DNA of 64,000 nucleotides from Stieleria maiorica (GTDB lineage: Bacteria > Planctomycetota > Planctomycetia > Pirellulales > Pirellulaceae). Of this stretch, positions 1-64,000 are shown piece by piece. The notes beneath the pieces were generated by a model, which did not search any database, was not told the DNA's origin, and worked only from the letters and a program-made list of their open reading frames with translations. The stretch lies in the NCBI RefSeq assembly GCF_008035925.1, contig NZ_CP036264.1, forward strand, positions 2,786,443-2,850,442, given 5' to 3'. The translations under genes and the position numbers were made by a program. Within the stretch, counting starts at the first letter, position 1; each line of letters opens with the position of its first letter.

Positions 1-1246
1 TTTCCCCGAATCGACGCAGGCCCCAGCCGGCGGTCACCATCACTTCACCACGGGGATGCCGCAGCAGATCGACCAACCGGTCCCCGGCCGGTTTGTGGTC
101 CAAGCTGATCAGGACGCGGGCGGCTTGTTCGCAGCCGCGCCAGGCATCTCGGTCGAGCACCCCCGACGCCTGTGCGATCACTTCGTCGCGCAGCTCGGGC
201 GATAGGCCAAGTTCAAACAAGGCGGCGGCGACGTGTCGGCGAAGCCCCGGATTGACGTCGTCCAGCAGCGTCGCCAAGGGGGTGATGCGCGACACCTGTT
301 CGCTGTCGATCAGGGCTTGGGCCACCGTGCGACGGACGTTGACGTCGGGGCTGGGCAGCGCCTGTTCGACGAACTCCAGCACCAGGTTGCCATCGATTTC
401 ATAAAGTCGCCGGAGTGCTTCGGATTGCACGGCGGTGCTGTCGCGGTCCATCATCGACCGCAGCAGATCGATCGCGTCGGGATCCGTATGGCGACTCATC
501 AGAGCGATTGCCATCAAGTCCGCGACCATGTCTCCGTCATCCTTACCGATCAGATCGCCGGCCAGTGGAACGAGCCCCGAGCCGGAGAGCTGGCCGAGTG
601 ACCGCGCCGCGGCCAGCCGGATTCCAGCGGGCTGTGTCGTGTCGCGGACGTAACGAGCGAGCAAGTCCGATCCGTCTTGCAATTGCAGTGCTCCGATCCC
701 CTGAATCGCGTTGACCAGCGATTGCCGTGGAGAGCCGGGATCGCGAAGCCGCTCGAGCCATTGCGGTGACCGTTCCGGCGACTTCCACCGGACGAGTGCC
801 GGTTCGACAAGCGCCGAAATCGCCGGTCCGTGCTGATCGGCCAGTGCGGCCAGCAACGGCGCTTGATCGCGGGCGTCCATTTCGATCAGGGCTCGTACCG
901 CCGCCCGCCGAACCGACAAAGCCAATTCACTTTGACCCGCCAAGTCGACCAACGCTGGCAAGGCGGCATCGATGCCGTCCATCCCGCGGCGGTGGGCGAT
1001 GGCGATCGTGTCGACCGTGACTCGTTGCAGTTGGGCGTTGGGCTTGGCGAGGGCATTGAGCCACAGCGGGATCGCGTCGTTGGAAATGATGAGCTGCGTT
1101 TCCCGAAACGGAAACGTGGGATCGGTCCCCATGACGTCATCAACGTCCAGGATCGACGACGCCGGTTCGGCTGCGCTGGTAGAGCCGGAGAAGACGCCGA
1201 TCAACGCGAAAGCCGCGAGTCCGGCAATCCCCGTGAAACCGGCCAT
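1..1246 (-). CDS. HEAT-repeat secreted protein, 3' end outside window
   Basis: The minus-strand reading frame is open from an ATG at 1246 to the window edge, about 415 codons. It starts with a hydrophobic signal-peptide-like stretch (MAGFTGIAGLAAFALIGVFS) ending in an Ala-rich cleavage region. The rest is alpha-helical repeats with typical HEAT phrases such as LSVRRAAVRALIEMDA, RLAAARSLGQLSG and NVRRTVAQALIDSE, spaced roughly 30-40 residues. HEAT arrays are protein-binding scaffolds, so a periplasmic adaptor role is likely. The start codon shares one base with the stop of the permease gene (TAATG), so it is the last gene seen of a four-gene ABC exporter operon. The C-terminus is not visible and no enzymatic domain was seen. 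Confidence 0.85.
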   Translation of the reverse strand, partial: MAGFTGIAGLAAFALIGVFSGSTSAAEPASSILDVDDVMGTDPTFPFRETQLIISNDAIPLWLNALAKPNAQLQRVTVDTIAIAHRRGMDGIDAALPALVDLAGQSELALSVRRAAVRALIEMDARDQAPLLAALADQHGPAISALVEPALVRWKSPERSPQWLERLRDPGSPRQSLVNAIQGIGALQLQDGSDLLARYVRDTTQPAGIRLAAARSLGQLSGSGLVPLAGDLIGKDDGDMVADLMAIALMSRHTDPDAIDLLRSMMDRDSTAVQSEALRRLYEIDGNLVLEFVEQALPSPDVNVRRTVAQALIDSEQVSRITPLATLLDDVNPGLRRHVAAALFELGLSPELRDEVIAQASGVLDRDAWRGCEQAARVLISLDHKPAGDRLVDLLRHPRGEVMVTAGWGLRRFGE

Positions 1247-2910
1247 TAGACGGGACGAGTGAGACGCCATACTTGTAAACCAAAGACCAAGAACATGAAG
1301 GCCGAAAAGCCGCCGGCGACGTACCAGGCGTCAGGCAACAAATCGTAGTTTTCAAACCCGGGCGTTTCGATCACGCTGAGTGCCGCGCCGACCGGATTGA
1401 TCAACAACACACGCTGCACCAATTCGAACCCGAACGGGGCTCCGCGCCCTAACCAAACCAGTAGCGGGATCAAGAAAAGTGTCATCACGACAACATACGT
1501 GACCGTCGTCGCGACCGCGGTGTAACGAAACAGACTGCCGATGGCCGCGCTGACCGCCAGTGTGTAAACCACGGTCCACGCCAAACAGACCAAAACCAAA
1601 TTGACCTGGTACCACATTTGAGGCTGGATGTAGATCATCACCAGATAGCCCGGCAGCGTGGCCATCAACACCAACAGCAGGGTCCATAGCACGCTTAAGA
1701 GTTTGCCACGCACAATTTTCAGCGACGACAACGGAGTCAGACGTAGCAGTTCCCAACCGCCGCCGTCTCGTTCGCCGCTGATCAACCCCGAGGTCAAACT
1801 GGGGGTCATCACGACGATCAGCACGACTTGCAAGATCACCATCAACCCGCCGATGGTTTCCGTGCCCCACGAGGTGACGCTGGTGGCGGCGGCAAAGGTC
1901 AACACCATCGAAACCACGGCGCAGACGGCGACCAGGCGAAACAGCCATTGCGAACGGCCGAAACGACGACATCGAAACTCCTTGACCATCACCGGGTTCA
2001 GGTACCAGGGGATGCCGGGTTTGCGGCGCTGCGGGTCGACGATGAACAAGAATCGCCGCAGCAGCCGCGCCGTCAGTCCACGGTCGTCGGTGATCACGCC
2101 CTTGGCCCGCGATTGGTCAAAGATCCGGTAATTCAATCTGCCGATCGTGATGCCGGCGAACACCAAACTGCTGACCAGTGTGATGATGATGAATTGCAAG
2201 TTGCCCGGCGATTCAATCAGCCCCCGAGACCCCAGTCCGCCCTGTCCCATGATCTGCATCACGACCGGAACGGGCGACAGGTAACGCGCCCACTGGGCGA
2301 TGGTTCCCATCACGCCGGACCCGCCGGGAAAAAACGCGTCGGGAACCAGTGTCAATAAGAACAGGGCAAAAATCACCGTGTAGGTCAACCGCACCCCCGC
2401 GTCGGCCGATTGGACATAGCTGCTGATCAGCATTCCCAACGTGGCATACTGAAAAACCAGCAACAGCAGCACGAAATAGAACAGCCCCAGACCGTCGCGC
2501 AGGTCGATCCCTCCCATCGCATAACAGGCCGCCGCCCCCGGCAAACTGGCCAGCAAGACCAGCATGGCAAACAGCAGGACGCCGGCGAGTTTTCCCAGGT
2601 AGATCGACAGCGGGCTGAGCGGCGAATTGAGCAGCAACGACAGCGTGCCGGCGTTCTTTTCGTTGACGATCGATGTGGCGGGAAACGCCGGCACCAAAAA
2701 CACGACGCCGGCCAGCAAGCCATAGCCGAACACGCGAAACACCTGGATCGACTGGACGCCGTTCAGATCGACCGTCGCATCGGTGGGCCAACGCATCAGC
2801 ACCGCGACCGAAAAGGTGATCGTCAATGCCAACAGCGTCCCGAAGGCTTTGGGCGAGCGGACAATGCCGAAAAACTCTCGCTGCACGACCGGGTTGAATG
2901 CTGAACTCAT
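1246..2910 (-). CDS. ABC-2 type transporter permease, internally duplicated
   Basis: A 554-residue polytopic membrane protein. It reads as two ABC-2 permease halves in tandem: residues 1-260 open with FNPVVQREFFGIVRSP and residues 300-554 with LNPVMVKEFRCRRFG. Each half then carries a matching cytoplasmic elbow segment (NEKNAGTLSLLLNSPLSPL near residue 83; GERDGGGWELLRLTPLSSL near 379). I count about six hydrophobic spans per half. Family knowledge: ABC-2 permeases normally dimerise, so a fused pair could form the whole membrane channel with the ATPase encoded immediately upstream. The start ATG overlaps the ATPase stop as ATGA. The substrate cannot be inferred. Confidence 0.85.
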   Translation of the reverse strand: MSSAFNPVVQREFFGIVRSPKAFGTLLALTITFSVAVLMRWPTDATVDLNGVQSIQVFRVFGYGLLAGVVFLVPAFPATSIVNEKNAGTLSLLLNSPLSPLSIYLGKLAGVLLFAMLVLLASLPGAAACYAMGGIDLRDGLGLFYFVLLLLVFQYATLGMLISSYVQSADAGVRLTYTVIFALFLLTLVPDAFFPGGSGVMGTIAQWARYLSPVPVVMQIMGQGGLGSRGLIESPGNLQFIIITLVSSLVFAGITIGRLNYRIFDQSRAKGVITDDRGLTARLLRRFLFIVDPQRRKPGIPWYLNPVMVKEFRCRRFGRSQWLFRLVAVCAVVSMVLTFAAATSVTSWGTETIGGLMVILQVVLIVVMTPSLTSGLISGERDGGGWELLRLTPLSSLKIVRGKLLSVLWTLLLVLMATLPGYLVMIYIQPQMWYQVNLVLVCLAWTVVYTLAVSAAIGSLFRYTAVATTVTYVVVMTLFLIPLLVWLGRGAPFGFELVQRVLLINPVGAALSVIETPGFENYDLLPDAWYVAGGFSAFMFLVFGLQVWRLTRPV

Positions 2911-3935
2911 GATGCCGCCTGTTCTGATGCCGCCTGCCCCGATGCCACTTGTTTCTCCGCTGCGTCATCGTCGTGGCTTTGGCCGGCGACCGACAGGAAT
3001 GCGTCCTCCAAGTCCGTGGGGACTTCGCGGAATTGGGCGATCGCTTCGCCCGAACCGACCAGGTGGGTCAACAGCGGAGTGATTTCGCGGTCATTCAATT
3101 CCGTCGTGAATCGAACCATCGATTCGGTTTTTGCCCCGGTGACTTCGGACGGGTGGTCCATTTCACGCGACCAGTTTTCCACCAAGCCCACCACGCGGTC
3201 GACTTGATCGTGATCGACCAACTGGATTTCGAAGGTGCGTCGCTGTTGAATGTCCCGCATGATCTCGTCCAGCGTCCCGAAGGCCCGCAGGCGTCCCTTG
3301 GTGATCATCGCAACGATGTCGCACACCCGCGCAAGCTCCGGTAAGATGTGACTGGTGACGATCAAGGTCTTGCCCATCTCTGCCAGTCGCAACAGCATCG
3401 ACCGCATGTCAATCCGTGCTTGCGGATCCAGCCCGTTGGCCGGTTCGTCCAAGATCATCACTTGCGGGTCGTGCATCAGCGTTCGGGCGATCGCGACGCG
3501 CTGTTGCATCCCACGACTGAGCGCGTCAACAAACAAGTCCTTCATGTACGTCGCACCGGCGATCTCTAACACTTCGTCGATCCGCACGATGCGTTGCCGA
3601 CGTCCGATCCCGTAAGCGGCGCCGAAGAAATCCAGGTATTCCCCGACGCGCATATTGTTGTATTTTCCGAAATCGTCGGGCATGTATCCGACCAAACGCT
3701 TGATCTTGCGTGATTCGGTCAAACAGTCCGCTCCCGCGATTCGGGCCGAGCCGCTGGTCGGTTTCAGCAACCCGACCAGGATTCGGATCGTTGTCGTTTT
3801 GCCGGCACCGTTGGGGCCGATGAAGCCCAGGATCTGGCCGCTGTGGACCGAGATGGAGAGCGAGTCCAGGGCGGTGAATTCATCGTACCGCTTGGTCAGA
3901 TTGACGGTTTCAATGATGGGGGATGGATCGGTCAC
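2907..3935 (-). CDS. ABC transporter ATP-binding protein (ABC-2 exporter)
   Basis: A 342-residue ATPase. I chose the GTG at 3935 because it overlaps the upstream stop as GTGA and puts the start just before the conserved beginning (PIIETVNLTKRY). Walker A is GPNGAGKT at residues 40-47; the signature is a variant LSRGM rather than LSGGQ; Walker B is VMILDEP; the H-loop histidine is in VTSHIL. Some 90 extra C-terminal residues follow the nucleotide-binding domain, as in many export and gliding-type ATPases. A frame extension to 4028 is possible but would lie inside the upstream gene. It works with the fused permease encoded next. Confidence 0.9.
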   Translation of the reverse strand: MTDPSPIIETVNLTKRYDEFTALDSLSISVHSGQILGFIGPNGAGKTTTIRILVGLLKPTSGSARIAGADCLTESRKIKRLVGYMPDDFGKYNNMRVGEYLDFFGAAYGIGRRQRIVRIDEVLEIAGATYMKDLFVDALSRGMQQRVAIARTLMHDPQVMILDEPANGLDPQARIDMRSMLLRLAEMGKTLIVTSHILPELARVCDIVAMITKGRLRAFGTLDEIMRDIQQRRTFEIQLVDHDQVDRVVGLVENWSREMDHPSEVTGAKTESMVRFTTELNDREITPLLTHLVGSGEAIAQFREVPTDLEDAFLSVAGQSHDDDAAEKQVASGQAASEQAAS

Positions 3936-6661
3936 TGGGAGCCTGTTTCGGATTCTTCGACAAGGGAGGGAAGGTCGTCGGGACGGATCGTTGCGACGGC
4001 ATCCAGATGAACGTAGTCGATTTGCCACGTGGTGTTGTCGACGAAGCGTTCAGCCGGATCGATTGCAGGCGGTTGCCCTGGCTGGGATTGGTCGGATTCG
4101 GTTTGATCTGCCTGCGGTCGGACGGTCTGCTGCCGCTGCTGCGCTTCGGAGGACTCGGTGACGCCCACTGCCAGCCACAACCCGCCGTCGTCCTGCAGAC
4201 GCAATGCATCCCGCCGATCGATCGTGAAATCGATCACGCCCGTCGCATTCTCCCGGCGGAAGACGCTCGTGGGTTGTCCTTCGATCAGAGCTTTCGCAAA
4301 CAGCGTTCGCGATGGGGCGTTCACCTTCATCGTGACATGGACGCGATCGAGTGACATGGCCGCGACGGCAGCGGGAAAGCGAAACAACAGTTGTGCTTCG
4401 GCGGCTTTCGTCATCTCCGGCAACCACTTTCCTGTTCGCGGATTGAACAGCGTTGTTCGACCCTGCGCCCCATAAAAGGTGTCGGTTTGAATGAAGGTCG
4501 ACGGAATCTGAAACTGCTTCCCCGATTCCGGCCGATCGACTTGGATGGGGATGGAAACCAGTGCCGCCCCGCTTTGATCAAAGCCACGGTCGAATTGAAC
4601 GCCGACATTGATCGGGTCCGTCCAAAGTAACAGCGACGGCCCATCGCCGAGTGAATTGCGTGGGGAATCGTCTTGGACCGAATCGAACAGGCCGCGTAAA
4701 AACGCTTGACGCGTGCGTTGTTGGTCCGTCAGCAGTGAACCGGGGATGAATTGACCGGGCGAAAGTCGATCCGACGTACTCGCGGTGATTTCGCCCGGAA
4801 CGGACGCCGATTCGATTCTGACCGCCGTCATCGGTGCGGGCGACGCGACGACCAGCGCGTCACCACAGGTGCTGGGATCCAACCCGTGGAGTGTCCCGCG
4901 AAACCCATCGGCATCGAAGGTTCCGCGAACGTAGATCGGTTGCTCCAGGGGGAGGATTGAATCGGATGCCAGGTGTCGGACGACACCGGGCGGTTGCGGC
5001 GGGCCGATCCAGCGGCTTGTGCCGTCGTCTTCCAAGCTGATCCGGCGTGTTTCGCTGGTTGCCGTGTCTTCCAACGGCATCGTCATCACCTGGTCACTGG
5101 AAATCAGTCCCAGGTCGCCGGATTGTTGCGTGTAAACGGCACGGATCGTCGCCACATCGGCTTCATCGGTCGCCGTTCGAACCTGCACGACTTGACTGGT
5201 GGCGACCGTCGACGGGATCGCGGTGGTGTGATACGAACCGATCGACAACATGATCACGGTCGTCAGGGTTGCCGAGACGGGAACCAGGAACGCCATCCGT
5301 TCCAGTCGACGTTGTCGCGTCCACCAGACGCCGCCGACCAGAATGACCAGGGCGTTCAGACCGAGCACCAGAGCGGCCAGGGAGCGGCTGGGGATTCGAT
5401 AGCCGATTTGGTCATCCACGATGGGCTGCATCGCGCCGACGAAATCCTGAGGCGGATTTCGGGGTTCGAAGAACCTGCGCGACAGCTGCGACAGGGCGAC
5501 CGTGACACGTTGATCGGGGTGCACCCATCCGCCGCCGCCCAACGTCGTGAATAGAACCTCCCCATCGCCGACACGTTTCCAAAACGCCACCGGCCAGCCG
5601 TCGATGTGACAGACCACATCGTCCGACGGGGTCAACACCCGCAACATCTGCACGGGCATCTCCGACGTCCAGGTTTCCGTCGTTCCGGCCGAACCGCCGA
5701 TCGGGTCATGCGTGTGCAGGTCGAACGCGTTCAATTCGACCCGATCGATCACGCTATGGTCCGAGTCATCGCCGAGTAGGTCATCGACCAGCGACCGGCT
5801 CGTCAAATCCAACATGATCCACGCCCGTCCGCCGCGTCGGATCCAGTGTCGGACCGCGCGAATCCCTTCCGAATCGGACTGCAATTGATCGCCGGCGATC
5901 ACCACCTGATCCAGTTCCGCCAGCGCCCCGTGGGTGGGCGGCAAAAAATTGGACAGGAAACTGACGATCGGCAGCTCGCGCGGATCCGTCATCACCGAGT
6001 CTCGCCCCGCGTTCAGGATTCGGTTCAATCTGGCGCGCCGGGTATCGCCATCGGCGGTGTCGACCAAGCCCGGCGGGTCTGCGAAAAAACCGGTGTTGAT
6101 TTCGTCGTCCACTAACATCAGCGACCGCTTGGACACGGGCATTTGATTGATGTTCTCGGTGAAGGACTCCCCGTCGCCCGTTTTCGTCACACGAATCATC
6201 GAAAGATCGACACGGTTTTCGTCGATCTGTGCTTTCGGTGGAATCGCGATCGGCAGCCAGGACTGGCGTTTGCTGTGGGCAGGGATCCAAACTCGCGTTG
6301 AAAATTGCAGATTCGGATCGTCACCGACAAAGACCGAAACGACTTCTTCGGCATCCTGGTCGGTGTGGTTGACACCCACAACGGCCAACGAGGCCCAGCC
6401 GCCGCTGGCGAATCGCTGGACGCCGGCCGGCATGACGGTAACGGCAATTCCCGCCGGATCGCTTGCCTGGTCAGCCGTCGCATTTACGCCAGCTTGATCC
6501 TGAGCGTTGACGGTTGCCGAATGTGCCAATGGCAAGACGATCGCGCAGCTTATCGCAACAACGCAGACCAGGGGGCTGAAGGCCGCCACGGCTGTGGATC
6601 GGGCCGGGATGCTGAATCCGCCCGTGCTGAAGTTCCATGGGATCATCGTCGTTGGGATCAT
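3932..6661 (-). CDS. large membrane-anchored periplasmic protein of ABC exporter operon
   Basis: A 909-residue protein that I do not recognise as a named family. Residues 20-50 form a signal peptide or N-terminal membrane segment. Residues 60-420 look like an extracytoplasmic region with a Rossmann/gatase-like part near 180-300 (RSLMLVDDE, DQVVIAGDQLQSD, HWIRRGGRAWIMLDL). Two membrane spans lie at about 427-446 and 456-475, and residues 480-909 form a beta-rich C-terminal part. The layout recalls the large accessory proteins encoded beside ABC-2 ATPase/permease pairs, such as GldG-type proteins, but this is analogy rather than clear homology. It is the first gene of the four-gene operon and its stop overlaps the ATPase start. 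Confidence 0.7.
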   Translation of the reverse strand: MIPTTMIPWNFSTGGFSIPARSTAVAAFSPLVCVVAISCAIVLPLAHSATVNAQDQAGVNATADQASDPAGIAVTVMPAGVQRFASGGWASLAVVGVNHTDQDAEEVVSVFVGDDPNLQFSTRVWIPAHSKRQSWLPIAIPPKAQIDENRVDLSMIRVTKTGDGESFTENINQMPVSKRSLMLVDDEINTGFFADPPGLVDTADGDTRRARLNRILNAGRDSVMTDPRELPIVSFLSNFLPPTHGALAELDQVVIAGDQLQSDSEGIRAVRHWIRRGGRAWIMLDLTSRSLVDDLLGDDSDHSVIDRVELNAFDLHTHDPIGGSAGTTETWTSEMPVQMLRVLTPSDDVVCHIDGWPVAFWKRVGDGEVLFTTLGGGGWVHPDQRVTVALSQLSRRFFEPRNPPQDFVGAMQPIVDDQIGYRIPSRSLAALVLGLNALVILVGGVWWTRQRRLERMAFLVPVSATLTTVIMLSIGSYHTTAIPSTVATSQVVQVRTATDEADVATIRAVYTQQSGDLGLISSDQVMTMPLEDTATSETRRISLEDDGTSRWIGPPQPPGVVRHLASDSILPLEQPIYVRGTFDADGFRGTLHGLDPSTCGDALVVASPAPMTAVRIESASVPGEITASTSDRLSPGQFIPGSLLTDQQRTRQAFLRGLFDSVQDDSPRNSLGDGPSLLLWTDPINVGVQFDRGFDQSGAALVSIPIQVDRPESGKQFQIPSTFIQTDTFYGAQGRTTLFNPRTGKWLPEMTKAAEAQLLFRFPAAVAAMSLDRVHVTMKVNAPSRTLFAKALIEGQPTSVFRRENATGVIDFTIDRRDALRLQDDGGLWLAVGVTESSEAQQRQQTVRPQADQTESDQSQPGQPPAIDPAERFVDNTTWQIDYVHLDAVATIRPDDLPSLVEESETGSQ

Positions 6662-6852
6662 CCGCTACCGCTCAATCTCCGAGGTGTGTTTCGCGTCACG
6701 CCAATCGTAACGACTTCGCAAAGCCTCGACGAGCCAGCAGCACCATTCCGGTCAGATTCTCGCGTTACAATGTCGGCCTGCAGATCGTTTCCGCGTTCTC
6801 GGCGGAAGTTTTCGATGCAGCATCCACAGCCCAAACTTTCCGAGGCGACGAC

Positions 6853-7173
6853 GTGAACGGTGACTCGAATCCATATCAACCGGTTGAAAACGTGGATGGC
6901 GCTGCCGGTCAAACGCCAGATCAAACGAAGCAAAGCGGCGCGGACAAGGTGCCGTTTTCTGCTCACTTGTTGTGTGGATGGCCGTTCCTGATGGTCGCGT
7001 TTGGCGGCGCGATCGGCGGCGGGCTCGGCGGAGGCGCCTATGGCATCAACATGGCGATTTACAAGTCCAATCTGCCCATTGCGGCAAAGGTCGCGCTCAA
7101 CGTGTTGACCGGTATTGCTGCGTTTGCGATCTGGTTCGCCATCGTGCTGGCGATCCATGCGGCGAAGAGTTGA
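6853..7173 (+). CDS. small two-span membrane protein with NPYQP N-terminus
   Basis: A 106-residue protein read from a GTG at 6853. The frame extends upstream, but only the part from VNGDSNPYQPVENV looks protein-like. A hydrophilic N-terminal tail of about 35 residues is followed by two hydrophobic segments, the first very glycine-rich (GGAIGGGLGGGAYG), the second LNVLTGIAAFAIWFAIVLAI. Small membrane proteins with an N-terminal NPYxxP box are common in planctomycetes; their function is unknown to me. It is divergent from the ABC operon, with about 190 bases between the two starts, and lies 75 bases before the DUF1549 gene. Confidence 0.6.
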   Translation: MNGDSNPYQPVENVDGAAGQTPDQTKQSGADKVPFSAHLLCGWPFLMVAFGGAIGGGLGGGAYGINMAIYKSNLPIAAKVALNVLTGIAAFAIWFAIVLAIHAAKS

Positions 7174-7248
7174 TGTGAATTCGGGGCCGGAGGGCGATAG
7201 CCGATTTTTTCGCTCCTCAATCGCGGGCGTGGTATAACTCAGGATGCC

Positions 7249-8793
7249 ATGATGAAACGTCTGCTTTTCGTTCACACCGCTCTCGCGGTCCTTTGCTTAT
7301 TCGCCGACGTCGCCCGATGCGATCAGGTGACGGGGGATCGCTTCGTGGATCCGTCTGCGGCTATCGATCGCTACCTGGCCGAATCCTGGCGGCAGGCATC
7401 GATTGAACCGAGTGCACGGAGCGGCGATGCCGAGTTTTGCCGGCGAGTTTGGCTGGATCTTGCCGGCGTCGCGCCTCCGGTGTGGCGGCTGCGAACGTTC
7501 CTGGCCGACCCCGCACCGGATAAACGAGATCGGCTGATCGATTCCTTGCTGGAATCCACTCGATTCGCCAATCACATGGCCGATCGCTGGAACGCGTTTC
7601 TGTTGCCGGCTGAGACCGCCGAACAGAATCGACAAAACGCAGCGGAGTTGCAGACGTGGTTGCGGCAGCAATTCCTCAAGAACACGCCCTACGATCATCT
7701 CGTTGGAAGATTTCTGACAGCGGGGGGGAAAAGTGACCGCGGGCCGGCGATCTTTTACACCTCGCGAAATCTGGAACCGGTCAAGCTGGCCGCGGCGACG
7801 TCCCGATTGTTTTTGGGGGTCCAATTGGAATGCGCCCAGTGCCACGACCATCCTTATGCGCGTTGGACGCAAGATGATTTTTGGTCCTTCGCCGCGTTCT
7901 TCGCACAACTTCGCTTGAGCGATTCGGACATGCGCGGCGGCGGCCAAGCGATCGAAGACCGATCCGGTACAGAAGTCCTATTTCCCGAATCGGATCGCGT
8001 GATGTCGCCGCGTTATCCCGGCGCGTCGTCACCACCCGAAGCCGACCCGACCGACTTTCGACGCCGGCAACTGACGATTTGGTTGGCCTCACGCAACAAC
8101 CCGTACTTCGCACGCGCGGCTGCCAACCGGGTTTGGGCGCACCTGTTCGGACGTGGGATTGTCGATCCGGTCGACGCCATGGATTCCAGCCACCCGCCCA
8201 GCCATCCCGAGTTGTTGCAGTTCCTGGCCGACTACCTGGTCGAACAACGCTTCGATCTGCGGGCTCTGTATCGTGTGGTTGCAAACAGCGACGCCTATCA
8301 ACGCAGCAGCGAGACCCGCGACGCCACGCGGCCGCCGGCGGATTCCTTTGCCGCGATGAACATCAAAACGCTTTCGGCGTCACAGTATTTCGACAGCCTT
8401 CGGCAAAACGTGTTGATGGGAGGACAGAACGCAGGCGGAACCCAAATGGCTCGGACTGAATTTCTCAGACGGATGGATGCAGCGGATGCCGATTCGACCG
8501 ATTTTCCACACGGCGTCGTGCAGGTGCTCGGCATGATGAACGGACCGGAGATGTTGGCGGCGACGGCGGAGCAGCAGAGCGGGCTGATCGCGTCGATGGA
8601 CGCGCCGTTTTTCGACGATGCCGATCGGATCGAAATGCTGTTTTTGGCTTGTCTGTCAAGACCGCCGACCGACGACGAACGTCATCAATTTTTGGCTTAT
8701 TTGAATGAAGAGACGCAGCAATCCGCCGCGTCACGGTTGAGTGATCTGACGTGGATTTTGCTCAATACCGCGGAGTGTTTTGTTTGTCCGTGA
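7249..8793 (+). CDS. DUF1549/DUF1553 domain secreted protein
   Basis: A 514-residue protein with an N-terminal signal peptide (MMKRLLFVHTALAVLCLFAD). DUF1549 follows at about residues 35-230 and includes the family motif CAQCHDHPYARWTQ, a CxxCH heme-c-like site. DUF1553 occupies about 280-500 and begins at LTIWLASRNNPYFARAAANRVW. It lacks the separate N-terminal cytochrome domain seen in the longer paralogue at 16241-18553. These proteins are planctomycete-typical and nearly always paired with a DUF1501 gene, as here (next gene, same strand). The biochemical role is unknown. Confidence 0.88.
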   Translation: MMKRLLFVHTALAVLCLFADVARCDQVTGDRFVDPSAAIDRYLAESWRQASIEPSARSGDAEFCRRVWLDLAGVAPPVWRLRTFLADPAPDKRDRLIDSLLESTRFANHMADRWNAFLLPAETAEQNRQNAAELQTWLRQQFLKNTPYDHLVGRFLTAGGKSDRGPAIFYTSRNLEPVKLAAATSRLFLGVQLECAQCHDHPYARWTQDDFWSFAAFFAQLRLSDSDMRGGGQAIEDRSGTEVLFPESDRVMSPRYPGASSPPEADPTDFRRRQLTIWLASRNNPYFARAAANRVWAHLFGRGIVDPVDAMDSSHPPSHPELLQFLADYLVEQRFDLRALYRVVANSDAYQRSSETRDATRPPADSFAAMNIKTLSASQYFDSLRQNVLMGGQNAGGTQMARTEFLRRMDAADADSTDFPHGVVQVLGMMNGPEMLAATAEQQSGLIASMDAPFFDDADRIEMLFLACLSRPPTDDERHQFLAYLNEETQQSAASRLSDLTWILLNTAECFVCP

Positions 8794-8802
8794 GAGGTGG
8801 GT

Positions 8803-8884
8803 GACGACTTGTTCCCAGGCTCCGCCTGGGGACACACTGAAGAGGCGACGACTTGTTCCCAGGCTCTGCCTGGGGACACACTGA
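8803..8884. repeat. two direct copies of a 38-bp palindromic repeat
   Basis: Copies at 8803-8840 and 8847-8884 differ at one base. Each contains a hairpin built on CCAGGC-TCCG-CCTGG. Two more palindromes follow, GGAGGCTCCGCCTCC near 8889 and CTCCCGGGCGGAGCCCGGGA near 8942. They sit between the DUF1549 and DUF1501 genes. A related hairpin occurs at 63910-63935. Confidence 0.85.
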
Positions 8885-9012
8885 ACCGGAGGCTCCGCCT
8901 CCCGTTAACCCGACACGGGGGCGGAGCCACCGATGTATCCCGCTCCCGGGCGGAGCCCGGGAATGAGAGCGAAGACGAGGCTGGAAGCCGATCCCACAAC
9001 AAAGGTGAATCC

Positions 9013-10326
9013 ATGTTGCAACCACCGGTCTTCACGCGCCGTCAGTCGATCGCCGCTGCCGTTTCGATCGGTGGAGCGATCGGGATCAGCCCGCTGATGC
9101 AATCGATCGCGGCGGTCGCGGCGGAGGCGTCGGCCGACGACCAGCGACACTGTGTGTTGCTTTGGATGTCGGGCGGCCCCAGCCAGATCGATACCTTTGA
9201 CATGAAACCCAAGCACAACAACGGCGGATCCTTCAAGGAGATTTCGACCGCCGCCCCGGGACTGCGATTCAGCGAACACCTTCCCGGACTGGCCGCACAG
9301 GCGGACCGACTGGCGATCTTGCGCGGCATGTCGACCAAGGAAGGCGACCACGAGCGGGGGACGACCGTGATGCGAACCGGGCATGCGATCGGCGGTCCGG
9401 TCCGCTACCCGGCGATCGGATGTTCGCTCTCAAAATCGCTGCGGAATCCCGCGTCCAAGTTGCCCCACTACGTCACGATCGCGCCGGGGCCGTTCGCCCG
9501 AAGCTCGCTCAGCCCTGGCTTTCTGGGACCGAAATTCGCAGCGACGTCGGTCAGCGCCTCCGGGCCGCCGGGTAACGACAGCTTTGCTCCGTTGCGCGTC
9601 GATCATTTGCAGCCACACCCGATGGTCGATGCCCCGCGTTTCGAGCGCCGATTGGCCCTGTGGGAGTCAATGCAATCGACATTCTTGCAGACACGCGGTA
9701 CGCCGAACGTTGTCGCACACGACACCGTGTACCGATCGGCCATCGACATGCTCGGCAGCGACGCCAAGGATGCTTTTGACCTGACCGAAGAATCGGAAGT
9801 CGTTCGCCAGGCGTACGGACGCGGCACGTTCGGACAAGGATGCCTGATGGCCAGGCGATTGATCGAGCGTGGGGTGCCGCTGGTCGAGGTCACATTGGGC
9901 GACGGATTGGGCTGGGACACGCACGCAAACAACTTTGACCAGGTCAAGCAACTGAGCGAGCAGTTGGACGCGGGGTGGTCGACGCTGATGACCGAGTTGG
10001 CCGATCGCGGGCTGCTGGAAAAGACGACGATCTTGTGGGCGGGCGAATTCGGACGCACGCCCGCAATCAATTCCAACGGCGGGCGAGACCATTTCCCGCA
10101 AGCATTTTCGTGCGTGCTGGCCGGCGGAGGGATCGCCGGCGGCCAAGCATATGGCGCAACGAGTGCCGATGGTATGGAAGTGACCGACGGAAAGATCAAC
10201 CAGCACGACCTGTTGGCGACGCTCTGCGCCGCTCTGGGGGTCGACCCCGCCAGCGAGAACATCGCCGAGGGCGGCCGGCCGATCGCGATCTCCGAAGGCA
10301 GCCCGATCCGACAGGTGTTGCTGTGA
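9013..10326 (+). CDS. DUF1501 domain protein (sulfatase-fold, Tat-exported)
   Basis: A 437-residue protein. I chose the ATG at 9013 because the sequence before it is the dispersed repeat, and MLQPPVFTRRQSIAAAVSI gives a twin-arginine-like signal. DUF1501 hallmarks are visible: LLWMSGGPSQIDTFDMKP near residue 50, a GDHERGTTVMRTGH segment, GDGLGWDTHANNF, and WAGEFGRTP with a later GRDHFP. DUF1501 proteins belong to the alkaline-phosphatase-like fold. It is the partner of the preceding DUF1549/1553 gene, 219 bases upstream. The substrate is unknown. Confidence 0.88.
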   Translation: MLQPPVFTRRQSIAAAVSIGGAIGISPLMQSIAAVAAEASADDQRHCVLLWMSGGPSQIDTFDMKPKHNNGGSFKEISTAAPGLRFSEHLPGLAAQADRLAILRGMSTKEGDHERGTTVMRTGHAIGGPVRYPAIGCSLSKSLRNPASKLPHYVTIAPGPFARSSLSPGFLGPKFAATSVSASGPPGNDSFAPLRVDHLQPHPMVDAPRFERRLALWESMQSTFLQTRGTPNVVAHDTVYRSAIDMLGSDAKDAFDLTEESEVVRQAYGRGTFGQGCLMARRLIERGVPLVEVTLGDGLGWDTHANNFDQVKQLSEQLDAGWSTLMTELADRGLLEKTTILWAGEFGRTPAINSNGGRDHFPQAFSCVLAGGGIAGGQAYGATSADGMEVTDGKINQHDLLATLCAALGVDPASENIAEGGRPIAISEGSPIRQVLL

Positions 10327-10352
10327 GCTGCCTCCTTGGCCAGTGCCAGATC

Positions 10353-10417
10353 GACGTAGCGACGCTCGCCAAAGCGTGGATCGGGCCGGGGTGCCACCTT
10401 CTGGCGAAGGTCGCTGC
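10353..10417 (+). repeat. bipartite two-hairpin repeat, copy A
   Basis: This copy reads GTAGCGACGCTCGCCAAAGC, a 13-16 base spacer, then CCACCTTCTGGCGAAGGTCG. Both arms fold alone, and the outer GTAGC/GCT(A/G)C ends can also pair. The four other copies in this window are at 24451, 35474, 55766 and 60988. It fills the gap between the DUF1501 stop and the start of the lipoprotein gene. Confidence 0.85.
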
Positions 10418-10418
10418 G

Positions 10419-12296
10419 GTGCTGACCAAACGCGCCAGCTTGGAATCCATCGCCTTGGCGGGGCTCCTTGTGCTATCCGGATGTGATCATACGGTGGGTC
10501 CAGCGCCGGCACCGACGATAGCGACGCCCGAGGTGAAGCAAGAGCTGAACACCAGCACCTCCGCAAGTACGTCACCACAGCCGGTACCGGATGAAAGCCG
10601 GCGCGAAAGCGACCGAATCGAGAATGTGTCCAACGCCGATTCGGCCGACGCAGAGTCAATCGACACTACTTTGGAAACGACGTCGATCCAGACAAACGCG
10701 GAAGTCGACGGATTGACGGAGCTGGACGTCAATTTGGACGCCGATCCGACTGCCCCTTCGCCCCCCGATCCAACCGCAACGACCGAACCCGCGTACCGCC
10801 TGTGGATCCCGACATCGATGGGACCGCTGTTGGTCGGCTTGGACGTTTTGATCGACGACCAACCGCTGCGTGAGGCCTTTGATCAAAAATTGTCGATGGT
10901 GCGAAAGGCGATCGGCGCGACGGAAGAACTGCAGCCGACTTGGGATCAGCTGTTGGAGCACGTTGCCGGTGACCCCGCGACGTTCGGGCAAACGGCTTCG
11001 CGCGTCAATGGTCAGGAAAAAATGCTCATCAAACGTTACGACCGCAACAAGGACCAACGCGTCGATGACCAGGAATTGACGCGTTTCCTCTTTCGCGATT
11101 CCAATGTCAACGGCGAATTCCGGCTGTTCGGAACCGACGCCTTTCGATGGGCCAATCGCAGCGAATCGCCGCTTTTTTCCGCCATCGACCGAAATCAGGA
11201 TCGAAAGCTCGATGCGACTGAGATCGACTTGGCCGCCGACGCATTGCTGCGCGAGATCGATTCCAACGCCGACCAGTGCATCGACTTTGCCGAGTCATCG
11301 CGGGGACGCCAAAACGACAACGATGCCTGGCGGCGCAACCGGTCCAACCGTCAAGGCAACGTCGCAATGGATTTGTCTGGGTTCGTGAACTGGTCCGACT
11401 TGTCCTACGCGATGGGAGGCTTGCTTGAAGAAACTTCCGTTCTTGGTCCGACCAATCCGGTCCGATCGCTTGACGCGAATCGGGACGAGTGGATTTCGGC
11501 GGAGGAAGCGGAATCGGTGCTCGGGATCGATCCTGCATTCTCGATCACCGTCCGTTTCGTAAGCGGCGAACCGGTCATATCGACCGAAGTGGCACTGACA
11601 GACGCCGCTGAAAGTACGACAACGATTGAACAGGGAGCCGACCGCTGTTGGATCGTCGGCACAGCGTTTCAGGTGGGGGTCACCACGTCGGACACGCCGA
11701 CAACCGGAAACCGAATTCCACGCGAAGTCTTTCGTCAGTTGGATGCCGACAACAACGGTGCGATCGACGAGGGTGAACTGCCCGACGTCGCCAAGGAGCA
11801 GTTTCCATTGGAACAGTTGGATGCAGATGGAGACGGCAAGTTGAGTTTCATGGAGATCAATCAAACGCTTGGTCGGAAGCAATCGATTTGGAATGTTCAG
11901 GTCCGCGGACGAGCCGCGGAGCACCCCGATGCTGTGTTTGCCTGGTTCGACGTGGACCACGACCAATTCTTGTCCCATCGCGAAATCGTCTCCGTGCCGG
12001 AGCGATTGCATACTCTGCTTGATAAATCCGGCACGGTGCCGGCGACGAAGATACCCGACACACTGATGATCCAGTTTGGTCGCGGCCAGCCCGATCAAGA
12101 CGAGATGCGATTCGAAATCAATCGAAGTGATGTATCGGGCACCGACCCGCGTCCCAGTTGGGCGATTCGCATGGACGCCAATCGAGACGGGGATGTTTCG
12201 GAGACCGAGTTCATCGGCCCGATCAAAACCTTTCGCGGTCTGGACACCGACCAGGATCACTTCTTGTCGGCCGCGGAGGTGCTCGAGGAACATTAG
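10419..12296 (+). CDS. EF-hand calcium-binding lipoprotein
   Basis: About 625 residues from a GTG at 10419, chosen because it directly precedes a lipoprotein signal whose lipobox LVLSGC puts the lipidated Cys at residue 22. A low-complexity Ser/Thr/Asp-rich linker follows. The body carries at least seven EF-hand-type loops: DRNKDQRVDDQEL, DRNQDRKLDATEI, DSNADQCIDFAES, DANRDEWISAEEA, DADNNGAIDEGEL, DADGDGKLSFMEI, DANRDGDVSETEF and DTDQDHFLSAAEV. It is probably a surface or periplasmic calcium-binding protein. It follows the DUF1549/DUF1501 pair on the same strand, and the dispersed two-hairpin repeat ends two bases before the start. Confidence 0.85.
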   Translation: MLTKRASLESIALAGLLVLSGCDHTVGPAPAPTIATPEVKQELNTSTSASTSPQPVPDESRRESDRIENVSNADSADAESIDTTLETTSIQTNAEVDGLTELDVNLDADPTAPSPPDPTATTEPAYRLWIPTSMGPLLVGLDVLIDDQPLREAFDQKLSMVRKAIGATEELQPTWDQLLEHVAGDPATFGQTASRVNGQEKMLIKRYDRNKDQRVDDQELTRFLFRDSNVNGEFRLFGTDAFRWANRSESPLFSAIDRNQDRKLDATEIDLAADALLREIDSNADQCIDFAESSRGRQNDNDAWRRNRSNRQGNVAMDLSGFVNWSDLSYAMGGLLEETSVLGPTNPVRSLDANRDEWISAEEAESVLGIDPAFSITVRFVSGEPVISTEVALTDAAESTTTIEQGADRCWIVGTAFQVGVTTSDTPTTGNRIPREVFRQLDADNNGAIDEGELPDVAKEQFPLEQLDADGDGKLSFMEINQTLGRKQSIWNVQVRGRAAEHPDAVFAWFDVDHDQFLSHREIVSVPERLHTLLDKSGTVPATKIPDTLMIQFGRGQPDQDEMRFEINRSDVSGTDPRPSWAIRMDANRDGDVSETEFIGPIKTFRGLDTDQDHFLSAAEVLEEH

Positions 12297-12491
12297 CCGA
12301 AGAAACGGCACCGACGCCGCGGGCATCCGCCTAAGCCCGTGTCCTTCGGATCCGACACCTCGTAGGCCGCAAACGTTTCACAGCGTTTTGATTCTCTACC
12401 GATCCAGAGGGATTCAACCGTGAGTGATTTGACGCCGGTTTCGGAGATCCTGTCTCGTGTCGGGAGGGTGACGAATCACTGACATCTTGCG

Positions 12492-14342
12492 TCAAAACGC
12501 CTTGCCGAGCGTCTCCTCGCCACCGACGACGGGCAGCGACAGTGAGGTCGCGTCCAGGTCGATCGTCAGTTCCGTTCCCGGCCTGGGGTGCAGCGTGAAA
12601 TCTTTGTCGCTGGAAAAGATCATCAGACCGATCTGCTGGCCTTTGGGGATGATTTGATCGTCGGGCTGCAGATCAAACGACACCTCGTAAAACTGTCCGG
12701 GCACCAACGGTTCACTTTCGGTGATCGAGTTCCGGTTTTGCGGATCGGCCCAGCCTCGGGTGATGATGTTGTCGGTGATCTTGGCGTTCTTGTCGTTGTT
12801 CCACGGCAGTGAGACCAGCCACACCGATAGATTGACCGCCGGTTTGCTGCTGGCCAGTTTGATCGTGATCCGAGGCGTTCCGGAGACGTGGATCGGCGCC
12901 TTCAATTCGGGCGTGGTGTAGATCAACCGATGCTCGGTCCATTCGGCTTGTGCCAGCGATGCACCGTCGAACGAGAAGTTGTCGACCAGCGTTTCGGTCC
13001 CCTGGTCTTTGGTCGGCGTGATACCCAGCGATCCCGGCTCGGGGGCGCCGGCGGACAGGTAAAGCGTCACCGGTTCGGCGTCAGGATTGGGGTAATCTGG
13101 ATAGGACGTCGGTTTGTCTTGTTTGTCTTTCTCGCGAACGATCCACGCACGCGGGTCCTTTTCGACATCGTTTTCCACGCCGTGCAGGTAACGCGTGAAC
13201 CAGCGGTTCATCATCTTGATCGGAGGCGGACCGCCGTGCCCGCCCTGGTGAAAGAACACTTGGGTCGGAACGCCTTTGGCTTTGAGCGCCTCATAGATTC
13301 GTACGCTGTGCTCGGGGACGACATTCCAGTCATTGAAGGCGTGTGCCATCAGCACCGCAGCCTTCAGCGGTTCTAGATCGTTCAGGTAATCGCGTCCCGC
13401 CCAAAAGTCGTTGTAGTCACCGTTGACCCGGTCGAACTGCTTGAGCATTTCCTCATCGCGGACGTTGCAATCACAGTAGTCACGTCGCGCTTCGGGGCCG
13501 CTGTGGATAAAGTCGTACAGATAGTCGATGTCTTCACCCAAGTATCCGTACGGATGTCGCACCAGGCCGTTGGAACGGTAATAGTGATAGTACGACGTGT
13601 TGGGGGCAACGGGGATGATCGCTTCCAGTCCTTCCACTCCCGTCGTCGCCGCCGCCAAGGGGATGGTGCCGTTGTACGACGTTCCCGTCATTCCGACCTT
13701 GCCGGTGCACCAATCCGCCGTCACCGTTTCGTCGCCATCGGGAGTCGTGTATCCATCGGCGCGGCCGCAAAGCCAGTCGATCACCGCTTTGGGGGCCAGC
13801 GATTCGTTGTCCCCACCGACGGTCGGACAGCCTTGCGAGAGTCCTGTTCCGGGCGACGAAGAATGAACCACGACGTAGCCGCGCGGGACCCAGTCTTTCT
13901 CGTGCCGCTTGGAGATGATCGGACGCATCCCGGTTCGCTCGACGGGGCCGAAGTGTTTCCGCTCCGGCGGCGCCTGGCCGAGTTCCTGGCGCGGGTTCCA
14001 AAAGTACTCCTGTCCCTTGGCGCCGGTGCCCGCATAATAGGGGCTGGAGTTGTAGATCACCGGCAACTTCAACCCTTCACTTTCGGTTTGACGCGGGCGG
14101 GTCACACTGACGTGCATCCGATCCAGTTTGCCGTCGCCGTCAGAATCGAATTCGGTTTCGACCCACAGGTCATGGCGGATCCAATAGTCGGAATCTTCAA
14201 ACGCTTTGACCACCTGAGCCTCGCCGTCCTTGAACACCGGCTTGGCCGGTTCGGCGGCGTTGCCGTTCGACCGACCGGCGAGGAGTAGCGTGAAAACGCC
14301 AAGTGTTGAAAGGACCGGACGTGCTGAACGCAACAAAAGCAT
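12492..14342 (-). CDS. Xaa-Pro dipeptidyl-peptidase-like (S15/CocE family) hydrolase
   Basis: A 616-residue secreted alpha/beta hydrolase. The signal peptide is residues 1-30 (hydrophobic core VLSTLGVFTLLLAG, Ala-Ala-Glu cleavage). The nucleophile motif is MTGTSYNG with Ser near 222; a His candidate lies in FFHQGGHGGPP near residue 365. The C-terminal 200 residues form the beta-sandwich typical of X-Pro dipeptidyl-peptidase C-terminal domains (IHVSGTPRITIKLASSKPAVN, then LVPGQFYEVSFDLQPDDQII). Family members cleave X-Pro dipeptides or hydrolyse esters; the exact substrate is open. It is monocistronic and convergent with the EF-hand gene. Confidence 0.85.
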   Translation of the reverse strand: MLLLRSARPVLSTLGVFTLLLAGRSNGNAAEPAKPVFKDGEAQVVKAFEDSDYWIRHDLWVETEFDSDGDGKLDRMHVSVTRPRQTESEGLKLPVIYNSSPYYAGTGAKGQEYFWNPRQELGQAPPERKHFGPVERTGMRPIISKRHEKDWVPRGYVVVHSSSPGTGLSQGCPTVGGDNESLAPKAVIDWLCGRADGYTTPDGDETVTADWCTGKVGMTGTSYNGTIPLAAATTGVEGLEAIIPVAPNTSYYHYYRSNGLVRHPYGYLGEDIDYLYDFIHSGPEARRDYCDCNVRDEEMLKQFDRVNGDYNDFWAGRDYLNDLEPLKAAVLMAHAFNDWNVVPEHSVRIYEALKAKGVPTQVFFHQGGHGGPPPIKMMNRWFTRYLHGVENDVEKDPRAWIVREKDKQDKPTSYPDYPNPDAEPVTLYLSAGAPEPGSLGITPTKDQGTETLVDNFSFDGASLAQAEWTEHRLIYTTPELKAPIHVSGTPRITIKLASSKPAVNLSVWLVSLPWNNDKNAKITDNIITRGWADPQNRNSITESEPLVPGQFYEVSFDLQPDDQIIPKGQQIGLMIFSSDKDFTLHPRPGTELTIDLDATSLSLPVVGGEETLGKAF

Positions 14343-14778
14343 GGTGGATCTCGTGGTGATTCGAACCGGACGGATTGTTCGCTGTCGGTCGTTGTAGCGT
14401 ATTCAAAGGGGCCGTCCAGGTCTGCGACAATCCTGCGCCGGGCGGGACGAATGTTGGTCAAAAAATGGGCTGGTCATAAAATGAATTGGGGGGACCGAGA
14501 CGGTCACCCAACGCTTAGGTTCTTGGTGGGGCTGTTAGGTCCTTGGTGAGGTCAGTCGTTTGGCGTTAGCCCACATGCACCCTCATCATTCTGCCCCGAA
14601 TCATTCTGCCATCTCTATCCGGATCCCCACCGCCGTGAAGGGGCTCGTAGGCTGGGTGGAGAGGTAGGAAAATTTTGGAGGTAAGAAGATTGCCATGCAC
14701 CCCGTGCAAACCATTTCAGCCCTGCCATTTTTTGACCTGCCGATTTTTTGACCTGCCTTTCTCAAGCCTCCGCACCCA
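14343..14778. other. intergenic region, no gene seen
   Basis: These 436 bases hold the upstream region of the S15 hydrolase and the downstream region of the DUF1501 gene. I see short repeats (two nearby copies of a phrase around TTTTTTGACCTGCC at 14728-14757, and the 29-bp dispersed repeat at 14584-14612) but no convincing coding sequence. Confidence 0.5.
14584..14612 (-). repeat. 29-bp dispersed repeat, inverted match to 56778-56806
   Basis: The 29 bases here are an exact reverse complement of 56778-56806. The repeat itself contains CATTCTGCC twice. It is intergenic at both places, about 42 kb apart. Confidence 0.85.
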
Positions 14779-16239
14779 TCACGACCTGACGATCTCGTTG
14801 ATCACGTTGCCGTGCACATCGGTCAGGCGGAAATAGCGGCCTTGGTAGCGGTACGTCAGCTGTTCGTGGTCGATCCCCAACTGGGCCAAGATGGTGGCTT
14901 GCAGGTCGTGCACATGGACGGGTTTTTCCACCACGTTCACGCTGTATTCGTCGGTTTCGCCGTACGTCATCCCCCCGCGAATGCCCCCGCCGGCCATCCA
15001 ATAGGTGAAGCAATTGGGATGGTGATCGCGACCGTAAATCTTGTCCGTCAACTTGCCTTGGCAGTACACCGTCCGACCGAATTCGCCGCCCCAAATCACC
15101 AGCGTTTCATCCAGCATGCCGCGTTGTTTCAGATCGCTCAGCAGGGCCGCGGTGGGTTGGTCCGTGTCACGGCACTGGGCCGGGACTTGCTTTTGCGCGT
15201 TGTTGTGCGCGTCCCAACCGCGATGGTACAGCTGGATGAATCGCACACCTCGCTCGGCCAACCGACGCGCCAACAAGCAGTTGTAGGCATACTTTCCGAC
15301 CTGCGTCGCCTGCGGTCCGTACATGTCCAGCACCGCTTGGGGTTCGTCATTGACGTCGATCAATTCCGGGACGCTCATTTGCATCCGGTAGGCCAGTTCG
15401 TACTGGGCAATCCGGGTGGCGATCGCGGGATCATTGAAGTGATCGGCGCGGTCTTGGTTCAGTTTTTCGATCGAATCCAACATCCTGCGGCGCTGGGTTT
15501 GCGTGACGCCGGCGGGATTGTACAGATCCAAAATCGGATCGCCCTGGCCGCGGAACTTTACACCCTGGAATCGTCCCGGCAGGAATCCCGCGCCCCACAA
15601 CCGGTCATAAAGTGGTTGACCGGCCTTGGCCGAGCCGTTGGACGTCATTGCCACGAACGCGGGCAGGTTCGCATTCTCGGTGCCCAGGCCATAATTCACC
15701 CAAGCCCCCATGCTGGGCCGACCCGCGATCACCGAACCGGTCTGAAACAACGTGGCTGCCGGGTCATGATTGATCGCTTCGGTGTACATGCTTTTGATGA
15801 CACAGATCTCGTCGACCACCTTGGACAGGTGCGGCAGCGTCTCGCTCAGCCAAATGCCCGACTGACCGTGTTGTTGGAACTTGAACGTGCTCGGCGCGAC
15901 CGGGAAGGATGATTGCCCCGATGTCATCGTCGTCTTTCGCTCGGCCGGGTAAACCGACAATGGCACTTCTTCACCGAATCGTTTGGCCAAGTCCGGCTTG
16001 TAATCAAACAGGTCCATCTGTGACGGGCCGCCGGACTGGAACAGATAGATCACACGTTTGGCTTTGGGAGCGATCGTCGAAACGGCCGAGGAAACGCCGG
16101 CTGGGAGGGGCGTCGATTCGGCCGCACCGAGCAGTGAGCCGAGCAGTGAACCTGCCGCGATCGATCCCAGCCCCAACGCACTGCCGCCCAAAAAGGCGCG
16201 TCGGTTGTGTTGTCGCTTGAATTCTTCCGAGGGATTCAT
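14779..16239 (-). CDS. DUF1501 domain protein, Tat-exported
   Basis: A 486-residue protein from the ATG at 16239, preferred over the one at 16254 because it has GGAG about seven bases upstream and starts right after the stop of the upstream gene. It has a twin-arginine signal (NRRAFLGGSALGLGS). DUF1501 hallmarks: YLFQSGGPSQMDLFDYKP, SGIWLSETLPHLSKVVDEI, HDPAATLFQTGS, YHRGWDAHNN, WGGEFGRTVY and GRDHHPN. It is longer than the paralogue at 9013-10326 and belongs to the subtype that co-occurs with cytochrome-bearing DUF1549 proteins. Translational coupling with the gene ending at 16241 is likely. Confidence 0.9.
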   Translation of the reverse strand: MNPSEEFKRQHNRRAFLGGSALGLGSIAAGSLLGSLLGAAESTPLPAGVSSAVSTIAPKAKRVIYLFQSGGPSQMDLFDYKPDLAKRFGEEVPLSVYPAERKTTMTSGQSSFPVAPSTFKFQQHGQSGIWLSETLPHLSKVVDEICVIKSMYTEAINHDPAATLFQTGSVIAGRPSMGAWVNYGLGTENANLPAFVAMTSNGSAKAGQPLYDRLWGAGFLPGRFQGVKFRGQGDPILDLYNPAGVTQTQRRRMLDSIEKLNQDRADHFNDPAIATRIAQYELAYRMQMSVPELIDVNDEPQAVLDMYGPQATQVGKYAYNCLLARRLAERGVRFIQLYHRGWDAHNNAQKQVPAQCRDTDQPTAALLSDLKQRGMLDETLVIWGGEFGRTVYCQGKLTDKIYGRDHHPNCFTYWMAGGGIRGGMTYGETDEYSVNVVEKPVHVHDLQATILAQLGIDHEQLTYRYQGRYFRLTDVHGNVINEIVRS

Positions 16240-16240
16240 C

Positions 16241-18553
16241 TCAGTTCTCCGCAATGGCCTCGTCCAGGTTCAGGATCGTGTTGGCGACCAACGCCAGTGC
16301 CGCCAACTCGACCGGATCCGATTCGGGCGAGCTAAGGGTTTCGCCGACCGACAGCAAGCGCCGTGCGGCATCCGGCGCCTTTCGAAATTCCTCTCGGTAC
16401 GCGTCGAAGTCCTCGACCAGCACGGCAAGCTCGTCCGGTCGCGGTTGTCGACTGGTCACCAACCGAAACGCCCTGGCGATTGCCTGTGATTGGTTCCCGG
16501 CGTCCGGGATCATCACCCGCTCGGCCAAGTGCCGTGCGGCTTCGACGAAGGTGATGTTGTTCATCATCGTCAGTGCTTGCAGCGGCGTCGTGGTTTGGTC
16601 GCTCCGCACGATGCAGGTCTCGCGGGCGGCGGCGTTGAATGCCATCATCGTCGGCGGCGGGACGGTCCGTCGCCAGTACGTGTACATGCTGCGGCGATAC
16701 AGTTTTTCCCCCGTGTCCTGTTTGTACTTCGCGTTGGAAATGCTGCTCCAAATCGCCGGCGGCATGTACGGTTTGACCGACGGGCCGCCGATCGAATCGC
16801 TCAGCAATCCGCTGGCGAACAGTGCCGTGTCGCGGATCGCAAAGGGGGACAGTCGCTTGCGCGGTCCGCGTGCCAGCAGGCGGTTTTCGGGATCGCGTTC
16901 GAGCAAAGTTTCTGGTGCCGAAGACTGTTGCCGATAGGTCGCGCTGGTCACGACCAACCGATGCATCGCTTTGACGTCCCAGCCGGTGCGGATGAATTCC
17001 GTCGCCAGCCAATCGAGCAATTTCGGATGACTGGGCATTTCCCCTTGGACGCCAAAGTTCTCGCTGGTCTTGACCAGTCCGGCCCCGAAGTGATGCTGCC
17101 ACAGACGGTTGATCGTCACCCGTGCCGTCAGCGGGTGTCCGGGATCGACCAGCCAGCGGGCAAGCCCCAAACGATTGTTCGGCCAATCCTCGTTCCAGGC
17201 TCCCAGGACCGGCGGCGTTGCTGGTTCTAGCTTTTCCGACTTGTCCGGTTGATCGTACTGGCCCCGCTCCAGTCGATAGGTGTCGCGCGGTTGGTCCAGC
17301 TCGTGCAACACCATCACCGTGTCTTCGCCACCGGGTTGCGGTCGCGGGACGGACGTCTGCACCACCTTGATCTTCACCGGTTCGGGGATGACGAACTCCA
17401 ATTGATCCTCGGCCAGATTCGGCCAGGTCTTCGGAACCTTGATGAACGGCGGGCTGTTGCCGTTGTTCGGTCCCAAGCCGGCTTCGTCGATGTTGTTGAA
17501 GAACGCGAACAGGCGATAAAAATCGTTTTGCGAGATCGGGTCGTACTTGTGGTCGTGGCATCGCGAGCAGGTCATCGTCAGCCCCAGAAACACCGTGCCG
17601 GTCGTTTCCACTCGGTCAGCGACATATTCGACGATCCATTCATCCGGGATCGAGCCGCCTTCGGAATTGATGCGATGGTTGCGGTTGAATCCCGTCGCGA
17701 CTTGGGTCAAAAAACTGCGGTCCGGTAGCAGGTCGCCGGCCATCTGCTGGACGACGAATTGATCGAACGGCAGGTTGTCATTCAAGGCGTCGATCAGCCA
17801 ATCGCGCCACACCCACATGTAACGCAGCCGATCGTTTTGGTAGCCATCGGTATCGGCAAACCGAGACGCTTCCAGCCAATCGACGGCCATGTGTTCGCCG
17901 TAGCGTGGTGATTCGAGCAACCGGTCCACCGCGCGCTGGTAGGCGCCGCCGGCGCGATCGTTCAAAAAGGCGTCCAGCTCTTCGATCGTCGGGGGCAGCC
18001 CGGTCAGATCAAAACTGACGCGGCGAAGCAGTGTCGCCCTGTCGGCTTCGGCCGAAGGTTTCAATCCTTCCGCCTGCAACCGTGCGAGGACAAAGCGATC
18101 GATCGGGTTGCGTGGCCAGGTGGTGTCGGCCACCTTCGGCAGATCCGGCCGCAGCGGCGGGATGAAGGCCCAGTGTCGATCATCGACCGGCCAATCGGCA
18201 CCTTCGGCCAGCCAGCGTTTCAATTTGGCGCGATCGCCGCGCCGCAAGCGTCGATTCGAATCGGGCGGCGGCATCCGCACATCGGGATCGGTACTCGTCA
18301 GCCGTTCCAGCATGTCGCCGGAGGCGAGCACGCCGGCATCCAGAACCGCCTGGCGATCATCCAAACGAAACCCGCCCTCGCGGGCGTTGGCATCCGGACC
18401 GTGGCAGTGGTAGCAGGCATCGGAGAGGATCGGGCGAATGTCGGCGGCGAAATCCAGTTTGGCGGAGGATTGCGGATCGGCGGCCTTCACGAGGCGATCA
18501 AGACCGACCAGCAGAACGGTCAGAGTTGCGACAAGAAGTCGAATGGAATTCAC
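16241..18553 (-). CDS. cytochrome c/DUF1549/DUF1553 secreted protein
   Basis: About 770 residues from a GTG at 18553, which begins a signal peptide (VNSIRLLVATLTVLLVGLD); the frame upstream of this is not protein-like. Domain order: planctomycete cytochrome c-like domain with CYHCHG near residue 48 and the phrase REGGFRLDDRQAVL; DUF1549 at about 145-350 with SRCHDHKYDPISQNDFYR; DUF1553 at about 470-720, starting at RLGLARWLVDPGHPLTARV. It is the usual partner of the downstream DUF1501 gene. A role in redox chemistry on extracellular polymers is often suggested but unproven. Confidence 0.9.
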   Translation of the reverse strand: MNSIRLLVATLTVLLVGLDRLVKAADPQSSAKLDFAADIRPILSDACYHCHGPDANAREGGFRLDDRQAVLDAGVLASGDMLERLTSTDPDVRMPPPDSNRRLRRGDRAKLKRWLAEGADWPVDDRHWAFIPPLRPDLPKVADTTWPRNPIDRFVLARLQAEGLKPSAEADRATLLRRVSFDLTGLPPTIEELDAFLNDRAGGAYQRAVDRLLESPRYGEHMAVDWLEASRFADTDGYQNDRLRYMWVWRDWLIDALNDNLPFDQFVVQQMAGDLLPDRSFLTQVATGFNRNHRINSEGGSIPDEWIVEYVADRVETTGTVFLGLTMTCSRCHDHKYDPISQNDFYRLFAFFNNIDEAGLGPNNGNSPPFIKVPKTWPNLAEDQLEFVIPEPVKIKVVQTSVPRPQPGGEDTVMVLHELDQPRDTYRLERGQYDQPDKSEKLEPATPPVLGAWNEDWPNNRLGLARWLVDPGHPLTARVTINRLWQHHFGAGLVKTSENFGVQGEMPSHPKLLDWLATEFIRTGWDVKAMHRLVVTSATYRQQSSAPETLLERDPENRLLARGPRKRLSPFAIRDTALFASGLLSDSIGGPSVKPYMPPAIWSSISNAKYKQDTGEKLYRRSMYTYWRRTVPPPTMMAFNAAARETCIVRSDQTTTPLQALTMMNNITFVEAARHLAERVMIPDAGNQSQAIARAFRLVTSRQPRPDELAVLVEDFDAYREEFRKAPDAARRLLSVGETLSSPESDPVELAALALVANTILNLDEAIAEN

Positions 18554-18965
18554 GGTCAAATAGACTCTCGGGATGGGAGTGCAACCGGATCGGTCAGGCA
18601 GGGCCGCTCGGCAAGAGAGCGGGTGAAGGTGGGCGCGTGTGCGGAGCAAAACGCACCTCCCATGATACACGTAATCGACGTGACGCTGAAGAAACGCGGC
18701 TCCGGCACAGGGGTAATCCGGCCGAGCATCGGCGATATCGGAGCGGACGAGGCAATCTTTTACCAGCTCTTCCTCCAATACGCGGCTTCACCTGCCACCG
18801 AGGCCCGGCGCGGCAGATCCGCTTCCCCCGAAAGCGAAGGCCCAATTCTTGACCGCGACACCGCCACGCCCTGCCATCGGGTGGCGGGCAGTGCTCCACG
18901 GTCCGACCGTGGACTTTGCCCTGTCACCCTGGTCCGACCACCAATCATTAATGGTTCCCCGACTG
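18554..18965. other. divergent intergenic region with hairpins
   Basis: These 412 bases separate the DUF1549 gene from the pentapeptide-repeat gene on the other strand, so both upstream regions are here. There are palindromes CCGCCAC/GTGGCGG (about 18861-18887) and CCACGGTCCGACCGTGG (18896-18912). I see no convincing gene; the reading frames present are short and lack family features. Confidence 0.4.
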
Positions 18966-19319
18966 ATGACCATGCCTAGCTCGATCACGATGCGAAACAG
19001 CGCCGACAACATGGACGTCGTCGCCCAAGACGAAGCTTTCGTCGATTGCATTGCCGAGGGCTCGCACTTCGAAGGTGCGACACTCACACGAATCACGTTC
19101 ACTGGCTGTGACTTGTACTGGGCGTCATTCTTCATGGCTGAACTCACTGACGTGACATTCGAGCGATGCGATCTTCGTGGTTCCGACTTCAAAGAGGCCA
19201 AGATGCGCAACTGTCGGTTCCTTAGCTGCGACGTCGGGGATGATGCAATTGGAGGCCAAACGGAATTTGGTGATACCGACCTGTCCACGGTACAATTTGT
19301 GAATTGTCGCGGCCGATGA
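18966..19319 (+). CDS. pentapeptide-repeat protein
   Basis: About 117 residues from ATG 18966 (ATG 18972 is equally possible). The pentapeptide pattern A(D/N)LXX, with a central Leu/Phe, runs through most of it: FEGATLTRITFTGCDLYWAS, AELTDVTFERCDLRGSDFKE and AKMRNCRFLSCDV. Such repeats fold as a right-handed quadrilateral beta-helix; some members bind proteins such as gyrase, most are uncharacterised. The bases around it are less GC-rich than the core genes, consistent with an accessory patch. It is short, so a truncated copy cannot be excluded. Confidence 0.65.
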   Translation: MTMPSSITMRNSADNMDVVAQDEAFVDCIAEGSHFEGATLTRITFTGCDLYWASFFMAELTDVTFERCDLRGSDFKEAKMRNCRFLSCDVGDDAIGGQTEFGDTDLSTVQFVNCRGR

Positions 19320-19911
19320 TCTTGCGATGGTTCGACGAGCAAGAGACGGGGGACAATTGCGTGCACCGAAGGACGCCTTGCGCGTATTATTGAAAAGAAA
19401 AGTCAAACGTCCGTCCGCGGTGACTGCCGACGTTACGTCCTTGAAGGAATCGCATCAATTGGTACCGGCAAACGACATTGAAGAACTTCAGCGGTTGATC
19501 CGTGGTCGGAAACACTCGCTTCACGACCTTCGCATGGCTTTGCAGGTATTCCCTCGGGATCGAAGTTTCTCGCGCGCGTACGGGCATGCACCATTGAGAA
19601 AACGCACCGGGCCCGTAGGCTCGCGCCAAACGGCTGATTCAATCAATAGGCCGTGACGCCATCGGCAAACTCTGTGCCAGCCTTTCGGGCGTCCAGCAAA
19701 AACGGCAGCGTCATCGAAGTAAAACGTCACGCAGTGTTTCCGATCGAGTACATTGGCCTGGAGCGGCGATGGCTCAATCGGTCGTCGTGGCCGATCCGCG
19801 CCAACCAATTGATGTACCGCAGTCGGCGAGTTGAGTTTGTTGGAGTTCCGGTCGATCGTGCCGACGCGGTGACGATCTCTGTTCTACTCATACGCGTTTG
19901 GGGATTTTGAA
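19320..19911. other. region without a confident gene
   Basis: These 592 bases hold several open frames of 80-110 codons on both strands (for example 19327-19656 plus, 19521-19808 minus, 19653-19910 plus). None shows a recognisable domain, a signal peptide or a clear ribosome-binding site. It may contain decayed genes. Composition is less GC-rich than the flanking core genes. Confidence 0.4.
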
Positions 19912-20376
19912 ATGCAAATCGAATTCGCGCGGTTGTTCGTCACCGCGATCGCATTCTTGCTTCTCGTCGCTCCATCTGCCCAGGCTGAGGATCGCATCCC
20001 GCAAGGACTTCGTCTCTTAGTCAACCTCGATTCACAAACTCCGCGTGCTCTCGTTTCATATTCTCCAACCACCACGGCCGCCCAGCTATCGGCGATCTCG
20101 ATTGGACTGAAAAACGCCGGCGTTTCCGAAGTGCTAATAGCCAGCATCAACCGCAAGGAGTTTAACCACCCTAATACCCACCACCTTGCAGTCGCGTTTG
20201 AGAAGGATCAGGCAGTTGTTCTACTCAACGATCAGGTACCCGCGAAACTGAGCCTGGCAATCGCAACGAGCGTCGGAAAGCTTGAAAGCGTTTCGCAAGT
20301 GAAGACAAAACTGTTCGAATTGTTCGCAGACACACGCGGGGAGGAGACGCGTTCTGAAGATCCGTTTGCGCCCTAG
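19912..20376 (+). CDS. secreted protein of unknown function
   Basis: A 154-residue protein with a clear signal peptide (LFVTAIAFLLLVAPSAQA, cleavage before EDRIPQG). The mature 125 residues have alternating strand/helix segments (RLLVNLDSQTPRALVSYSP, AISIGLKNAGVSEVLIASI, QAVVLLNDQVPAKLSLAI) and an acidic tail. I do not recognise the family. It is predicted periplasmic or extracellular. It lies alone in an accessory patch, downstream of sequence without genes. Confidence 0.6.
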   Translation: MQIEFARLFVTAIAFLLLVAPSAQAEDRIPQGLRLLVNLDSQTPRALVSYSPTTTAAQLSAISIGLKNAGVSEVLIASINRKEFNHPNTHHLAVAFEKDQAVVLLNDQVPAKLSLAIATSVGKLESVSQVKTKLFELFADTRGEETRSEDPFAP

Positions 20377-20550
20377 GGAATCATTGTTGTCGTTGATCGT
20401 CGGATAACCAGGCGACCCATACGTAGCGGCGGAGTCGCCTTGGTTTGGGTGATCAGTGCAGATCGATGCCGACACTTTCACCGGCGAACGTGCGTTCGAT
20501 GTGGTCGACGATCAACGTCGATCCAACCAGCCTCAATCCCGGGGGCGATT

Positions 20551-20590
20551 TGTCTTCATCAGTCTTCATCAGCGTTCATCAGCGTTCATC
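20551..20590. repeat. four tandem 10-bp units
   Basis: Four units of the type (A/T)GYSTTCATC: two TGTCTTCATC-like, then two AGCGTTCATC. They sit in the 264-base gap between the secreted protein and the 3' end of fucI. No gene is seen in that gap. Confidence 0.75.
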
Positions 20591-20640
20591 TGTGGCTGAT
20601 GGCGAGGCGTTGCTTGAGTCGACAGCACCAAGAGTGCTTG

Positions 20641-22452
20641 CTACTTCCGTCCGTACAGCGGACCGAAGTTTTCGCAGGCGCGGAAATCGGCGCCTTCCAA
20701 GTCGTCCGTTCCGAAGGCGTTCCAGGCACTGGGGCGGAAGACGCGGGCGCGGTCGACGTTGTGCATGTAGACGGGAATGCGAAGGATCGAGGCCAACGTG
20801 ATGAACAGGTGACCGACGTGGCCGGCCGTCATCACGCAGTGGTTAGCGCCCCAGGAATTCATCACGTCATAGGTCGATGAAAACGCGCCGCGATCGGTCA
20901 AAGTCGGTGCGAACCAGGTCGTGGGCCAGGTCGGGTTGGTGCGCTGGTCCAGCCGGTCATGAACGTCTTCGGGCAGTTCCACCGTGTGGCCTTCGGCGAT
21001 TTGCAGTGCGGGGCCGAGACCATCGACCAGATTGATGCGAGTCATCGTCGCCGGCATGCCGCCGCGGGTCTTGAAGCGCGTGCTCATTCCGCCGCCGGGG
21101 AAGTATTCCGTCATCGACGGATGCCAGGTCGTGGCTTTCAGGCATTGTTCGACTTCTTCGTCGCCGATTTCCCAGAACGGTTTCATGGTCGGCGATCCGT
21201 CGGCGGCGGATTGTTGGCCCGTGCCGTCCAGGGTTGCCGGGCCGGAGTTGATCAAGTGCAGCAGGCCACCGCTTGCCAGACCGTCCAGCCGATACCCGTC
21301 GCAGACCGATGCGATCGCATCGGGGCTCCAGTAGGTCCGCAAATCGGCGAACACCTGTGCGGTGTTGGTCAGCAAGTGCCCCAGCAACATCGTCGCGGCG
21401 TTTAGGGCGTCGTTTTCGGTGGCGACGATGTACGGGGCGCGTTTGCCGTTCCAGTCGAACGAGGTGTTGAGGATCGCTTCCATGAAATCCCCGTTGGGGA
21501 AGTGATCGGTCCATTGACGTTGGCCTTGAAAACCGGACGCGATCGCGTTGTGGCCATGCGACTGTTCCTTCAGTCCCATTTCGGCCAGTTTCGGATTGCC
21601 GACCATCAAATCACGGGCGATCAACGCCATCTTGACGCTGTCGGCCCATTCGCTGTCCAACTGCTCGCGGGAACGTTTGGCGCTGTCGCTGTTGTAGTCG
21701 TCGCCTTCGGGACAGTTCGTTTTGACCCAATCGAGGGCGCGTTCGTATTCGGTTTGGTCGTATTGCCCTTTGTTCATCCGACCGCTGAACTCACTCATGT
21801 CGATGTCTTCGACTCGCATCCCCAGCCACTTTTCCCAGAAGCCATAGTCCACCATCGATCCGGCGATCCCCATCGAGGTGCCGCCCATCGACAGATAGGA
21901 TTTGCCCCGCATCAATGCGGCGGCCAACCCGCAGCGGACAAAGTTCAGGATTTTGGCTTGCACGTCTTCGGGCATGTTCGCGTCGCCCGCCTCCTGGACG
22001 TCTTGCCCGTAAATGCCGAATGCGGGCAGCCCCTTTTGCGAATGCCCGGCCAGGACCGCGGCAAGGTACACCGCGCCAGGTCGCTCGGTGCCGTTGAAAC
22101 CGAACACCGCCTTGGGACGCAGCGGGTCCATGTCCATCGTTTCCGATCCGTAGCACCAACACGGCGTGACGGTCAACGATACGCCCACGTTTTCGCGGCG
22201 GAACAGTGTTTCGCACTGATCCGCTTCGGCCACCCCGCCGATGCAGGTTTCGGCGATCACGCACTCGGCCGGTTGGCCGTTAGGATAACGAACGGTTGAC
22301 GAGATCAATTCGGCCACGCGCCGTGCCAAGTTCATCGTCTGGTCTTCAAGCGATTCGCGAACGCCTCCCAGCCGCCCGTCGATGGCCGGTCGAATACCGA
22401 TCTTGGGTAGGTTGCCGTTGAAAACGCTGCGAGAGGAAAGTGGTGCATTCAT
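20641..22452 (-). CDS. fucI: L-fucose isomerase
   Basis: A 603-residue protein, close to the usual length (E. coli FucI is about 591), colinear throughout. Landmarks are [20 protein letters not shown] at the N-terminus, [17 protein letters not shown] near 94-110, and [14 protein letters not shown]. The manganese/active-site residues recognised in the family are present: Glu near 346 (VATENDALN), Asp near 370 (FADLRTYW) and His near 538 (SWGANHCV). It interconverts L-fucose and L-fuculose in the cytoplasm. It is encoded downstream of a secreted fucosidase and a sulfatase on the same strand, so it probably acts on fucose released outside. No fuculokinase or aldolase gene is seen here. Confidence 0.95.
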
Positions 22453-22588
22453 GACAAGAGTTCGGTGGGCGATTCACAGTTTCCGGAAAACGAGTCGAGC
22501 GGGAATCCTAGTTCCGTGATGTCGGCAAGAGAAGTGGGAGACGATCCGAATGATACACGAACCGATTGGAATGCTTGACAGTCGACGA

Positions 22589-24412
22589 TCACTCGATTTC
22601 CCCTGCCGGGTCATCACGTTTCAACGTCAACTGCCTCAAATTGATCGGTTGCCAAGAGCCCGGGATCGGATGGACACGAACACTCATGCGGCCCGGTTGG
22701 TCGATTCGAAGGGTTCCGAGATCCTTTTCCGCGTATCGTCCATATCCGCCGGTTGAAGTGACGGTCGCGGTCAGCTCGGACTGGTGGACGGAAACGCGGA
22801 ATCGCGTTTGTGGTTCTTGGACCGACAGGACCGAAGACACGCGATAGTCGCCGGGATCACGGATTTCGATTTCCCACTCGACCCAGGCTTGATCGTCATG
22901 CCAATACCCGATGTGATCGATGCCGTCGTGCTGGCGAATTCCGGCGTCGCGACTGCCTTCGTTATTGTGAATGAACGCCAGTTCGGCCCCCAATTCCAAC
23001 ACCCCGTCCTTGCCGGGGGTGGGCAACAACGATTTGACTTTCGGTGCACCGTCGACGACCAATTTGATCACGCTGTTGAACTCGTCGGTCGGCTGTTCGG
23101 GCAATCGTACCCGGATGCCGTCATCCGTCACCTCGGTCGTCACGGACTGCCCTTCGCCGAGCAAGGTGGCCGACAAGACTTGATTGGCCAGCCCGCGAAC
23201 CTCCAAAATTTGATCGCTCGGCCAATCAAACACGTGCAAATACAACGCCGTTCCGTCGGGGCTGACTTTGGCGGTGCAACGTCCCCAATCCGGTTTTCCG
23301 ATCGGGCTGGCGGTGGTGCCGTAAATCGATTCGCCGTTGGTCTGCATCCACTGTCCGATTTGCCGCAGTCGATCGGTCGCCTGGGGCAATAACGTTCCCT
23401 TGCCGGTCGGGCTGACGTTCAGCAAGTAGTTGCCGCCCTTGCTGGCGATGTCGGCCAGATTCTGAATCAAGGTGCGGGTGGATTTGAATTTCGTATCGGA
23501 CTTCTTGTATCCCCAACTGCCGCTGATCGGCATACAGACTTCCCAATCTTTGGCCGCAGGTGCTTGTCGGGGGATGTTCCGTTCGAACGTCTTGTAGTCG
23601 CCCGGAAAGTTTTCGCCCAATCGGTCGTTGGTCAGAACATCGGGTTGCAGTTTGGTCAGCGAGTGCAAGCTGTTGAACGCCTGCTCGCTCATCGCCCGCG
23701 GCGTGTCCCACCAGAAGATGCCGATCGGCCCGTATTCGGTCAGCAATTGACGCACCTCGGGGACAGCTTTCTCGCGAACGTATTGATCGCTGCTGATTCG
23801 CTGGATGCTTTTGTCCCAACTGTTGCCAAATCCGCCGGGGTGATGCCAATCCTGGGCCTGGGAGTAATAGAACCCGAATTTGATGCCTTGACGTTGGCAG
23901 GCCTCGGCCAACTCTTTCATGATGTCGCGGCCGAAGGGGCTGAAATCGACGACGTTGTACTCGGTCGCTTTGGAATCGAACATCGCAAATCCGTCGTGAT
24001 GCTTTGCGGTGATGACCAGATACTTCATGCCGGCTTGCTTGGCCAGGCCGACGAATTCATCGGCGTCAAAGTCGACGGGGTTGAATTGTTTGGCGTATTG
24101 TTCGTATTCGGAAATCGGGATCTTGCCGCGTGCCATCATCCATTCGGCGCTGTTGGGCAGTTCCTGGCCTTTGTATTGACCGCCGACGACCGAGTAGACG
24201 CCCCAGTGGACGAACATGCCGAACTTGGCGTCCCGCCACCACGCGATGCAAGTATTCTGATCGTCCTGCGTTTCGGCGTACTGCTGGGCGAACGCGTGGT
24301 CTTGACACGCAAAGCCGCTGCATAGAAGCATCAGCATGATCAAAACGCGAGGAAGTCGGCGCGTCGATTGATCGGTGACGGCGCGGGGATGGTCGGTCGG
24401 TTGGGGGGGCAT
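22589..24412 (-). CDS. alpha-L-fucosidase, GH29, secreted
   Basis: A 607-residue enzyme from ATG 24412; the frame continues upstream only through a dispersed repeat, so that start was rejected. A signal peptide spans residues 20-42 (LIMLMLLCSGF). The GH29 catalytic barrel covers about 50-400, with WWRDAKFGMFVHWGVYS, ITAKHHDGFAMFDS and the nucleophile Asp near 236 in GIFWWDTPRAM. A beta-sandwich follows, and the last 140 residues (from about LGAELAFIHNN) resemble a galactose-binding/CBM-like module. It releases terminal L-fucose from glycans in the periplasm or outside. It lies between a sulfatase and fucI on one strand, which supports a sulfated fucan or fucosylated glycan substrate. Confidence 0.92.
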   Translation of the reverse strand: MPPQPTDHPRAVTDQSTRRLPRVLIMLMLLCSGFACQDHAFAQQYAETQDDQNTCIAWWRDAKFGMFVHWGVYSVVGGQYKGQELPNSAEWMMARGKIPISEYEQYAKQFNPVDFDADEFVGLAKQAGMKYLVITAKHHDGFAMFDSKATEYNVVDFSPFGRDIMKELAEACQRQGIKFGFYYSQAQDWHHPGGFGNSWDKSIQRISSDQYVREKAVPEVRQLLTEYGPIGIFWWDTPRAMSEQAFNSLHSLTKLQPDVLTNDRLGENFPGDYKTFERNIPRQAPAAKDWEVCMPISGSWGYKKSDTKFKSTRTLIQNLADIASKGGNYLLNVSPTGKGTLLPQATDRLRQIGQWMQTNGESIYGTTASPIGKPDWGRCTAKVSPDGTALYLHVFDWPSDQILEVRGLANQVLSATLLGEGQSVTTEVTDDGIRVRLPEQPTDEFNSVIKLVVDGAPKVKSLLPTPGKDGVLELGAELAFIHNNEGSRDAGIRQHDGIDHIGYWHDDQAWVEWEIEIRDPGDYRVSSVLSVQEPQTRFRVSVHQSELTATVTSTGGYGRYAEKDLGTLRIDQPGRMSVRVHPIPGSWQPINLRQLTLKRDDPAGEIE

Positions 24413-24450
24413 CGTTGCGGAATACGGTTGATCGGGTGTGGCCGTTGATT

Positions 24451-24518
24451 CGACGTGGCTACGCTCGGTGCGAGCGTGGAAAGCGTCGGGGATCCACCTT
24501 CTGGCGAAGGTAGCTACG
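24451..24518 (+). repeat. bipartite two-hairpin repeat, copy B
   Basis: First arm GTGGCTACGCTCGGTGCGAG, second arm CCACCTTCTGGCGAAGGTAG. It fills the gap between the sulfatase stop (24565) and the fucosidase start (24412), so it could act on their shared transcript. Confidence 0.85.
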
Positions 24519-24564
24519 TATTGGGTGGCGTTTCTTTGAACGATTGTCTTGGGTTTGGTGCTTG

Positions 24565-25983
24565 TCAGTCCGAAGAGCCTTCTCGCAAGGACGAAAAGTT
24601 CTTCGGATCGGGTTTGGCGGGAAGCGTCGCTTTCCACTTTGTAAGTTTGGCGACCAGATCGGCGACCACCTGGGGACGTTGTTGATGTAAATCCTTCTGT
24701 TCATACGGGTCGGCAACGATGTCGTACAGTTCGACATAGTCCGAGTCGACATCGCTGAGCAGTTTCCAATTCTGATCGACGATGCAGTAATCGACCCAAT
24801 GAAAGGAGTCGGCGAGTCCCGGTTTGCCCTTTCCGCTCATCTTCCAAAACAACGGTTTGCTTCGACCGTCGCTGGTCTCGCCCTGCAGCGTTTTGACCTG
24901 GCTGATACCGTCGGGCACGTAAGATTCCGGCAACGAGGCACCGGCGATTTCACAGAACGTCGGCAACAGGTCCACCGCGGACATCATCGCGCGATCATCA
25001 ACATGCCCCGCGGCGACTTTGCCCGGCCAGCGGACGATGAAGGGGACATTGATCCCGCCTTCGAACAATGCCGCCTTGTACCCTTTGCGGCCGGCCGTGA
25101 TTCCCTTGGCCGCTCCGATCCCGAACCCCGCCCCCGTGGCGGTATCGTAACTGAGCGAAAGTTCCGTCCCGGGGCGGGCCCGTGCGGGCCCGTTGTCCGA
25201 GCTGAAGATGACCAACGTGTCGTCGGTCAGGTCCAGCCGGTCCAACGCATCGAGCACCTGGCCGATCCGATCGTCGGCGTGCGACAACACCGCCGCATAG
25301 ATCTCATCGGGTTCCTCGAGACCGCTGTTTCGAAACCGCCAGCGATACTTCGGCACCACATGGAAGGGCGTGTGCGGTTCGTGAATCCACAGGTTGATAA
25401 AGAACGGTTGGCCCGCTTGATGACTTTGCTCGATAAATTCGATCGCGTGGTCGGCATCTTCGTGAACCGGCATCTGCTCGCCGGAACAGTTGAACGCACC
25501 GTAGGTGTCATAGCCGTACAGTCCCGGTGATGGCGAATCGGGAATCATGTCGTTGGCCAGATGCCACTTGCCGAAATGGGCCGTCGCGTAGCCGACGTTT
25601 TGCAACAAGCGGGGCAGCGTCACGCAATCGGTCCCCAACCAGTCGGGCATGTTGCGTTTGGCGTTGCTGGGCACCCAGGCAAAGTGTCCGTCGATGTTGT
25701 ACCGAGCGGGAAAGTGTCCGGTCATCACCGCGGTCCGGCTGGGCGAACAGACTCCGCTGGCAACGGTGAAGCGATGGAAATCCGTCCCCTCGCGGGCCAG
25801 CCGATCGATGTTGGGCGTTTGGACATACCGATGGCCGTGGCAGCTGAGGTCTCCCCAGCCCCAATCGTCGGCAAAGATGAACAGAATGTTCGGACGCGAC
25901 GGTTCAGCAGCGACTGTTGAAGTCAGTGCGACGTAGGACGCTACCAACAGCAGTAAATATGCGGCAAAGACACGGGATTTCAT
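24565..25983 (-). CDS. type I sulfatase, secreted
   Basis: A 472-residue enzyme from ATG 25983 (MKSRVFAAYLLLLVAS), which opens the signal peptide; an earlier in-frame start adds 15 polar residues. The N-terminal metal site is PNILFIFADDWGWGD (Asp 39/40). The formylglycine motif is CSPSR with Cys near 79, the Cys-type that needs a formylglycine-generating enzyme. HFGKWHL and FSSDNGPARARPG supply further active-site residues. It removes sulfate esters from carbohydrates, probably outside the cytoplasm. Position upstream of fucosidase and fucI suggests sulfated fucose glycans, an inference from context only. Confidence 0.92.
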   Translation of the reverse strand: MKSRVFAAYLLLLVASYVALTSTVAAEPSRPNILFIFADDWGWGDLSCHGHRYVQTPNIDRLAREGTDFHRFTVASGVCSPSRTAVMTGHFPARYNIDGHFAWVPSNAKRNMPDWLGTDCVTLPRLLQNVGYATAHFGKWHLANDMIPDSPSPGLYGYDTYGAFNCSGEQMPVHEDADHAIEFIEQSHQAGQPFFINLWIHEPHTPFHVVPKYRWRFRNSGLEEPDEIYAAVLSHADDRIGQVLDALDRLDLTDDTLVIFSSDNGPARARPGTELSLSYDTATGAGFGIGAAKGITAGRKGYKAALFEGGINVPFIVRWPGKVAAGHVDDRAMMSAVDLLPTFCEIAGASLPESYVPDGISQVKTLQGETSDGRSKPLFWKMSGKGKPGLADSFHWVDYCIVDQNWKLLSDVDSDYVELYDIVADPYEQKDLHQQRPQVVADLVAKLTKWKATLPAKPDPKNFSSLREGSSD

Positions 25984-26116
25984 GGTTGTTATTAATCTTG
26001 GTGCCGATGGGGAACGCTGGCCAGTCACACCCTCGTAGTCTACCGCAACTCAATTGACGTACTTGACGATGCGTTCCGAGAGTCGCCGTGTTCTCCGAAC
26101 TCGGCGCGCGAAAAAG

Positions 26117-26131
26117 CGGAGCTTTGCTCCG
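26117..26131. terminator. small hairpin after the CRTAC1 gene
   Basis: CGGAGC-TTT-GCTCCG, a perfect six-base stem, inside a larger partly palindromic stretch (about 26090-26155). It is downstream of the CRTAC1 gene and upstream of the sulfatase. There is no strong T-run, so it may equally be a dispersed repeat. Confidence 0.35.
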
Positions 26132-26220
26132 AGCCGACCTCGGAGAGGACGGCGACTGTCCAGCCAAATCGAAATCTGAGCTGCGGCGGAATGGCTAGGG
26201 TCCCACAAATGCAGGAGGAA

Positions 26221-29200
26221 TCAACCGCCGGCTGCGTCGACTTGCGAATGATTTGCGACACTCGCCGGGGCGGCCGAAGGTGGTTCGGTGAAAAAGGCCT
26301 CCCCGGCACCCTCGATCAGCAAATAGGTTCGTCCGGCAGCCAACCTTCCGAACGACTCGACCGTTCCATCAGGCCAGGTGACGTTGACGTCATCGACGTG
26401 GTCGCTGGATCCGATTCCAGCCTTGAGAATTCGTTCGTTGCTGCTCATGTAACCGTCCCCGGAGAGCACCCAGAGCCGACGGGGGTGACCGCCGGCGACA
26501 AGGTCGATGATCGCTCCGACCGCGTCACGAGAGCTGGTCGTGCCGACGCAGCGGAATCCGATCCGGCGGTTGTCCGTTACGGTGCGGTTGGCCAACAAGG
26601 CCGGCGGAGCGTTTTGATGCGTGATGATCAAGTCATCCGCCAAGTCTTGATCGACGTCGATTTTCCAGAGTGCGCGCCCGATATGGTTGGCCGCCAGGTA
26701 GGTGTCCTCGCTGGCAAGGTCAACGATTTGAAACGGTCCTTGGGGCGCCCGTCGAAACAGCTGGAACGGCTGTGCCAGGGACGGTTGATCGGGACCGAAG
26801 CCACCGATGTGTCCGTTCGTGATCGCCAATTCGTCGATCCCATCGGCGTTCATGTCCACTGCTTGCGTCCCGAACCCGACCGTCATTCGCGTCGGTTCGA
26901 TCAATGCTTGAACGGCCGTGTTGTCGACCCAAAATCCGCCCGTTTGTTGTTCGTAGTAAATGTTGTACTCGCGTGCAAAACCCGTCACGTAAACATCCAG
27001 GTCCAGATCACCATCGAAGTCTCCGCCGGCGATGCCCATCGATGCCTGCGTCAGCGATTGCCCATCGACCGCAATGCCCCGTGGGACGGCTGCTTCGATC
27101 AAACCTTCGCTTGTGACCTGAAACCAGTGATTGGCCGACATGTCGTTGGCGACCAACGCGGATTGAGTCTCACCGGTCAATCGCCCGGCCAATACCCCCA
27201 GTCCGCGTCCGGGCGTGATTTGATCCAGCTGTTCGCCGAACGAATCGACCAATTCGCCCCTGCCGTTGCCCAGCAAGACTTGGTCGTCGTCACCGGCAAA
27301 CTTTGCCGGGTGACAGGGAGCCGGCCGGCCCTCGTTTTGACAGGGCAGATCGACACCGCCGGCCAGCGAGCAATAATTGACTGCAACCAGATCCACGATC
27401 CCGTCAAGGTCCAAGTCAACCCAAGCACCACACGTGGTCCACTGGATCGACGCCGTGCAGAGCGAACGCGTGTCGTCGGAGAACGATCCGTCGCCGTTAT
27501 TTCGAAGTAACCGGTTCGCCCCGACGTTCGCGATAAAGAGATCGGAAAAACCGTCCTCGTTGTAGTCGCCGACCGCCACGCCTTGACCGACAACTGAATT
27601 CTTGCAGCCGGACACAAGCGTCACGTTGCCGAACACTCCGCCAAGGTTCCGCAGCAGGACACTTGTTGGTTCGGTCTGCGGACCGGTCTCACGGACAGGG
27701 CTGCAGAAAAACAAGTCCGACCAACCGTCAAGATCGAAATCGATCGTTCCCCCGCCGCTGCCCATCGAATGGATCAAGCTTGATGCGATGTCGGGGTACT
27801 GGAGCGTCGGCACGACCAGATTTCGCGAACGGGTTTCATCAGCCCAATGAATCGCATCATCGTTGCCGAGAACAGCCGGACGGTTTGTCGAGGGGACGAA
27901 ACGACTCGAACGATTGACCCGGGTGACCGGATTGGACACCAGAGAATCCAACGGAGCTAATTCGGGAGGCGTATTCCAGCTTCGACTTCGTTTCAGGTTT
28001 TCAATGATGTCCTGACGCAATTCGCTCAATTCCGAATCGCGTTCATTTGGCAGCGTCATCGCGATGGCCGACCACGCCTCGGCTTCCCAGCGCCGCCCCA
28101 TTCGGTTCAGCACCCGAGCGATCTCGACCGCAGCATGCTGGCTGCTTTCGCCACTGCCGCCGAATCGCTGCAGGTGCATGCGAAGGTCCAGCAAGTTTCT
28201 GACGTGCCGGTCGCATACACGCGTGATCCGATCAGCGTCGTTGTCACGGAGCGTCGTCTTTTCACCGGCATGCGAAATCACCACATCTGAAACAAGCTGA
28301 CGGATCGCCCGGCTGGTTTGAGACCACGGAACCACCCGATTCGGGCTGATGCGAGTCGCTGCGAGATAGCACGACAGCGCGGCCGAGAAATCATCCAGTT
28401 GAAAATGCCTGTCTGCCACGGCGATCCAAAAATCGGACTGGTCGCGACAGTGCGGCAACGCGGCGTTCAACCACTCCGAAAATTCCTGATCGCCGGCCTG
28501 CTGGACACCCGGCATGCGCCCGAGCAACGCCAGTGCGGGAGCAAAACCGGCATGGTGCCGGACGATTTCACGTAACACCGCCTCGGCATCGGAAAACCGG
28601 CGTTGATCGCGAAGCGACTGCGCGATGCCGAGGCGAAGTCGATGGTCGTCTGGATTGCGCTCGATCAGCGCTTCGATCGCTTCGGGCGGAAACAAGCGTT
28701 CGGACGTATCGGTGCCGGCGAGCAATACCGCAACGTCGAACGCTCGGTTGCGAATGATCGCTTCGTAATGCTCAGGAATTAAGTCGACTCTGCCGGCTTC
28801 TCCGAGCAGCCCGAACAGCTGGCGACGAATCGACAGGTTGTCCGATTCAGTTTCCACCGCCTGGGAAAGCAACTCGATCGCCGGATACAGTTCCCCGACT
28901 TCCAGCAACGCCTGCACCGCCCACTCGACCCTCGTCGGGTTGAAATCGGCAACTTCGGCGGCCTTGGCAAGCAGCATCGCCGCTGCTCTGCGGTCACCGG
29001 CAGCCGCCGTCGCCCGAGCCGCGTCGGTGAGAAGTTTTGGATCTTCCGGCGAAGCGATCAGCGCGCGACGGGCGACCTGCAATGCGTCTTCAGCCGTCGC
29101 CTCATCAGTCGCCGCGTTGATCGCATCGGAATGCGAATCCTGTGCGGCGTTGTTGCTCCCTGGCGACCGGCTGTCGCTCGAACACCCGGCCACCAAGTTG

Positions 29201-29262
29201 ACCATCGCGATCAATGCGAAGGAGTGAATGAGACGTGCGTTTTGGTTGAAGACACCCTTCAT
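26221..29262 (-). CDS. TPR and CRTAC1 (FG-GAP/ASPIC-UnbV) lipoprotein
   Basis: A 1013-residue lipoprotein: signal with lipobox LVAGC, Cys near 27. Residues 60-430 are TPR-like helical repeats (ALQVARRALIASPEDPKLLTD, RFSDAEAVLREIVRHHAGFA, ALSCYLAATRISPNR). From about 490 on there is a CRTAC1-type beta-propeller with calcium-type FG-GAP loops (TIDFDLDGWSDLFFCSP, VGDYNEDGFSDLFIANVG, GDFDGDLDLDVYVTGFA). It ends in an ASPIC/UnbV domain (GDGYMSSNERILKAGIGS ... VTWPDGTVESF). This architecture is frequent in planctomycetes; probably surface-located protein or glycan binding. Monocistronic as far as can be seen. Confidence 0.88.
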   Translation of the reverse strand: MKGVFNQNARLIHSFALIAMVNLVAGCSSDSRSPGSNNAAQDSHSDAINAATDEATAEDALQVARRALIASPEDPKLLTDAARATAAAGDRRAAAMLLAKAAEVADFNPTRVEWAVQALLEVGELYPAIELLSQAVETESDNLSIRRQLFGLLGEAGRVDLIPEHYEAIIRNRAFDVAVLLAGTDTSERLFPPEAIEALIERNPDDHRLRLGIAQSLRDQRRFSDAEAVLREIVRHHAGFAPALALLGRMPGVQQAGDQEFSEWLNAALPHCRDQSDFWIAVADRHFQLDDFSAALSCYLAATRISPNRVVPWSQTSRAIRQLVSDVVISHAGEKTTLRDNDADRITRVCDRHVRNLLDLRMHLQRFGGSGESSQHAAVEIARVLNRMGRRWEAEAWSAIAMTLPNERDSELSELRQDIIENLKRSRSWNTPPELAPLDSLVSNPVTRVNRSSRFVPSTNRPAVLGNDDAIHWADETRSRNLVVPTLQYPDIASSLIHSMGSGGGTIDFDLDGWSDLFFCSPVRETGPQTEPTSVLLRNLGGVFGNVTLVSGCKNSVVGQGVAVGDYNEDGFSDLFIANVGANRLLRNNGDGSFSDDTRSLCTASIQWTTCGAWVDLDLDGIVDLVAVNYCSLAGGVDLPCQNEGRPAPCHPAKFAGDDDQVLLGNGRGELVDSFGEQLDQITPGRGLGVLAGRLTGETQSALVANDMSANHWFQVTSEGLIEAAVPRGIAVDGQSLTQASMGIAGGDFDGDLDLDVYVTGFAREYNIYYEQQTGGFWVDNTAVQALIEPTRMTVGFGTQAVDMNADGIDELAITNGHIGGFGPDQPSLAQPFQLFRRAPQGPFQIVDLASEDTYLAANHIGRALWKIDVDQDLADDLIITHQNAPPALLANRTVTDNRRIGFRCVGTTSSRDAVGAIIDLVAGGHPRRLWVLSGDGYMSSNERILKAGIGSSDHVDDVNVTWPDGTVESFGRLAAGRTYLLIEGAGEAFFTEPPSAAPASVANHSQVDAAGG

Positions 29263-29294
29263 TGGCTCTGGTGGCTACACGACTTACTACGGCT

Positions 29295-29326
29295 CCCTTC
29301 TCCCACGGCTTTGCGGGGGAGAAGGG
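29295..29326. terminator. hairpin between beta-helix and CRTAC1 genes
   Basis: CCCTTCTCCC pairs with GGGAGAAGGG across a 12-base loop. A second hairpin, GGGGGCCA...TGGCCCC, follows at about 29336-29368. Both lie downstream of the beta-helix gene on the minus strand. No T-run was seen, so a repeat origin is possible. Confidence 0.4.
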
Positions 29327-29453
29327 CTGGGGATGAGGGGGCCAGCAGCTTCGCTCCGTTGTTGGCCCCGTCGATTCTCTTGATGCGAACGAAGGCGAGC
29401 GTACGAAAGGGAGCACTCATTGCAGGATCCAATCTTCAGGAAGGGCCCGGTAC

Positions 29454-32369
29454 CTACCGCACCACCAACTCTTGAAACGCCGTGTTTTCACCTCGGCCTG
29501 TGACCGGTCGAACACTCCACAGGATCCAACGAAATCGCCCCAGGTTGCGTCCCGGTTTGGCACGAATCGAGACGGCATTAAAATCCTCGTGGGACGCCGC
29601 ACGGGTGTCGATTGATGTCAGTGGCGTGAACTTGGAGCGATCCCCGACATTCCAACCGGGATCGGACTGCGAATCGCTTCCATAGACCGTCCATCGTTGT
29701 GCACCTCGGACTCCGCCATAATTGGCAGACCAACTGGTGATCGACGAAACGTCTTTCAGTTCTCCCAGGTCCATGCGGTAAGCGCCGGCCGTGACGCCAT
29801 TGGCGAAGACCGGGCCGTATCCCATTTCGATCTTGCCGTCGGTCAATGTCGCGAGCGATTCATTGCGTGGGGTGGGCTGGGCGTCCACCTTGCCGGTCGT
29901 TGGACTTTGCAGAATCACCGTCTGGAAACCGTCAGGATTTGGAGCGGACTCGAACAGGATTCCTGGGGCGTGCGGATCGGACAGCGAGATCGTTTGTTGG
30001 TTTCGAATCACCTTCAGTACCAAGGCGTTCTCGCGTAGCTGTTGATACGCCGCCAGCAACTGAGCGACGCGAGTGACCGCAGTTCCATTGATTCCCTGAA
30101 CCAAGTCACCATCGCGTAAGCCCGCTTTGGCCGCGTCGCTGATCGGTGTCACCTTTGAAACCACGACGCCACCTTCTTCTTGAGAGACCCCATAGGCGGA
30201 GAACTCGCTGCCTTTCAGATCGCTGACCGCGGCTCCCAGCCAATACGTCGTCGTCGGTTTTCCGATCCGGCCGCTGTCGGAGCGGGGTTTTGCCATTTCC
30301 TGCTTGACTTCCAAGGCGGGGATTTCCGGCGTGCGCGCGATCCGCTTGAACGCCGGTTTCTTGACGCCGAACTGACCCATGGCAAAGTTTTCGAATCCGA
30401 TCTTCAGTGCCGGCGAATCAGATTGCACGCGAAAATCACCGGCGGCCGGATCGATGAACTTGGGATCGGCGACGATCGAGTTGCGATCCCAGCCGAAGCT
30501 GGCGTAGCGATCCTTGATCGCCGGGACGTGTGCGTAGTACAGATTGCCGTCGACGCGTTTTCCTTTCGCCGTTTCGGTCGGCATCCGCGCCCCCTGTGGC
30601 GCGGCCATGAAGATGTTGCCAAAGACTTCATCGCCGCTGTGGTTGTACCATACATGCGGATGCAGCCCGTTGTTGACGGTGATATTGTTCCACGCGCGGC
30701 GACGGAACCCCTCGCGCAGCTTCAATCCGCCGGAAAGCATCAGGTTGTTGTAGATGTCGTAGTTGGACGACCCGTCATCCAGATCGATGTCCCAGCCATG
30801 GTCGCAGCGCCATCGGCTGTCGCGAATCACGGTCGTTTCGACCGCATCCAGGAAGGGGAACTGCGGTTCGGCGTCGATGACGACTTGGCTGGCGTTGCGG
30901 TCGCTGCTCCAGTAGCGATCGCGCCCCCATGAATTGAATGAACCGTGGTCGTGCGTTTCCTGGACGGTGTCGAACACGTCGCAGCGCTGGATCAAGTGAC
31001 CGCCCCACGCGCCGTCGCCGATGTTGATGCCGGCGCGGGCACAGTCATAGATCGAGCAGTCGCGGACCGTGATGCCTTGTGCCATGGTGATTTGAACCCC
31101 GGCCGGTTGGCGTTCGACGCGACCGATTCCGTGAATCAAACAGTCTTCGACGATGCAATCCGCCGGGTAATTGTCTGTCTTGGGACCGGGTGTGCGATCG
31201 ACCTTGGTCAGATCATTCTTTTGGCGGTATTCGAACAACGGGTCGCGGACGGCATTGGGATCGCCGACAAAGCACACGCCGCTGGCGCCGGTGTCGTGGA
31301 TGTGACAACCTTTGACCAGCGCGCGTCGGTTGTAATTGCTCAGGAAGATTGCGTTGCCGCCGACCTGGTCGAATTCCGCATCCAGGATCCGGACATCTTC
31401 GGTCCCCGCCAGCACGACCGCGCCTCCCCGATAGATCGTCCAATCCGATCGCAACAGCGGCTCCTTGGTTTCCATAAACGTCCGCGCGGCATGCCGGAAC
31501 ACGAATCCCTGCAAGGTGACGAATCGCACGGGATCGTCCGCAGTCCCGTCGAACTGGACCAGATGTCGCAGCCGCACGACTTCGACAACGGCCTGGTCCA
31601 AATCGATGCCTGCCGGAGGCATCAGGTACAGCGTGTTGCTCTTGGAGTCGTGAAACCATTCCCCCGGGGCATCCAGTTCTTCGAAAATGTTTTCCACCAT
31701 CCGATAGTCTTTGTGCATGCCCATTTGACGGTTGTTCTGCCAGCCGCCTTCGTAGGTCACGTCACCGTCGGCGTTCTTGCCGGTGATTCGATAGTGGTAG
31801 CCTCCCCAGCGGGAGCGGTGCATCGCATGGATGAAGCCATCGGTGGGATCCGCCCAACCGCTGGCCCGCTGTCGGGAAAACGCATCGGCGGCAAATCCCT
31901 GGTAGGCCTCGGTCTTTTTGTCGGCGTCGAAGTTCGGATAGCGTGCCATCCGTTGCTTGCGTCCTGACAAAAACAACTGGTCGATCGCCAGTCCCGGTTT
32001 GGTGCTGGCCGCGAAGATGCCGTCGCGGTAAGGCCTCCATTGCAAGTCCAGCTTGGTTCCGCCGCTGAGTACCGCGCCGCCTTCGTTTTCGGCGCGGTAG
32101 GTCACGGGCCATCGTTCCGTTCCCGAATCGGCTGCGGTGAACGTGAACGTTTCACTGAGGTAATACACCCCGTCGGCAACCGACACGGTCACGGCGGCCT
32201 TGCCGGCCGATCGTCGCGCCAAGTGCTGAGCGCGGGCGAGACTAGCCAGTGGCGCGGCGGCCGATCCGTCTCCCGCGTCATCACCGGTCGGGCTGACGAA
32301 GATCTCGAGGGCCTGGGAACAGGGGACGCCCAGGCCGAAACAAATCAGGAGCAAGAAGATTCGAAGCAT
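29454..32369 (-). CDS. secreted right-handed beta-helix protein with PDZ domain
   Basis: A 971-residue protein with a signal peptide (MLRIFLLLICFGLGVPCSQA). Residues 20-650 look like a parallel beta-helix of the pectate-lyase-like kind: an N-terminal IFVSPTGDDAGDGSAAAP opening typical of such proteins, and many short strands ending in Asn/Asp (DCIVEDCLIHGIGR, TVRDCSIYDCARAGINIGDG). Near 760-850 there is a PDZ-type domain (GGVVVSKVTPISDAAKAGLR, DGDLVQGINGTAV), and the last 120 residues look like a discoidin-type beta-sandwich (YRMDLGELKDVSSITSW). Likely a polysaccharide lyase or hydrolase; no catalytic residues could be assigned. A XylR-type regulator lies 16 bases upstream on the same strand. 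Confidence 0.75.
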   Translation of the reverse strand: MLRIFLLLICFGLGVPCSQALEIFVSPTGDDAGDGSAAAPLASLARAQHLARRSAGKAAVTVSVADGVYYLSETFTFTAADSGTERWPVTYRAENEGGAVLSGGTKLDLQWRPYRDGIFAASTKPGLAIDQLFLSGRKQRMARYPNFDADKKTEAYQGFAADAFSRQRASGWADPTDGFIHAMHRSRWGGYHYRITGKNADGDVTYEGGWQNNRQMGMHKDYRMVENIFEELDAPGEWFHDSKSNTLYLMPPAGIDLDQAVVEVVRLRHLVQFDGTADDPVRFVTLQGFVFRHAARTFMETKEPLLRSDWTIYRGGAVVLAGTEDVRILDAEFDQVGGNAIFLSNYNRRALVKGCHIHDTGASGVCFVGDPNAVRDPLFEYRQKNDLTKVDRTPGPKTDNYPADCIVEDCLIHGIGRVERQPAGVQITMAQGITVRDCSIYDCARAGINIGDGAWGGHLIQRCDVFDTVQETHDHGSFNSWGRDRYWSSDRNASQVVIDAEPQFPFLDAVETTVIRDSRWRCDHGWDIDLDDGSSNYDIYNNLMLSGGLKLREGFRRRAWNNITVNNGLHPHVWYNHSGDEVFGNIFMAAPQGARMPTETAKGKRVDGNLYYAHVPAIKDRYASFGWDRNSIVADPKFIDPAAGDFRVQSDSPALKIGFENFAMGQFGVKKPAFKRIARTPEIPALEVKQEMAKPRSDSGRIGKPTTTYWLGAAVSDLKGSEFSAYGVSQEEGGVVVSKVTPISDAAKAGLRDGDLVQGINGTAVTRVAQLLAAYQQLRENALVLKVIRNQQTISLSDPHAPGILFESAPNPDGFQTVILQSPTTGKVDAQPTPRNESLATLTDGKIEMGYGPVFANGVTAGAYRMDLGELKDVSSITSWSANYGGVRGAQRWTVYGSDSQSDPGWNVGDRSKFTPLTSIDTRAASHEDFNAVSIRAKPGRNLGRFRWILWSVRPVTGRGENTAFQELVVR

Positions 32370-32385
32370 TGGTGTTGATTGGTCG

Positions 32386-33600
32386 CTATTGGTCGTTGGG
32401 ATCGTTTGTGGTGGCCAGGGTGTCGCGTTCGGTCTGATGCTGCGATCGATACTCGCCCGGGGATTGTCCGAGTTCGCGTTTAAAGACCGAACCGAGACTT
32501 TCTTTGTGGCTGTATCCGGTCTTGAATGCGATTTGTTCCAACGTCATGTCGGTCTCCCGCAGCAATTGTTTGACGCGATCGAGTTGGGTCAGGGTGATCT
32601 GTTGGTGCGGCGTGCGGCCCAAGGCTTCGCGGAACCGGCGTTCCAATTGTCGTCGGGAAAGTGAAGTGAACTGTGCGACGTCGCCGACGTTGATGCCCTG
32701 GCAGGCGTTCTGGCGGATGAATCGGCACACGCGTGCGATTTCGACATCATCGACCGCGACCACCTTGGTCGACAGACGCTCGGAAACCGTGACCGGCGCG
32801 ACGTATTCGATCTCGTTTTCCGGACGCCAGCCGGTCAGCATTTGTTGCAAGATCTCCGCCGCCCGATACCCGACGCGCTCGGCATTGGGGCGGACGCTCG
32901 ACAGCGGCGGATCACACAACAAGCAGATCGCGTCATCGTCATCCACGCCGATCACGCCCAAGTCGTCCGGGACCGCGATGTTCGCCAACCGGCAGGCATT
33001 GAGGACCTGTTGGCCGCGGATGTCGTTACAGACAAACAACCCGGTGGGGCGCTCAAGAGCGGACAACCATTGCGCCAGGGACTCCAGTTCCAGCACCCCT
33101 GCCTCTTCCAACTGTGTCAGCGTCGTGCCGGGCACGCCCGGTGATTGGTAAACATCGAAGGGACAGTCCGCGGCGTCGACAAGTTGTTGGAACGCCGCCA
33201 GTCGGGCATCGGAATAGGTTGCAAAGCGAAACCCACAGAATGCGAATCGGCGGAACCCGCGTTCCCACAAATGCGTGAACGCCATCTCCGCCACGCGTTT
33301 GTTGTCCGTTTCCACCTGCGGCACACCGGTGAATTTTCGGTTGCATCGGACATCGATGATCGGAACACGCAATTGGCGAAGCGGCTCGATCGTATGCCAG
33401 TCCACGCGGGCGATCACACCGTCGATGCGTGAATTGAAAATCCAATCGGGGATCGCCGAGTCCAGCGTCATCTCTTGGTGCAACAGCGACCATTCCACTC
33501 GCGTGCGTGAGAACAACGCAACGCCGCGTAGCAGTTCCCGCCCGTAAGCGCGCGAGGCTTCGACAAGTAGTGCGATCCGGGGTCGATTGGTTGGATTCAA
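32386..33600 (-). CDS. XylR-type AraC-family transcription regulator
   Basis: About 404 residues if started at TTG 33600 (LNPTNRPRIALLVEASRAYG); no ATG fits the conserved N-terminus, and a TTG at 33705 is also possible. Residues 10-280 form a LacI/periplasmic-binding-protein-like sensor domain (PIIDVRCNRKF, DDLGVIGVDDDDAICLLCDP). The last 100 residues are an AraC double helix-turn-helix (DVAQFTSLSRRQLERRFREA; MTLEQIAFKTGYSHKESLGS). E. coli XylR has the same arrangement and similar length. It probably senses a sugar and controls the beta-helix gene 16 bases downstream, an inference from position. Confidence 0.82.
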   Translation of the reverse strand: MNPTNRPRIALLVEASRAYGRELLRGVALFSRTRVEWSLLHQEMTLDSAIPDWIFNSRIDGVIARVDWHTIEPLRQLRVPIIDVRCNRKFTGVPQVETDNKRVAEMAFTHLWERGFRRFAFCGFRFATYSDARLAAFQQLVDAADCPFDVYQSPGVPGTTLTQLEEAGVLELESLAQWLSALERPTGLFVCNDIRGQQVLNACRLANIAVPDDLGVIGVDDDDAICLLCDPPLSSVRPNAERVGYRAAEILQQMLTGWRPENEIEYVAPVTVSERLSTKVVAVDDVEIARVCRFIRQNACQGINVGDVAQFTSLSRRQLERRFREALGRTPHQQITLTQLDRVKQLLRETDMTLEQIAFKTGYSHKESLGSVFKRELGQSPGEYRSQHQTERDTLATTNDPNDQ

Positions 33601-34142
33601 TGCAGCCTGCCTATGACGTGCTCTCCACCTGTGTCGCAAAACGCCGTCTGCGTGTCGCAAATCATTCGTCAGTCGGTCGCGAGCTTGCGACGACGGACCG
33701 TCCAACGAAAGCTACCAGAAAGCCTTGCGGACCGCAAATCAGTCGCCTTGCGTCGTGTCAATTCATCTTGGCCACATGTGTCACCTGAGGCGCTGCGTGT
33801 GTGAACGGGCGTTCGGTGGATCGGCGGCGCAGGGGGATTCGCTAGTCGGATCGGCTTTCAGCGGGATGTATCACGCCCAGTTGGTTTACTCGTTGTTAAT
33901 GAATGAGCAGAGCGATACGAGCCCGAAGCGCGAGCGAGCGGATCCGCCCTCTCCCCCTTGCTCGCGCTGCGGGCTTGTCAATCAACAGGCCGCTGACACG
34001 TCATGAACACGCCGACGCAAATCGTTTGTTGGTCGACGCAATAAATTATTTCCACCCCGCCTGGACGATGGTACCGTGGCGGCGGATCGGGGGGCTCCGC
34101 CCGGCCACTTACTATTCTCTTCTTTTTCCTAAGGTCATTTGT
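33601..34142. other. divergent intergenic region before DUF1559 gene
   Basis: These 542 bases carry the upstream regions of the XylR-type and DUF1559 genes. Apart from the 22-bp inverted repeat at 33917-33978 I see no gene. A pyrimidine-rich stretch (TTCTCTTCTTTTTCC) precedes the DUF1559 start. Confidence 0.5.
33917..33978. repeat. inverted repeat with two 22-bp arms
   Basis: Left arm 33917-33938 contains GCCCGAAGCGCGAGCGAG; right arm 33957-33978 contains CTCGCGCTGCGGGC. The arms match at about 19 of 22 positions, around an 18-base centre. Repeats of this AAGCGCGAGCGAG kind are typical intergenic elements in planctomycete genomes (from general knowledge). Confidence 0.75.
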
Positions 34143-35351
34143 ATGAACCGAACGTCCAAAGCGGGGTTCACACTCGTTGAACTCCTGGTCGTGATCGCGA
34201 TCATCGGCATTCTGGTCGGGCTCTTGCTGCCGGCTGTTCAAGCGGCGCGTGAAGCTGCCCGACGCATGAGTTGCAGCAACAATTTCAAACAGCTCGGGCT
34301 GGCGATCCACAACTACCATTCCACCTACAAACGGATACCCGCCCACGGCGTCGGGACGACCTCCAATCCCAGTGCCGGCAACGCTTGGTGGGCCTCCAAC
34401 GCGTTGGCAAACAATCGCCGCTTGAGCACACTGGTCGGGATTCTGCCGTTTATGGAACAGCAGTCGATTTGGGAACGGATCAGCAACCCGATGGATATCG
34501 ACAGTGACGGCGTGATCGACTTCCAATCGATGGGGCCGACGCCGGACAACATCGACTATGAACCTTGGACGATGGAGATCCCCACCTACCGTTGCCCGAG
34601 CGACCCCGGTGTCGGACTGCCGGCACTGGGCCGCGCCAACTACGCCGCCTGTTTGGGCGACAGCACTTGGCAAACCATGGTCGGTCCTTGGGACGGCGAC
34701 CTGATGGAGCCGGTCGCGTCGGTCCGTTTCCAGCGTGCCCAGGCAGGGCACCGCGGTTTCTATAAACCACGCGATATCAGCGGGCGGTTCCGCGACGTTC
34801 TCGATGGCCTGTCCAACACGATCGCCATGGGCGAGATCGCAACGTACTTGGGCGACACCGATGCTCGGACCGTCTTGCCCAGCGACGGCGGAACACTGGG
34901 CAACAACAACGGTTCGATGAACGCGATCCGCGACAATCCGGGTGCCTGCGATGACTTCGTCGATCCCGATCGGCCGCGGTTTTGGCTTAACGGTGCCTCA
35001 CGAGCGACTCGTGCGAGAGGTTTCCGCTGGGCAGATTTCAAACAAATCTTCACCGGTTGCTTCACCATCCTGCCTCCCAACGACATCTACTGTTCGCGTC
35101 ACAATGGCGACGACCTGACGGGGACCGCTCCGATGTCCAGCCGACACCAAGGCGGCGCGCATGTCCTGATGGGAGACGGTGCGGTCGTCTTTATCACCGA
35201 TTCGATCGAAGCCGGCAGCCGGAATCACGGTGACGTCTGGATCAACGGAACCGGGCCCCGAGCACCGGGCAACAAGAGCCCCTACGGGCTTTGGGGCGCC
35301 TTGGGAACCCGAGCGGCCAGCGAGACTATCGAAGAACAGTTGAACCAATAA
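34143..35351 (+). CDS. DUF1559 prepilin-like protein
   Basis: A 402-residue protein from ATG 34143. It has a type IV prepilin/pseudopilin leader, KAG followed by FTLVELLVVIAIIGILVGLL, with cleavage expected after Gly 8 and a conserved Glu five residues later. Next is the DUF1559 N-terminal motif AAREAARRMSCSNNFKQLGL with AIHNYHSTY. The body holds the family phrases YRCPSDP, GLSNTIAMGEI and, near the end, SRHQGGAHVLMGDGAVVFI. These proteins are hugely expanded in planctomycetes and thought to be pseudopilin-like; processing needs a prepilin peptidase encoded elsewhere. A strong terminator follows 22 bases after the stop. Confidence 0.92.
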   Translation: MNRTSKAGFTLVELLVVIAIIGILVGLLLPAVQAAREAARRMSCSNNFKQLGLAIHNYHSTYKRIPAHGVGTTSNPSAGNAWWASNALANNRRLSTLVGILPFMEQQSIWERISNPMDIDSDGVIDFQSMGPTPDNIDYEPWTMEIPTYRCPSDPGVGLPALGRANYAACLGDSTWQTMVGPWDGDLMEPVASVRFQRAQAGHRGFYKPRDISGRFRDVLDGLSNTIAMGEIATYLGDTDARTVLPSDGGTLGNNNGSMNAIRDNPGACDDFVDPDRPRFWLNGASRATRARGFRWADFKQIFTGCFTILPPNDIYCSRHNGDDLTGTAPMSSRHQGGAHVLMGDGAVVFITDSIEAGSRNHGDVWINGTGPRAPGNKSPYGLWGALGTRAASETIEEQLNQ

Positions 35352-35373
35352 CGTCCCCAAGCTCGGACATCAA

Positions 35374-35408
35374 AAGGAAGGCGACATGACTCCTGTGTCG
35401 CCTTCCTT
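35374..35408 (+). terminator. terminator hairpin after DUF1559 gene
   Basis: A perfect 13-bp inverted repeat, AAGGAAGGCGACA and TGTCGCCTTCCTT, around a 9-base loop, 22 bases after the DUF1559 stop. There is no T-run after it, but the A-rich left side and T-ending right side suit a transcription end. Confidence 0.7.
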
Positions 35409-35473
35409 CAAGTCGATGGCCCCTAGCTGGACAGCGACACTTTGAGGATGAAACAAAGTGAATCGCGATTCAA

Positions 35474-35539
35474 ACGTAGCCACCTTCGCCAGAAGGTGGT
35501 TCCCGGCATTGCCCACGCTCTGGCGAGCGCCGCGACGTC
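35474..35539 (-). repeat. bipartite two-hairpin repeat, copy C
   Basis: Opposite orientation to copies A and B: GTAGCCACCTTCGCCAGAAG first, then CCACGCTCTGGCGAGCGCCG. It is located between the DUF1559 terminator and the small lipoprotein gene. Confidence 0.85.
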
Positions 35540-35596
35540 ATGGGGAAGCGATCCGAACAGGCTTTCCGAAATACCGAATTCTTCAAGCGAGTTAAT

Positions 35597-35791
35597 ATGA
35601 ACACACGATCTCTCCTGCTGTGCGTCGCCGCCACCGTCTCACTTTCTCTGACGCTCGGCGGCTGCGCGGAATCCAAACCGACCTCGGTCACCCAGGACGC
35701 CGACCAAGCGGCTATCGACGCCTACAAGGAAATGGAAAAGCAGATCGAATCGGAAACCATGAGTGAAATGGCCGAGGACGACCTGCAATAG
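35597..35791 (+). CDS. small lipoprotein
   Basis: A 64-residue protein from ATG 35597, preceded by an A/G-rich AAGCGAG box. The signal peptide MNTRSLLLCVAATVSLSLTL ends in the lipobox LGGC, lipidated Cys near residue 23. The mature 40 residues are very acidic and helical (DADQAAIDAYKEMEKQIES). Tiny acidic lipoproteins placed next to DUF1559 genes are common in planctomycetes; their function is unknown. The frame extends upstream to 35540, but the start at 35597 fits the signal. Confidence 0.7.
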   Translation: MNTRSLLLCVAATVSLSLTLGGCAESKPTSVTQDADQAAIDAYKEMEKQIESETMSEMAEDDLQ

Positions 35792-36075
35792 CCGGCTGCA
35801 ATCGCAGAGCGATCGTTGGCGAACAGATTCGCCCGTCAAAACCGCGTTAATCACTGTCCCCGGAAGGACGGCTCGGCGAAGGTGGATTCCGCGGTTTGCC
35901 GACCACCACACTCGGTGCTCGCTGGGGACGGCGAGCCACGCCGGCAGGGCGCGTGGGCAGGCGTGCGCGTGGGATCGATTCTGTCAACGAAAGGAATTCA
36001 TCATGGTCCAGTTTCTATGCGTGACCCGGCCGATTCGTCCTCGGTCGTTGACGTCTTTTTGCGTGTCGTTCCATC

Positions 36076-36180
36076 GTGACGCTGGTGATCCTTGCCGTCG
36101 CCATGTTCAATCGGAGCCCACTCCGAGCCGATCCTGCCACTCGGCCCAATGTCTTTTTGATCCTGGCCGATGAAAAGTGA
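36076..36180 (+). pseudogene. sulfatase N-terminal remnant
   Basis: This 34-codon frame from GTG 36076 encodes a signal peptide (VTLVILAVAMFNRSPLRA) followed by ATRPNVFLILADE, then AAG and a stop. RPNVFLILADD is the invariant N-terminal metal-binding start of type I sulfatases; here the sequence departs from the family after the first Asp-Glu and all the rest is absent. The likely break point is at 36166-36173. The following 70 bases hold only a hairpin before the truncated xylanase, so two broken genes face each other. The upstream 284 bases (35792-36075) show no convincing gene. Confidence 0.75.
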
Positions 36181-36210
36181 CATTGGCTCAAAGTGAAAGG
36201 TAACAAACAC

Positions 36211-36237
36211 CGAGAAACGTGCGGAGTTTCTCGTTTT
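36211..36237. terminator. hairpin at the junction of two truncated genes
   Basis: CGAGAAAC pairs perfectly with GTTTCTCG across a seven-base loop, followed by TTTTC in the plus direction. It lies between the sulfatase remnant and the 3' end of the xylanase gene. Confidence 0.55.
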
Positions 36238-36248
36238 CGACGGTTACT

Positions 36249-38114
36249 CTAGATCACTGTTGTGTTGGTTTTGCCGGAGTAAATGCTGTCGACGCTCGCG
36301 TCCTGTTCGATGATCCAATCCAAGGCAGCAAGCAGGTGAGAGGAATTCGTCCGCTGACGAGATGATTCACCACGTCGCTCCAATTGATCGAGTGGTCCAA
36401 TGCCGAGAACATGGTATCCGTGCGATGCAATCTCGTTCAGAAAATTCTTGTGTTCATCGGTTGTGTTTGCACACGCACCGTTCCACCACAACAGTATCGG
36501 TAGCTTCCGTTCTCTCCCAAAAGCAGACAAATACTTGGGGCGATAGATCGTCATGCCGGCTAGCGTTGTTGACTCCGTGGCGATCGCCGAATAGGGACCT
36601 TGTCCACCATCTTCCACCTCAATTTGCTTTGGTGATTCTGCTTCTTGGTCAGCCTCTGTTTCATCGGTCAGCTCGATAATTTTGGCATAGGCGGGCTTGG
36701 GATTGTTGTTCCCGTCGAAGAGTAGCGGATATTGTCCCCAGCGCCACGTGCGTCGGTCGTTCAGACCCCAGAAGGTGACTCGCTCAATGACCTTTTCGTG
36801 CTTGCCAAAAATGGCGAACAGTTTGGCGTAGTCTTCGGCTTGTGCGTTCAAGTCTTCGAGCGAAGGCGGAGTGTTGCTGCGGAATCGACGCCTTCCGAAT
36901 TGACCGCCGGAATCACCACGAATCGTGACGTCGAGCTCTGTGATGCTGACCTTCAGTCCAAGCGATGCATAGTCGGTGATCGCCTTTTCGATGTCTTCGA
37001 AAGGAACTCGCCCGCTTCGCCAATGCCCTTGGATGCCGACGGCATCGATGGGAGCACCCTCGGCAAGCAGTCGTTCAAGCAGCACCATCGAACTTGCATG
37101 CTTGGGTCCCGATTCGATGTTGTAGTCGTTGTAGTAGAGCACCGCATCGGGATCTGCCTGTCGAGCAAACTTGAATGCCAAAGTGAGAAACTCGGGGCCG
37201 AGCGTTTGCAACCAATTCGAGTTGCGTAGATTCTCCGTCTTCGCGGTTTCAGAGTTCCCACCATCGTTGATGGCTTCATTGACCACATCCCAACTCTGCA
37301 ACTTCCCTTTGTACCGTCCCGCAAGCGTGTCAATATGTTGTTTCATTCGCTGCTTGACCGTCTCGGGATCGCGCCCCTCGAAGAACCAATTGGGCGTCTG
37401 CGCATGCCAAACCAACGTGTGGCCGTGAATGGTCATGTCGTTCTTTTCGGCCCATTCCACGAGAGCATCGGTCCGCTGGAAATCCCAACGATCTTCTGCC
37501 GGGTGAACTCGCTCGGGCTTCATGCAGTTTTCGGGAGTGATCGCGGCAAAATGCTCTGCGGCTAGTTTCAACTCCTCTTCCGAATAACGCGAAGGAAGGT
37601 CACCGGCCATGCCGACCAAGAATGAATCTTTAAACGCGTCTTTGATAAGGCGATCGATTCTGACTTCGACCACTGGTGTGAAATCTTCCTTCGGTGGTGG
37701 CTCGGGAAGCTCACGCGTGGCAAGCGACACCTGGCCGCCCCGCTCTCCAAATGACCTTGTTATCGCGAGATCCTTTCCTTTGCGTTCGCCGCTGTACTCA
37801 ATACGAAACTCTCGGTCGCCGAACTGGCGGACCTCTGCAAAACTGAGTGAATCGTTGTTGACTTTCACATCGACGAACTCGACTTTGCGTTGATCGTCGC
37901 GAGTATCCACTTCCGCGTGTGCGGCTGCATCGCCGGCGTCATTGATCGCAATATGGAAGCGGTAAGTCTGCAATCCGAAGGGGGAATCGAATTGGCAATG
38001 CCAAGTGCCAGTCACACTTTCGGAATTCTGCTCTGACAAAGCATTTTCTTGGCCCAGCGTGAACGTGGCGGACAACGCGATGCAGCAAAAGCCAACAATC
38101 GATTGAAATGACAT
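36249..38114 (-). CDS. GH10 endo-beta-1,4-xylanase with truncated esterase tail
   Basis: A 621-residue secreted protein. Signal peptide residues 1-21. Residues 35-135 are a beta-barrel-like module also found in the neighbouring esterase. The GH10 barrel spans about 150-480: TPENCMKPERVHP, the acid/base Glu 280 in SWDVVNEAI, the nucleophile Glu 393 in SITELDV, and GLNDRRTWRWG. From about 505 an alpha/beta-hydrolase domain starts (TIYRPKYLSAFG, PILLWWNGACANTTDEHKNF) but stops at SGKTNTTVI, just where family members reach the nucleophile elbow, so the esterase part is inactive. The xylanase part looks intact. Last gene of a three-gene operon, 54 bases after the esterase gene. Confidence 0.9.
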   Translation of the reverse strand: MSFQSIVGFCCIALSATFTLGQENALSEQNSESVTGTWHCQFDSPFGLQTYRFHIAINDAGDAAAHAEVDTRDDQRKVEFVDVKVNNDSLSFAEVRQFGDREFRIEYSGERKGKDLAITRSFGERGGQVSLATRELPEPPPKEDFTPVVEVRIDRLIKDAFKDSFLVGMAGDLPSRYSEEELKLAAEHFAAITPENCMKPERVHPAEDRWDFQRTDALVEWAEKNDMTIHGHTLVWHAQTPNWFFEGRDPETVKQRMKQHIDTLAGRYKGKLQSWDVVNEAINDGGNSETAKTENLRNSNWLQTLGPEFLTLAFKFARQADPDAVLYYNDYNIESGPKHASSMVLLERLLAEGAPIDAVGIQGHWRSGRVPFEDIEKAITDYASLGLKVSITELDVTIRGDSGGQFGRRRFRSNTPPSLEDLNAQAEDYAKLFAIFGKHEKVIERVTFWGLNDRRTWRWGQYPLLFDGNNNPKPAYAKIIELTDETEADQEAESPKQIEVEDGGQGPYSAIATESTTLAGMTIYRPKYLSAFGRERKLPILLWWNGACANTTDEHKNFLNEIASHGYHVLGIGPLDQLERRGESSRQRTNSSHLLAALDWIIEQDASVDSIYSGKTNTTVI

Positions 38115-38168
38115 ACGGCGATATCCGATGTGGTTTTGGAAGTTGCAGTGATCAATTGGCGAAATGGC

Positions 38169-41483
<3,315 letters not shown>

Positions 41484-41495
41484 TCACCGTCAGGT

Positions 41496-44400
41496 CTAGT
41501 GAGCTTCACCTGCAAACTCGACGGTCACCGCAAACACGAGCGGAAGCGAAAAGTCACCGCCTTTCAAGAATTCGATTTTCGTAAGTGCTTTGTCAGCTTC
41601 GGCGGGAATCTTCAAGTAGCGAATTTGCTTGCCGCCAGCTTCAATCGCCTTCTTCGATTCCGGCACATCCTCGCCCGCTTGGTAAGTCACGATGTGCTTG
41701 CCGTTGACCAATTCAAAGTCACTTGTGCTTCCGTCAGCGTAATGACGACGGACGATCATGCTGGTCGTTTCATCCTTGAAACGTGGGTAGGCAGCCCAGG
41801 CGACGCCCCCCAATATGTGAATCGTTTTCACGTTTCCAGCGCAGTCGAGGCTAGCCGATTCTGGCAACGTGCTTGGGAATCGCGATGATTGACGTTGCAA
41901 ACCGATGATATTGGCGATCCGATCTCCCTGGGGATCGACCAATTCGAACGGAACGCCCTCGACCTCTACACGCCCATAGGAATCGAGTACAAACTCGTCT
42001 CCAGGTCGTCCGCGGAATCCGGGGAGGCCTTTTTTGCTGTTGATGGTCGCAGAGTTAGAGATGTTCAGCGGCGCGTACTTGCCACGTTTGGCAAGAAACG
42101 AAAGCAGATCCGCCATTTCAGTTTTACTGATCGAGCTTTCAAAACCCTCTGGCATCAATGACTTGTGCGACGAAGTCAATTGCTCGATGTCTTCGCGAAG
42201 GACCAGCTTTTCTTTGCCTTGCGTGTCGATGATGCGTAGCGAGTTTGCCGACTCGCCGGCTAGCATTCCGGAGAGCACATTTCCGTCGACGGTCAAAATC
42301 TGGTACGTGCGGAAGTTGCTTTCGACGCTTCGCGATGGATCGAGGACGTTCATCAAGATTTCTTCTTTGGGATGAACCGCCATGCCGGTCAAGTTAGGAC
42401 CGATTTCTTGCCCGATTTCGCCATGAATGTGACAAGCCGAACAATGCTTCTTGAACATCGCCAGGCCGTTCGTCACATCGCCTTCCACGGCAGCGACCGG
42501 TAACCATTGATCGACCAATGCTTGGCGATTAGATGTTACCATCGCACCTCGCGTTTCCATCAAATCCTTCGCTCGCGATGCTATCGATGAGGTGGGGTGG
42601 TTCAGTAAGGCTTGGCGTTGATCGAGCTGAAGATCATTGAATTGCACTTGTCCATCGGCAATGGCGTCCAGCAAATCTTCAGTGCTGTCGGCTCGGGATA
42701 AAAGCAACGTCAGAACTTGGCTACCGAGTTTTGGACCCAGCGAGGATTTCATGTCCAACAACGTTTCGGAAAGACCATTCACGCGGGCGGCCTGCAGTGA
42801 GTTCAGTGCCGCGATCCCAGTTTCTGGAGCCAGTTGAGGTGTAAAGAATGCCTCAACCGCGTCGAGAATCTTTGGACTCATTGGTGCAAGGCGAATCGCT
42901 TGATCCCAAGCACTCAGACGCTTCGCTGAATCGGCATCCGCGTCCAAAGCGGTTGTCAGCAGATCGTCCTGTATTTCACTGACGATCTCGTTTAGGTTCG
43001 TGATCGACCACTTGTCGGCTACCGCCAGGATCGCGGCTTTGCTTTCGACCGAAGTGTCGTTGGCTAAGAACCGGTCACGAACAATTTTCTGCGATGACTC
43101 GGGAAGATTAAGAACCAGATCTCGCGGCCAACCCTTTGCCAAGCCTTCCCAGACCGTGACGGCGACTGGTGAATCGGGCGAGATTTCAAGCAGCTCGCTG
43201 ATTTGCTCAGCCGCGGGATTGCTCCTCGCGAGGTGCTCCGCCAGAACGGAAATCCGTTGACCCAGCGAATTCGCGGCGGACGGACTCATCTTGCCGAGCG
43301 CCACGATCGCCGCAGCAGGATCGGTCGAAGCAGCGGCAGTCCATGCGTCCAATAAAACGCTATCGTCTTCGATCGAAGATACCAAGCCAGCAAGCTCGTC
43401 ACCGTTGATCGCAGCGTTCGCTTTTCCTTCGGCAACGCGCAGCAACAAGGTCAATCGCACTTTGGGGTCGACGTCGTTTTGCAGACCCGCTTCAATCGCC
43501 TTGGCGACTTGACCGCTACCGCAACTCGCGATTGCCGCGTTGCGCACGGGGCTGGATACATGATCGAAACCGGCGGCACACGCCTTTGCCAGTGCAGCGA
43601 CTGCTGACTCGTTACCCGGTTCCGACAAGCCTGCGAGCGTCCAAATCGCATGCATCGCGGCTGGGTTCAATCCGATCTCGTCGACTTGATTGTTGTCGAC
43701 CAATGAAACGAGAGCATTGAGCGTCGCATCGTCAGTCGCCGCACGTTCGACCAAAAGACGCTGTGCCGTTCGACGCCAAAAGAAATTGTCGTTACTGAGT
43801 GCCGCAACCAACTTCGCGTTCTCTGCATCAGCGAGTTGTAACGTTCGCGTCGCAGAGCCGCTGCCGGCCTCGTCGGTCACCAGTCGATAGACTCGGGCAA
43901 AACGTTTGTCGCGCAGGTCACTTTCATACGCAGCCCCTTTACCGGTTTGGAAACCGTTGGGCGTTGGGTTGTGCTGAACAATGTAGTTGTACCAGTCCAA
44001 GACCCAAACGTTGCCATCGGGACCGACCTCCGACATGATCGGCGCCGACCAGTCATCGATGCTGGCAACCGTGTTGAACATGTTCCGACTGCGATAGCTT
44101 GCACCGTCCTTCTCCAGCACGAACGAACCGACGAGATGCCCCGTCGGACCGCAGACCATTTGAATGCGGTTCCACCAAGTCGGTGGATAGTTGCGTGCGG
44201 TGTAGATTGCTGAGCCGCATCCGGCCGTGAATCCGCCGTGCCAGTCGACCTGACGGATGCGATCATCGATCGGGTCGAATCGATGTGACTGGGCAATATT
44301 CTGAAGAGTCTCGGGCGACCAGCCGGCGACTTGATCGTAGTACCGGTTGGGGATCGGCATGTGAACGCTCGGGCAACCGTTGGCCGTTGAACCAAAGACA

Positions 44401-46094
44401 TAGCCTTCCTCGCTGAAACCTAGCCCCCAGGTGTTGTTGTTCGTGCCTCGCATGAACTCCAATGTATCGACACGGATTGTGTGCTGATCGAAGTCGCTTG
44501 ATTGGTTGTCTGCGACTTTGCCCGTTTCTGCGTCGATCGCATAGGCTGGCGCTGTCTCATCCGAGGCACCCGCCTTGACCTTGAATCGCCAAAACCCTTG
44601 GCGGAAACGCATTTGCGGTTCGCCGTTGATGACGGGCTGGGAATTGTTGTAGCCCTGCATGCCCCAGATCCAATTGTCGGGGCCATACTGAAAATTGCTA
44701 ACGCCGCCGTGGGTGTCCCCCAGCGCCCAGCCGGTAATCAGCGACTGTCGAAAATCAGCTTTGTTGTCGCCATCGATGTCCTTCAAATAAATCGTCTCTT
44801 CGCCGTCCTGGACGATCGCACCACCCCGGTAGCAAACCAATGTCGACGGTATGCTAAGGTTTTCCGCAAAGACGGTGAACTTATCGGCCTGGCCATCGTT
44901 GTCGGTATCTTCGCAAATCTTGATGCGGTCGCGGCCGACAGCTGATTTTTCTTTCAGTTCATTGGGATAGTCCACCGTTTCGCAAATCCACAGACGCCCG
45001 TCCTCGTCCCAGGTCATTGCGATCGGCTTGCCCTTTAGCCCCGCGGTCTTGTCCTTTTGTTGGCGATCGCTGGGCCACTTGTCGGTCGACTCCTTGGCCC
45101 AGATTGCAAGATGCATGCCTTCCGGAGTCGCGAATGCTTTGATGGATTCTTCTGCTGGTAGAGGATCTTGCATCTTCGAGAACGGTTCGGCCTGCGTTCC
45201 CCACTGGGCACCCGGCGTGTAGTTGGGGATCTTCGCCCCCACGTCTGTCGTTGCAAATTGTTCATCGTCGACCGAAGGCGGATTCATCGCCGGCGCGGAA
45301 AAGGGACGATTCGCAGCGACGACCGCACTCGCTTTGGGATCTGTAGGTTCAACACTGTCGGCCGAAGCTGCGGTGAGCGTCTGACCACAGGCCCACAGAA
45401 CACCGCGTGCGAGCAACTTTTGAAAGTCATCGTTGGACCACGTCCGATGATCGTGACCCCACGCGGTATAGAAAACGCGTCCTTGTCCGCTCGTCCGAAT
45501 CCATGTGTAGGGTTCACCATCGGGATCGCTCACGGGGCCGGATTCGTCGCTCCGTGTCTCAAGAACGGTCATGTCCGGGTTGAGCTTGCTGTGGCGGTAG
45601 CTTTCGTCCATCGACCGAACCGGTTTCAGCCCCCGCATGATCTCATGGTCAGAAGCCACGATCTTGGTTTCAAAGCGAGTGAACCCGTGACTTCGAAACT
45701 GACCGCCAACCAATTCGATGTACTTATCGGAATTGAGAAAACAGAACGACGCGCAGTGAACAGGAATCAGGCCTCCACCATTGTGAACATAGTTCAGCAG
45801 AGCCGACTCGGCGTCCGGTGTGATTTGCTCAATGTTTGCGAAGACCATCAGCCCTTCATAATTGGCGAGATGATCTTCGTTGAGGTCGCTCAGTTTCTCC
45901 GTGTAAGTAAATTCGATCCCTTGCTCTCGGAGCGGCCCAGCCAAATGCCGATAGAATTCGGATGGCCTATGGAATCCTCTGTCGCCAAGCATCAATACCG
46001 AGACTTGCGATTCCTGAGCCGATGCGAAGCCGCAGGCGAGAAAAATAAGGATGAGCAGATTTGCAGTTGCAGCGTGTTTTGATAGAGCAGTCAT
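41496..46094 (-). CDS. ThuA/PVC-type dehydrogenase/HEAT/cytochrome c giant protein
   Basis: About 1532 residues from ATG 46094, where the signal peptide begins (TANLLILIFLACGFASA); upstream codons are not protein-like. Residues 25-250 form a ThuA-like (class I amidotransferase-fold) domain with NGGGLIPVHCASF. A PVC-type dehydrogenase beta-propeller covers about 270-760 (TWDEDGRLWICETVDYPNE, WDWYNYIVQHNPTPNG-like region). HEAT-like helices run about 790-1150. A cytochrome c domain has CSACH near residue 1218 with GPNLTGM after it. The last 180 residues resemble a carbohydrate-binding sandwich (DFSLPLVFAVTVEF). It probably oxidises a sugar and passes electrons to the heme. First gene of the xylan operon. 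Confidence 0.85.
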   Translation of the reverse strand: MTALSKHAATANLLILIFLACGFASAQESQVSVLMLGDRGFHRPSEFYRHLAGPLREQGIEFTYTEKLSDLNEDHLANYEGLMVFANIEQITPDAESALLNYVHNGGGLIPVHCASFCFLNSDKYIELVGGQFRSHGFTRFETKIVASDHEIMRGLKPVRSMDESYRHSKLNPDMTVLETRSDESGPVSDPDGEPYTWIRTSGQGRVFYTAWGHDHRTWSNDDFQKLLARGVLWACGQTLTAASADSVEPTDPKASAVVAANRPFSAPAMNPPSVDDEQFATTDVGAKIPNYTPGAQWGTQAEPFSKMQDPLPAEESIKAFATPEGMHLAIWAKESTDKWPSDRQQKDKTAGLKGKPIAMTWDEDGRLWICETVDYPNELKEKSAVGRDRIKICEDTDNDGQADKFTVFAENLSIPSTLVCYRGGAIVQDGEETIYLKDIDGDNKADFRQSLITGWALGDTHGGVSNFQYGPDNWIWGMQGYNNSQPVINGEPQMRFRQGFWRFKVKAGASDETAPAYAIDAETGKVADNQSSDFDQHTIRVDTLEFMRGTNNNTWGLGFSEEGYVFGSTANGCPSVHMPIPNRYYDQVAGWSPETLQNIAQSHRFDPIDDRIRQVDWHGGFTAGCGSAIYTARNYPPTWWNRIQMVCGPTGHLVGSFVLEKDGASYRSRNMFNTVASIDDWSAPIMSEVGPDGNVWVLDWYNYIVQHNPTPNGFQTGKGAAYESDLRDKRFARVYRLVTDEAGSGSATRTLQLADAENAKLVAALSNDNFFWRRTAQRLLVERAATDDATLNALVSLVDNNQVDEIGLNPAAMHAIWTLAGLSEPGNESAVAALAKACAAGFDHVSSPVRNAAIASCGSGQVAKAIEAGLQNDVDPKVRLTLLLRVAEGKANAAINGDELAGLVSSIEDDSVLLDAWTAAASTDPAAAIVALGKMSPSAANSLGQRISVLAEHLARSNPAAEQISELLEISPDSPVAVTVWEGLAKGWPRDLVLNLPESSQKIVRDRFLANDTSVESKAAILAVADKWSITNLNEIVSEIQDDLLTTALDADADSAKRLSAWDQAIRLAPMSPKILDAVEAFFTPQLAPETGIAALNSLQAARVNGLSETLLDMKSSLGPKLGSQVLTLLLSRADSTEDLLDAIADGQVQFNDLQLDQRQALLNHPTSSIASRAKDLMETRGAMVTSNRQALVDQWLPVAAVEGDVTNGLAMFKKHCSACHIHGEIGQEIGPNLTGMAVHPKEEILMNVLDPSRSVESNFRTYQILTVDGNVLSGMLAGESANSLRIIDTQGKEKLVLREDIEQLTSSHKSLMPEGFESSISKTEMADLLSFLAKRGKYAPLNISNSATINSKKGLPGFRGRPGDEFVLDSYGRVEVEGVPFELVDPQGDRIANIIGLQRQSSRFPSTLPESASLDCAGNVKTIHILGGVAWAAYPRFKDETTSMIVRRHYADGSTSDFELVNGKHIVTYQAGEDVPESKKAIEAGGKQIRYLKIPAEADKALTKIEFLKGGDFSLPLVFAVTVEFAGEAH

Positions 46095-46757
46095 CTTGTT
46101 TCTGGTAGGCCGATTTGGTTGACGGTGCAAACTCCACCAGCTCGATGTCCATCTAAGCAGATAGAGCTGGATTTTCGGTGGACAACATGCCGCCATCAAT
46201 GGGACGAGATATCGCGAATGATGGAACGGCGGCGCGGTGCGTTATAGCCAGATTGAGCTCAATGGAAATGAGGAATTGCGCACCTGGACGGAGATATTGC
46301 ACAAGTTCGCAGCAGATCCGCTCGGCAGATAACCGTGCGTACACGCATAAACCCCAGGCCGGTCTGAAAGTTCTGCAAATCGGTGAGGCAATCCATTGTT
46401 TTCGGGGATATTTCGATTCCATTGGGCGAATTCAACGGAACGACGCGCCACCTCCTAGTGAGCGTTAGATTTACATTGCGCGGCAGCAGCGGGGTATTCG
46501 CTCAAGTTGGCGACGCTGCGTCATTTGGGCCAGCGTCCATTTGCCAGGCTGCGCGGACAGTGACGATGTGGACCGCCATTGCAAAGAACCGCCCCCTCAA
46601 TGCGCGTGGAATGGTTTCAAAAGTTGGGGCTACGTCTTCATGTGTTTGTTGTGTACACTTTTCCGAAGTGGAGTTATTTCACAGGTTCATCTCGGTGGTC
46701 TCGTTAGAGAATCCGACTCGCGTGCAGAGAAGACGCAAGCATCAACACAGGCACTTC
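46095..46757. other. intergenic region upstream of xylan operon
   Basis: These 663 bases separate the minus-strand xylan operon from the plus-strand GH10 remnant and hold both upstream regions. Open frames here are short and overlap on both strands with no family features. Regulator sites are likely, but I could not identify an operator. Confidence 0.45.
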
Positions 46758-47183
46758 ATGCGATTCAGATCTTTGCTCGTTTTTCTATCTTTTACACTCT
46801 CCTTGGTTATTGTGGGTGATTCAGCCGCCCAAGAGAGCAACGGACCAACTGACACGGCCACATTGAAGGAAGTGGTCGGCAATCGCCTTAAGATTGGCGT
46901 TGGGGTGGGTGAACAGATTCTTGCACCTGAGAATTGCATGAAGCCGCAGTGCATTCATCCTGCGGAAGATCGCTGGAACTTCGCCGCACCGGATCGCTTC
47001 GTCGCGTTCGCGAGTCAGAACAATCTGGAAGGTGTCGGTCATTGCTTGGTTTGGGCCAAGGATGATCGAACCGACAAATGGATGAAGAGCGGCAAAGATG
47101 GGAACGCTGTATCGCGAGCCGAATTGCTCGCGAGAATTGAAGGTCACGTCGCCACGGGTGTCCCTTCGGAGACTGATCCATGA
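46758..47183 (+). pseudogene. GH10 xylanase N-terminal fragment
   Basis: A 141-residue frame with a signal peptide (LLVFLSFTLSLVIVGDSAAQ) then clear GH10 sequence: LKEVVGNRLKIGVGVGEQ and ILAPENCMKPQCIHPAEDRW, then VGHCLVWAKDDRTDKWM and LLARIEGHVATGV. About 25 residues normally lying between the GVGV and PENCMKP segments are missing, and the protein stops before the WDVVNEA acid/base motif. So it lacks both catalytic glutamates and most of the barrel. It is the opening part of a second xylanase gene, different from the intact one at 36249-38114. Confidence 0.8.
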
Positions 47184-47261
47184 TGGGGGCATCACAAACG
47201 CCCATGGATCGGCGAGGGCGGCCATCAGACATTTTCTTTCGCGTTGGAGTCGCTTAAATAG

Positions 47262-47711
47262 ATGAAGGAATCCACACAGCAAGAGCGAGAGTTGCCATTA
47301 GCATTGCGTGCGGCCTACATGGCGCTTCACCGCAACACGGAAGCAGCGTTTGCTCAGCATGGCGTGACCGCTGACCAATTTGTGCTTCTATTGGCACTCT
47401 CCGAGGGCCAAGCATTAACGCAGCGTGAACTAGCGGACCGAATCTCCTCTGACCCGAGTACGGTCCGAGCGATGCTGGTGTTGCTGGAGAAGATGGAACT
47501 GATCCAAAGGGCAAGCCACCCAACCGATTCCCGAGCAAAAACCGTAGCACTGACTGCGAGCGGAAGGCGAAAGCTGCGCAAGCTTTGGAAGGCCGGGCAA
47601 TCCATCCGCGATGAAATGTACGGCTGCATGACGCCGGATGAGGCGGACACGTTGATCCGCCAGTTAAGAAACATCACTTCCACGCTCAATCAAGAAAAGT
47701 CACTCGTTTAG
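47262..47711 (+). CDS. MarR-family transcription regulator
   Basis: A 149-residue winged-helix regulator. The DNA-binding part is at about 50-100: ALTQRELADRISSDPSTVRA is the helix-turn-helix and QRASHPTDSRAKTVALTASG the wing with the family's conserved D-R. Helices at both ends would dimerise. MarR proteins usually sense small phenolic compounds and repress a nearby gene. The flavodoxin-like gene 69 bases downstream on the same strand is the likely target. Whether it belongs to xylan use (for example via ferulate or other phenolics) is speculation. Confidence 0.88.
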   Translation: MKESTQQERELPLALRAAYMALHRNTEAAFAQHGVTADQFVLLLALSEGQALTQRELADRISSDPSTVRAMLVLLEKMELIQRASHPTDSRAKTVALTASGRRKLRKLWKAGQSIRDEMYGCMTPDEADTLIRQLRNITSTLNQEKSLV

Positions 47712-47780
47712 CGTCGGTCAATAGGACGTCGATAAGAGCGTCGATTCTTAGGACTTCGTCACCCACAAACTGAAAGCTCG

Positions 47781-48344
47781 ATGACGAAGATTTTGGTCCT
47801 TTACCATTCCAATACCACGAACACTCAGCGTATGGCGGAGCTGGTGGCTGAAGGTGCGCAGCAGCTCGACGAGACTGAAGTCCGGCTGCGTAGCATTGAA
47901 GAGGCCGATCATGCGGATTTGGAATGGTGTGACGGACTCGCGCTTGGCTCTCCGACCAACTACGGCTGCGTGAGTTGGCAGATGAAACGGTGGTGGGACC
48001 AGCAACCCATTGAAAACTGGGGCAAACGCGACGGAAAGATCGGCTGCGTTTTTTCTTCCGCCGGAGCTTGGGGTGGCGGCCAGGAATGGACCTGCATGGC
48101 ATTGCTGTCCATCCTGATCAACTACGGTTTTCTCGTTTTCGGCTTGACCGATTACTCCGGCATCAAGTTCTCGGCTCATTACGGAGCCATATCCGCGGGG
48201 GCACCTGAGGAGGAACGAGTTCAGGAGGCTTGTCGCCGACTCGGGAGAAGGTTATCCGAGTGGACGGCAAACATGATTCATGGACGAACGGAGGCACATC
48301 CTTTGAACCAGTCCTACGAACGTTTTAAAGACCTAGGCAAATAG
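47781..48344 (+). CDS. flavodoxin-fold NAD(P)H-dependent oxidoreductase, WrbA-like
   Basis: A 187-residue protein. The flavin phosphate-binding loop is ILVLYHSNTTNTQRMAELVA at the N-terminus; then GLALGSPTNYGCVSWQMKRW near 50-70 and VFSSAGAWGGGQEWTCMALL near 88-110, the WrbA/NQO-type pattern. It probably reduces quinones in the cytoplasm. It is co-directional with the MarR gene, as is usual for quinone or phenolic stress pairs. About 180 bases follow before the oxidoreductase gene, largely occupied by a palindromic element. Confidence 0.85.
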   Translation: MTKILVLYHSNTTNTQRMAELVAEGAQQLDETEVRLRSIEEADHADLEWCDGLALGSPTNYGCVSWQMKRWWDQQPIENWGKRDGKIGCVFSSAGAWGGGQEWTCMALLSILINYGFLVFGLTDYSGIKFSAHYGAISAGAPEEERVQEACRRLGRRLSEWTANMIHGRTEAHPLNQSYERFKDLGK

Positions 48345-48357
48345 CTCCCAAGTACGA

Positions 48358-48478
48358 ATGGCACGGGCATAAGCCAATACGCTGAGCCGTAGGCGCTAGC
48401 CTCGGGCCCTACCGCCGTGTTGAAGGCGTATCAAGGCCCGCGGCTAGCGCCGTCGGCTCACTAAGCCCGTGCCATTCA
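48358..48478. mobile_element. MITE-like palindromic element with 12-bp flanking direct repeats
   Basis: The 121-base element begins ATGGCACGGGC and ends in GCCCGTGCCATTCA, with inner inverted stretches TGAGCCGTAGGCGCTAGCC and GGCTAGCGCCGTCGGCTCA. It is flanked by an identical 12-bp sequence, TCCCAAGTACGA, at 48346-48357 and 48479-48490. No coding capacity. It inserts between the flavodoxin and oxidoreductase genes and would form a long hairpin in RNA. Confidence 0.75.
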
Positions 48479-48539
48479 TCCCAAGTACGATTTCAACGTT
48501 TCCCGTTTGTTTCCCCCGCTCTCTTAATGAGGTTCTGCA

Positions 48540-49910
48540 ATGAAGCCGCAAACAAGATTCAACCGACGTGATTTTCTTCAAACGACAGCCGCCGCCACTG
48601 CGGCCGGCGTCTTTATAGGTACCAGCTCCGCTTCTCGCGCGCAAGACTCGCCGAATGAACGTCCCGTTTTCGCCACGATTGGACTGCGAAACCAAGGCTG
48701 GACGATCACGGACAAGTCAACCAAGTTTGCAGACTTCGCGGCATTTGCCGACGTCGATGCCAAGGTGCTGGGAGCGATCAACGAAAAGCTCGAGAAGAAA
48801 ACCGGCAAGAAAGCGGAGGGGTACAAGGACTACCGCGAAGTGCTTGACCGCAAGGACATCGACGCAGTGATGATCGCAACACCAGATCACTGGCATACCA
48901 AGATCTCCGTCGAAGCGATGCTTGCTGGCAAAGATGTGTACTGCGAGAAGCCGCTGACCTTGACGATCGACGAAGGCAAGTTGATCGAAAAGATCGTCAA
49001 ACAAACCGGGCGAGTGTTCCAAGTCGGAACCATGCAGCGGACGGAAAACGAACACCGATTCCTCAAAGCCATCGCACTGATCCGTGATGGACGGATCGGC
49101 GAGATCCGAAAGGTGACTTGTGGGATCAACGGCGCAACCGGTTCGCCAGTGATCCCTGCGATCGATCCTCCTGAAGGCCTCGATTGGGACATGTGGCTCG
49201 GCCCAGCACCTAAGGTTCCATATAGAGCGGGGACCGAAATGCGTCAGGGCTATGGTGGCGGCGTACCGCTCTACACCAATTGTCACTATGCGTGGCGCAA
49301 TTGGTACGAAACCTCCGGTGGCCAAATGAATGACTGGGGTGCTCACCACGTTGACATTGCGACGTGGGCATTGGGCGCGAGTGAAACCGGTCCAGATAAA
49401 GTGACGCCGGTCAGCTACTCATTGCCGGTCGAGTACAAGGATGGCTATCCGACGGTCAGCGATCAATACAACTCGCCGACAAAGTTCGAGATCCACGTGA
49501 ACATGCCAGGCGACATTCCAATGATCATCACTAGCGAAGGTGACAACGGCATTCTGTTCGAAGGAACCAAGGGTCGATTCTTCGTTAATCGCGGAAGGCT
49601 GGCGGGCAAGCCGGTCGAAGATCTGGAAACCAACCCGTTGCCTGAGGACGCAGTGGAAAAAGTTTACGGCGGCCCTGTCAGCGAGAATCATACCGCCAAC
49701 TTCATCGAAGGCATGCGAGCGCGTGAACAACCGATCTCCGATGTTTGGACACACAACCGGATGCTCGAAACTTGCCACTTGGCAAACATCGCGATCCGCT
49801 TGGGGCGTGAACTGAATTGGGATCCGACCAAGCGTGAGATCATCGGCGACGACGAAGCCAATTCGTTTCTCTCACGCGAAAGCCGTAATGGCTTTGAGAT
49901 CGATATGTAG
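48540..49910 (+). CDS. Gfo/Idh/MocA-family oxidoreductase, Tat-exported
   Basis: A 456-residue protein with a twin-arginine signal (NRRDFLQTTAAATAAGVFI). The NAD(P)-binding Rossmann part covers about 40-165: VFATIGLRNQG, where the usual GxGxxG is degraded; YREVLDRKDIDAVMIATPDH; and the conserved EKP at 136-138. The C-terminal alpha/beta domain has GGGVPLYTNCHYAWRNW and NDWGAHHVDIATWALG. It probably oxidises or rearranges a sugar or glycoside in the periplasm with tightly bound NAD(P), as for related exported enzymes. A XylR-type regulator follows 109 bases downstream. Confidence 0.88.
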   Translation: MKPQTRFNRRDFLQTTAAATAAGVFIGTSSASRAQDSPNERPVFATIGLRNQGWTITDKSTKFADFAAFADVDAKVLGAINEKLEKKTGKKAEGYKDYREVLDRKDIDAVMIATPDHWHTKISVEAMLAGKDVYCEKPLTLTIDEGKLIEKIVKQTGRVFQVGTMQRTENEHRFLKAIALIRDGRIGEIRKVTCGINGATGSPVIPAIDPPEGLDWDMWLGPAPKVPYRAGTEMRQGYGGGVPLYTNCHYAWRNWYETSGGQMNDWGAHHVDIATWALGASETGPDKVTPVSYSLPVEYKDGYPTVSDQYNSPTKFEIHVNMPGDIPMIITSEGDNGILFEGTKGRFFVNRGRLAGKPVEDLETNPLPEDAVEKVYGGPVSENHTANFIEGMRAREQPISDVWTHNRMLETCHLANIAIRLGRELNWDPTKREIIGDDEANSFLSRESRNGFEIDM

Positions 49911-50019
49911 CGATCAATTCGACACCGTCCCTCCTCGCGCGGACTGCGAGGAGGAAGTGGGCAGCAACTAATCTGGCCGCGTAGATTCCTGTTATTGACT
50001 TGTCACGTTTTCACATCCG

Positions 50020-51183
50020 ATGACCCGGCGATCAGTCGCATTGCTTATCGAGACTTCAAACGGCTATAGCCGTGGGCTTTTTGAAGGTGTGATTGCCTAC
50101 ACAAAGGTCCATGGGAACTGGTCTGTTTATTTAACAGAACAGGAGCGTGGTGCCTCTCCCCCCAGTTGGCTCAGGACATGGGGAGGCGACGGGATCATCG
50201 CCAGAATCGAGACCGATGCAATCGGTCGTCAACTTGTTCAGTGCGGAGTTCCTATCGTCGACCTCAGTGCCGCAAGGCATATCAAAGGTGTTCCTTGGGC
50301 AGACACGGAAGACAAGGCGATTGCCAAACTCGCGTTCCATCACTTTGCCGAACGCGGGTTCCGCAATTTGGCTTACTGCGGAGATGCAGGATTTGATTGG
50401 TCACTCAAGCGTGGTCAACACTTTCGTCAGTTCGCTGAATCCGAAGGCTACCGCTTCTTCGAACATCAGTCCGTCGCACGTTACGCTCGAACGTTCAATG
50501 CTGTTACCGAAAAACAGCGAATCATGAACTGGATCCGTGAGCTGCCGCGTCCCATTGGGATCATGGGGTGTTACGACTTCAAGGCACAGGAAGTTCTCGA
50601 TGCATGTCGACAAATGCGTGTTCCTGTTCCAACGGAAATTGCCGTTCTTGGAGTTGACAATGACCACTTGATATGTGAACTGTCGGAACCAACGCTTTCG
50701 AGCATCATCCCTGACACGAAACAAACCGGATTTGAGGCGGCAAGTCTGCTCGATCGTATGATGGACGGCGAAACGATCACCGATGAACAGCCACTGGTCA
50801 CTCAACCACTGGGTGTGAAGCTTCGTGAGTCCACCGACACCGTCGCGATTGAAGACGAGCAAATTGCCAAGGCACTTCAGTTCATACGACGCAGGGCGTC
50901 AGCCAACATTCGCGTCACAGATGTCCTTGAACAAGTAGATCTTTCGCGCCGTGCTTTCGAGCATCGATTCAAGAAACTGGTGGGGGTGACACCACATGAA
51001 GAGATTCAACGAGTGCGAATGAATCGCGCCAAAGAACTACTGCGTGACACGGACCTGACGGTGCCCCAAATTGCCAATCTTTTGGGATTTGAGCATTCGG
51101 AATATCTCGGCGCTGCCTTCAAGCGGGAGGTGGGGGTTTCCCCGGGCGATTACCGACGAAACAGCTCTCACAGCCCTGATTGA
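50020..51183 (+). CDS. XylR-type AraC-family regulator of the xylan island
   Basis: A 387-residue protein, the length of E. coli XylR (392). It opens with TRRSVALLIETSNGYSRGLF, then a LacI-like sugar-sensor domain to about 280 (CGVPIVDLSAARHIKGVPWA, TEIAVLGVDNDHLICELSEP). The AraC DNA-binding region is the last 100 residues (VTDVLEQVDLSRRAFEHRFK, LTVPQIANLLGFEHSEYLG). It is paralogous to the protein at 32386-33600. Position in the island with GH10, esterase and a Gfo/Idh enzyme makes a xylose or xylo-oligosaccharide sensor likely; no operator was found. Confidence 0.88.
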   Translation: MTRRSVALLIETSNGYSRGLFEGVIAYTKVHGNWSVYLTEQERGASPPSWLRTWGGDGIIARIETDAIGRQLVQCGVPIVDLSAARHIKGVPWADTEDKAIAKLAFHHFAERGFRNLAYCGDAGFDWSLKRGQHFRQFAESEGYRFFEHQSVARYARTFNAVTEKQRIMNWIRELPRPIGIMGCYDFKAQEVLDACRQMRVPVPTEIAVLGVDNDHLICELSEPTLSSIIPDTKQTGFEAASLLDRMMDGETITDEQPLVTQPLGVKLRESTDTVAIEDEQIAKALQFIRRRASANIRVTDVLEQVDLSRRAFEHRFKKLVGVTPHEEIQRVRMNRAKELLRDTDLTVPQIANLLGFEHSEYLGAAFKREVGVSPGDYRRNSSHSPD

Positions 51184-51250
51184 TTTATGCTTTGAACGTT
51201 CCACGATTGGGAGCTAATGCACCGAGCGATTTTGGCTGGCAAGTTTCAAG

Positions 51251-51991
51251 TTATCGCTGATAGATAGCTCGAAACTCTCGTGGCGTGTGCCCAGTGCGTT
51301 TCCGGAATTGCTGAGTAAAAGCGCTCTGGTCACAAAAGCCATGATCACTGGCGATCTCGCTTATCGTTCGGGATGTCTGGGCGAGTGCATTTGCAGCGGA
51401 TTGAACTCGCGCGCGAAGCATTAGCTCATATGGACTGAGCCCCAGTGCTTCTCGCAACTTGCGATGTAGATGGCGTTACGAGAGGCATAGGGCGTCAGCC
51501 ATTTCGGCAGTAGTTGATACGTGATTGCAGTGCTCCCGCGCAAAGTCCACGGCCGCTACAACCTCTCGCACGCTCTCATGCATCGTTCGCTGTTCAGCTC
51601 GGCGAGTCATCCCCATGACACCAATGACCCGTCCCCGCTGATCTCGCAACGGCAGCTTTGTGGTAAGAAACCAGTCCAATCGCCGCTGCTCATCGTAAAA
51701 GAGCTCGAGCCGATTGACGATCGCCTTTCCAGTGCGAAACACACGCTTGTCGTCTTCGCGATAGGACCTCGCGATCTCGGGATGCAGGAACTTTTCATCG
51801 GTGGAACCAATCAGCTCAGACTCATTGCTGGCACCACATCGTGCGCACGTGGCTCGATTCGCCGCCATGAATCGGCCCTCCTCGTCCTTGACAAAGACGA
51901 ATGTATCTGGCGTGAGTTCGAACATTCGCAGCACATCTCGCGGATCCGCAATGCGGCCGAAAAACATGGCCTGGGGTGATGGTTTTCGCAT
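51251..51991 (-). pseudogene. PAS-AraC regulator with one in-frame stop
   Basis: The whole 247-codon frame is intact except for TAA at 51476-51478. Before it: 171 residues with a PAS sensor (LRMFELTPDTFVFVKDEEGR, ANRATCARCGASNESELIG, then LDWFLTTKLPLRDQRGR) and the start of an AraC domain (VSTTAEMADALCLS). After it, in the same frame: RHLHRKLREALGLSPYELM and the second helix-turn-helix (TISEIASDHGFCDQSAFTQQ). The stop falls at the recognition helix position of the first motif. A single substitution explains it; a sequencing error or read-through must be considered. Confidence 0.8.
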
Positions 51992-52433
51992 GGCAGGATT
52001 TTAACAAACTTTGGCAGGCGTTTACCAGAAGCATTCAGGAATGATGCATATAATCGGCGCCATGTGTTGCTGACAACGAAAGACAACTCCCCGCCTCCCG
52101 ATCCCCAAAGGTGCTGCTCCGCTGCTCGTGTTCGAGCACGAGCGGGATCAGCAAGAGCCTTTGAAATACATTGCTCCGAGCTTGATGTTCTTGAAGGAAT
52201 TAGCTACGCGGCTGGAAACTAGATAAAAAGCCGGGGGAGGAGGGTGGAAGTGTGATAGCTCCAAACTCGCATGAGTTCTCTCGCGATTAAAAGGGAAGCA
52301 GCCAAAGGAAGACGAGATGAATACCGCGCGTTCGGCTACCCCAGGACGTCGATCACGAAGTCATCGCGATCGACTTTACGTGAGATCGCCACCGTTTCTT
52401 ATCGCCAGGAAGTCCTAGCAGGAGTCATTTGGC
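51992..52433. other. intergenic region, no gene seen
   Basis: These 442 bases contain the upstream region of the PAS-AraC gene and of the degraded secreted gene on the other strand. AGGAG at 52420-52424 is the ribosome-binding site of the latter. The frame 52271-52433 is a continuation of the shifted frame and looks non-coding. Confidence 0.45.
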
Positions 52434-53464
52434 ATGTTCGATTCTTTGCGGCGCATTTGGGTCCTGCCATTGCTTGCCATGTGGCTAGCGAGCGGTGTGC
52501 GCTCAGATGCACAAACTGTTTCTCTCCTTTCAAGCCCAAATCCTGGCCCGAACGACAGGCGCTCGGCGCATCGCTAGCTGACTACGCCCAGAACGAAGGT
52601 TCTGACGTTGGGCTGTTTGAGGATTTTGACGCTGCGGCGCGTCGTATTCTTTCCGACGGCGTTACTCCAAAAGTAACACCCGAGACGACCAGTCGTTGGT
52701 TCGACGAAACCGCGGACAGGGTGTTGGCCAATGTTCGGGAGGCAAAGGCAAATATCGGCAACAAACGTGGCAAAGAATTTGATTCGACGATTACAGATCT
52801 CACAATCCTAGCTCATCTCGCAAGGTTTCACGCGCGGAGAAGCCTAGCAGCCGTTCACTACAACCTCTATCGACGACGTCAGAAACCGGAGGAACTGGTT
52901 GCCGCAGCGCGCGGAGAAGAAATGGCAATTGACGCTTGGCGTGATTTGGTAAACACTGCTGGCAACCGGTACTCCGACGACCTTGCAATGGGGCCGAAAA
53001 GCTTCAATTTAGGCGGACACTGGCGGGACGAATTGAAGATACTTGAAACCAACCTTTCGAAACTCCAAGCCCAGGCTGCATCCGTTGACGCCGTGCCACA
53101 GGCGGTCGCGTGGTCCCCACGCACCACGGGAGATGTCACGCCGCCTGCTGTCGAACATGATCCTGTGTCGTCGGCAAGACTTCTCAGCCCTTTGCGCATT
53201 GTGGCTCGCGTCACTGATCCATCCGGGGTCCAATCACTCAAGTTACGTTACCGTCACGTAACTCAATACGAAGAGTATCGGGAGCTCGACTTTCATCCAA
53301 CAGAGCGGACCAACGAGTATGCGGCAACGATACCCGGCGGTTTTCTTGTGCCGCAATGGGACGTCATGTATTTCATCGAAGTGATCGACGGAGTCGGCAA
53401 TGGAGCGATCTGCCCTGATTTCCAGACCCGGGCGCCGTATGTAATCGTAGAATTGGAAAGATAG
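52434..53464 (+). pseudogene. degraded secreted glycan-related protein, frameshifted and internally deleted
   Basis: A good AGGAG site and ATG 52434 open a 47-codon frame with a signal peptide (LRRIWVLPLLAMWLASGVRS) that runs into a stop. The sequence then continues in another frame as a 280-residue C-terminal part (ARRILSDGVTPKVTPETTSR, LARFHARRSLAAVHYNLYRR), ending in a beta-sandwich (VARVTDPSGVQSLKLRYRHV). That C-terminal part looks like the tail of large planctomycete proteins of carbohydrate metabolism; the central catalytic part seems lost. A single 397-residue frame from 52271 exists but has no plausible N-terminus. Confidence 0.6.
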
Positions 53465-53772
53465 CTAACCCTCTGCTTCCAATGCCGCGCCGAGCCGTGT
53501 TGCTGGCGTCGCTGCTTTCGATTCCTTGCCATTTTCGAGTAAACCTCGTGGGGTTGGCCCAGTTGCCGCTGGGATTTGACTTGGGGGTTGAGAAAGAAGA
53601 AACTATTGGCGGGAACCGAGTTCGGTTCCTTGCCGCCAGGGGAGCACCATGCGGTTTGCCGACCGCGATCCTCTGGTTTTTTTGTGCGCTCAACGAATCC
53701 GCCTTTCACGGCGGAACGCGACATCGATACGAACGCCGGTAACGCTGAAAGACAGCGCCCGCATTCAAAAGA
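53465..53772. other. intergenic region, no gene seen
   Basis: These 308 bases lie between the degraded gene and the sulfatase. An 86-codon frame (53482-53742) has no family features and is probably chance. A hairpin ACCGAGTTCGGT occurs near 53617. Confidence 0.4.
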
Positions 53773-55212
53773 ATGGGATTCAACATGATTCAATTCCTTG
53801 CCACGACGCAGGCCGGTTGCCGCCGGTTATTCCCACGTCATTTGCTGCATAGAACAGCTACACTCGCCTTCATAGCAGTTGTCGGCCAGTTAACGCAAAC
53901 CCCGTTTTTTTCCGTCGCAAAAGCCGATTCGGCGAGCCGTCCAAACATCGTACTAATACTTGCCGATGATCTGGGCTATGGCGACGTGGGGTGTTACGGA
54001 CAGCGGATTGCCAAAACGCCCAACATCGACGCGTTGGCGAAGCAAGGTGTGCGATTTACGCAGCACTATTCCAACGGCCCGGAGTGCAGTCCGACTCGCA
54101 CGGCACTGTTGACCGGGCGTTACCAGCAACGTGTCGGTGGGCTGGAGTGCGCGATCGGCACCGGCAACGTGGGACGCTATGACGATGCGATCCGATTGGC
54201 CGAGCAGCATGAGTTGGGGTTGCCGGTCGATCATGCGGTCTTGCCGAGCATGCTGACGTCGGCCGGCTATCGGTGCGGTCTGTTCGGCAAGTGGCACTTG
54301 GGTTACGAAACCAAATTCAACCCGATGGAATATGGTTGGGACGAATTCGTCGGCTACCTGGGCGGCAACGTCCACTACTTCAACCATCAAGAACTGAGTG
54401 ACTTGCATGTCCTGTTTCGCGGCCGACAGCCGATCGAGCGCGACGGTTACATGACGCACTTGATCACCGACGATAGCATCGAGTTTATCAAGCGACACAA
54501 AGACCAGCCCTTCTTCGCCTATGTCGCCCACGAGTGCCCACACTTTCCCTACCAAGGCCCCGGCGACAAGGACAAGGTCGTGATCGAGGAGAATTGGATG
54601 GCGTTGGATTCGTCGGCGTACGTCGCCATGATCGAGGACCTGGACTCGGAGGTCGGCCGGATTCTCAAAACGCTCGATGAACAAGGGATCGCTGACAACA
54701 CTATCGTGATCTTCGCGTCTGATAACGGCGGGTTTGCCGGCGCGGCAGACATGGGGCCGCTTCGCGGCAGCAAGGGCACGACGTACGAAGGTGGGGTCCG
54801 TGTGCCGCTGGTGGTGCGTTGGCCGAATCGCATCCGCGGCGGGACGGTCAGCGATCAGGTGTGTGTGACCTTCGATTTGACGCGATCGATCCTGGCCTTG
54901 GCCGGAGCCGATCAATCGCATCTTCAACTGGAAGGCATTGACATCTTGTCGCATGTCGCCGACCAACGCGCGGACGTTGCTCGCACGCTGTTCTGGCGCG
55001 GCCGACGTGCAAAAAGGACGTGGACGGCGGTGCGTGAGGGAGATCTGAAATTGGTCCGCAAGCTTGAGGACACGAAGGTGCAGCAATGGTTGTATAATCT
55101 GGCCGATGATCTGAGCGAAAGCAACGATCTTGCCGCCTCACGACCGCAAGATGTCAAGCGGCTGGAGCTTTTGATCGACCACTGGGAGAAAGACGTGCGA
55201 CCGCTTCGCTGA
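53773..55212 (+). CDS. type I sulfatase, secreted; possibly chimeric
   Basis: A 479-residue enzyme from ATG 53773 (ATG 53785 also fits). Signal region about 25-52 (TATLAFIAVVGQLTQTPFFS). Metal site RPNIVLILADDLGYGDVGCY; formylglycine motif CSPTR with Cys near 105; LFGKWHLGYETKF; IVIFASDNGGFAGAAD. It hydrolyses sulfate esters of a glycan, Cys-type maturation. The first 60 codons use AT-richer codons (CTA, ATA, CTT) like the island, whereas after LADD the codons are GC-rich like the core. The switch falls at 53962-53969, the same GCCGATGA as the end of the remnant at 36166-36173. Confidence 0.92.
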   Translation: MGFNMIQFLATTQAGCRRLFPRHLLHRTATLAFIAVVGQLTQTPFFSVAKADSASRPNIVLILADDLGYGDVGCYGQRIAKTPNIDALAKQGVRFTQHYSNGPECSPTRTALLTGRYQQRVGGLECAIGTGNVGRYDDAIRLAEQHELGLPVDHAVLPSMLTSAGYRCGLFGKWHLGYETKFNPMEYGWDEFVGYLGGNVHYFNHQELSDLHVLFRGRQPIERDGYMTHLITDDSIEFIKRHKDQPFFAYVAHECPHFPYQGPGDKDKVVIEENWMALDSSAYVAMIEDLDSEVGRILKTLDEQGIADNTIVIFASDNGGFAGAADMGPLRGSKGTTYEGGVRVPLVVRWPNRIRGGTVSDQVCVTFDLTRSILALAGADQSHLQLEGIDILSHVADQRADVARTLFWRGRRAKRTWTAVREGDLKLVRKLEDTKVQQWLYNLADDLSESNDLAASRPQDVKRLELLIDHWEKDVRPLR

Positions 55213-55226
55213 CCCGAGGAAATGAC

Positions 55227-55713
55227 ATGACCTGGGTAGGGACGACGATCATCATTGTGGTGAGCCTGTTGGCATGGGTTTACGTGCGATATCCTGCAAA
55301 AGAAGCACGCGATCCTGCACAACTTTCCGATCATCGGCCATTTCTGATACTGGTTGGAAGCGATCGGGCCGGAGTTGCGGCAGCACATCGTCACCAACAA
55401 CGACGAAGAGCGACCGTTCAGTCGTGAAGCGATGCTGGCGATCAGATGCATCCAAGCCCAGCGCTGTCATACCGGGGATTGCCCGGCGGGGATTGCCACT
55501 CAAAACCGCTGGCTGATGGGCGGATTGGATCCGACCGATAAAGCCAACCGGTTTGCCAACTATGTCGTGACAATGCGGAAAGACTTGCTGCAACTGGGCC
55601 GGGCCTGCGGCGTGCCGCATCCGTGCGAAGTTGAGCTAAAGCACTTTGAGATTCTGAACGATGCCTTCGGCACCCAATCGGCCGAGAAGCTGTTCGGTTA
55701 CCCGATCGCGTAA
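55227..55713 (+). pseudogene. FMN-binding glutamate synthase-like gene, mostly deleted
   Basis: The N-terminal membrane helix is present (IIIVVSLLAWVYVRYP). The family segment LHNFPIIGHF then appears only after a frameshift, followed by an in-frame TGA where Arg is expected, and WLEAIGPELRQHIVTNNDEE RPFS. It then jumps straight to the C-terminal RCIQAQRCHTGDCPAGIAT, so the central catalytic barrel of some 300-350 residues is gone. The tail is intact to LFGYPIA. Full-length relatives are about 500 residues. It begins 14 bases after the sulfatase. Confidence 0.82.
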
Positions 55714-55765
55714 GCGGATTGATCAGCCGTTTGGCGCGCGTCCGACGACGCCAGTTCCGCGTTCC

Positions 55766-55830
55766 ACGTAGCTACCTTCGCCAGAAGGTGGTTCATCCGT
55801 GCCATCCACGCTCGCATCGAGCGTGGCTAC
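55766..55830 (-). repeat. bipartite two-hairpin repeat, copy D
   Basis: GTAGCTACCTTCGCCAGAAG, then CCACGCTCGCATCGAGCGTG with GGCTAC at the end. It lies between the glutamate synthase-like pseudogene and the 3' end of the kinase gene. Confidence 0.85.
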
Positions 55831-55846
55831 ATTGGACGCTGGCTCG

Positions 55847-56635
55847 TTATGCCGCGCGGCGTTGGACCGTGGGGACGATGTGTTCGCCGAGGGTGTCGAT
55901 TTCCATCCGCAGCAACGTTGCGGTGACCTCGGCCGCCGACGGGCGGTTTTCCGGGGTCTCGTCGACCATGCATTCGACCAGCTCGCAGACCGGGCTGAGC
56001 ACCTGTTCGTTGCTCGTTTCGACGCGGGCGAGCCATTCCCAGAGCATGCGGCCGGCGGCAAACAGATCGCTCGCCGGAGTGCCGGCCGATGCGTTGACCA
56101 ACAACTCGGGCGCGGCGTATTTTCGCGTTCCACGGAACGGCGCCGACGGGTCCAGGGTGCCTCGGTGAGCAAAGGCCAAGTCGATCAGCGTCACGTGCCC
56201 GTTGCTTCCCACCATCACGTTGTCGGGTTTGACGTCGCCGTGCGTCCATCCGGCGGCATGCATCGCGGCGAGCCCCTGACAGACTTGGCGGATCAACCAC
56301 AACGCGACCGGCAACGGCTTTCGCGGACCGCTGGACAGATGCCATTTCATCGTCCGGCCATCCAACATCGGCATCGTCAGGTACGGCCGATCACCGGATG
56401 CGTCGCCGTCGAGTACGGGAACCACGTTGGGGTGCCGGATCACGGCCCCCGCGGCGATCGAACTGGCGATCCCCAAGCGGCCTTCGGGCGCCGTCGCCAC
56501 TTTCATCGCATAGTCCCAGCGCGGGCTGCCGACGGCGTCGACCGGCTGGGCGAAACTGACGCAAAACGATGCTCCAGTGCGCAGACTTGATCCCAGTCGC
56601 CAGATTCCCAGTTGTTCAGGCAGCGTTGATTCCAT
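55847..56635 (-). CDS. Hanks-type serine/threonine protein kinase, variant motifs
   Basis: About 262 residues from ATG 56635 (MESTLPEQLGIWRLGSSL); an upstream TTG at 56731 would add 32 non-conserved residues. The kinase core is present: ATP-binding Lys 45 in DYAMKVA, catalytic loop HGDVKPDN at 132-139, metal-binding Asp 152 and YAAPE. Two motifs vary: HRD is HGD (no Arg, a non-RD type) and DFG is DLA. The glycine loop (LRTGASFCVSF) is weak. No membrane span or sensor domain is seen, so it appears cytoplasmic. Planctomycetes have many such kinases. The catalytic residues remain, so activity is possible. Confidence 0.82.
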   Translation of the reverse strand: MESTLPEQLGIWRLGSSLRTGASFCVSFAQPVDAVGSPRWDYAMKVATAPEGRLGIASSIAAGAVIRHPNVVPVLDGDASGDRPYLTMPMLDGRTMKWHLSSGPRKPLPVALWLIRQVCQGLAAMHAAGWTHGDVKPDNVMVGSNGHVTLIDLAFAHRGTLDPSAPFRGTRKYAAPELLVNASAGTPASDLFAAGRMLWEWLARVETSNEQVLSPVCELVECMVDETPENRPSAAEVTATLLRMEIDTLGEHIVPTVQRRAA

Positions 56636-56777
56636 GTCGCCGTCGATCGATGTGGTCGTTCCAGGGGCAAAAGAAAGGCCGATTAGGAACATCGACCAAT
56701 CGAGCGCCGTGCTGGTGATCGGCGGAATCAACCGGCAAAGTCGACCTGAATTACCGGCGATGGGGAGGAGGTGAAAA

Positions 56778-56806
56778 ATGGCAGAATGATTCGGGGCAGA
56801 ATGATG
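56778..56806 (+). repeat. 29-bp dispersed repeat, partner of 14584-14612
   Basis: Exact reverse complement of 14584-14612. It directly adjoins the G-rich minisatellite, whose first units share the GGGGGGCA(A/G) phrase with it. Confidence 0.85.
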
Positions 56807-56921
56807 GGGGGCAAAACGACGGGGGGCAAAATGATGGGGGGAAGACGATGGGGGGAAGACGATGGGGGGAAGACGATGGGGGGAAGACGATGGGGGGAAG
56901 ACGATGGGGGGAAGACGATGG
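56807..56921. repeat. G-rich 14-bp minisatellite
   Basis: Two degenerate 15-bp units (GGGGGGCAAAAYGAY) are followed by six exact 14-bp units GGGGGGAAGACGAT. Each unit carries a six-G run, all on the plus strand. The array lies between the kinase and DUF1552 genes, about 175 bases before the latter's start. Confidence 0.9.
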
Positions 56922-57096
56922 GCATCGACCTCCCTTGTGGTTCAGGCGACGGGGGAAAACCGCACGACACTCTCGGCGGAGGGGGATTCTGCATAAGAGG
57001 ATATTTCGAACGGGTTGGCCGATGGTGTAAACTGGAGGGGCCTTGTGAAGGCCCCTCCGCCTCGCCCACCACTTCCCACCCCGTTGGTCTTTCGCC

Positions 57097-58434
57097 ATGA
57101 ATCGCCACCGTCCCCCGCGTCCGGTTGTCCGTCGCCGATCGATCCTGCAGGCCGCTGGTATTTCGATCGCACTGCCTGCCTTCGATTCGCTTCGTAACCG
57201 CGCCGCCGCGGCGGAATCGGATGCCCCGTCTGCGACTTCCTCACCGGCACCGCGGCGGATGGTTTGCATCGGCAATATGCTGGGGTTTTACCCGGAAGCG
57301 TTTTGGCCGGAGCAAACCGACGATGTGAATGCGAGTGGCGGTGGCGATGGTTCGGCGGGTTTGTCGACGACGCTTGCGTCCCTGGCGCCCCACAGCGGCG
57401 ATTTCACCGTGATCGGTGGTCTGGACCACGGGCTGAAAGGAGGCCACTTTGCGATTCACGCGTTCTTGTCGGGGGTGCGCAGCGTGGACGCGAAATCGAT
57501 GCCCGACGGAAACATCACGCTGGACCAGTTGGCCGCCGAAACGATCGGCGGGCAGACTCGATTTGCCTCCTTGACCGTCGGTAGCGATTCGGGGATCCAT
57601 GGCGGCTGCCAAATGTCGTGGAGCCGTTCGGGAACACGTGTGCCACCGATCACCGGGCCGCGGGAGTTGTTCGAAAAACTGTTCGTCGGAATCGCTGCGG
57701 CAGACAAACAGCGGGCCGCCGATCGGTTCCGGATGAAGGAGTCCATCCTCGATGCGGTCCGTGGTGACGCCAACAGCATTTCGAAACAACTCAATCGTCG
57801 CGACGCCCAAAAGCTGGACGAATACCTGACCTCGATCCGCGACGTCGAACGCCGGCTCGGGGACAGCAAACAATGGATCGACATCGAGAAACCGCCGGCG
57901 CCGTTCGACGCCCCGAACAACACCAACATGGTCGACGACCTGCCGATGTTGTACGAGCTGATCGCTCTGGCACTGCAAACCGATTCGACTCGAATTGCAA
58001 CCTTGGAAATCGGTGGGGATTTCGAAGCCCGCGATTTCGGGTTCAAAAGCGGCTACCACTCGCTTTCGCACCACGGCCAACGCGAAGAGTCGATCGAGGC
58101 GCTCAAGACGATCGAGGCCTATCAGGTCGAACAATTCTCTCGTTTCTTGACCAAGCTTCGTGAAACCGAATGCGGCGAATCGAATCTGTTGCAGCAAACC
58201 TCGGTGCTGTTCGGAAGTGGGATGGGCAATGCGAATTCCCACACCAACACGAATCTGCCGATCGTCGTCGCCGGCGGAGGACTGCGCCATCGCGATCCGA
58301 TGTGGTTTGACCGATCGAGCCCGCATCGACCGCCGCTGACCAACCTGTTCTTGACCTTGCTGCACCGCTTCGGAGTCCCCGCCGACCGTTTCTCGACCAG
58401 CACCGGCACCTTGACGGGTTTGGAGTTGGTTTGA
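57097..58434 (+). CDS. DUF1552 domain protein, Tat-exported
   Basis: A 445-residue protein with a twin-arginine signal (VVRRRSILQAAGISIALPAF). DUF1552 features: RRMVCIGNMLGFYPEAFWPE, TTLASLAPHSGDFTVIGGLD, HFAIHAFLSG, SVDQ-like SMPDGNITLDQLAAE, then the helical LDEYLTSIRDVERRL and GMGNANSHTNTNLPIVVAGG. Function unknown; the family is planctomycete/verrucomicrobial and paired with DUF1592-type proteins. The stop overlaps the next start (TGATG), so the two are translationally coupled. Confidence 0.9.
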   Translation: MNRHRPPRPVVRRRSILQAAGISIALPAFDSLRNRAAAAESDAPSATSSPAPRRMVCIGNMLGFYPEAFWPEQTDDVNASGGGDGSAGLSTTLASLAPHSGDFTVIGGLDHGLKGGHFAIHAFLSGVRSVDAKSMPDGNITLDQLAAETIGGQTRFASLTVGSDSGIHGGCQMSWSRSGTRVPPITGPRELFEKLFVGIAAADKQRAADRFRMKESILDAVRGDANSISKQLNRRDAQKLDEYLTSIRDVERRLGDSKQWIDIEKPPAPFDAPNNTNMVDDLPMLYELIALALQTDSTRIATLEIGGDFEARDFGFKSGYHSLSHHGQREESIEALKTIEAYQVEQFSRFLTKLRETECGESNLLQQTSVLFGSGMGNANSHTNTNLPIVVAGGGLRHRDPMWFDRSSPHRPPLTNLFLTLLHRFGVPADRFSTSTGTLTGLELV

Positions 58435-60926
58435 TGCGGCGAACTTCGATGACGGGGCTGCGGCAACAACAGCTGCTGAGCTGGATGTTCGGCTGTTTGA
58501 TCGCTTCGGTCATGATCGCGACGCCTGCCTTTGCAGTCGATGCAAACGAGTTTCTGCGCGACTACTGCGTCGATTGCCACAACGCCGACGATGCCAGCGG
58601 AGAGCGTCAGTTTGAAACGCTTGATTTATCGTCCGCCGGTCCCGACACATTGATCACGCTGCAAGAAATCATCGACCAGTTGACGCTCGGTGACATGCCG
58701 CCCGAAGACGCCGACCAACCGTCGGGTGACGATCGGCAGGCAGCGATCGAACGTTTGACCGACACACTGCAGCGATTGCGTCAACAGTCCACCAGCACCG
58801 GTGGGCAAACCGTGCTGCGCCGGCTGACGCGCCGAGAATACTTATCGACAGTCGGCGATCTGTTTCAATTGGACATGTCGATGTTTGATCCGACCGATCG
58901 CTTTCCACGCGATAACACGGTCGAGCACCTGGATAACGTCGGCGATGCGCTGGTGACGTCGGGGTACCTGCTGGAACAATACCTGGACGCAGCCGAAAAG
59001 GTCGTCGAAAAGGCTTTTGCGAACCTCGATCCACCCGAAGAGCAGACGTGGCGTTTCGACGGCGATTTTCACCAGCAACCCGAGCTGAAATTGGCGCACC
59101 GGGCGGCATTCAATTTTCGCTACCTGTGTCTGTACGATAGCCCGCTGGCCGACCGTCCCGAGGGTGCCTATGGGCCGCTGGAAGATTTCCGACAGGGCGT
59201 GCCGACGGACGGCATCTACGAAATCCGTGTGCTCGCCCAAGCCCTGCATCGTGACACGCCGTACTCCGAGTCGGTTCTGAAGATCGATTTGAGCGAAAAG
59301 TTTCGTCTGGGCATTCGGCCCGGCAACGCCGACGCGGGCAGCCTGCATACGATGCAGCCGATTCAACCATTGTTGGCCCAGCGGACGATCGAAGATGGCG
59401 ACCCGCAGTGGTACACGATGCAGGTTCACTTGGACCGGGGAATCACGCCGCGATTCACCTTCGAAAACGGCTTGCGCGAAGTGCGACCGCTGCACACACG
59501 GCTGCACCGGATGTATTCCCATCTGCTTCCCGAGCACGCGCGGGGCGGAAGCGGGATCGTTCGCGGCCGGAACGTGATGTTGCGTTATGGCCAGGTCCCC
59601 CAGATCCGAATCCACGAAGTCGCGATCCGTGGCCCGATTTTTCGGCAGTGGCCCAGCCGCACCTTGGCGAGCGTTTTGCCCGACGGAGAGTTCAATCCGG
59701 CGGACGTGTCAAAGTTGACCGAAGCGTTCGCTCGCCGGGCCTATCGTCGGCCGCTCAAACCGGGTGAGTTGGATCGGTTGATGGTGGTGTACGAGATCCG
59801 CCGGCGAGATGGACGCGAACCGATGGATGCGTACAAGGACACACTCAAGGCCGTTCTGTGTTCGCCGGCATTTTTGTACCTGCACCCCGATTGTCGACCA
59901 GAATCCGATCAGTTGTCCCAGCATGCCCTGGCCGCGCGGTTGTCGTATTTTTTGACCGGATCGATGCCAGACGCAATGCTGCGAGACCTGGCCGACTCCG
60001 GGCAACTGGACCGAGCCGCATTGCTGGACCAAACTCGTCGATTGTTGGCCGATCCCCGGTCCGATGCGATGATCACCGGATTCACCGACGCCTGGTTGAA
60101 CCTGCGTGCCCTGGGTGAAATGCCGCCCGACCGCGACACGTTTTGGCGTTATTACGCGTCGAATTTGCAGGGCGACATGAAACGCGAAACACAAGCGTTT
60201 TTGCGGCACTTGATCGATGGAAATGCATCGGTCATCCGCTGGTTGGACGCGGATTATTCGTACATCAATCGCGATCTGGCAAAGCTTTATGGCGTCGTCG
60301 ATCAGGTGCCTGCCGAGGGCGCTGATGAATTCCGCAAAGTCACGTTTTCGGACCGGCGTCGCGGCGGATTGCTGGGCCAGGCGAGCGTGTTGACCGTCTC
60401 GGCCAACGGGATCGAAACCTCACCGGTCGTCCGCGGCGTTTGGATGCTGGAGAACGTCCTCGGCACGCCCCCGCCGCCACCACCGGACGATGTGCCGGAG
60501 ATTGATCCCGATGTTCGCGGCGCGACATCGGTGCGTGACCTGCTGGAGAAACACCGCTCCTCGGCCGCCTGCAACGAATGTCATCGCAAGATCGATCCGC
60601 TGGGGTTTGCACTGGAGTGCTTTGACCCGATCGGTGAGCTGCGGAACCGATACGAGAACAAGGCACCGATCGACACCTCGGGCAAACTTCCCAGCGGGCA
60701 AACGTTTGCAGGCGTCGGAGAACTGAAAAGGCTGTTGGTCGAGCGGAAAGCGTTCTTTGCCCGTGCGTTCACCGAAAAGATGCTCGCCTATGCACTCGGC
60801 CGCCGCGTCGAATTGGGCGACCGGGCGACGATCGACGCGATTCTGGATCGGCTTGCCGAGCAAGACTATCCGACGCGTGAGTTGATCGAGCAAATCGTCC
60901 TCAGCGATTTGTTTTCGCGGCGGTAG
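58434..60926 (+). CDS. DUF1587/1592/1588/1585 cytochrome-like secreted protein
   Basis: An 830-residue protein from ATG 58434. Signal peptide (MFGCLIASVMIATPAFA). Cytochrome-like site DYCVDCHNADD near 48-58, then DUF1587 (LRRLTRREYLSTVGDLFQLD), DUF1595 (AFARRAYRRPLKPGELDRLM), DUF1592 (LAARLSYFLTGSMPDAMLRD), DUF1588 (RGGLLGQASVLTVSANGIET) with a second CxxCH (CNECHRKIDPLGF), and DUF1585 at the end (FTEKMLAYALGRRVELGD). This is the standard domain order. It is predicted to be an exported heme protein with unknown substrate, working with the DUF1552 partner. Confidence 0.92.
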   Translation: MRRTSMTGLRQQQLLSWMFGCLIASVMIATPAFAVDANEFLRDYCVDCHNADDASGERQFETLDLSSAGPDTLITLQEIIDQLTLGDMPPEDADQPSGDDRQAAIERLTDTLQRLRQQSTSTGGQTVLRRLTRREYLSTVGDLFQLDMSMFDPTDRFPRDNTVEHLDNVGDALVTSGYLLEQYLDAAEKVVEKAFANLDPPEEQTWRFDGDFHQQPELKLAHRAAFNFRYLCLYDSPLADRPEGAYGPLEDFRQGVPTDGIYEIRVLAQALHRDTPYSESVLKIDLSEKFRLGIRPGNADAGSLHTMQPIQPLLAQRTIEDGDPQWYTMQVHLDRGITPRFTFENGLREVRPLHTRLHRMYSHLLPEHARGGSGIVRGRNVMLRYGQVPQIRIHEVAIRGPIFRQWPSRTLASVLPDGEFNPADVSKLTEAFARRAYRRPLKPGELDRLMVVYEIRRRDGREPMDAYKDTLKAVLCSPAFLYLHPDCRPESDQLSQHALAARLSYFLTGSMPDAMLRDLADSGQLDRAALLDQTRRLLADPRSDAMITGFTDAWLNLRALGEMPPDRDTFWRYYASNLQGDMKRETQAFLRHLIDGNASVIRWLDADYSYINRDLAKLYGVVDQVPAEGADEFRKVTFSDRRRGGLLGQASVLTVSANGIETSPVVRGVWMLENVLGTPPPPPPDDVPEIDPDVRGATSVRDLLEKHRSSAACNECHRKIDPLGFALECFDPIGELRNRYENKAPIDTSGKLPSGQTFAGVGELKRLLVERKAFFARAFTEKMLAYALGRRVELGDRATIDAILDRLAEQDYPTRELIEQIVLSDLFSRR

Positions 60927-60987
60927 CGAGTCGAGTCATCATGCACCGCGTGACCGCTGAACACGACCGTTCACCGAACAAGGCAGT

Positions 60988-61052
60988 CGTAGCTACCTTC
61001 ACCAGAAGGTGGGCCGCGGCATTTTCCACGCTCTGGCGAGCGTAGCCACGAC
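60988..61052 (-). repeat. bipartite two-hairpin repeat, copy E
   Basis: GTAGCTACCTTCACCAGAAG, then CCACGCTCTGGCGAGCGTAG ending in CCACG. It lies between the convergent ends of the DUF1592-type and ABC-F genes, where it could serve both as a transcription end. Confidence 0.85.
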
Positions 61053-61068
61053 GTCGTGACGCGACATT

Positions 61069-62850
61069 CTAGAAATCACTCAACTCCATCCAACGTTCTT
61101 CCGCCTGTTCGAGTTCGTTGCCGATTTCGGTCAATTGGTCGTGCAACCGTACGGCTTCCTCGGGGTCGGTTTCGGTCAACAGTTTTTCGTTGATGGATTT
61201 CTTTTCGTCGTCCAGTTGGGCGATCTTCTTTTCCAGGTTCTTGAGTTCCTTTTCGGTCTTTCGCGATTGCCGCTGGCTTTCGCGATAATCTTCCGCGCTG
61301 GCGGTTTTGTTCGGTGGCGGTGAAGAGGGTTTTCCGGCCGCACGGTCGCGTTCGCGTTCCCCCGCATCCACTTCGCTTTCGACGCTTTGCAGATAGGACT
61401 CGTAGTTGCCGAAGTAGTTTTTGACTGTTCCGTCGCGGACTTCGATCACATTGGTCGCGACGCGTTGCATGAAGTGCCGATCGTGCGAGGTGAAGATCAC
61501 GGTGCCTTGGTAGTCGACCAGGGCATCGGCCAAGGCTTCGACGGTTTCGACGTCCAGGTGGTTGCCGGGTTCGTCCAAGACGAGCACGTTGGCCGTCCCG
61601 AGCAACAATCCGGCCATGCACAACCGGGCACGTTCGCCCCCGGAGAGCACTTTGATTTTCTTGTTGATGTGGGAATCGCGAAACAGCAGCGCGCCGGCCA
61701 TCGCCAAACAATCCTGGCGGGTCGTGTCGGCATTCGATTCGTACTCCAGATGTTCCAGCACGGTCCGCCGGTCATCCAGGCTGGTGTAGACGTGTTGGGC
61801 GTAGGTGCCCAACTCGGTGGCGTGGCCCCATTTGATCGTTCCCTCGATCGGCTCCAGTGAATCGACCAGCGTCCGCAACAACGTCGTCTTTCCTTGGCCG
61901 TTGTCGCCGACGATGGCGGCCCGTTGGCCGTGTTCGATTTCCAGCGAAATATTTGCGGCGACGGTGTGGCCCGGGTAACCGATCGAAAGCTCTTCGGTTC
62001 GCATCACCGTGCCCTGGCGCGGATTGACGCGTGGGGCACGGATGTGAACGGTGGGTTCATCGACTTCCACTTCACTGGTCTGCAAGCGTTCCAATTGCTT
62101 GGCCTTGCTGCGCGCCTGGCTGGCGGTGGACGCGTTGGCCCGATTTTTTTCGATGAAGCGTTGCAGTTGTTTTTGTTTGGCGATGACGGTCGCGTTGACG
62201 CGGCGATCGTGCTCACGACGTTCTTCGCGGAACTCCAGAAACCGGTCGATCTTGCCGGGATACATCGTCAGCTTGCCGCGCGAAAGCTCCAACGTTTGCG
62301 AGCAGGTCGCTTTCAAAAACGCGCGATCGTGGCTGACGATCAAGGCCGCTTTGTTGAACGTCCGTAGAAAGTGCTCCAACAGAATCTGGGTTCGAAGGTC
62401 CAGGAAGTTGGTCGGTTCGTCCAGCATCAACAGGTTGGGGTCGTTCAACAGCAGCGCCGCCAATTTGACCCGTGTCTGCCACCCCCCGGAAAGCGATTTC
62501 ACGGGACCATTAAGGTAGTCCCCCTTGAGTTCGAATTGGCCGGCGACTTCACCGCAGCGCCAATCGGGTTGGCCGCTTTCCCGCATCAAGAAATCCAACG
62601 CCGACTCGCCCGGTTGAAACGGATCGTGCTGGCGGAGGTATCCGATCCGCAACGAGGGATGGTGGATGACCTCGCCCTGTTCGAGTTCTTCATCGCCGAG
62701 GATCGCTCGCAAGAACGTGCTTTTCCCGGCACCATTGCGGCCGATGAAGCCGACTTTTACGTCGTCGACCAGGGAAACGTCGGCACCATCGAGTAGGACT
62801 TGGTCGCCGAATCGCTTATGGGCATTTCGGACTTGAATCAATACGGCCAT
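61069..62850 (-). CDS. ABC-F family ATPase (Uup-like)
   Basis: A 593-residue soluble protein from ATG 62850 (MAVLIQVRNAHKRFGDQVLL). Two ABC domains: Walker A GRNGAGKST and GDNGQGKTT; signatures LSGGWQTR and LSGGERAR; Walker B LLMLDEPTNFLDL and VLVLDEPGNHLD. A charged interdomain linker (about 220-310) corresponds to the P-site tRNA interaction motif of ABC-F proteins. The C-terminal 80 residues form a coiled coil (KTEKELKNLEKKIAQLDDEK), as in Uup. No membrane domain. ABC-F proteins act on ribosomes; the Uup link to DNA transactions is less settled. Upstream codons to 63114 are shadow sequence. Confidence 0.9.
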   Translation of the reverse strand: MAVLIQVRNAHKRFGDQVLLDGADVSLVDDVKVGFIGRNGAGKSTFLRAILGDEELEQGEVIHHPSLRIGYLRQHDPFQPGESALDFLMRESGQPDWRCGEVAGQFELKGDYLNGPVKSLSGGWQTRVKLAALLLNDPNLLMLDEPTNFLDLRTQILLEHFLRTFNKAALIVSHDRAFLKATCSQTLELSRGKLTMYPGKIDRFLEFREERREHDRRVNATVIAKQKQLQRFIEKNRANASTASQARSKAKQLERLQTSEVEVDEPTVHIRAPRVNPRQGTVMRTEELSIGYPGHTVAANISLEIEHGQRAAIVGDNGQGKTTLLRTLVDSLEPIEGTIKWGHATELGTYAQHVYTSLDDRRTVLEHLEYESNADTTRQDCLAMAGALLFRDSHINKKIKVLSGGERARLCMAGLLLGTANVLVLDEPGNHLDVETVEALADALVDYQGTVIFTSHDRHFMQRVATNVIEVRDGTVKNYFGNYESYLQSVESEVDAGERERDRAAGKPSSPPPNKTASAEDYRESQRQSRKTEKELKNLEKKIAQLDDEKKSINEKLLTETDPEEAVRLHDQLTEIGNELEQAEERWMELSDF

Positions 62851-63052
62851 ACCGGCGGACAAACGGGGGGTAAGGGGATGAGGACGAAACGCCGTTGAGG
62901 GTACCAAGCCGATGCGGAATCGTCGACACGTCAGGATCAAATGCCAGCCCGTCGCGTGAGCAAGGGGTTCGTGGTGGGGCAGGAATTGATTGCGGGGTTG
63001 AACCCGGGCCGCTCGCTGACGCTTCCCGCTGGCAGGATGGCCGCATCGCGGT

Positions 63053-63781
63053 TCAGGATCGCTTGGGGGCGGCGACGGTTTTTGCCGGGCGGCGTTTGAT
63101 CGGGGCCAGGGCATGTTGGACTTGGAACGCGACGTCCGCGATCAGCGTGTCCACGCGGTTGCGGCTGACCGCATAGGCCGCCAGCGCGGGGATCGCCACC
63201 ACCAGACCACCGACCGTGGTGACCAGCGCCTGATAGATCCCTTCGGCCAAGTCACCCGCACCGGCCGCACCGCGAGTCGTGGCAACTTGTTGGAAGGCGA
63301 AAATCATCCCGGTCACGGTTCCCAACAGCCCGACCATCGGCGCGATGTTGCCGATCACGCTCAGGTACTCGATCCGCCGCATCATCCGCGCCGACTGTTC
63401 GGCCAGTGCATCTTCGACGGCTTTTTCCACACCCTGCCAGCCGTAGTCGACTTCCGCGATCCCCGACAGCAACACCACGCTCAGCACGCTCGGTTCACGC
63501 CGACAGGCCGCGTCGGCTTCCGGCAGCCTGCCGGTCAGCAACGCTTGCCGCACCGTTTCACTCAAGCCTTCCGGCAGGACCTCTCCACGGCGGAGCGTCA
63601 TGATTTGGTCAAACACCAGGTAGGCCGCGAGGAAGCTGAGTGAAAGCAGGACCACCAGGATGACGGCACCCACGATCCCGCCGCTGAGCACGATGTCCAG
63701 CAAACCGGTGCTTTCGGCCGCCGCGTCGACATCCCCCTGGGCCAGCAACACATCAAACGGAACGAGCAATCCTTGCGGCAT
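63053..63781 (-). CDS. MotA/TolQ/ExbB proton-channel family protein
   Basis: A 242-residue inner-membrane protein from ATG 63781. The N-terminus is hydrophobic, with a first span VGAVILVVLLSLSFLAAYLV near 40-60. After a cytoplasmic loop come two conserved spans: PMVGLLGTVTGMIFAFQQVA (near 140-160) and YQALVTTVGGLVVAIPALAA (near 190-210). The TolQ/ExbB motif GLLGTVTGM is clear. It should use the proton gradient with an ExbD/TolR partner, which is not seen here (it may be beyond the window, or elsewhere). Its stop lies about 200 bases upstream of the ABC-F start on the same strand. Confidence 0.9.
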   Translation of the reverse strand: MPQGLLVPFDVLLAQGDVDAAAESTGLLDIVLSGGIVGAVILVVLLSLSFLAAYLVFDQIMTLRRGEVLPEGLSETVRQALLTGRLPEADAACRREPSVLSVVLLSGIAEVDYGWQGVEKAVEDALAEQSARMMRRIEYLSVIGNIAPMVGLLGTVTGMIFAFQQVATTRGAAGAGDLAEGIYQALVTTVGGLVVAIPALAAYAVSRNRVDTLIADVAFQVQHALAPIKRRPAKTVAAPKRS

Positions 63782-63909
63782 GGTTAGGTCGTGGATGAGT
63801 GTTGATGGAGCGGTGACCGTTGGGGGCGATAGTGTACCAGTTCATCGCCGACGCGAAACTCTTGCTTGTTGCCCTCCTGGCAGCCCCGTGCAAACCTCCC
63901 GCCGACCCT

Positions 63910-63935
63910 CGTTCCAAGGCTCCCGCCTTGGAACG
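63910..63935. repeat. 11-bp stem palindromic repeat
   Basis: CGTTCCAAGGC pairs perfectly with GCCTTGGAACG around TCCC. It is similar in layout to the hairpins at 8803-8884. It lies upstream of the ExbB-like gene; no gene is seen in 63782-64000. Confidence 0.75.
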
Positions 63936-64000
63936 CAATGCAGGTGTGGTTCCTGCCACACAAACCGCGTGCAACGCGAGGCGGAGCCTCCGCGAAATGT

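Follow-up and report, generated by a model that had tools for sequence, protein, structure and literature searches.

Three consecutive genes of Stieleria maiorica encode a dehydrogenase with its own c-type heme (DH), a multidomain esterase (CE) and a GH10 xylanase (XYL). They lie in the 64,000-nucleotide stretch of DNA analysed here (the window), which is located inside one contig of 9.89 Mb. We lean towards the view that they form a cassette for xylan deconstruction, shared by Stieleria and related genera and passed on horizontally, in which the hydrolases cooperate with a dedicated exported dehydrogenase. The architecture, conserved linkage, fusions, purifying selection, horizontal spread and sugar-dehydrogenase-like fold were computed; the export of DH, its substrate, the oxidised position, the cofactor and the electron path are what we infer. 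Functional coupling of DH with the xylan hydrolases is well supported, and DH presumably oxidises xylan sugars. The features of the locus are as follows.

41496..46094, minus strand: DH, 1532 aa from the ATG; predicted exported protein with a ThuA domain, DUF7133/TIGR02604 propeller, helical repeats, TIGR02603 c-type heme and C-terminal domain
45390..45947, minus strand: ThuA domain of DH (residues 50-235)
43878..45029, minus strand: DUF7133/TIGR02604 propeller of DH (residues 356-739), with a conserved D460-T-H462
42087..42482, minus strand: TIGR02603 heme-binding domain of DH (residues 1205-1336), with CSACH at 1218-1222
38169..41438, minus strand: CE, 1089 aa; XynZ-type CE1, CBM48-like-CE1, repeated module and SASA
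40530..41252, minus strand: CE1a of CE (residues 63-303), matching the XynZ esterase 1jjf with 224 bits; in relatives, DH is fused to this module more often than to any other
39363..40409, minus strand: CBM48-like domain and CE1b of CE (residues 344-692), matching the ferulic acid esterase 6rzo with 494 bits, and 7b5v
39051..39350, minus strand: module of about 105 residues in CE, with a paralogue in XYL (33% identity, E 1e-18)
38205..38939, minus strand: SASA (PF03629) domain of CE (residues 834-1078)
36249..38114, minus strand: XYL, 621 aa (771 in G197); module, GH10 and truncated PETase-like hydrolase
36672..37646, minus strand: GH10 catalytic domain of XYL (residues 157-481), with both Glu motifs
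46758..47183, plus strand: remains of a second, divergent GH10+GDSL xylanase (629 aa in G197) whose middle is deleted
47781..48344, plus strand: flavodoxin-like protein
48540..49910, plus strand: Tat-signal GFO/IDH/MocA oxidoreductase
50020..51183, plus strand: XylR-like AraC-type regulator

The three genes share the minus strand and are separated by gaps of 57 and 54 bases. This order, strand and spacing, given in an earlier note on this DNA, were recovered when recomputed from the ORF coordinates, and the domain make-up it described (ThuA, dehydrogenase and cytochrome in DH; two CE1 and a third esterase domain in CE; GH10 in XYL) was confirmed with Pfam and NCBIfam models. The third esterase domain, which the note called CE6, is SASA (PF03629) by Pfam and a putative CE6. 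The N-termini of all three proteins look like signal peptides by eye. The flavodoxin-like and GFO/IDH/MocA genes also adjoin the cassettes of several relatives, and the regulator at 50020..51183 has counterparts of 76-85% identity in five orthologous cassette regions (L043, L059, L062, L208 and L245). A second XylR-like AraC-type regulator flanks the cassette on the other side (32386-33705, minus strand); of the two, only the one at 50020-51183 was met beside orthologous cassettes. Elsewhere in the window, L-fucose isomerase, alpha-L-fucosidase and sulfatase are encoded consecutively (20641-26028, minus strand), possibly as a fucose-polymer cluster near the xylan cassette, and a 971-aa protein (29454-32369, minus strand) combines a right-handed beta-helix with a PDZ domain, which is an odd pairing.

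The ThuA domain of DH (PF06283) scored 130.5 bits against a gathering score of 33.4 (E 1.3e-37), and it showed weak PDB sequence matches to ThuA-like structures. DUF7133 was detected by Pfam with an E of 1.8e-98. Both NCBIfam cut-offs were exceeded (TIGR02604, 180.2 versus 122.2 bits; TIGR02603, 113.5 versus 68.15 bits). With the single CSACH (CxxCH) motif at residue 1218, these curated cut-offs assign DH at the sequence level to the PVC-type heme-binding CxxCH proteins (TIGR02604 + TIGR02603). Helical repeats are visible between the propeller and the heme in a predicted model, and the C-terminal domain had no Pfam match.

Pfam detected two PF00756 stretches and PF03629 in CE, where the Ser and His motifs of the esterases and the GQSN and GESN motifs of SASA are intact. 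The GH10 domain of XYL matched PF00331 (E 5.1e-98) and contains both Glu motifs. We take all of these motifs to be catalytic signatures. The CE1 domains thus classify as putative feruloyl esterases, close to solved enzymes of that type, and XYL classifies by family and Glu motifs as a putative GH10 endo-xylanase. The PDB sequence match 7b5v of the CE1b region is itself a CE1 with an N-terminal CBM. The xylanase-feruloyl esterase equivalog model NF041944 scored 575 and 247 bits at the locus, below its cut-off of 1200.

The cassette in the window is a reduced copy, with a truncated XYL tail and a second xylanase that has shrunk to a remnant. XYL of G197 (L042) has 771 residues and ends in a PETase-like hydrolase; the window XYL aligns with it up to residue 623 and then stops, so that the C-terminal half of that hydrolase is missing. 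In G197, DH adjoins a divergent gene for a 629-aa GH10+GDSL protein. The window retains residues 1-151 of this protein, interrupted by a gap of 16 residues, plus a few at its very end. A working second GH10 gene beside DH was therefore ruled out in the window, the middle being deleted, whereas relatives such as L042 have the complete gene. The remnant and the intact gene of G197 indicate that the ancestral locus probably carried a second xylanase next to DH. In one relative, this second xylanase is a 1476-aa ORF with the order BD-FAE, CE15, GH10 and GDSL (L047:1943-6370).

To evaluate the linkage, 241 genomes of the family were searched with the propeller, and a propeller identity of at least 76% was taken to define an orthologue. 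Orthologues of DH were found in 26 of the 241 genomes (76-100% identity), and several of them are near-copies of each other. The 21 from a first search of 199 genomes are split off from the rest of the tree by a branch with 100/100 support; the tree leaves out the five later ones (G688, G663, G665, G662 and G671). CE1 and/or GH10 is adjacent to or fused with DH in 22 of the 26 genomes. Three others are cut by a contig end downstream of DH (G156, G663 and G108), and G105 is a true exception, with a histidine kinase downstream and neither esterase nor xylanase nearby. One recount over all 26 found CE1 on the same stretch as DH in 22, GH10 in 16 and ThuA in 14. DH is split into two ORFs in G164, G166 and G082. 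A partial orthologue in G034 (85% over 168 residues) lies on a 3.6 kb contig and stands outside the 26.

The linkage is specific to this clade. Among the nearest relatives of DH (62-74% identity), the same test found neither CE1 nor GH10 in any of 13 regions, which are 13 of 25 matches. A Fisher test of 22/23 versus 0/13, the first denominator being 26 minus the three contig-edge cases and the second part of the 25 matches, gave a p of 6e-9; it ignores relatedness and serves only as a guide. Several of the nearest-relative regions carry a GFO/IDH/MocA gene and a XylR-like regulator. The genes of a sister DH subfamily (L217, L218, L219 and L220) adjoin a GFO/IDH/MocA gene but neither an esterase nor a xylanase gene, and form another candidate sugar-oxidation cluster. 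Among 392 genomes sampled from the phylum and searched at E 1e-140 with the best few candidates per genome scored, the only DH matches besides the window were two from another family (68%).

The genome of 9.89 Mb contains 37 DUF7133 stretches, or about 32 genes after grouping, and the expected chance of such a gene within 10 kb of any given gene is about 8%. Order and adjacency nevertheless recur in several genera, so the linkage of DH, CE and XYL exceeds chance, and with the fusions it rules out DH as a chance neighbour. The earlier note had proposed that conserved synteny be sought in other planctomycetes and that a lack of co-occurrence would count against its reading; DH was found with CE1 and/or GH10 in 22 of 26 orthologue genomes, fusions included. 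Its association of dehydrogenase, esterase and xylanase is thus upheld. ThuA, which it listed as part of the set, was rejected as a core part, since it was seen in just 14 of the 26 DH regions and G063 carries CE15 and CE1 in its place.

Seen from the xylanase, the association is looser. Of 199 family genomes sampled, 150 contain GH10. We collected 33 regions from the GH10 side, mostly best hits, of which 29 came from relatives and four from the same genome. In 22 of the 29 (L042-L063), GH10 was at least 66% identical to that of the window, and DH was present in 13 of these 22. The remaining seven have a distant GH10 (34-46%) and no DH. DH is absent from the stretch at nine of the 22 orthologous GH10 loci, one of which is merely a 4.5 kb contig, indicating that the hydrolases do not require DH at those loci. 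G156, G138, G105 and G108 have a GH10 locus without DH and carry DH elsewhere in the genome.

The most direct connection between DH and the hydrolases is fusion. DH and CE1a share one ORF in six of the 26 genomes (G138, G045, G187, G195, G662 and G671), and the open frame of G034 likewise continues from the partial DH into CE1a. In G063, a single ORF of 2403 aa contains CE15 (GCE_fung), CE1, DUF7133, cytochrome c and GH10 by Pfam, the cytochrome falling just below the Pfam cut-off. The esterases occupy the position of ThuA in other DHs, and the frame passes the normal end of DH into GH10. The G063 assembly is fragmented (1270 contigs, 82% complete, 7% contamination); two in-frame joins are unlikely to have arisen through misassembly. 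A 2163-aa protein with the order ThuA-DUF7133-cytochrome-CE1-CE1 is encoded in the complete genome of K23_9 (L103). Its DH part is 63% identical to the window DH and falls outside the DH orthologue clade, which points to a separate origin of this fusion. CE is fused to XYL in some relatives, for example L043. Fusion and clade-specific linkage are the strongest new evidence, and they favour a role beyond hydrolysis. In G158 (L044:7259-16752), DH is followed by an ORF with CE1a and, after about 5 kb of intervening DNA, by a complete CE gene, an arrangement that resembles an insertion with partial duplication.

Horizontal spread was assessed by comparing DNA identity to the window with rpoB identity for each genome. 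In G158, which belongs to another genus, DH, CE and XYL are 95.3%, 89.7% and 86.9% identical, against 78.2% for rpoB; in G011, of another genus as well, the values are 94.4%, 93.3% and 86.9% against 81.4%. Within the genus, DH reaches 95.2% in G127 (rpoB 86.7%) and yet just 74.5% in G148 (rpoB 86.2%). A DH identity of 94-95% in genera with an rpoB identity of 78-81% indicates that the cassette moves horizontally between lineages. A 68-base trace of DH in G151 suggests that the gene was lost there. DH is under purifying selection, with a dN/dS of 0.05-0.16 in four of five comparisons, dS being saturated in the fifth (L045); the ranges for CE and XYL are 0.06-0.13 and 0.09-0.16.

A parallel arrangement exists outside the planctomycetes. 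We scanned the best 80 of 569 CE relatives in named genomes by BLAST with the domains of the window and found DUF7133 at nine of these 80 loci. They include four of 16 planctomycete-titled loci, namely L095 (Stieleria tagensis), L096 (S. sedimenti), L102 and L103, and five of eight verrucomicrobial loci, where another DUF7133 protein lies nearby (L107, L109, L112, L118 and L166). In L107, L112, L118 and L166, the DUF7133 gene directly follows the CE1-bearing gene, with gaps below 40 bases. L107, L109 and L112 have DUF7133 and cytochrome c by Pfam and GH10 by BLAST. L119 and L173 stop shortly after the esterase, and L174 is without DUF7133. The verrucomicrobial DHs are 36-51% identical to the window DH. 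No DUF7133 match was seen at the remaining loci of the best 80 of 569, Bacteroidota included.

The fold of DH was examined with predicted models. For the larger model (residues 250-1345), the fold matches were dominated by helical-repeat proteins, among them the diheme cytochrome c Kustd1711; therefore, the propeller was modeled alone (m686a1075a21b; pLDDT 80.5, pTM 0.86). Its best PDB fold matches are the glucose dehydrogenase of Thermus (2ism), the aldose sugar dehydrogenase of Streptomyces (3das), the Acinetobacter sGDH and AA12 enzymes of Trichoderma and Coprinopsis; 1c9u, 6i1q and 6jt5 are among the top entries. Within the top 50, the sugar dehydrogenases have modest TM-scores (0.31-0.49 of the query), and other propellers match DH too. 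PDB sequence searches with the propeller gave nothing usable. PF07995 (GSDH) did not match four DUF7133 proteins at E up to 10, in a search where the HMMER filters drop most weak matches. In an hhalign comparison with five GSDH proteins of the same genome, the DH segment GDTHGGVSNFQYGPD (the H462 region) stands opposite the GSDH His motif. This profile alignment is weak (probability 12%, E 0.0024, 94 columns); in it, TNNNTWGLGF of DH faces GIRNPWRLAF of GSDH, so that DH has Asn in place of the Arg in the RN motif. Two places in the same genome match both GSDH and DUF7133, which supports a distant kinship of the two families.

The model suggests that DH has a sugar-dehydrogenase-like propeller, distantly related to soluble glucose and aldose sugar dehydrogenases, with a putative cofactor. 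The label of sugar dehydrogenase proposed in the earlier note thus gains support from the fold, the best matches being PQQ sugar dehydrogenases, and finds none at the level of the sequence family. PqqD was not found in the Stieleria genome by a query whose control was positive in three of 14 named genomes. PqqC was likewise not found there; it was found in three of 197 relatives, and its control was positive in none of the 14. Uptake of external PQQ would be a possible route to this cofactor.

We propose that CE would strip feruloyl and acetyl groups from xylan and that GH10 of XYL would cleave the backbone. The propeller of DH may then oxidise a released or chain-end sugar; the electrons may be taken up by the c-type heme of DH itself and from there reach the respiratory chain in the periplasm. 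A xylose isomerase gene is present elsewhere in the genome, so ordinary xylose catabolism is available alongside any oxidative route. The coupled deacylation, cleavage and oxidation of xylan suggested earlier is partly supported: linkage and fusions speak for the coupling, and the PDB matches for a sugar-dehydrogenase fold, whereas ThuA is not essential to the system. The association is real, conserved and unusual, and the data point to something beyond hydrolysis, with the chemistry as what we infer.

DH could alternatively be an oxidative glycosidase. Transient oxidation of the ring, for example at C3, and elimination would break the glycosidic bond, so that xylo-oligosaccharides would be cleaved and not only oxidised at their ends, the keto-sugars being handled by ThuA or the GFO/IDH/MocA neighbour. 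ThuA may have a role in keto-sugar chemistry. It was not detected in 12 of the 26 orthologous DH regions, of which G166 possibly has a split gene. The recurrent GFO neighbour has a weak match to a glycoside 3-dehydrogenase model, at 134 bits, far under the cut-off of 750. Lac161_ORF7, a purified verrucomicrobial protein of the TIGR02604-HEAT-TIGR02603 architecture, freed glucose from lactose with a Km of 1.8 mM (PMC5342196). This architecture can evidently act on disaccharides, which makes oxidative cleavage a live rival; however, the protein is called a beta-galactosidase, and the available part of that report gives no mechanism. Keto-sugar pathways with exported dehydrogenases have been described for lactose, and periplasmic keto-lactose chemistry has been proposed, with other protein families, in the text available of PMC9007349. 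We regard oxidative cleavage as unlikely but worth keeping in mind.

Somewhat less probable still is that DH is a hitch-hiker, a co-inherited and functionally separate exported dehydrogenase, one of dozens in planctomycetes, linked to xylan genes by transfer. The abundance of DUF7133 genes in the genome, the nine of 22 GH10 loci without DH and the horizontal transfer of the cassette are consistent with such an origin. However, two DH lineages are fused in frame to the same esterase family, one of them including GH10 and CE15, linkage is 22/26 versus 0/13 in the nearest relatives, and the arrangement is paralleled in Verrucomicrobia. It is improbable that DH, like fungal cellobiose or pyranose dehydrogenases, bypasses the respiratory chain and donates its electrons to an extracellular acceptor such as an LPMO: AA12 enzymes are among its fold matches and the built-in heme resembles the dehydrogenase-cytochrome layout of the fungal enzymes, but no LPMO-family match was found among the window and neighbouring proteins scanned with Pfam.

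We return to the cassette as a cooperation of hydrolases and dehydrogenase, and compare it with known systems. We take NF041944 to describe the architecture named Xyn10D-Fae1A. Such XynZ-type xylanase-feruloyl esterases (6rzo, 7b5v, 1jjf) share CBM48-like-CE1, XynZ-type CE1 and GH10 with our locus. In contrast, the latter divides these over two genes, adds SASA, the extra module and a cytochrome dehydrogenase partner, and scores far below the NF041944 cut-off. AA12 enzymes can bear a heme domain. With AA12 pyranose dehydrogenase and the soluble quinoprotein glucose and aldose dehydrogenases, DH shares the propeller fold and a weakly aligned histidine motif, whereas it has no PF07995 match, an altered RN motif and a c-type heme behind a helical-repeat spacer, in a genome where PqqC and PqqD were not found. 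DH has the same propeller-HEAT-heme architecture as the PVC-type protein Lac161_ORF7, which in the available text of PMC5342196 is placed in another putative operon and was assayed with lactose as substrate; DH differs by the added ThuA and by its partners, namely feruloyl-type esterases, GH10 and CE15, which are encoded alongside it and, in relatives, fused to it. Multimodular xylanases have been reported in the planctomycete phylum (PMC11131199), in a main text that does not contain the words dehydrogenase, cytochrome, DUF or fusion. Among the matches listed by PMC, which leaves subscription papers outside and does not prove absence, we recognised no paper in which a TIGR02604/ThuA/cytochrome protein is connected with a xylanase or a feruloyl esterase; the available text of PMC11596606 and PMC11791136 holds nothing on the DH-CE-XYL system.

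Tentatively, the cassette may represent a heme-wired class of xylan enzymes, in which removing acyl groups, splitting glucuronoyl esters, hydrolysing the backbone and oxidising the sugars would be one electron-yielding process, in some planctomycetes within one exported polypeptide (G063), with a non-PQQ or PQQ-scavenging propeller dehydrogenase as the redox core. The Stieleria genome has about 32 DUF7133 genes, and one assayed protein of the TIGR02604-HEAT-TIGR02603 architecture was found in the literature (PMC5342196, as far as available). Fusion to feruloyl-type esterases, a glucuronoyl esterase and a xylanase gives one DUF7133 subfamily a concrete and testable substrate, and the natural fusions are ready-made enzymes for assays. 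If the proposed cooperation is true, the breakdown of plant polymers outside the cytoplasm would be linked directly to respiration.
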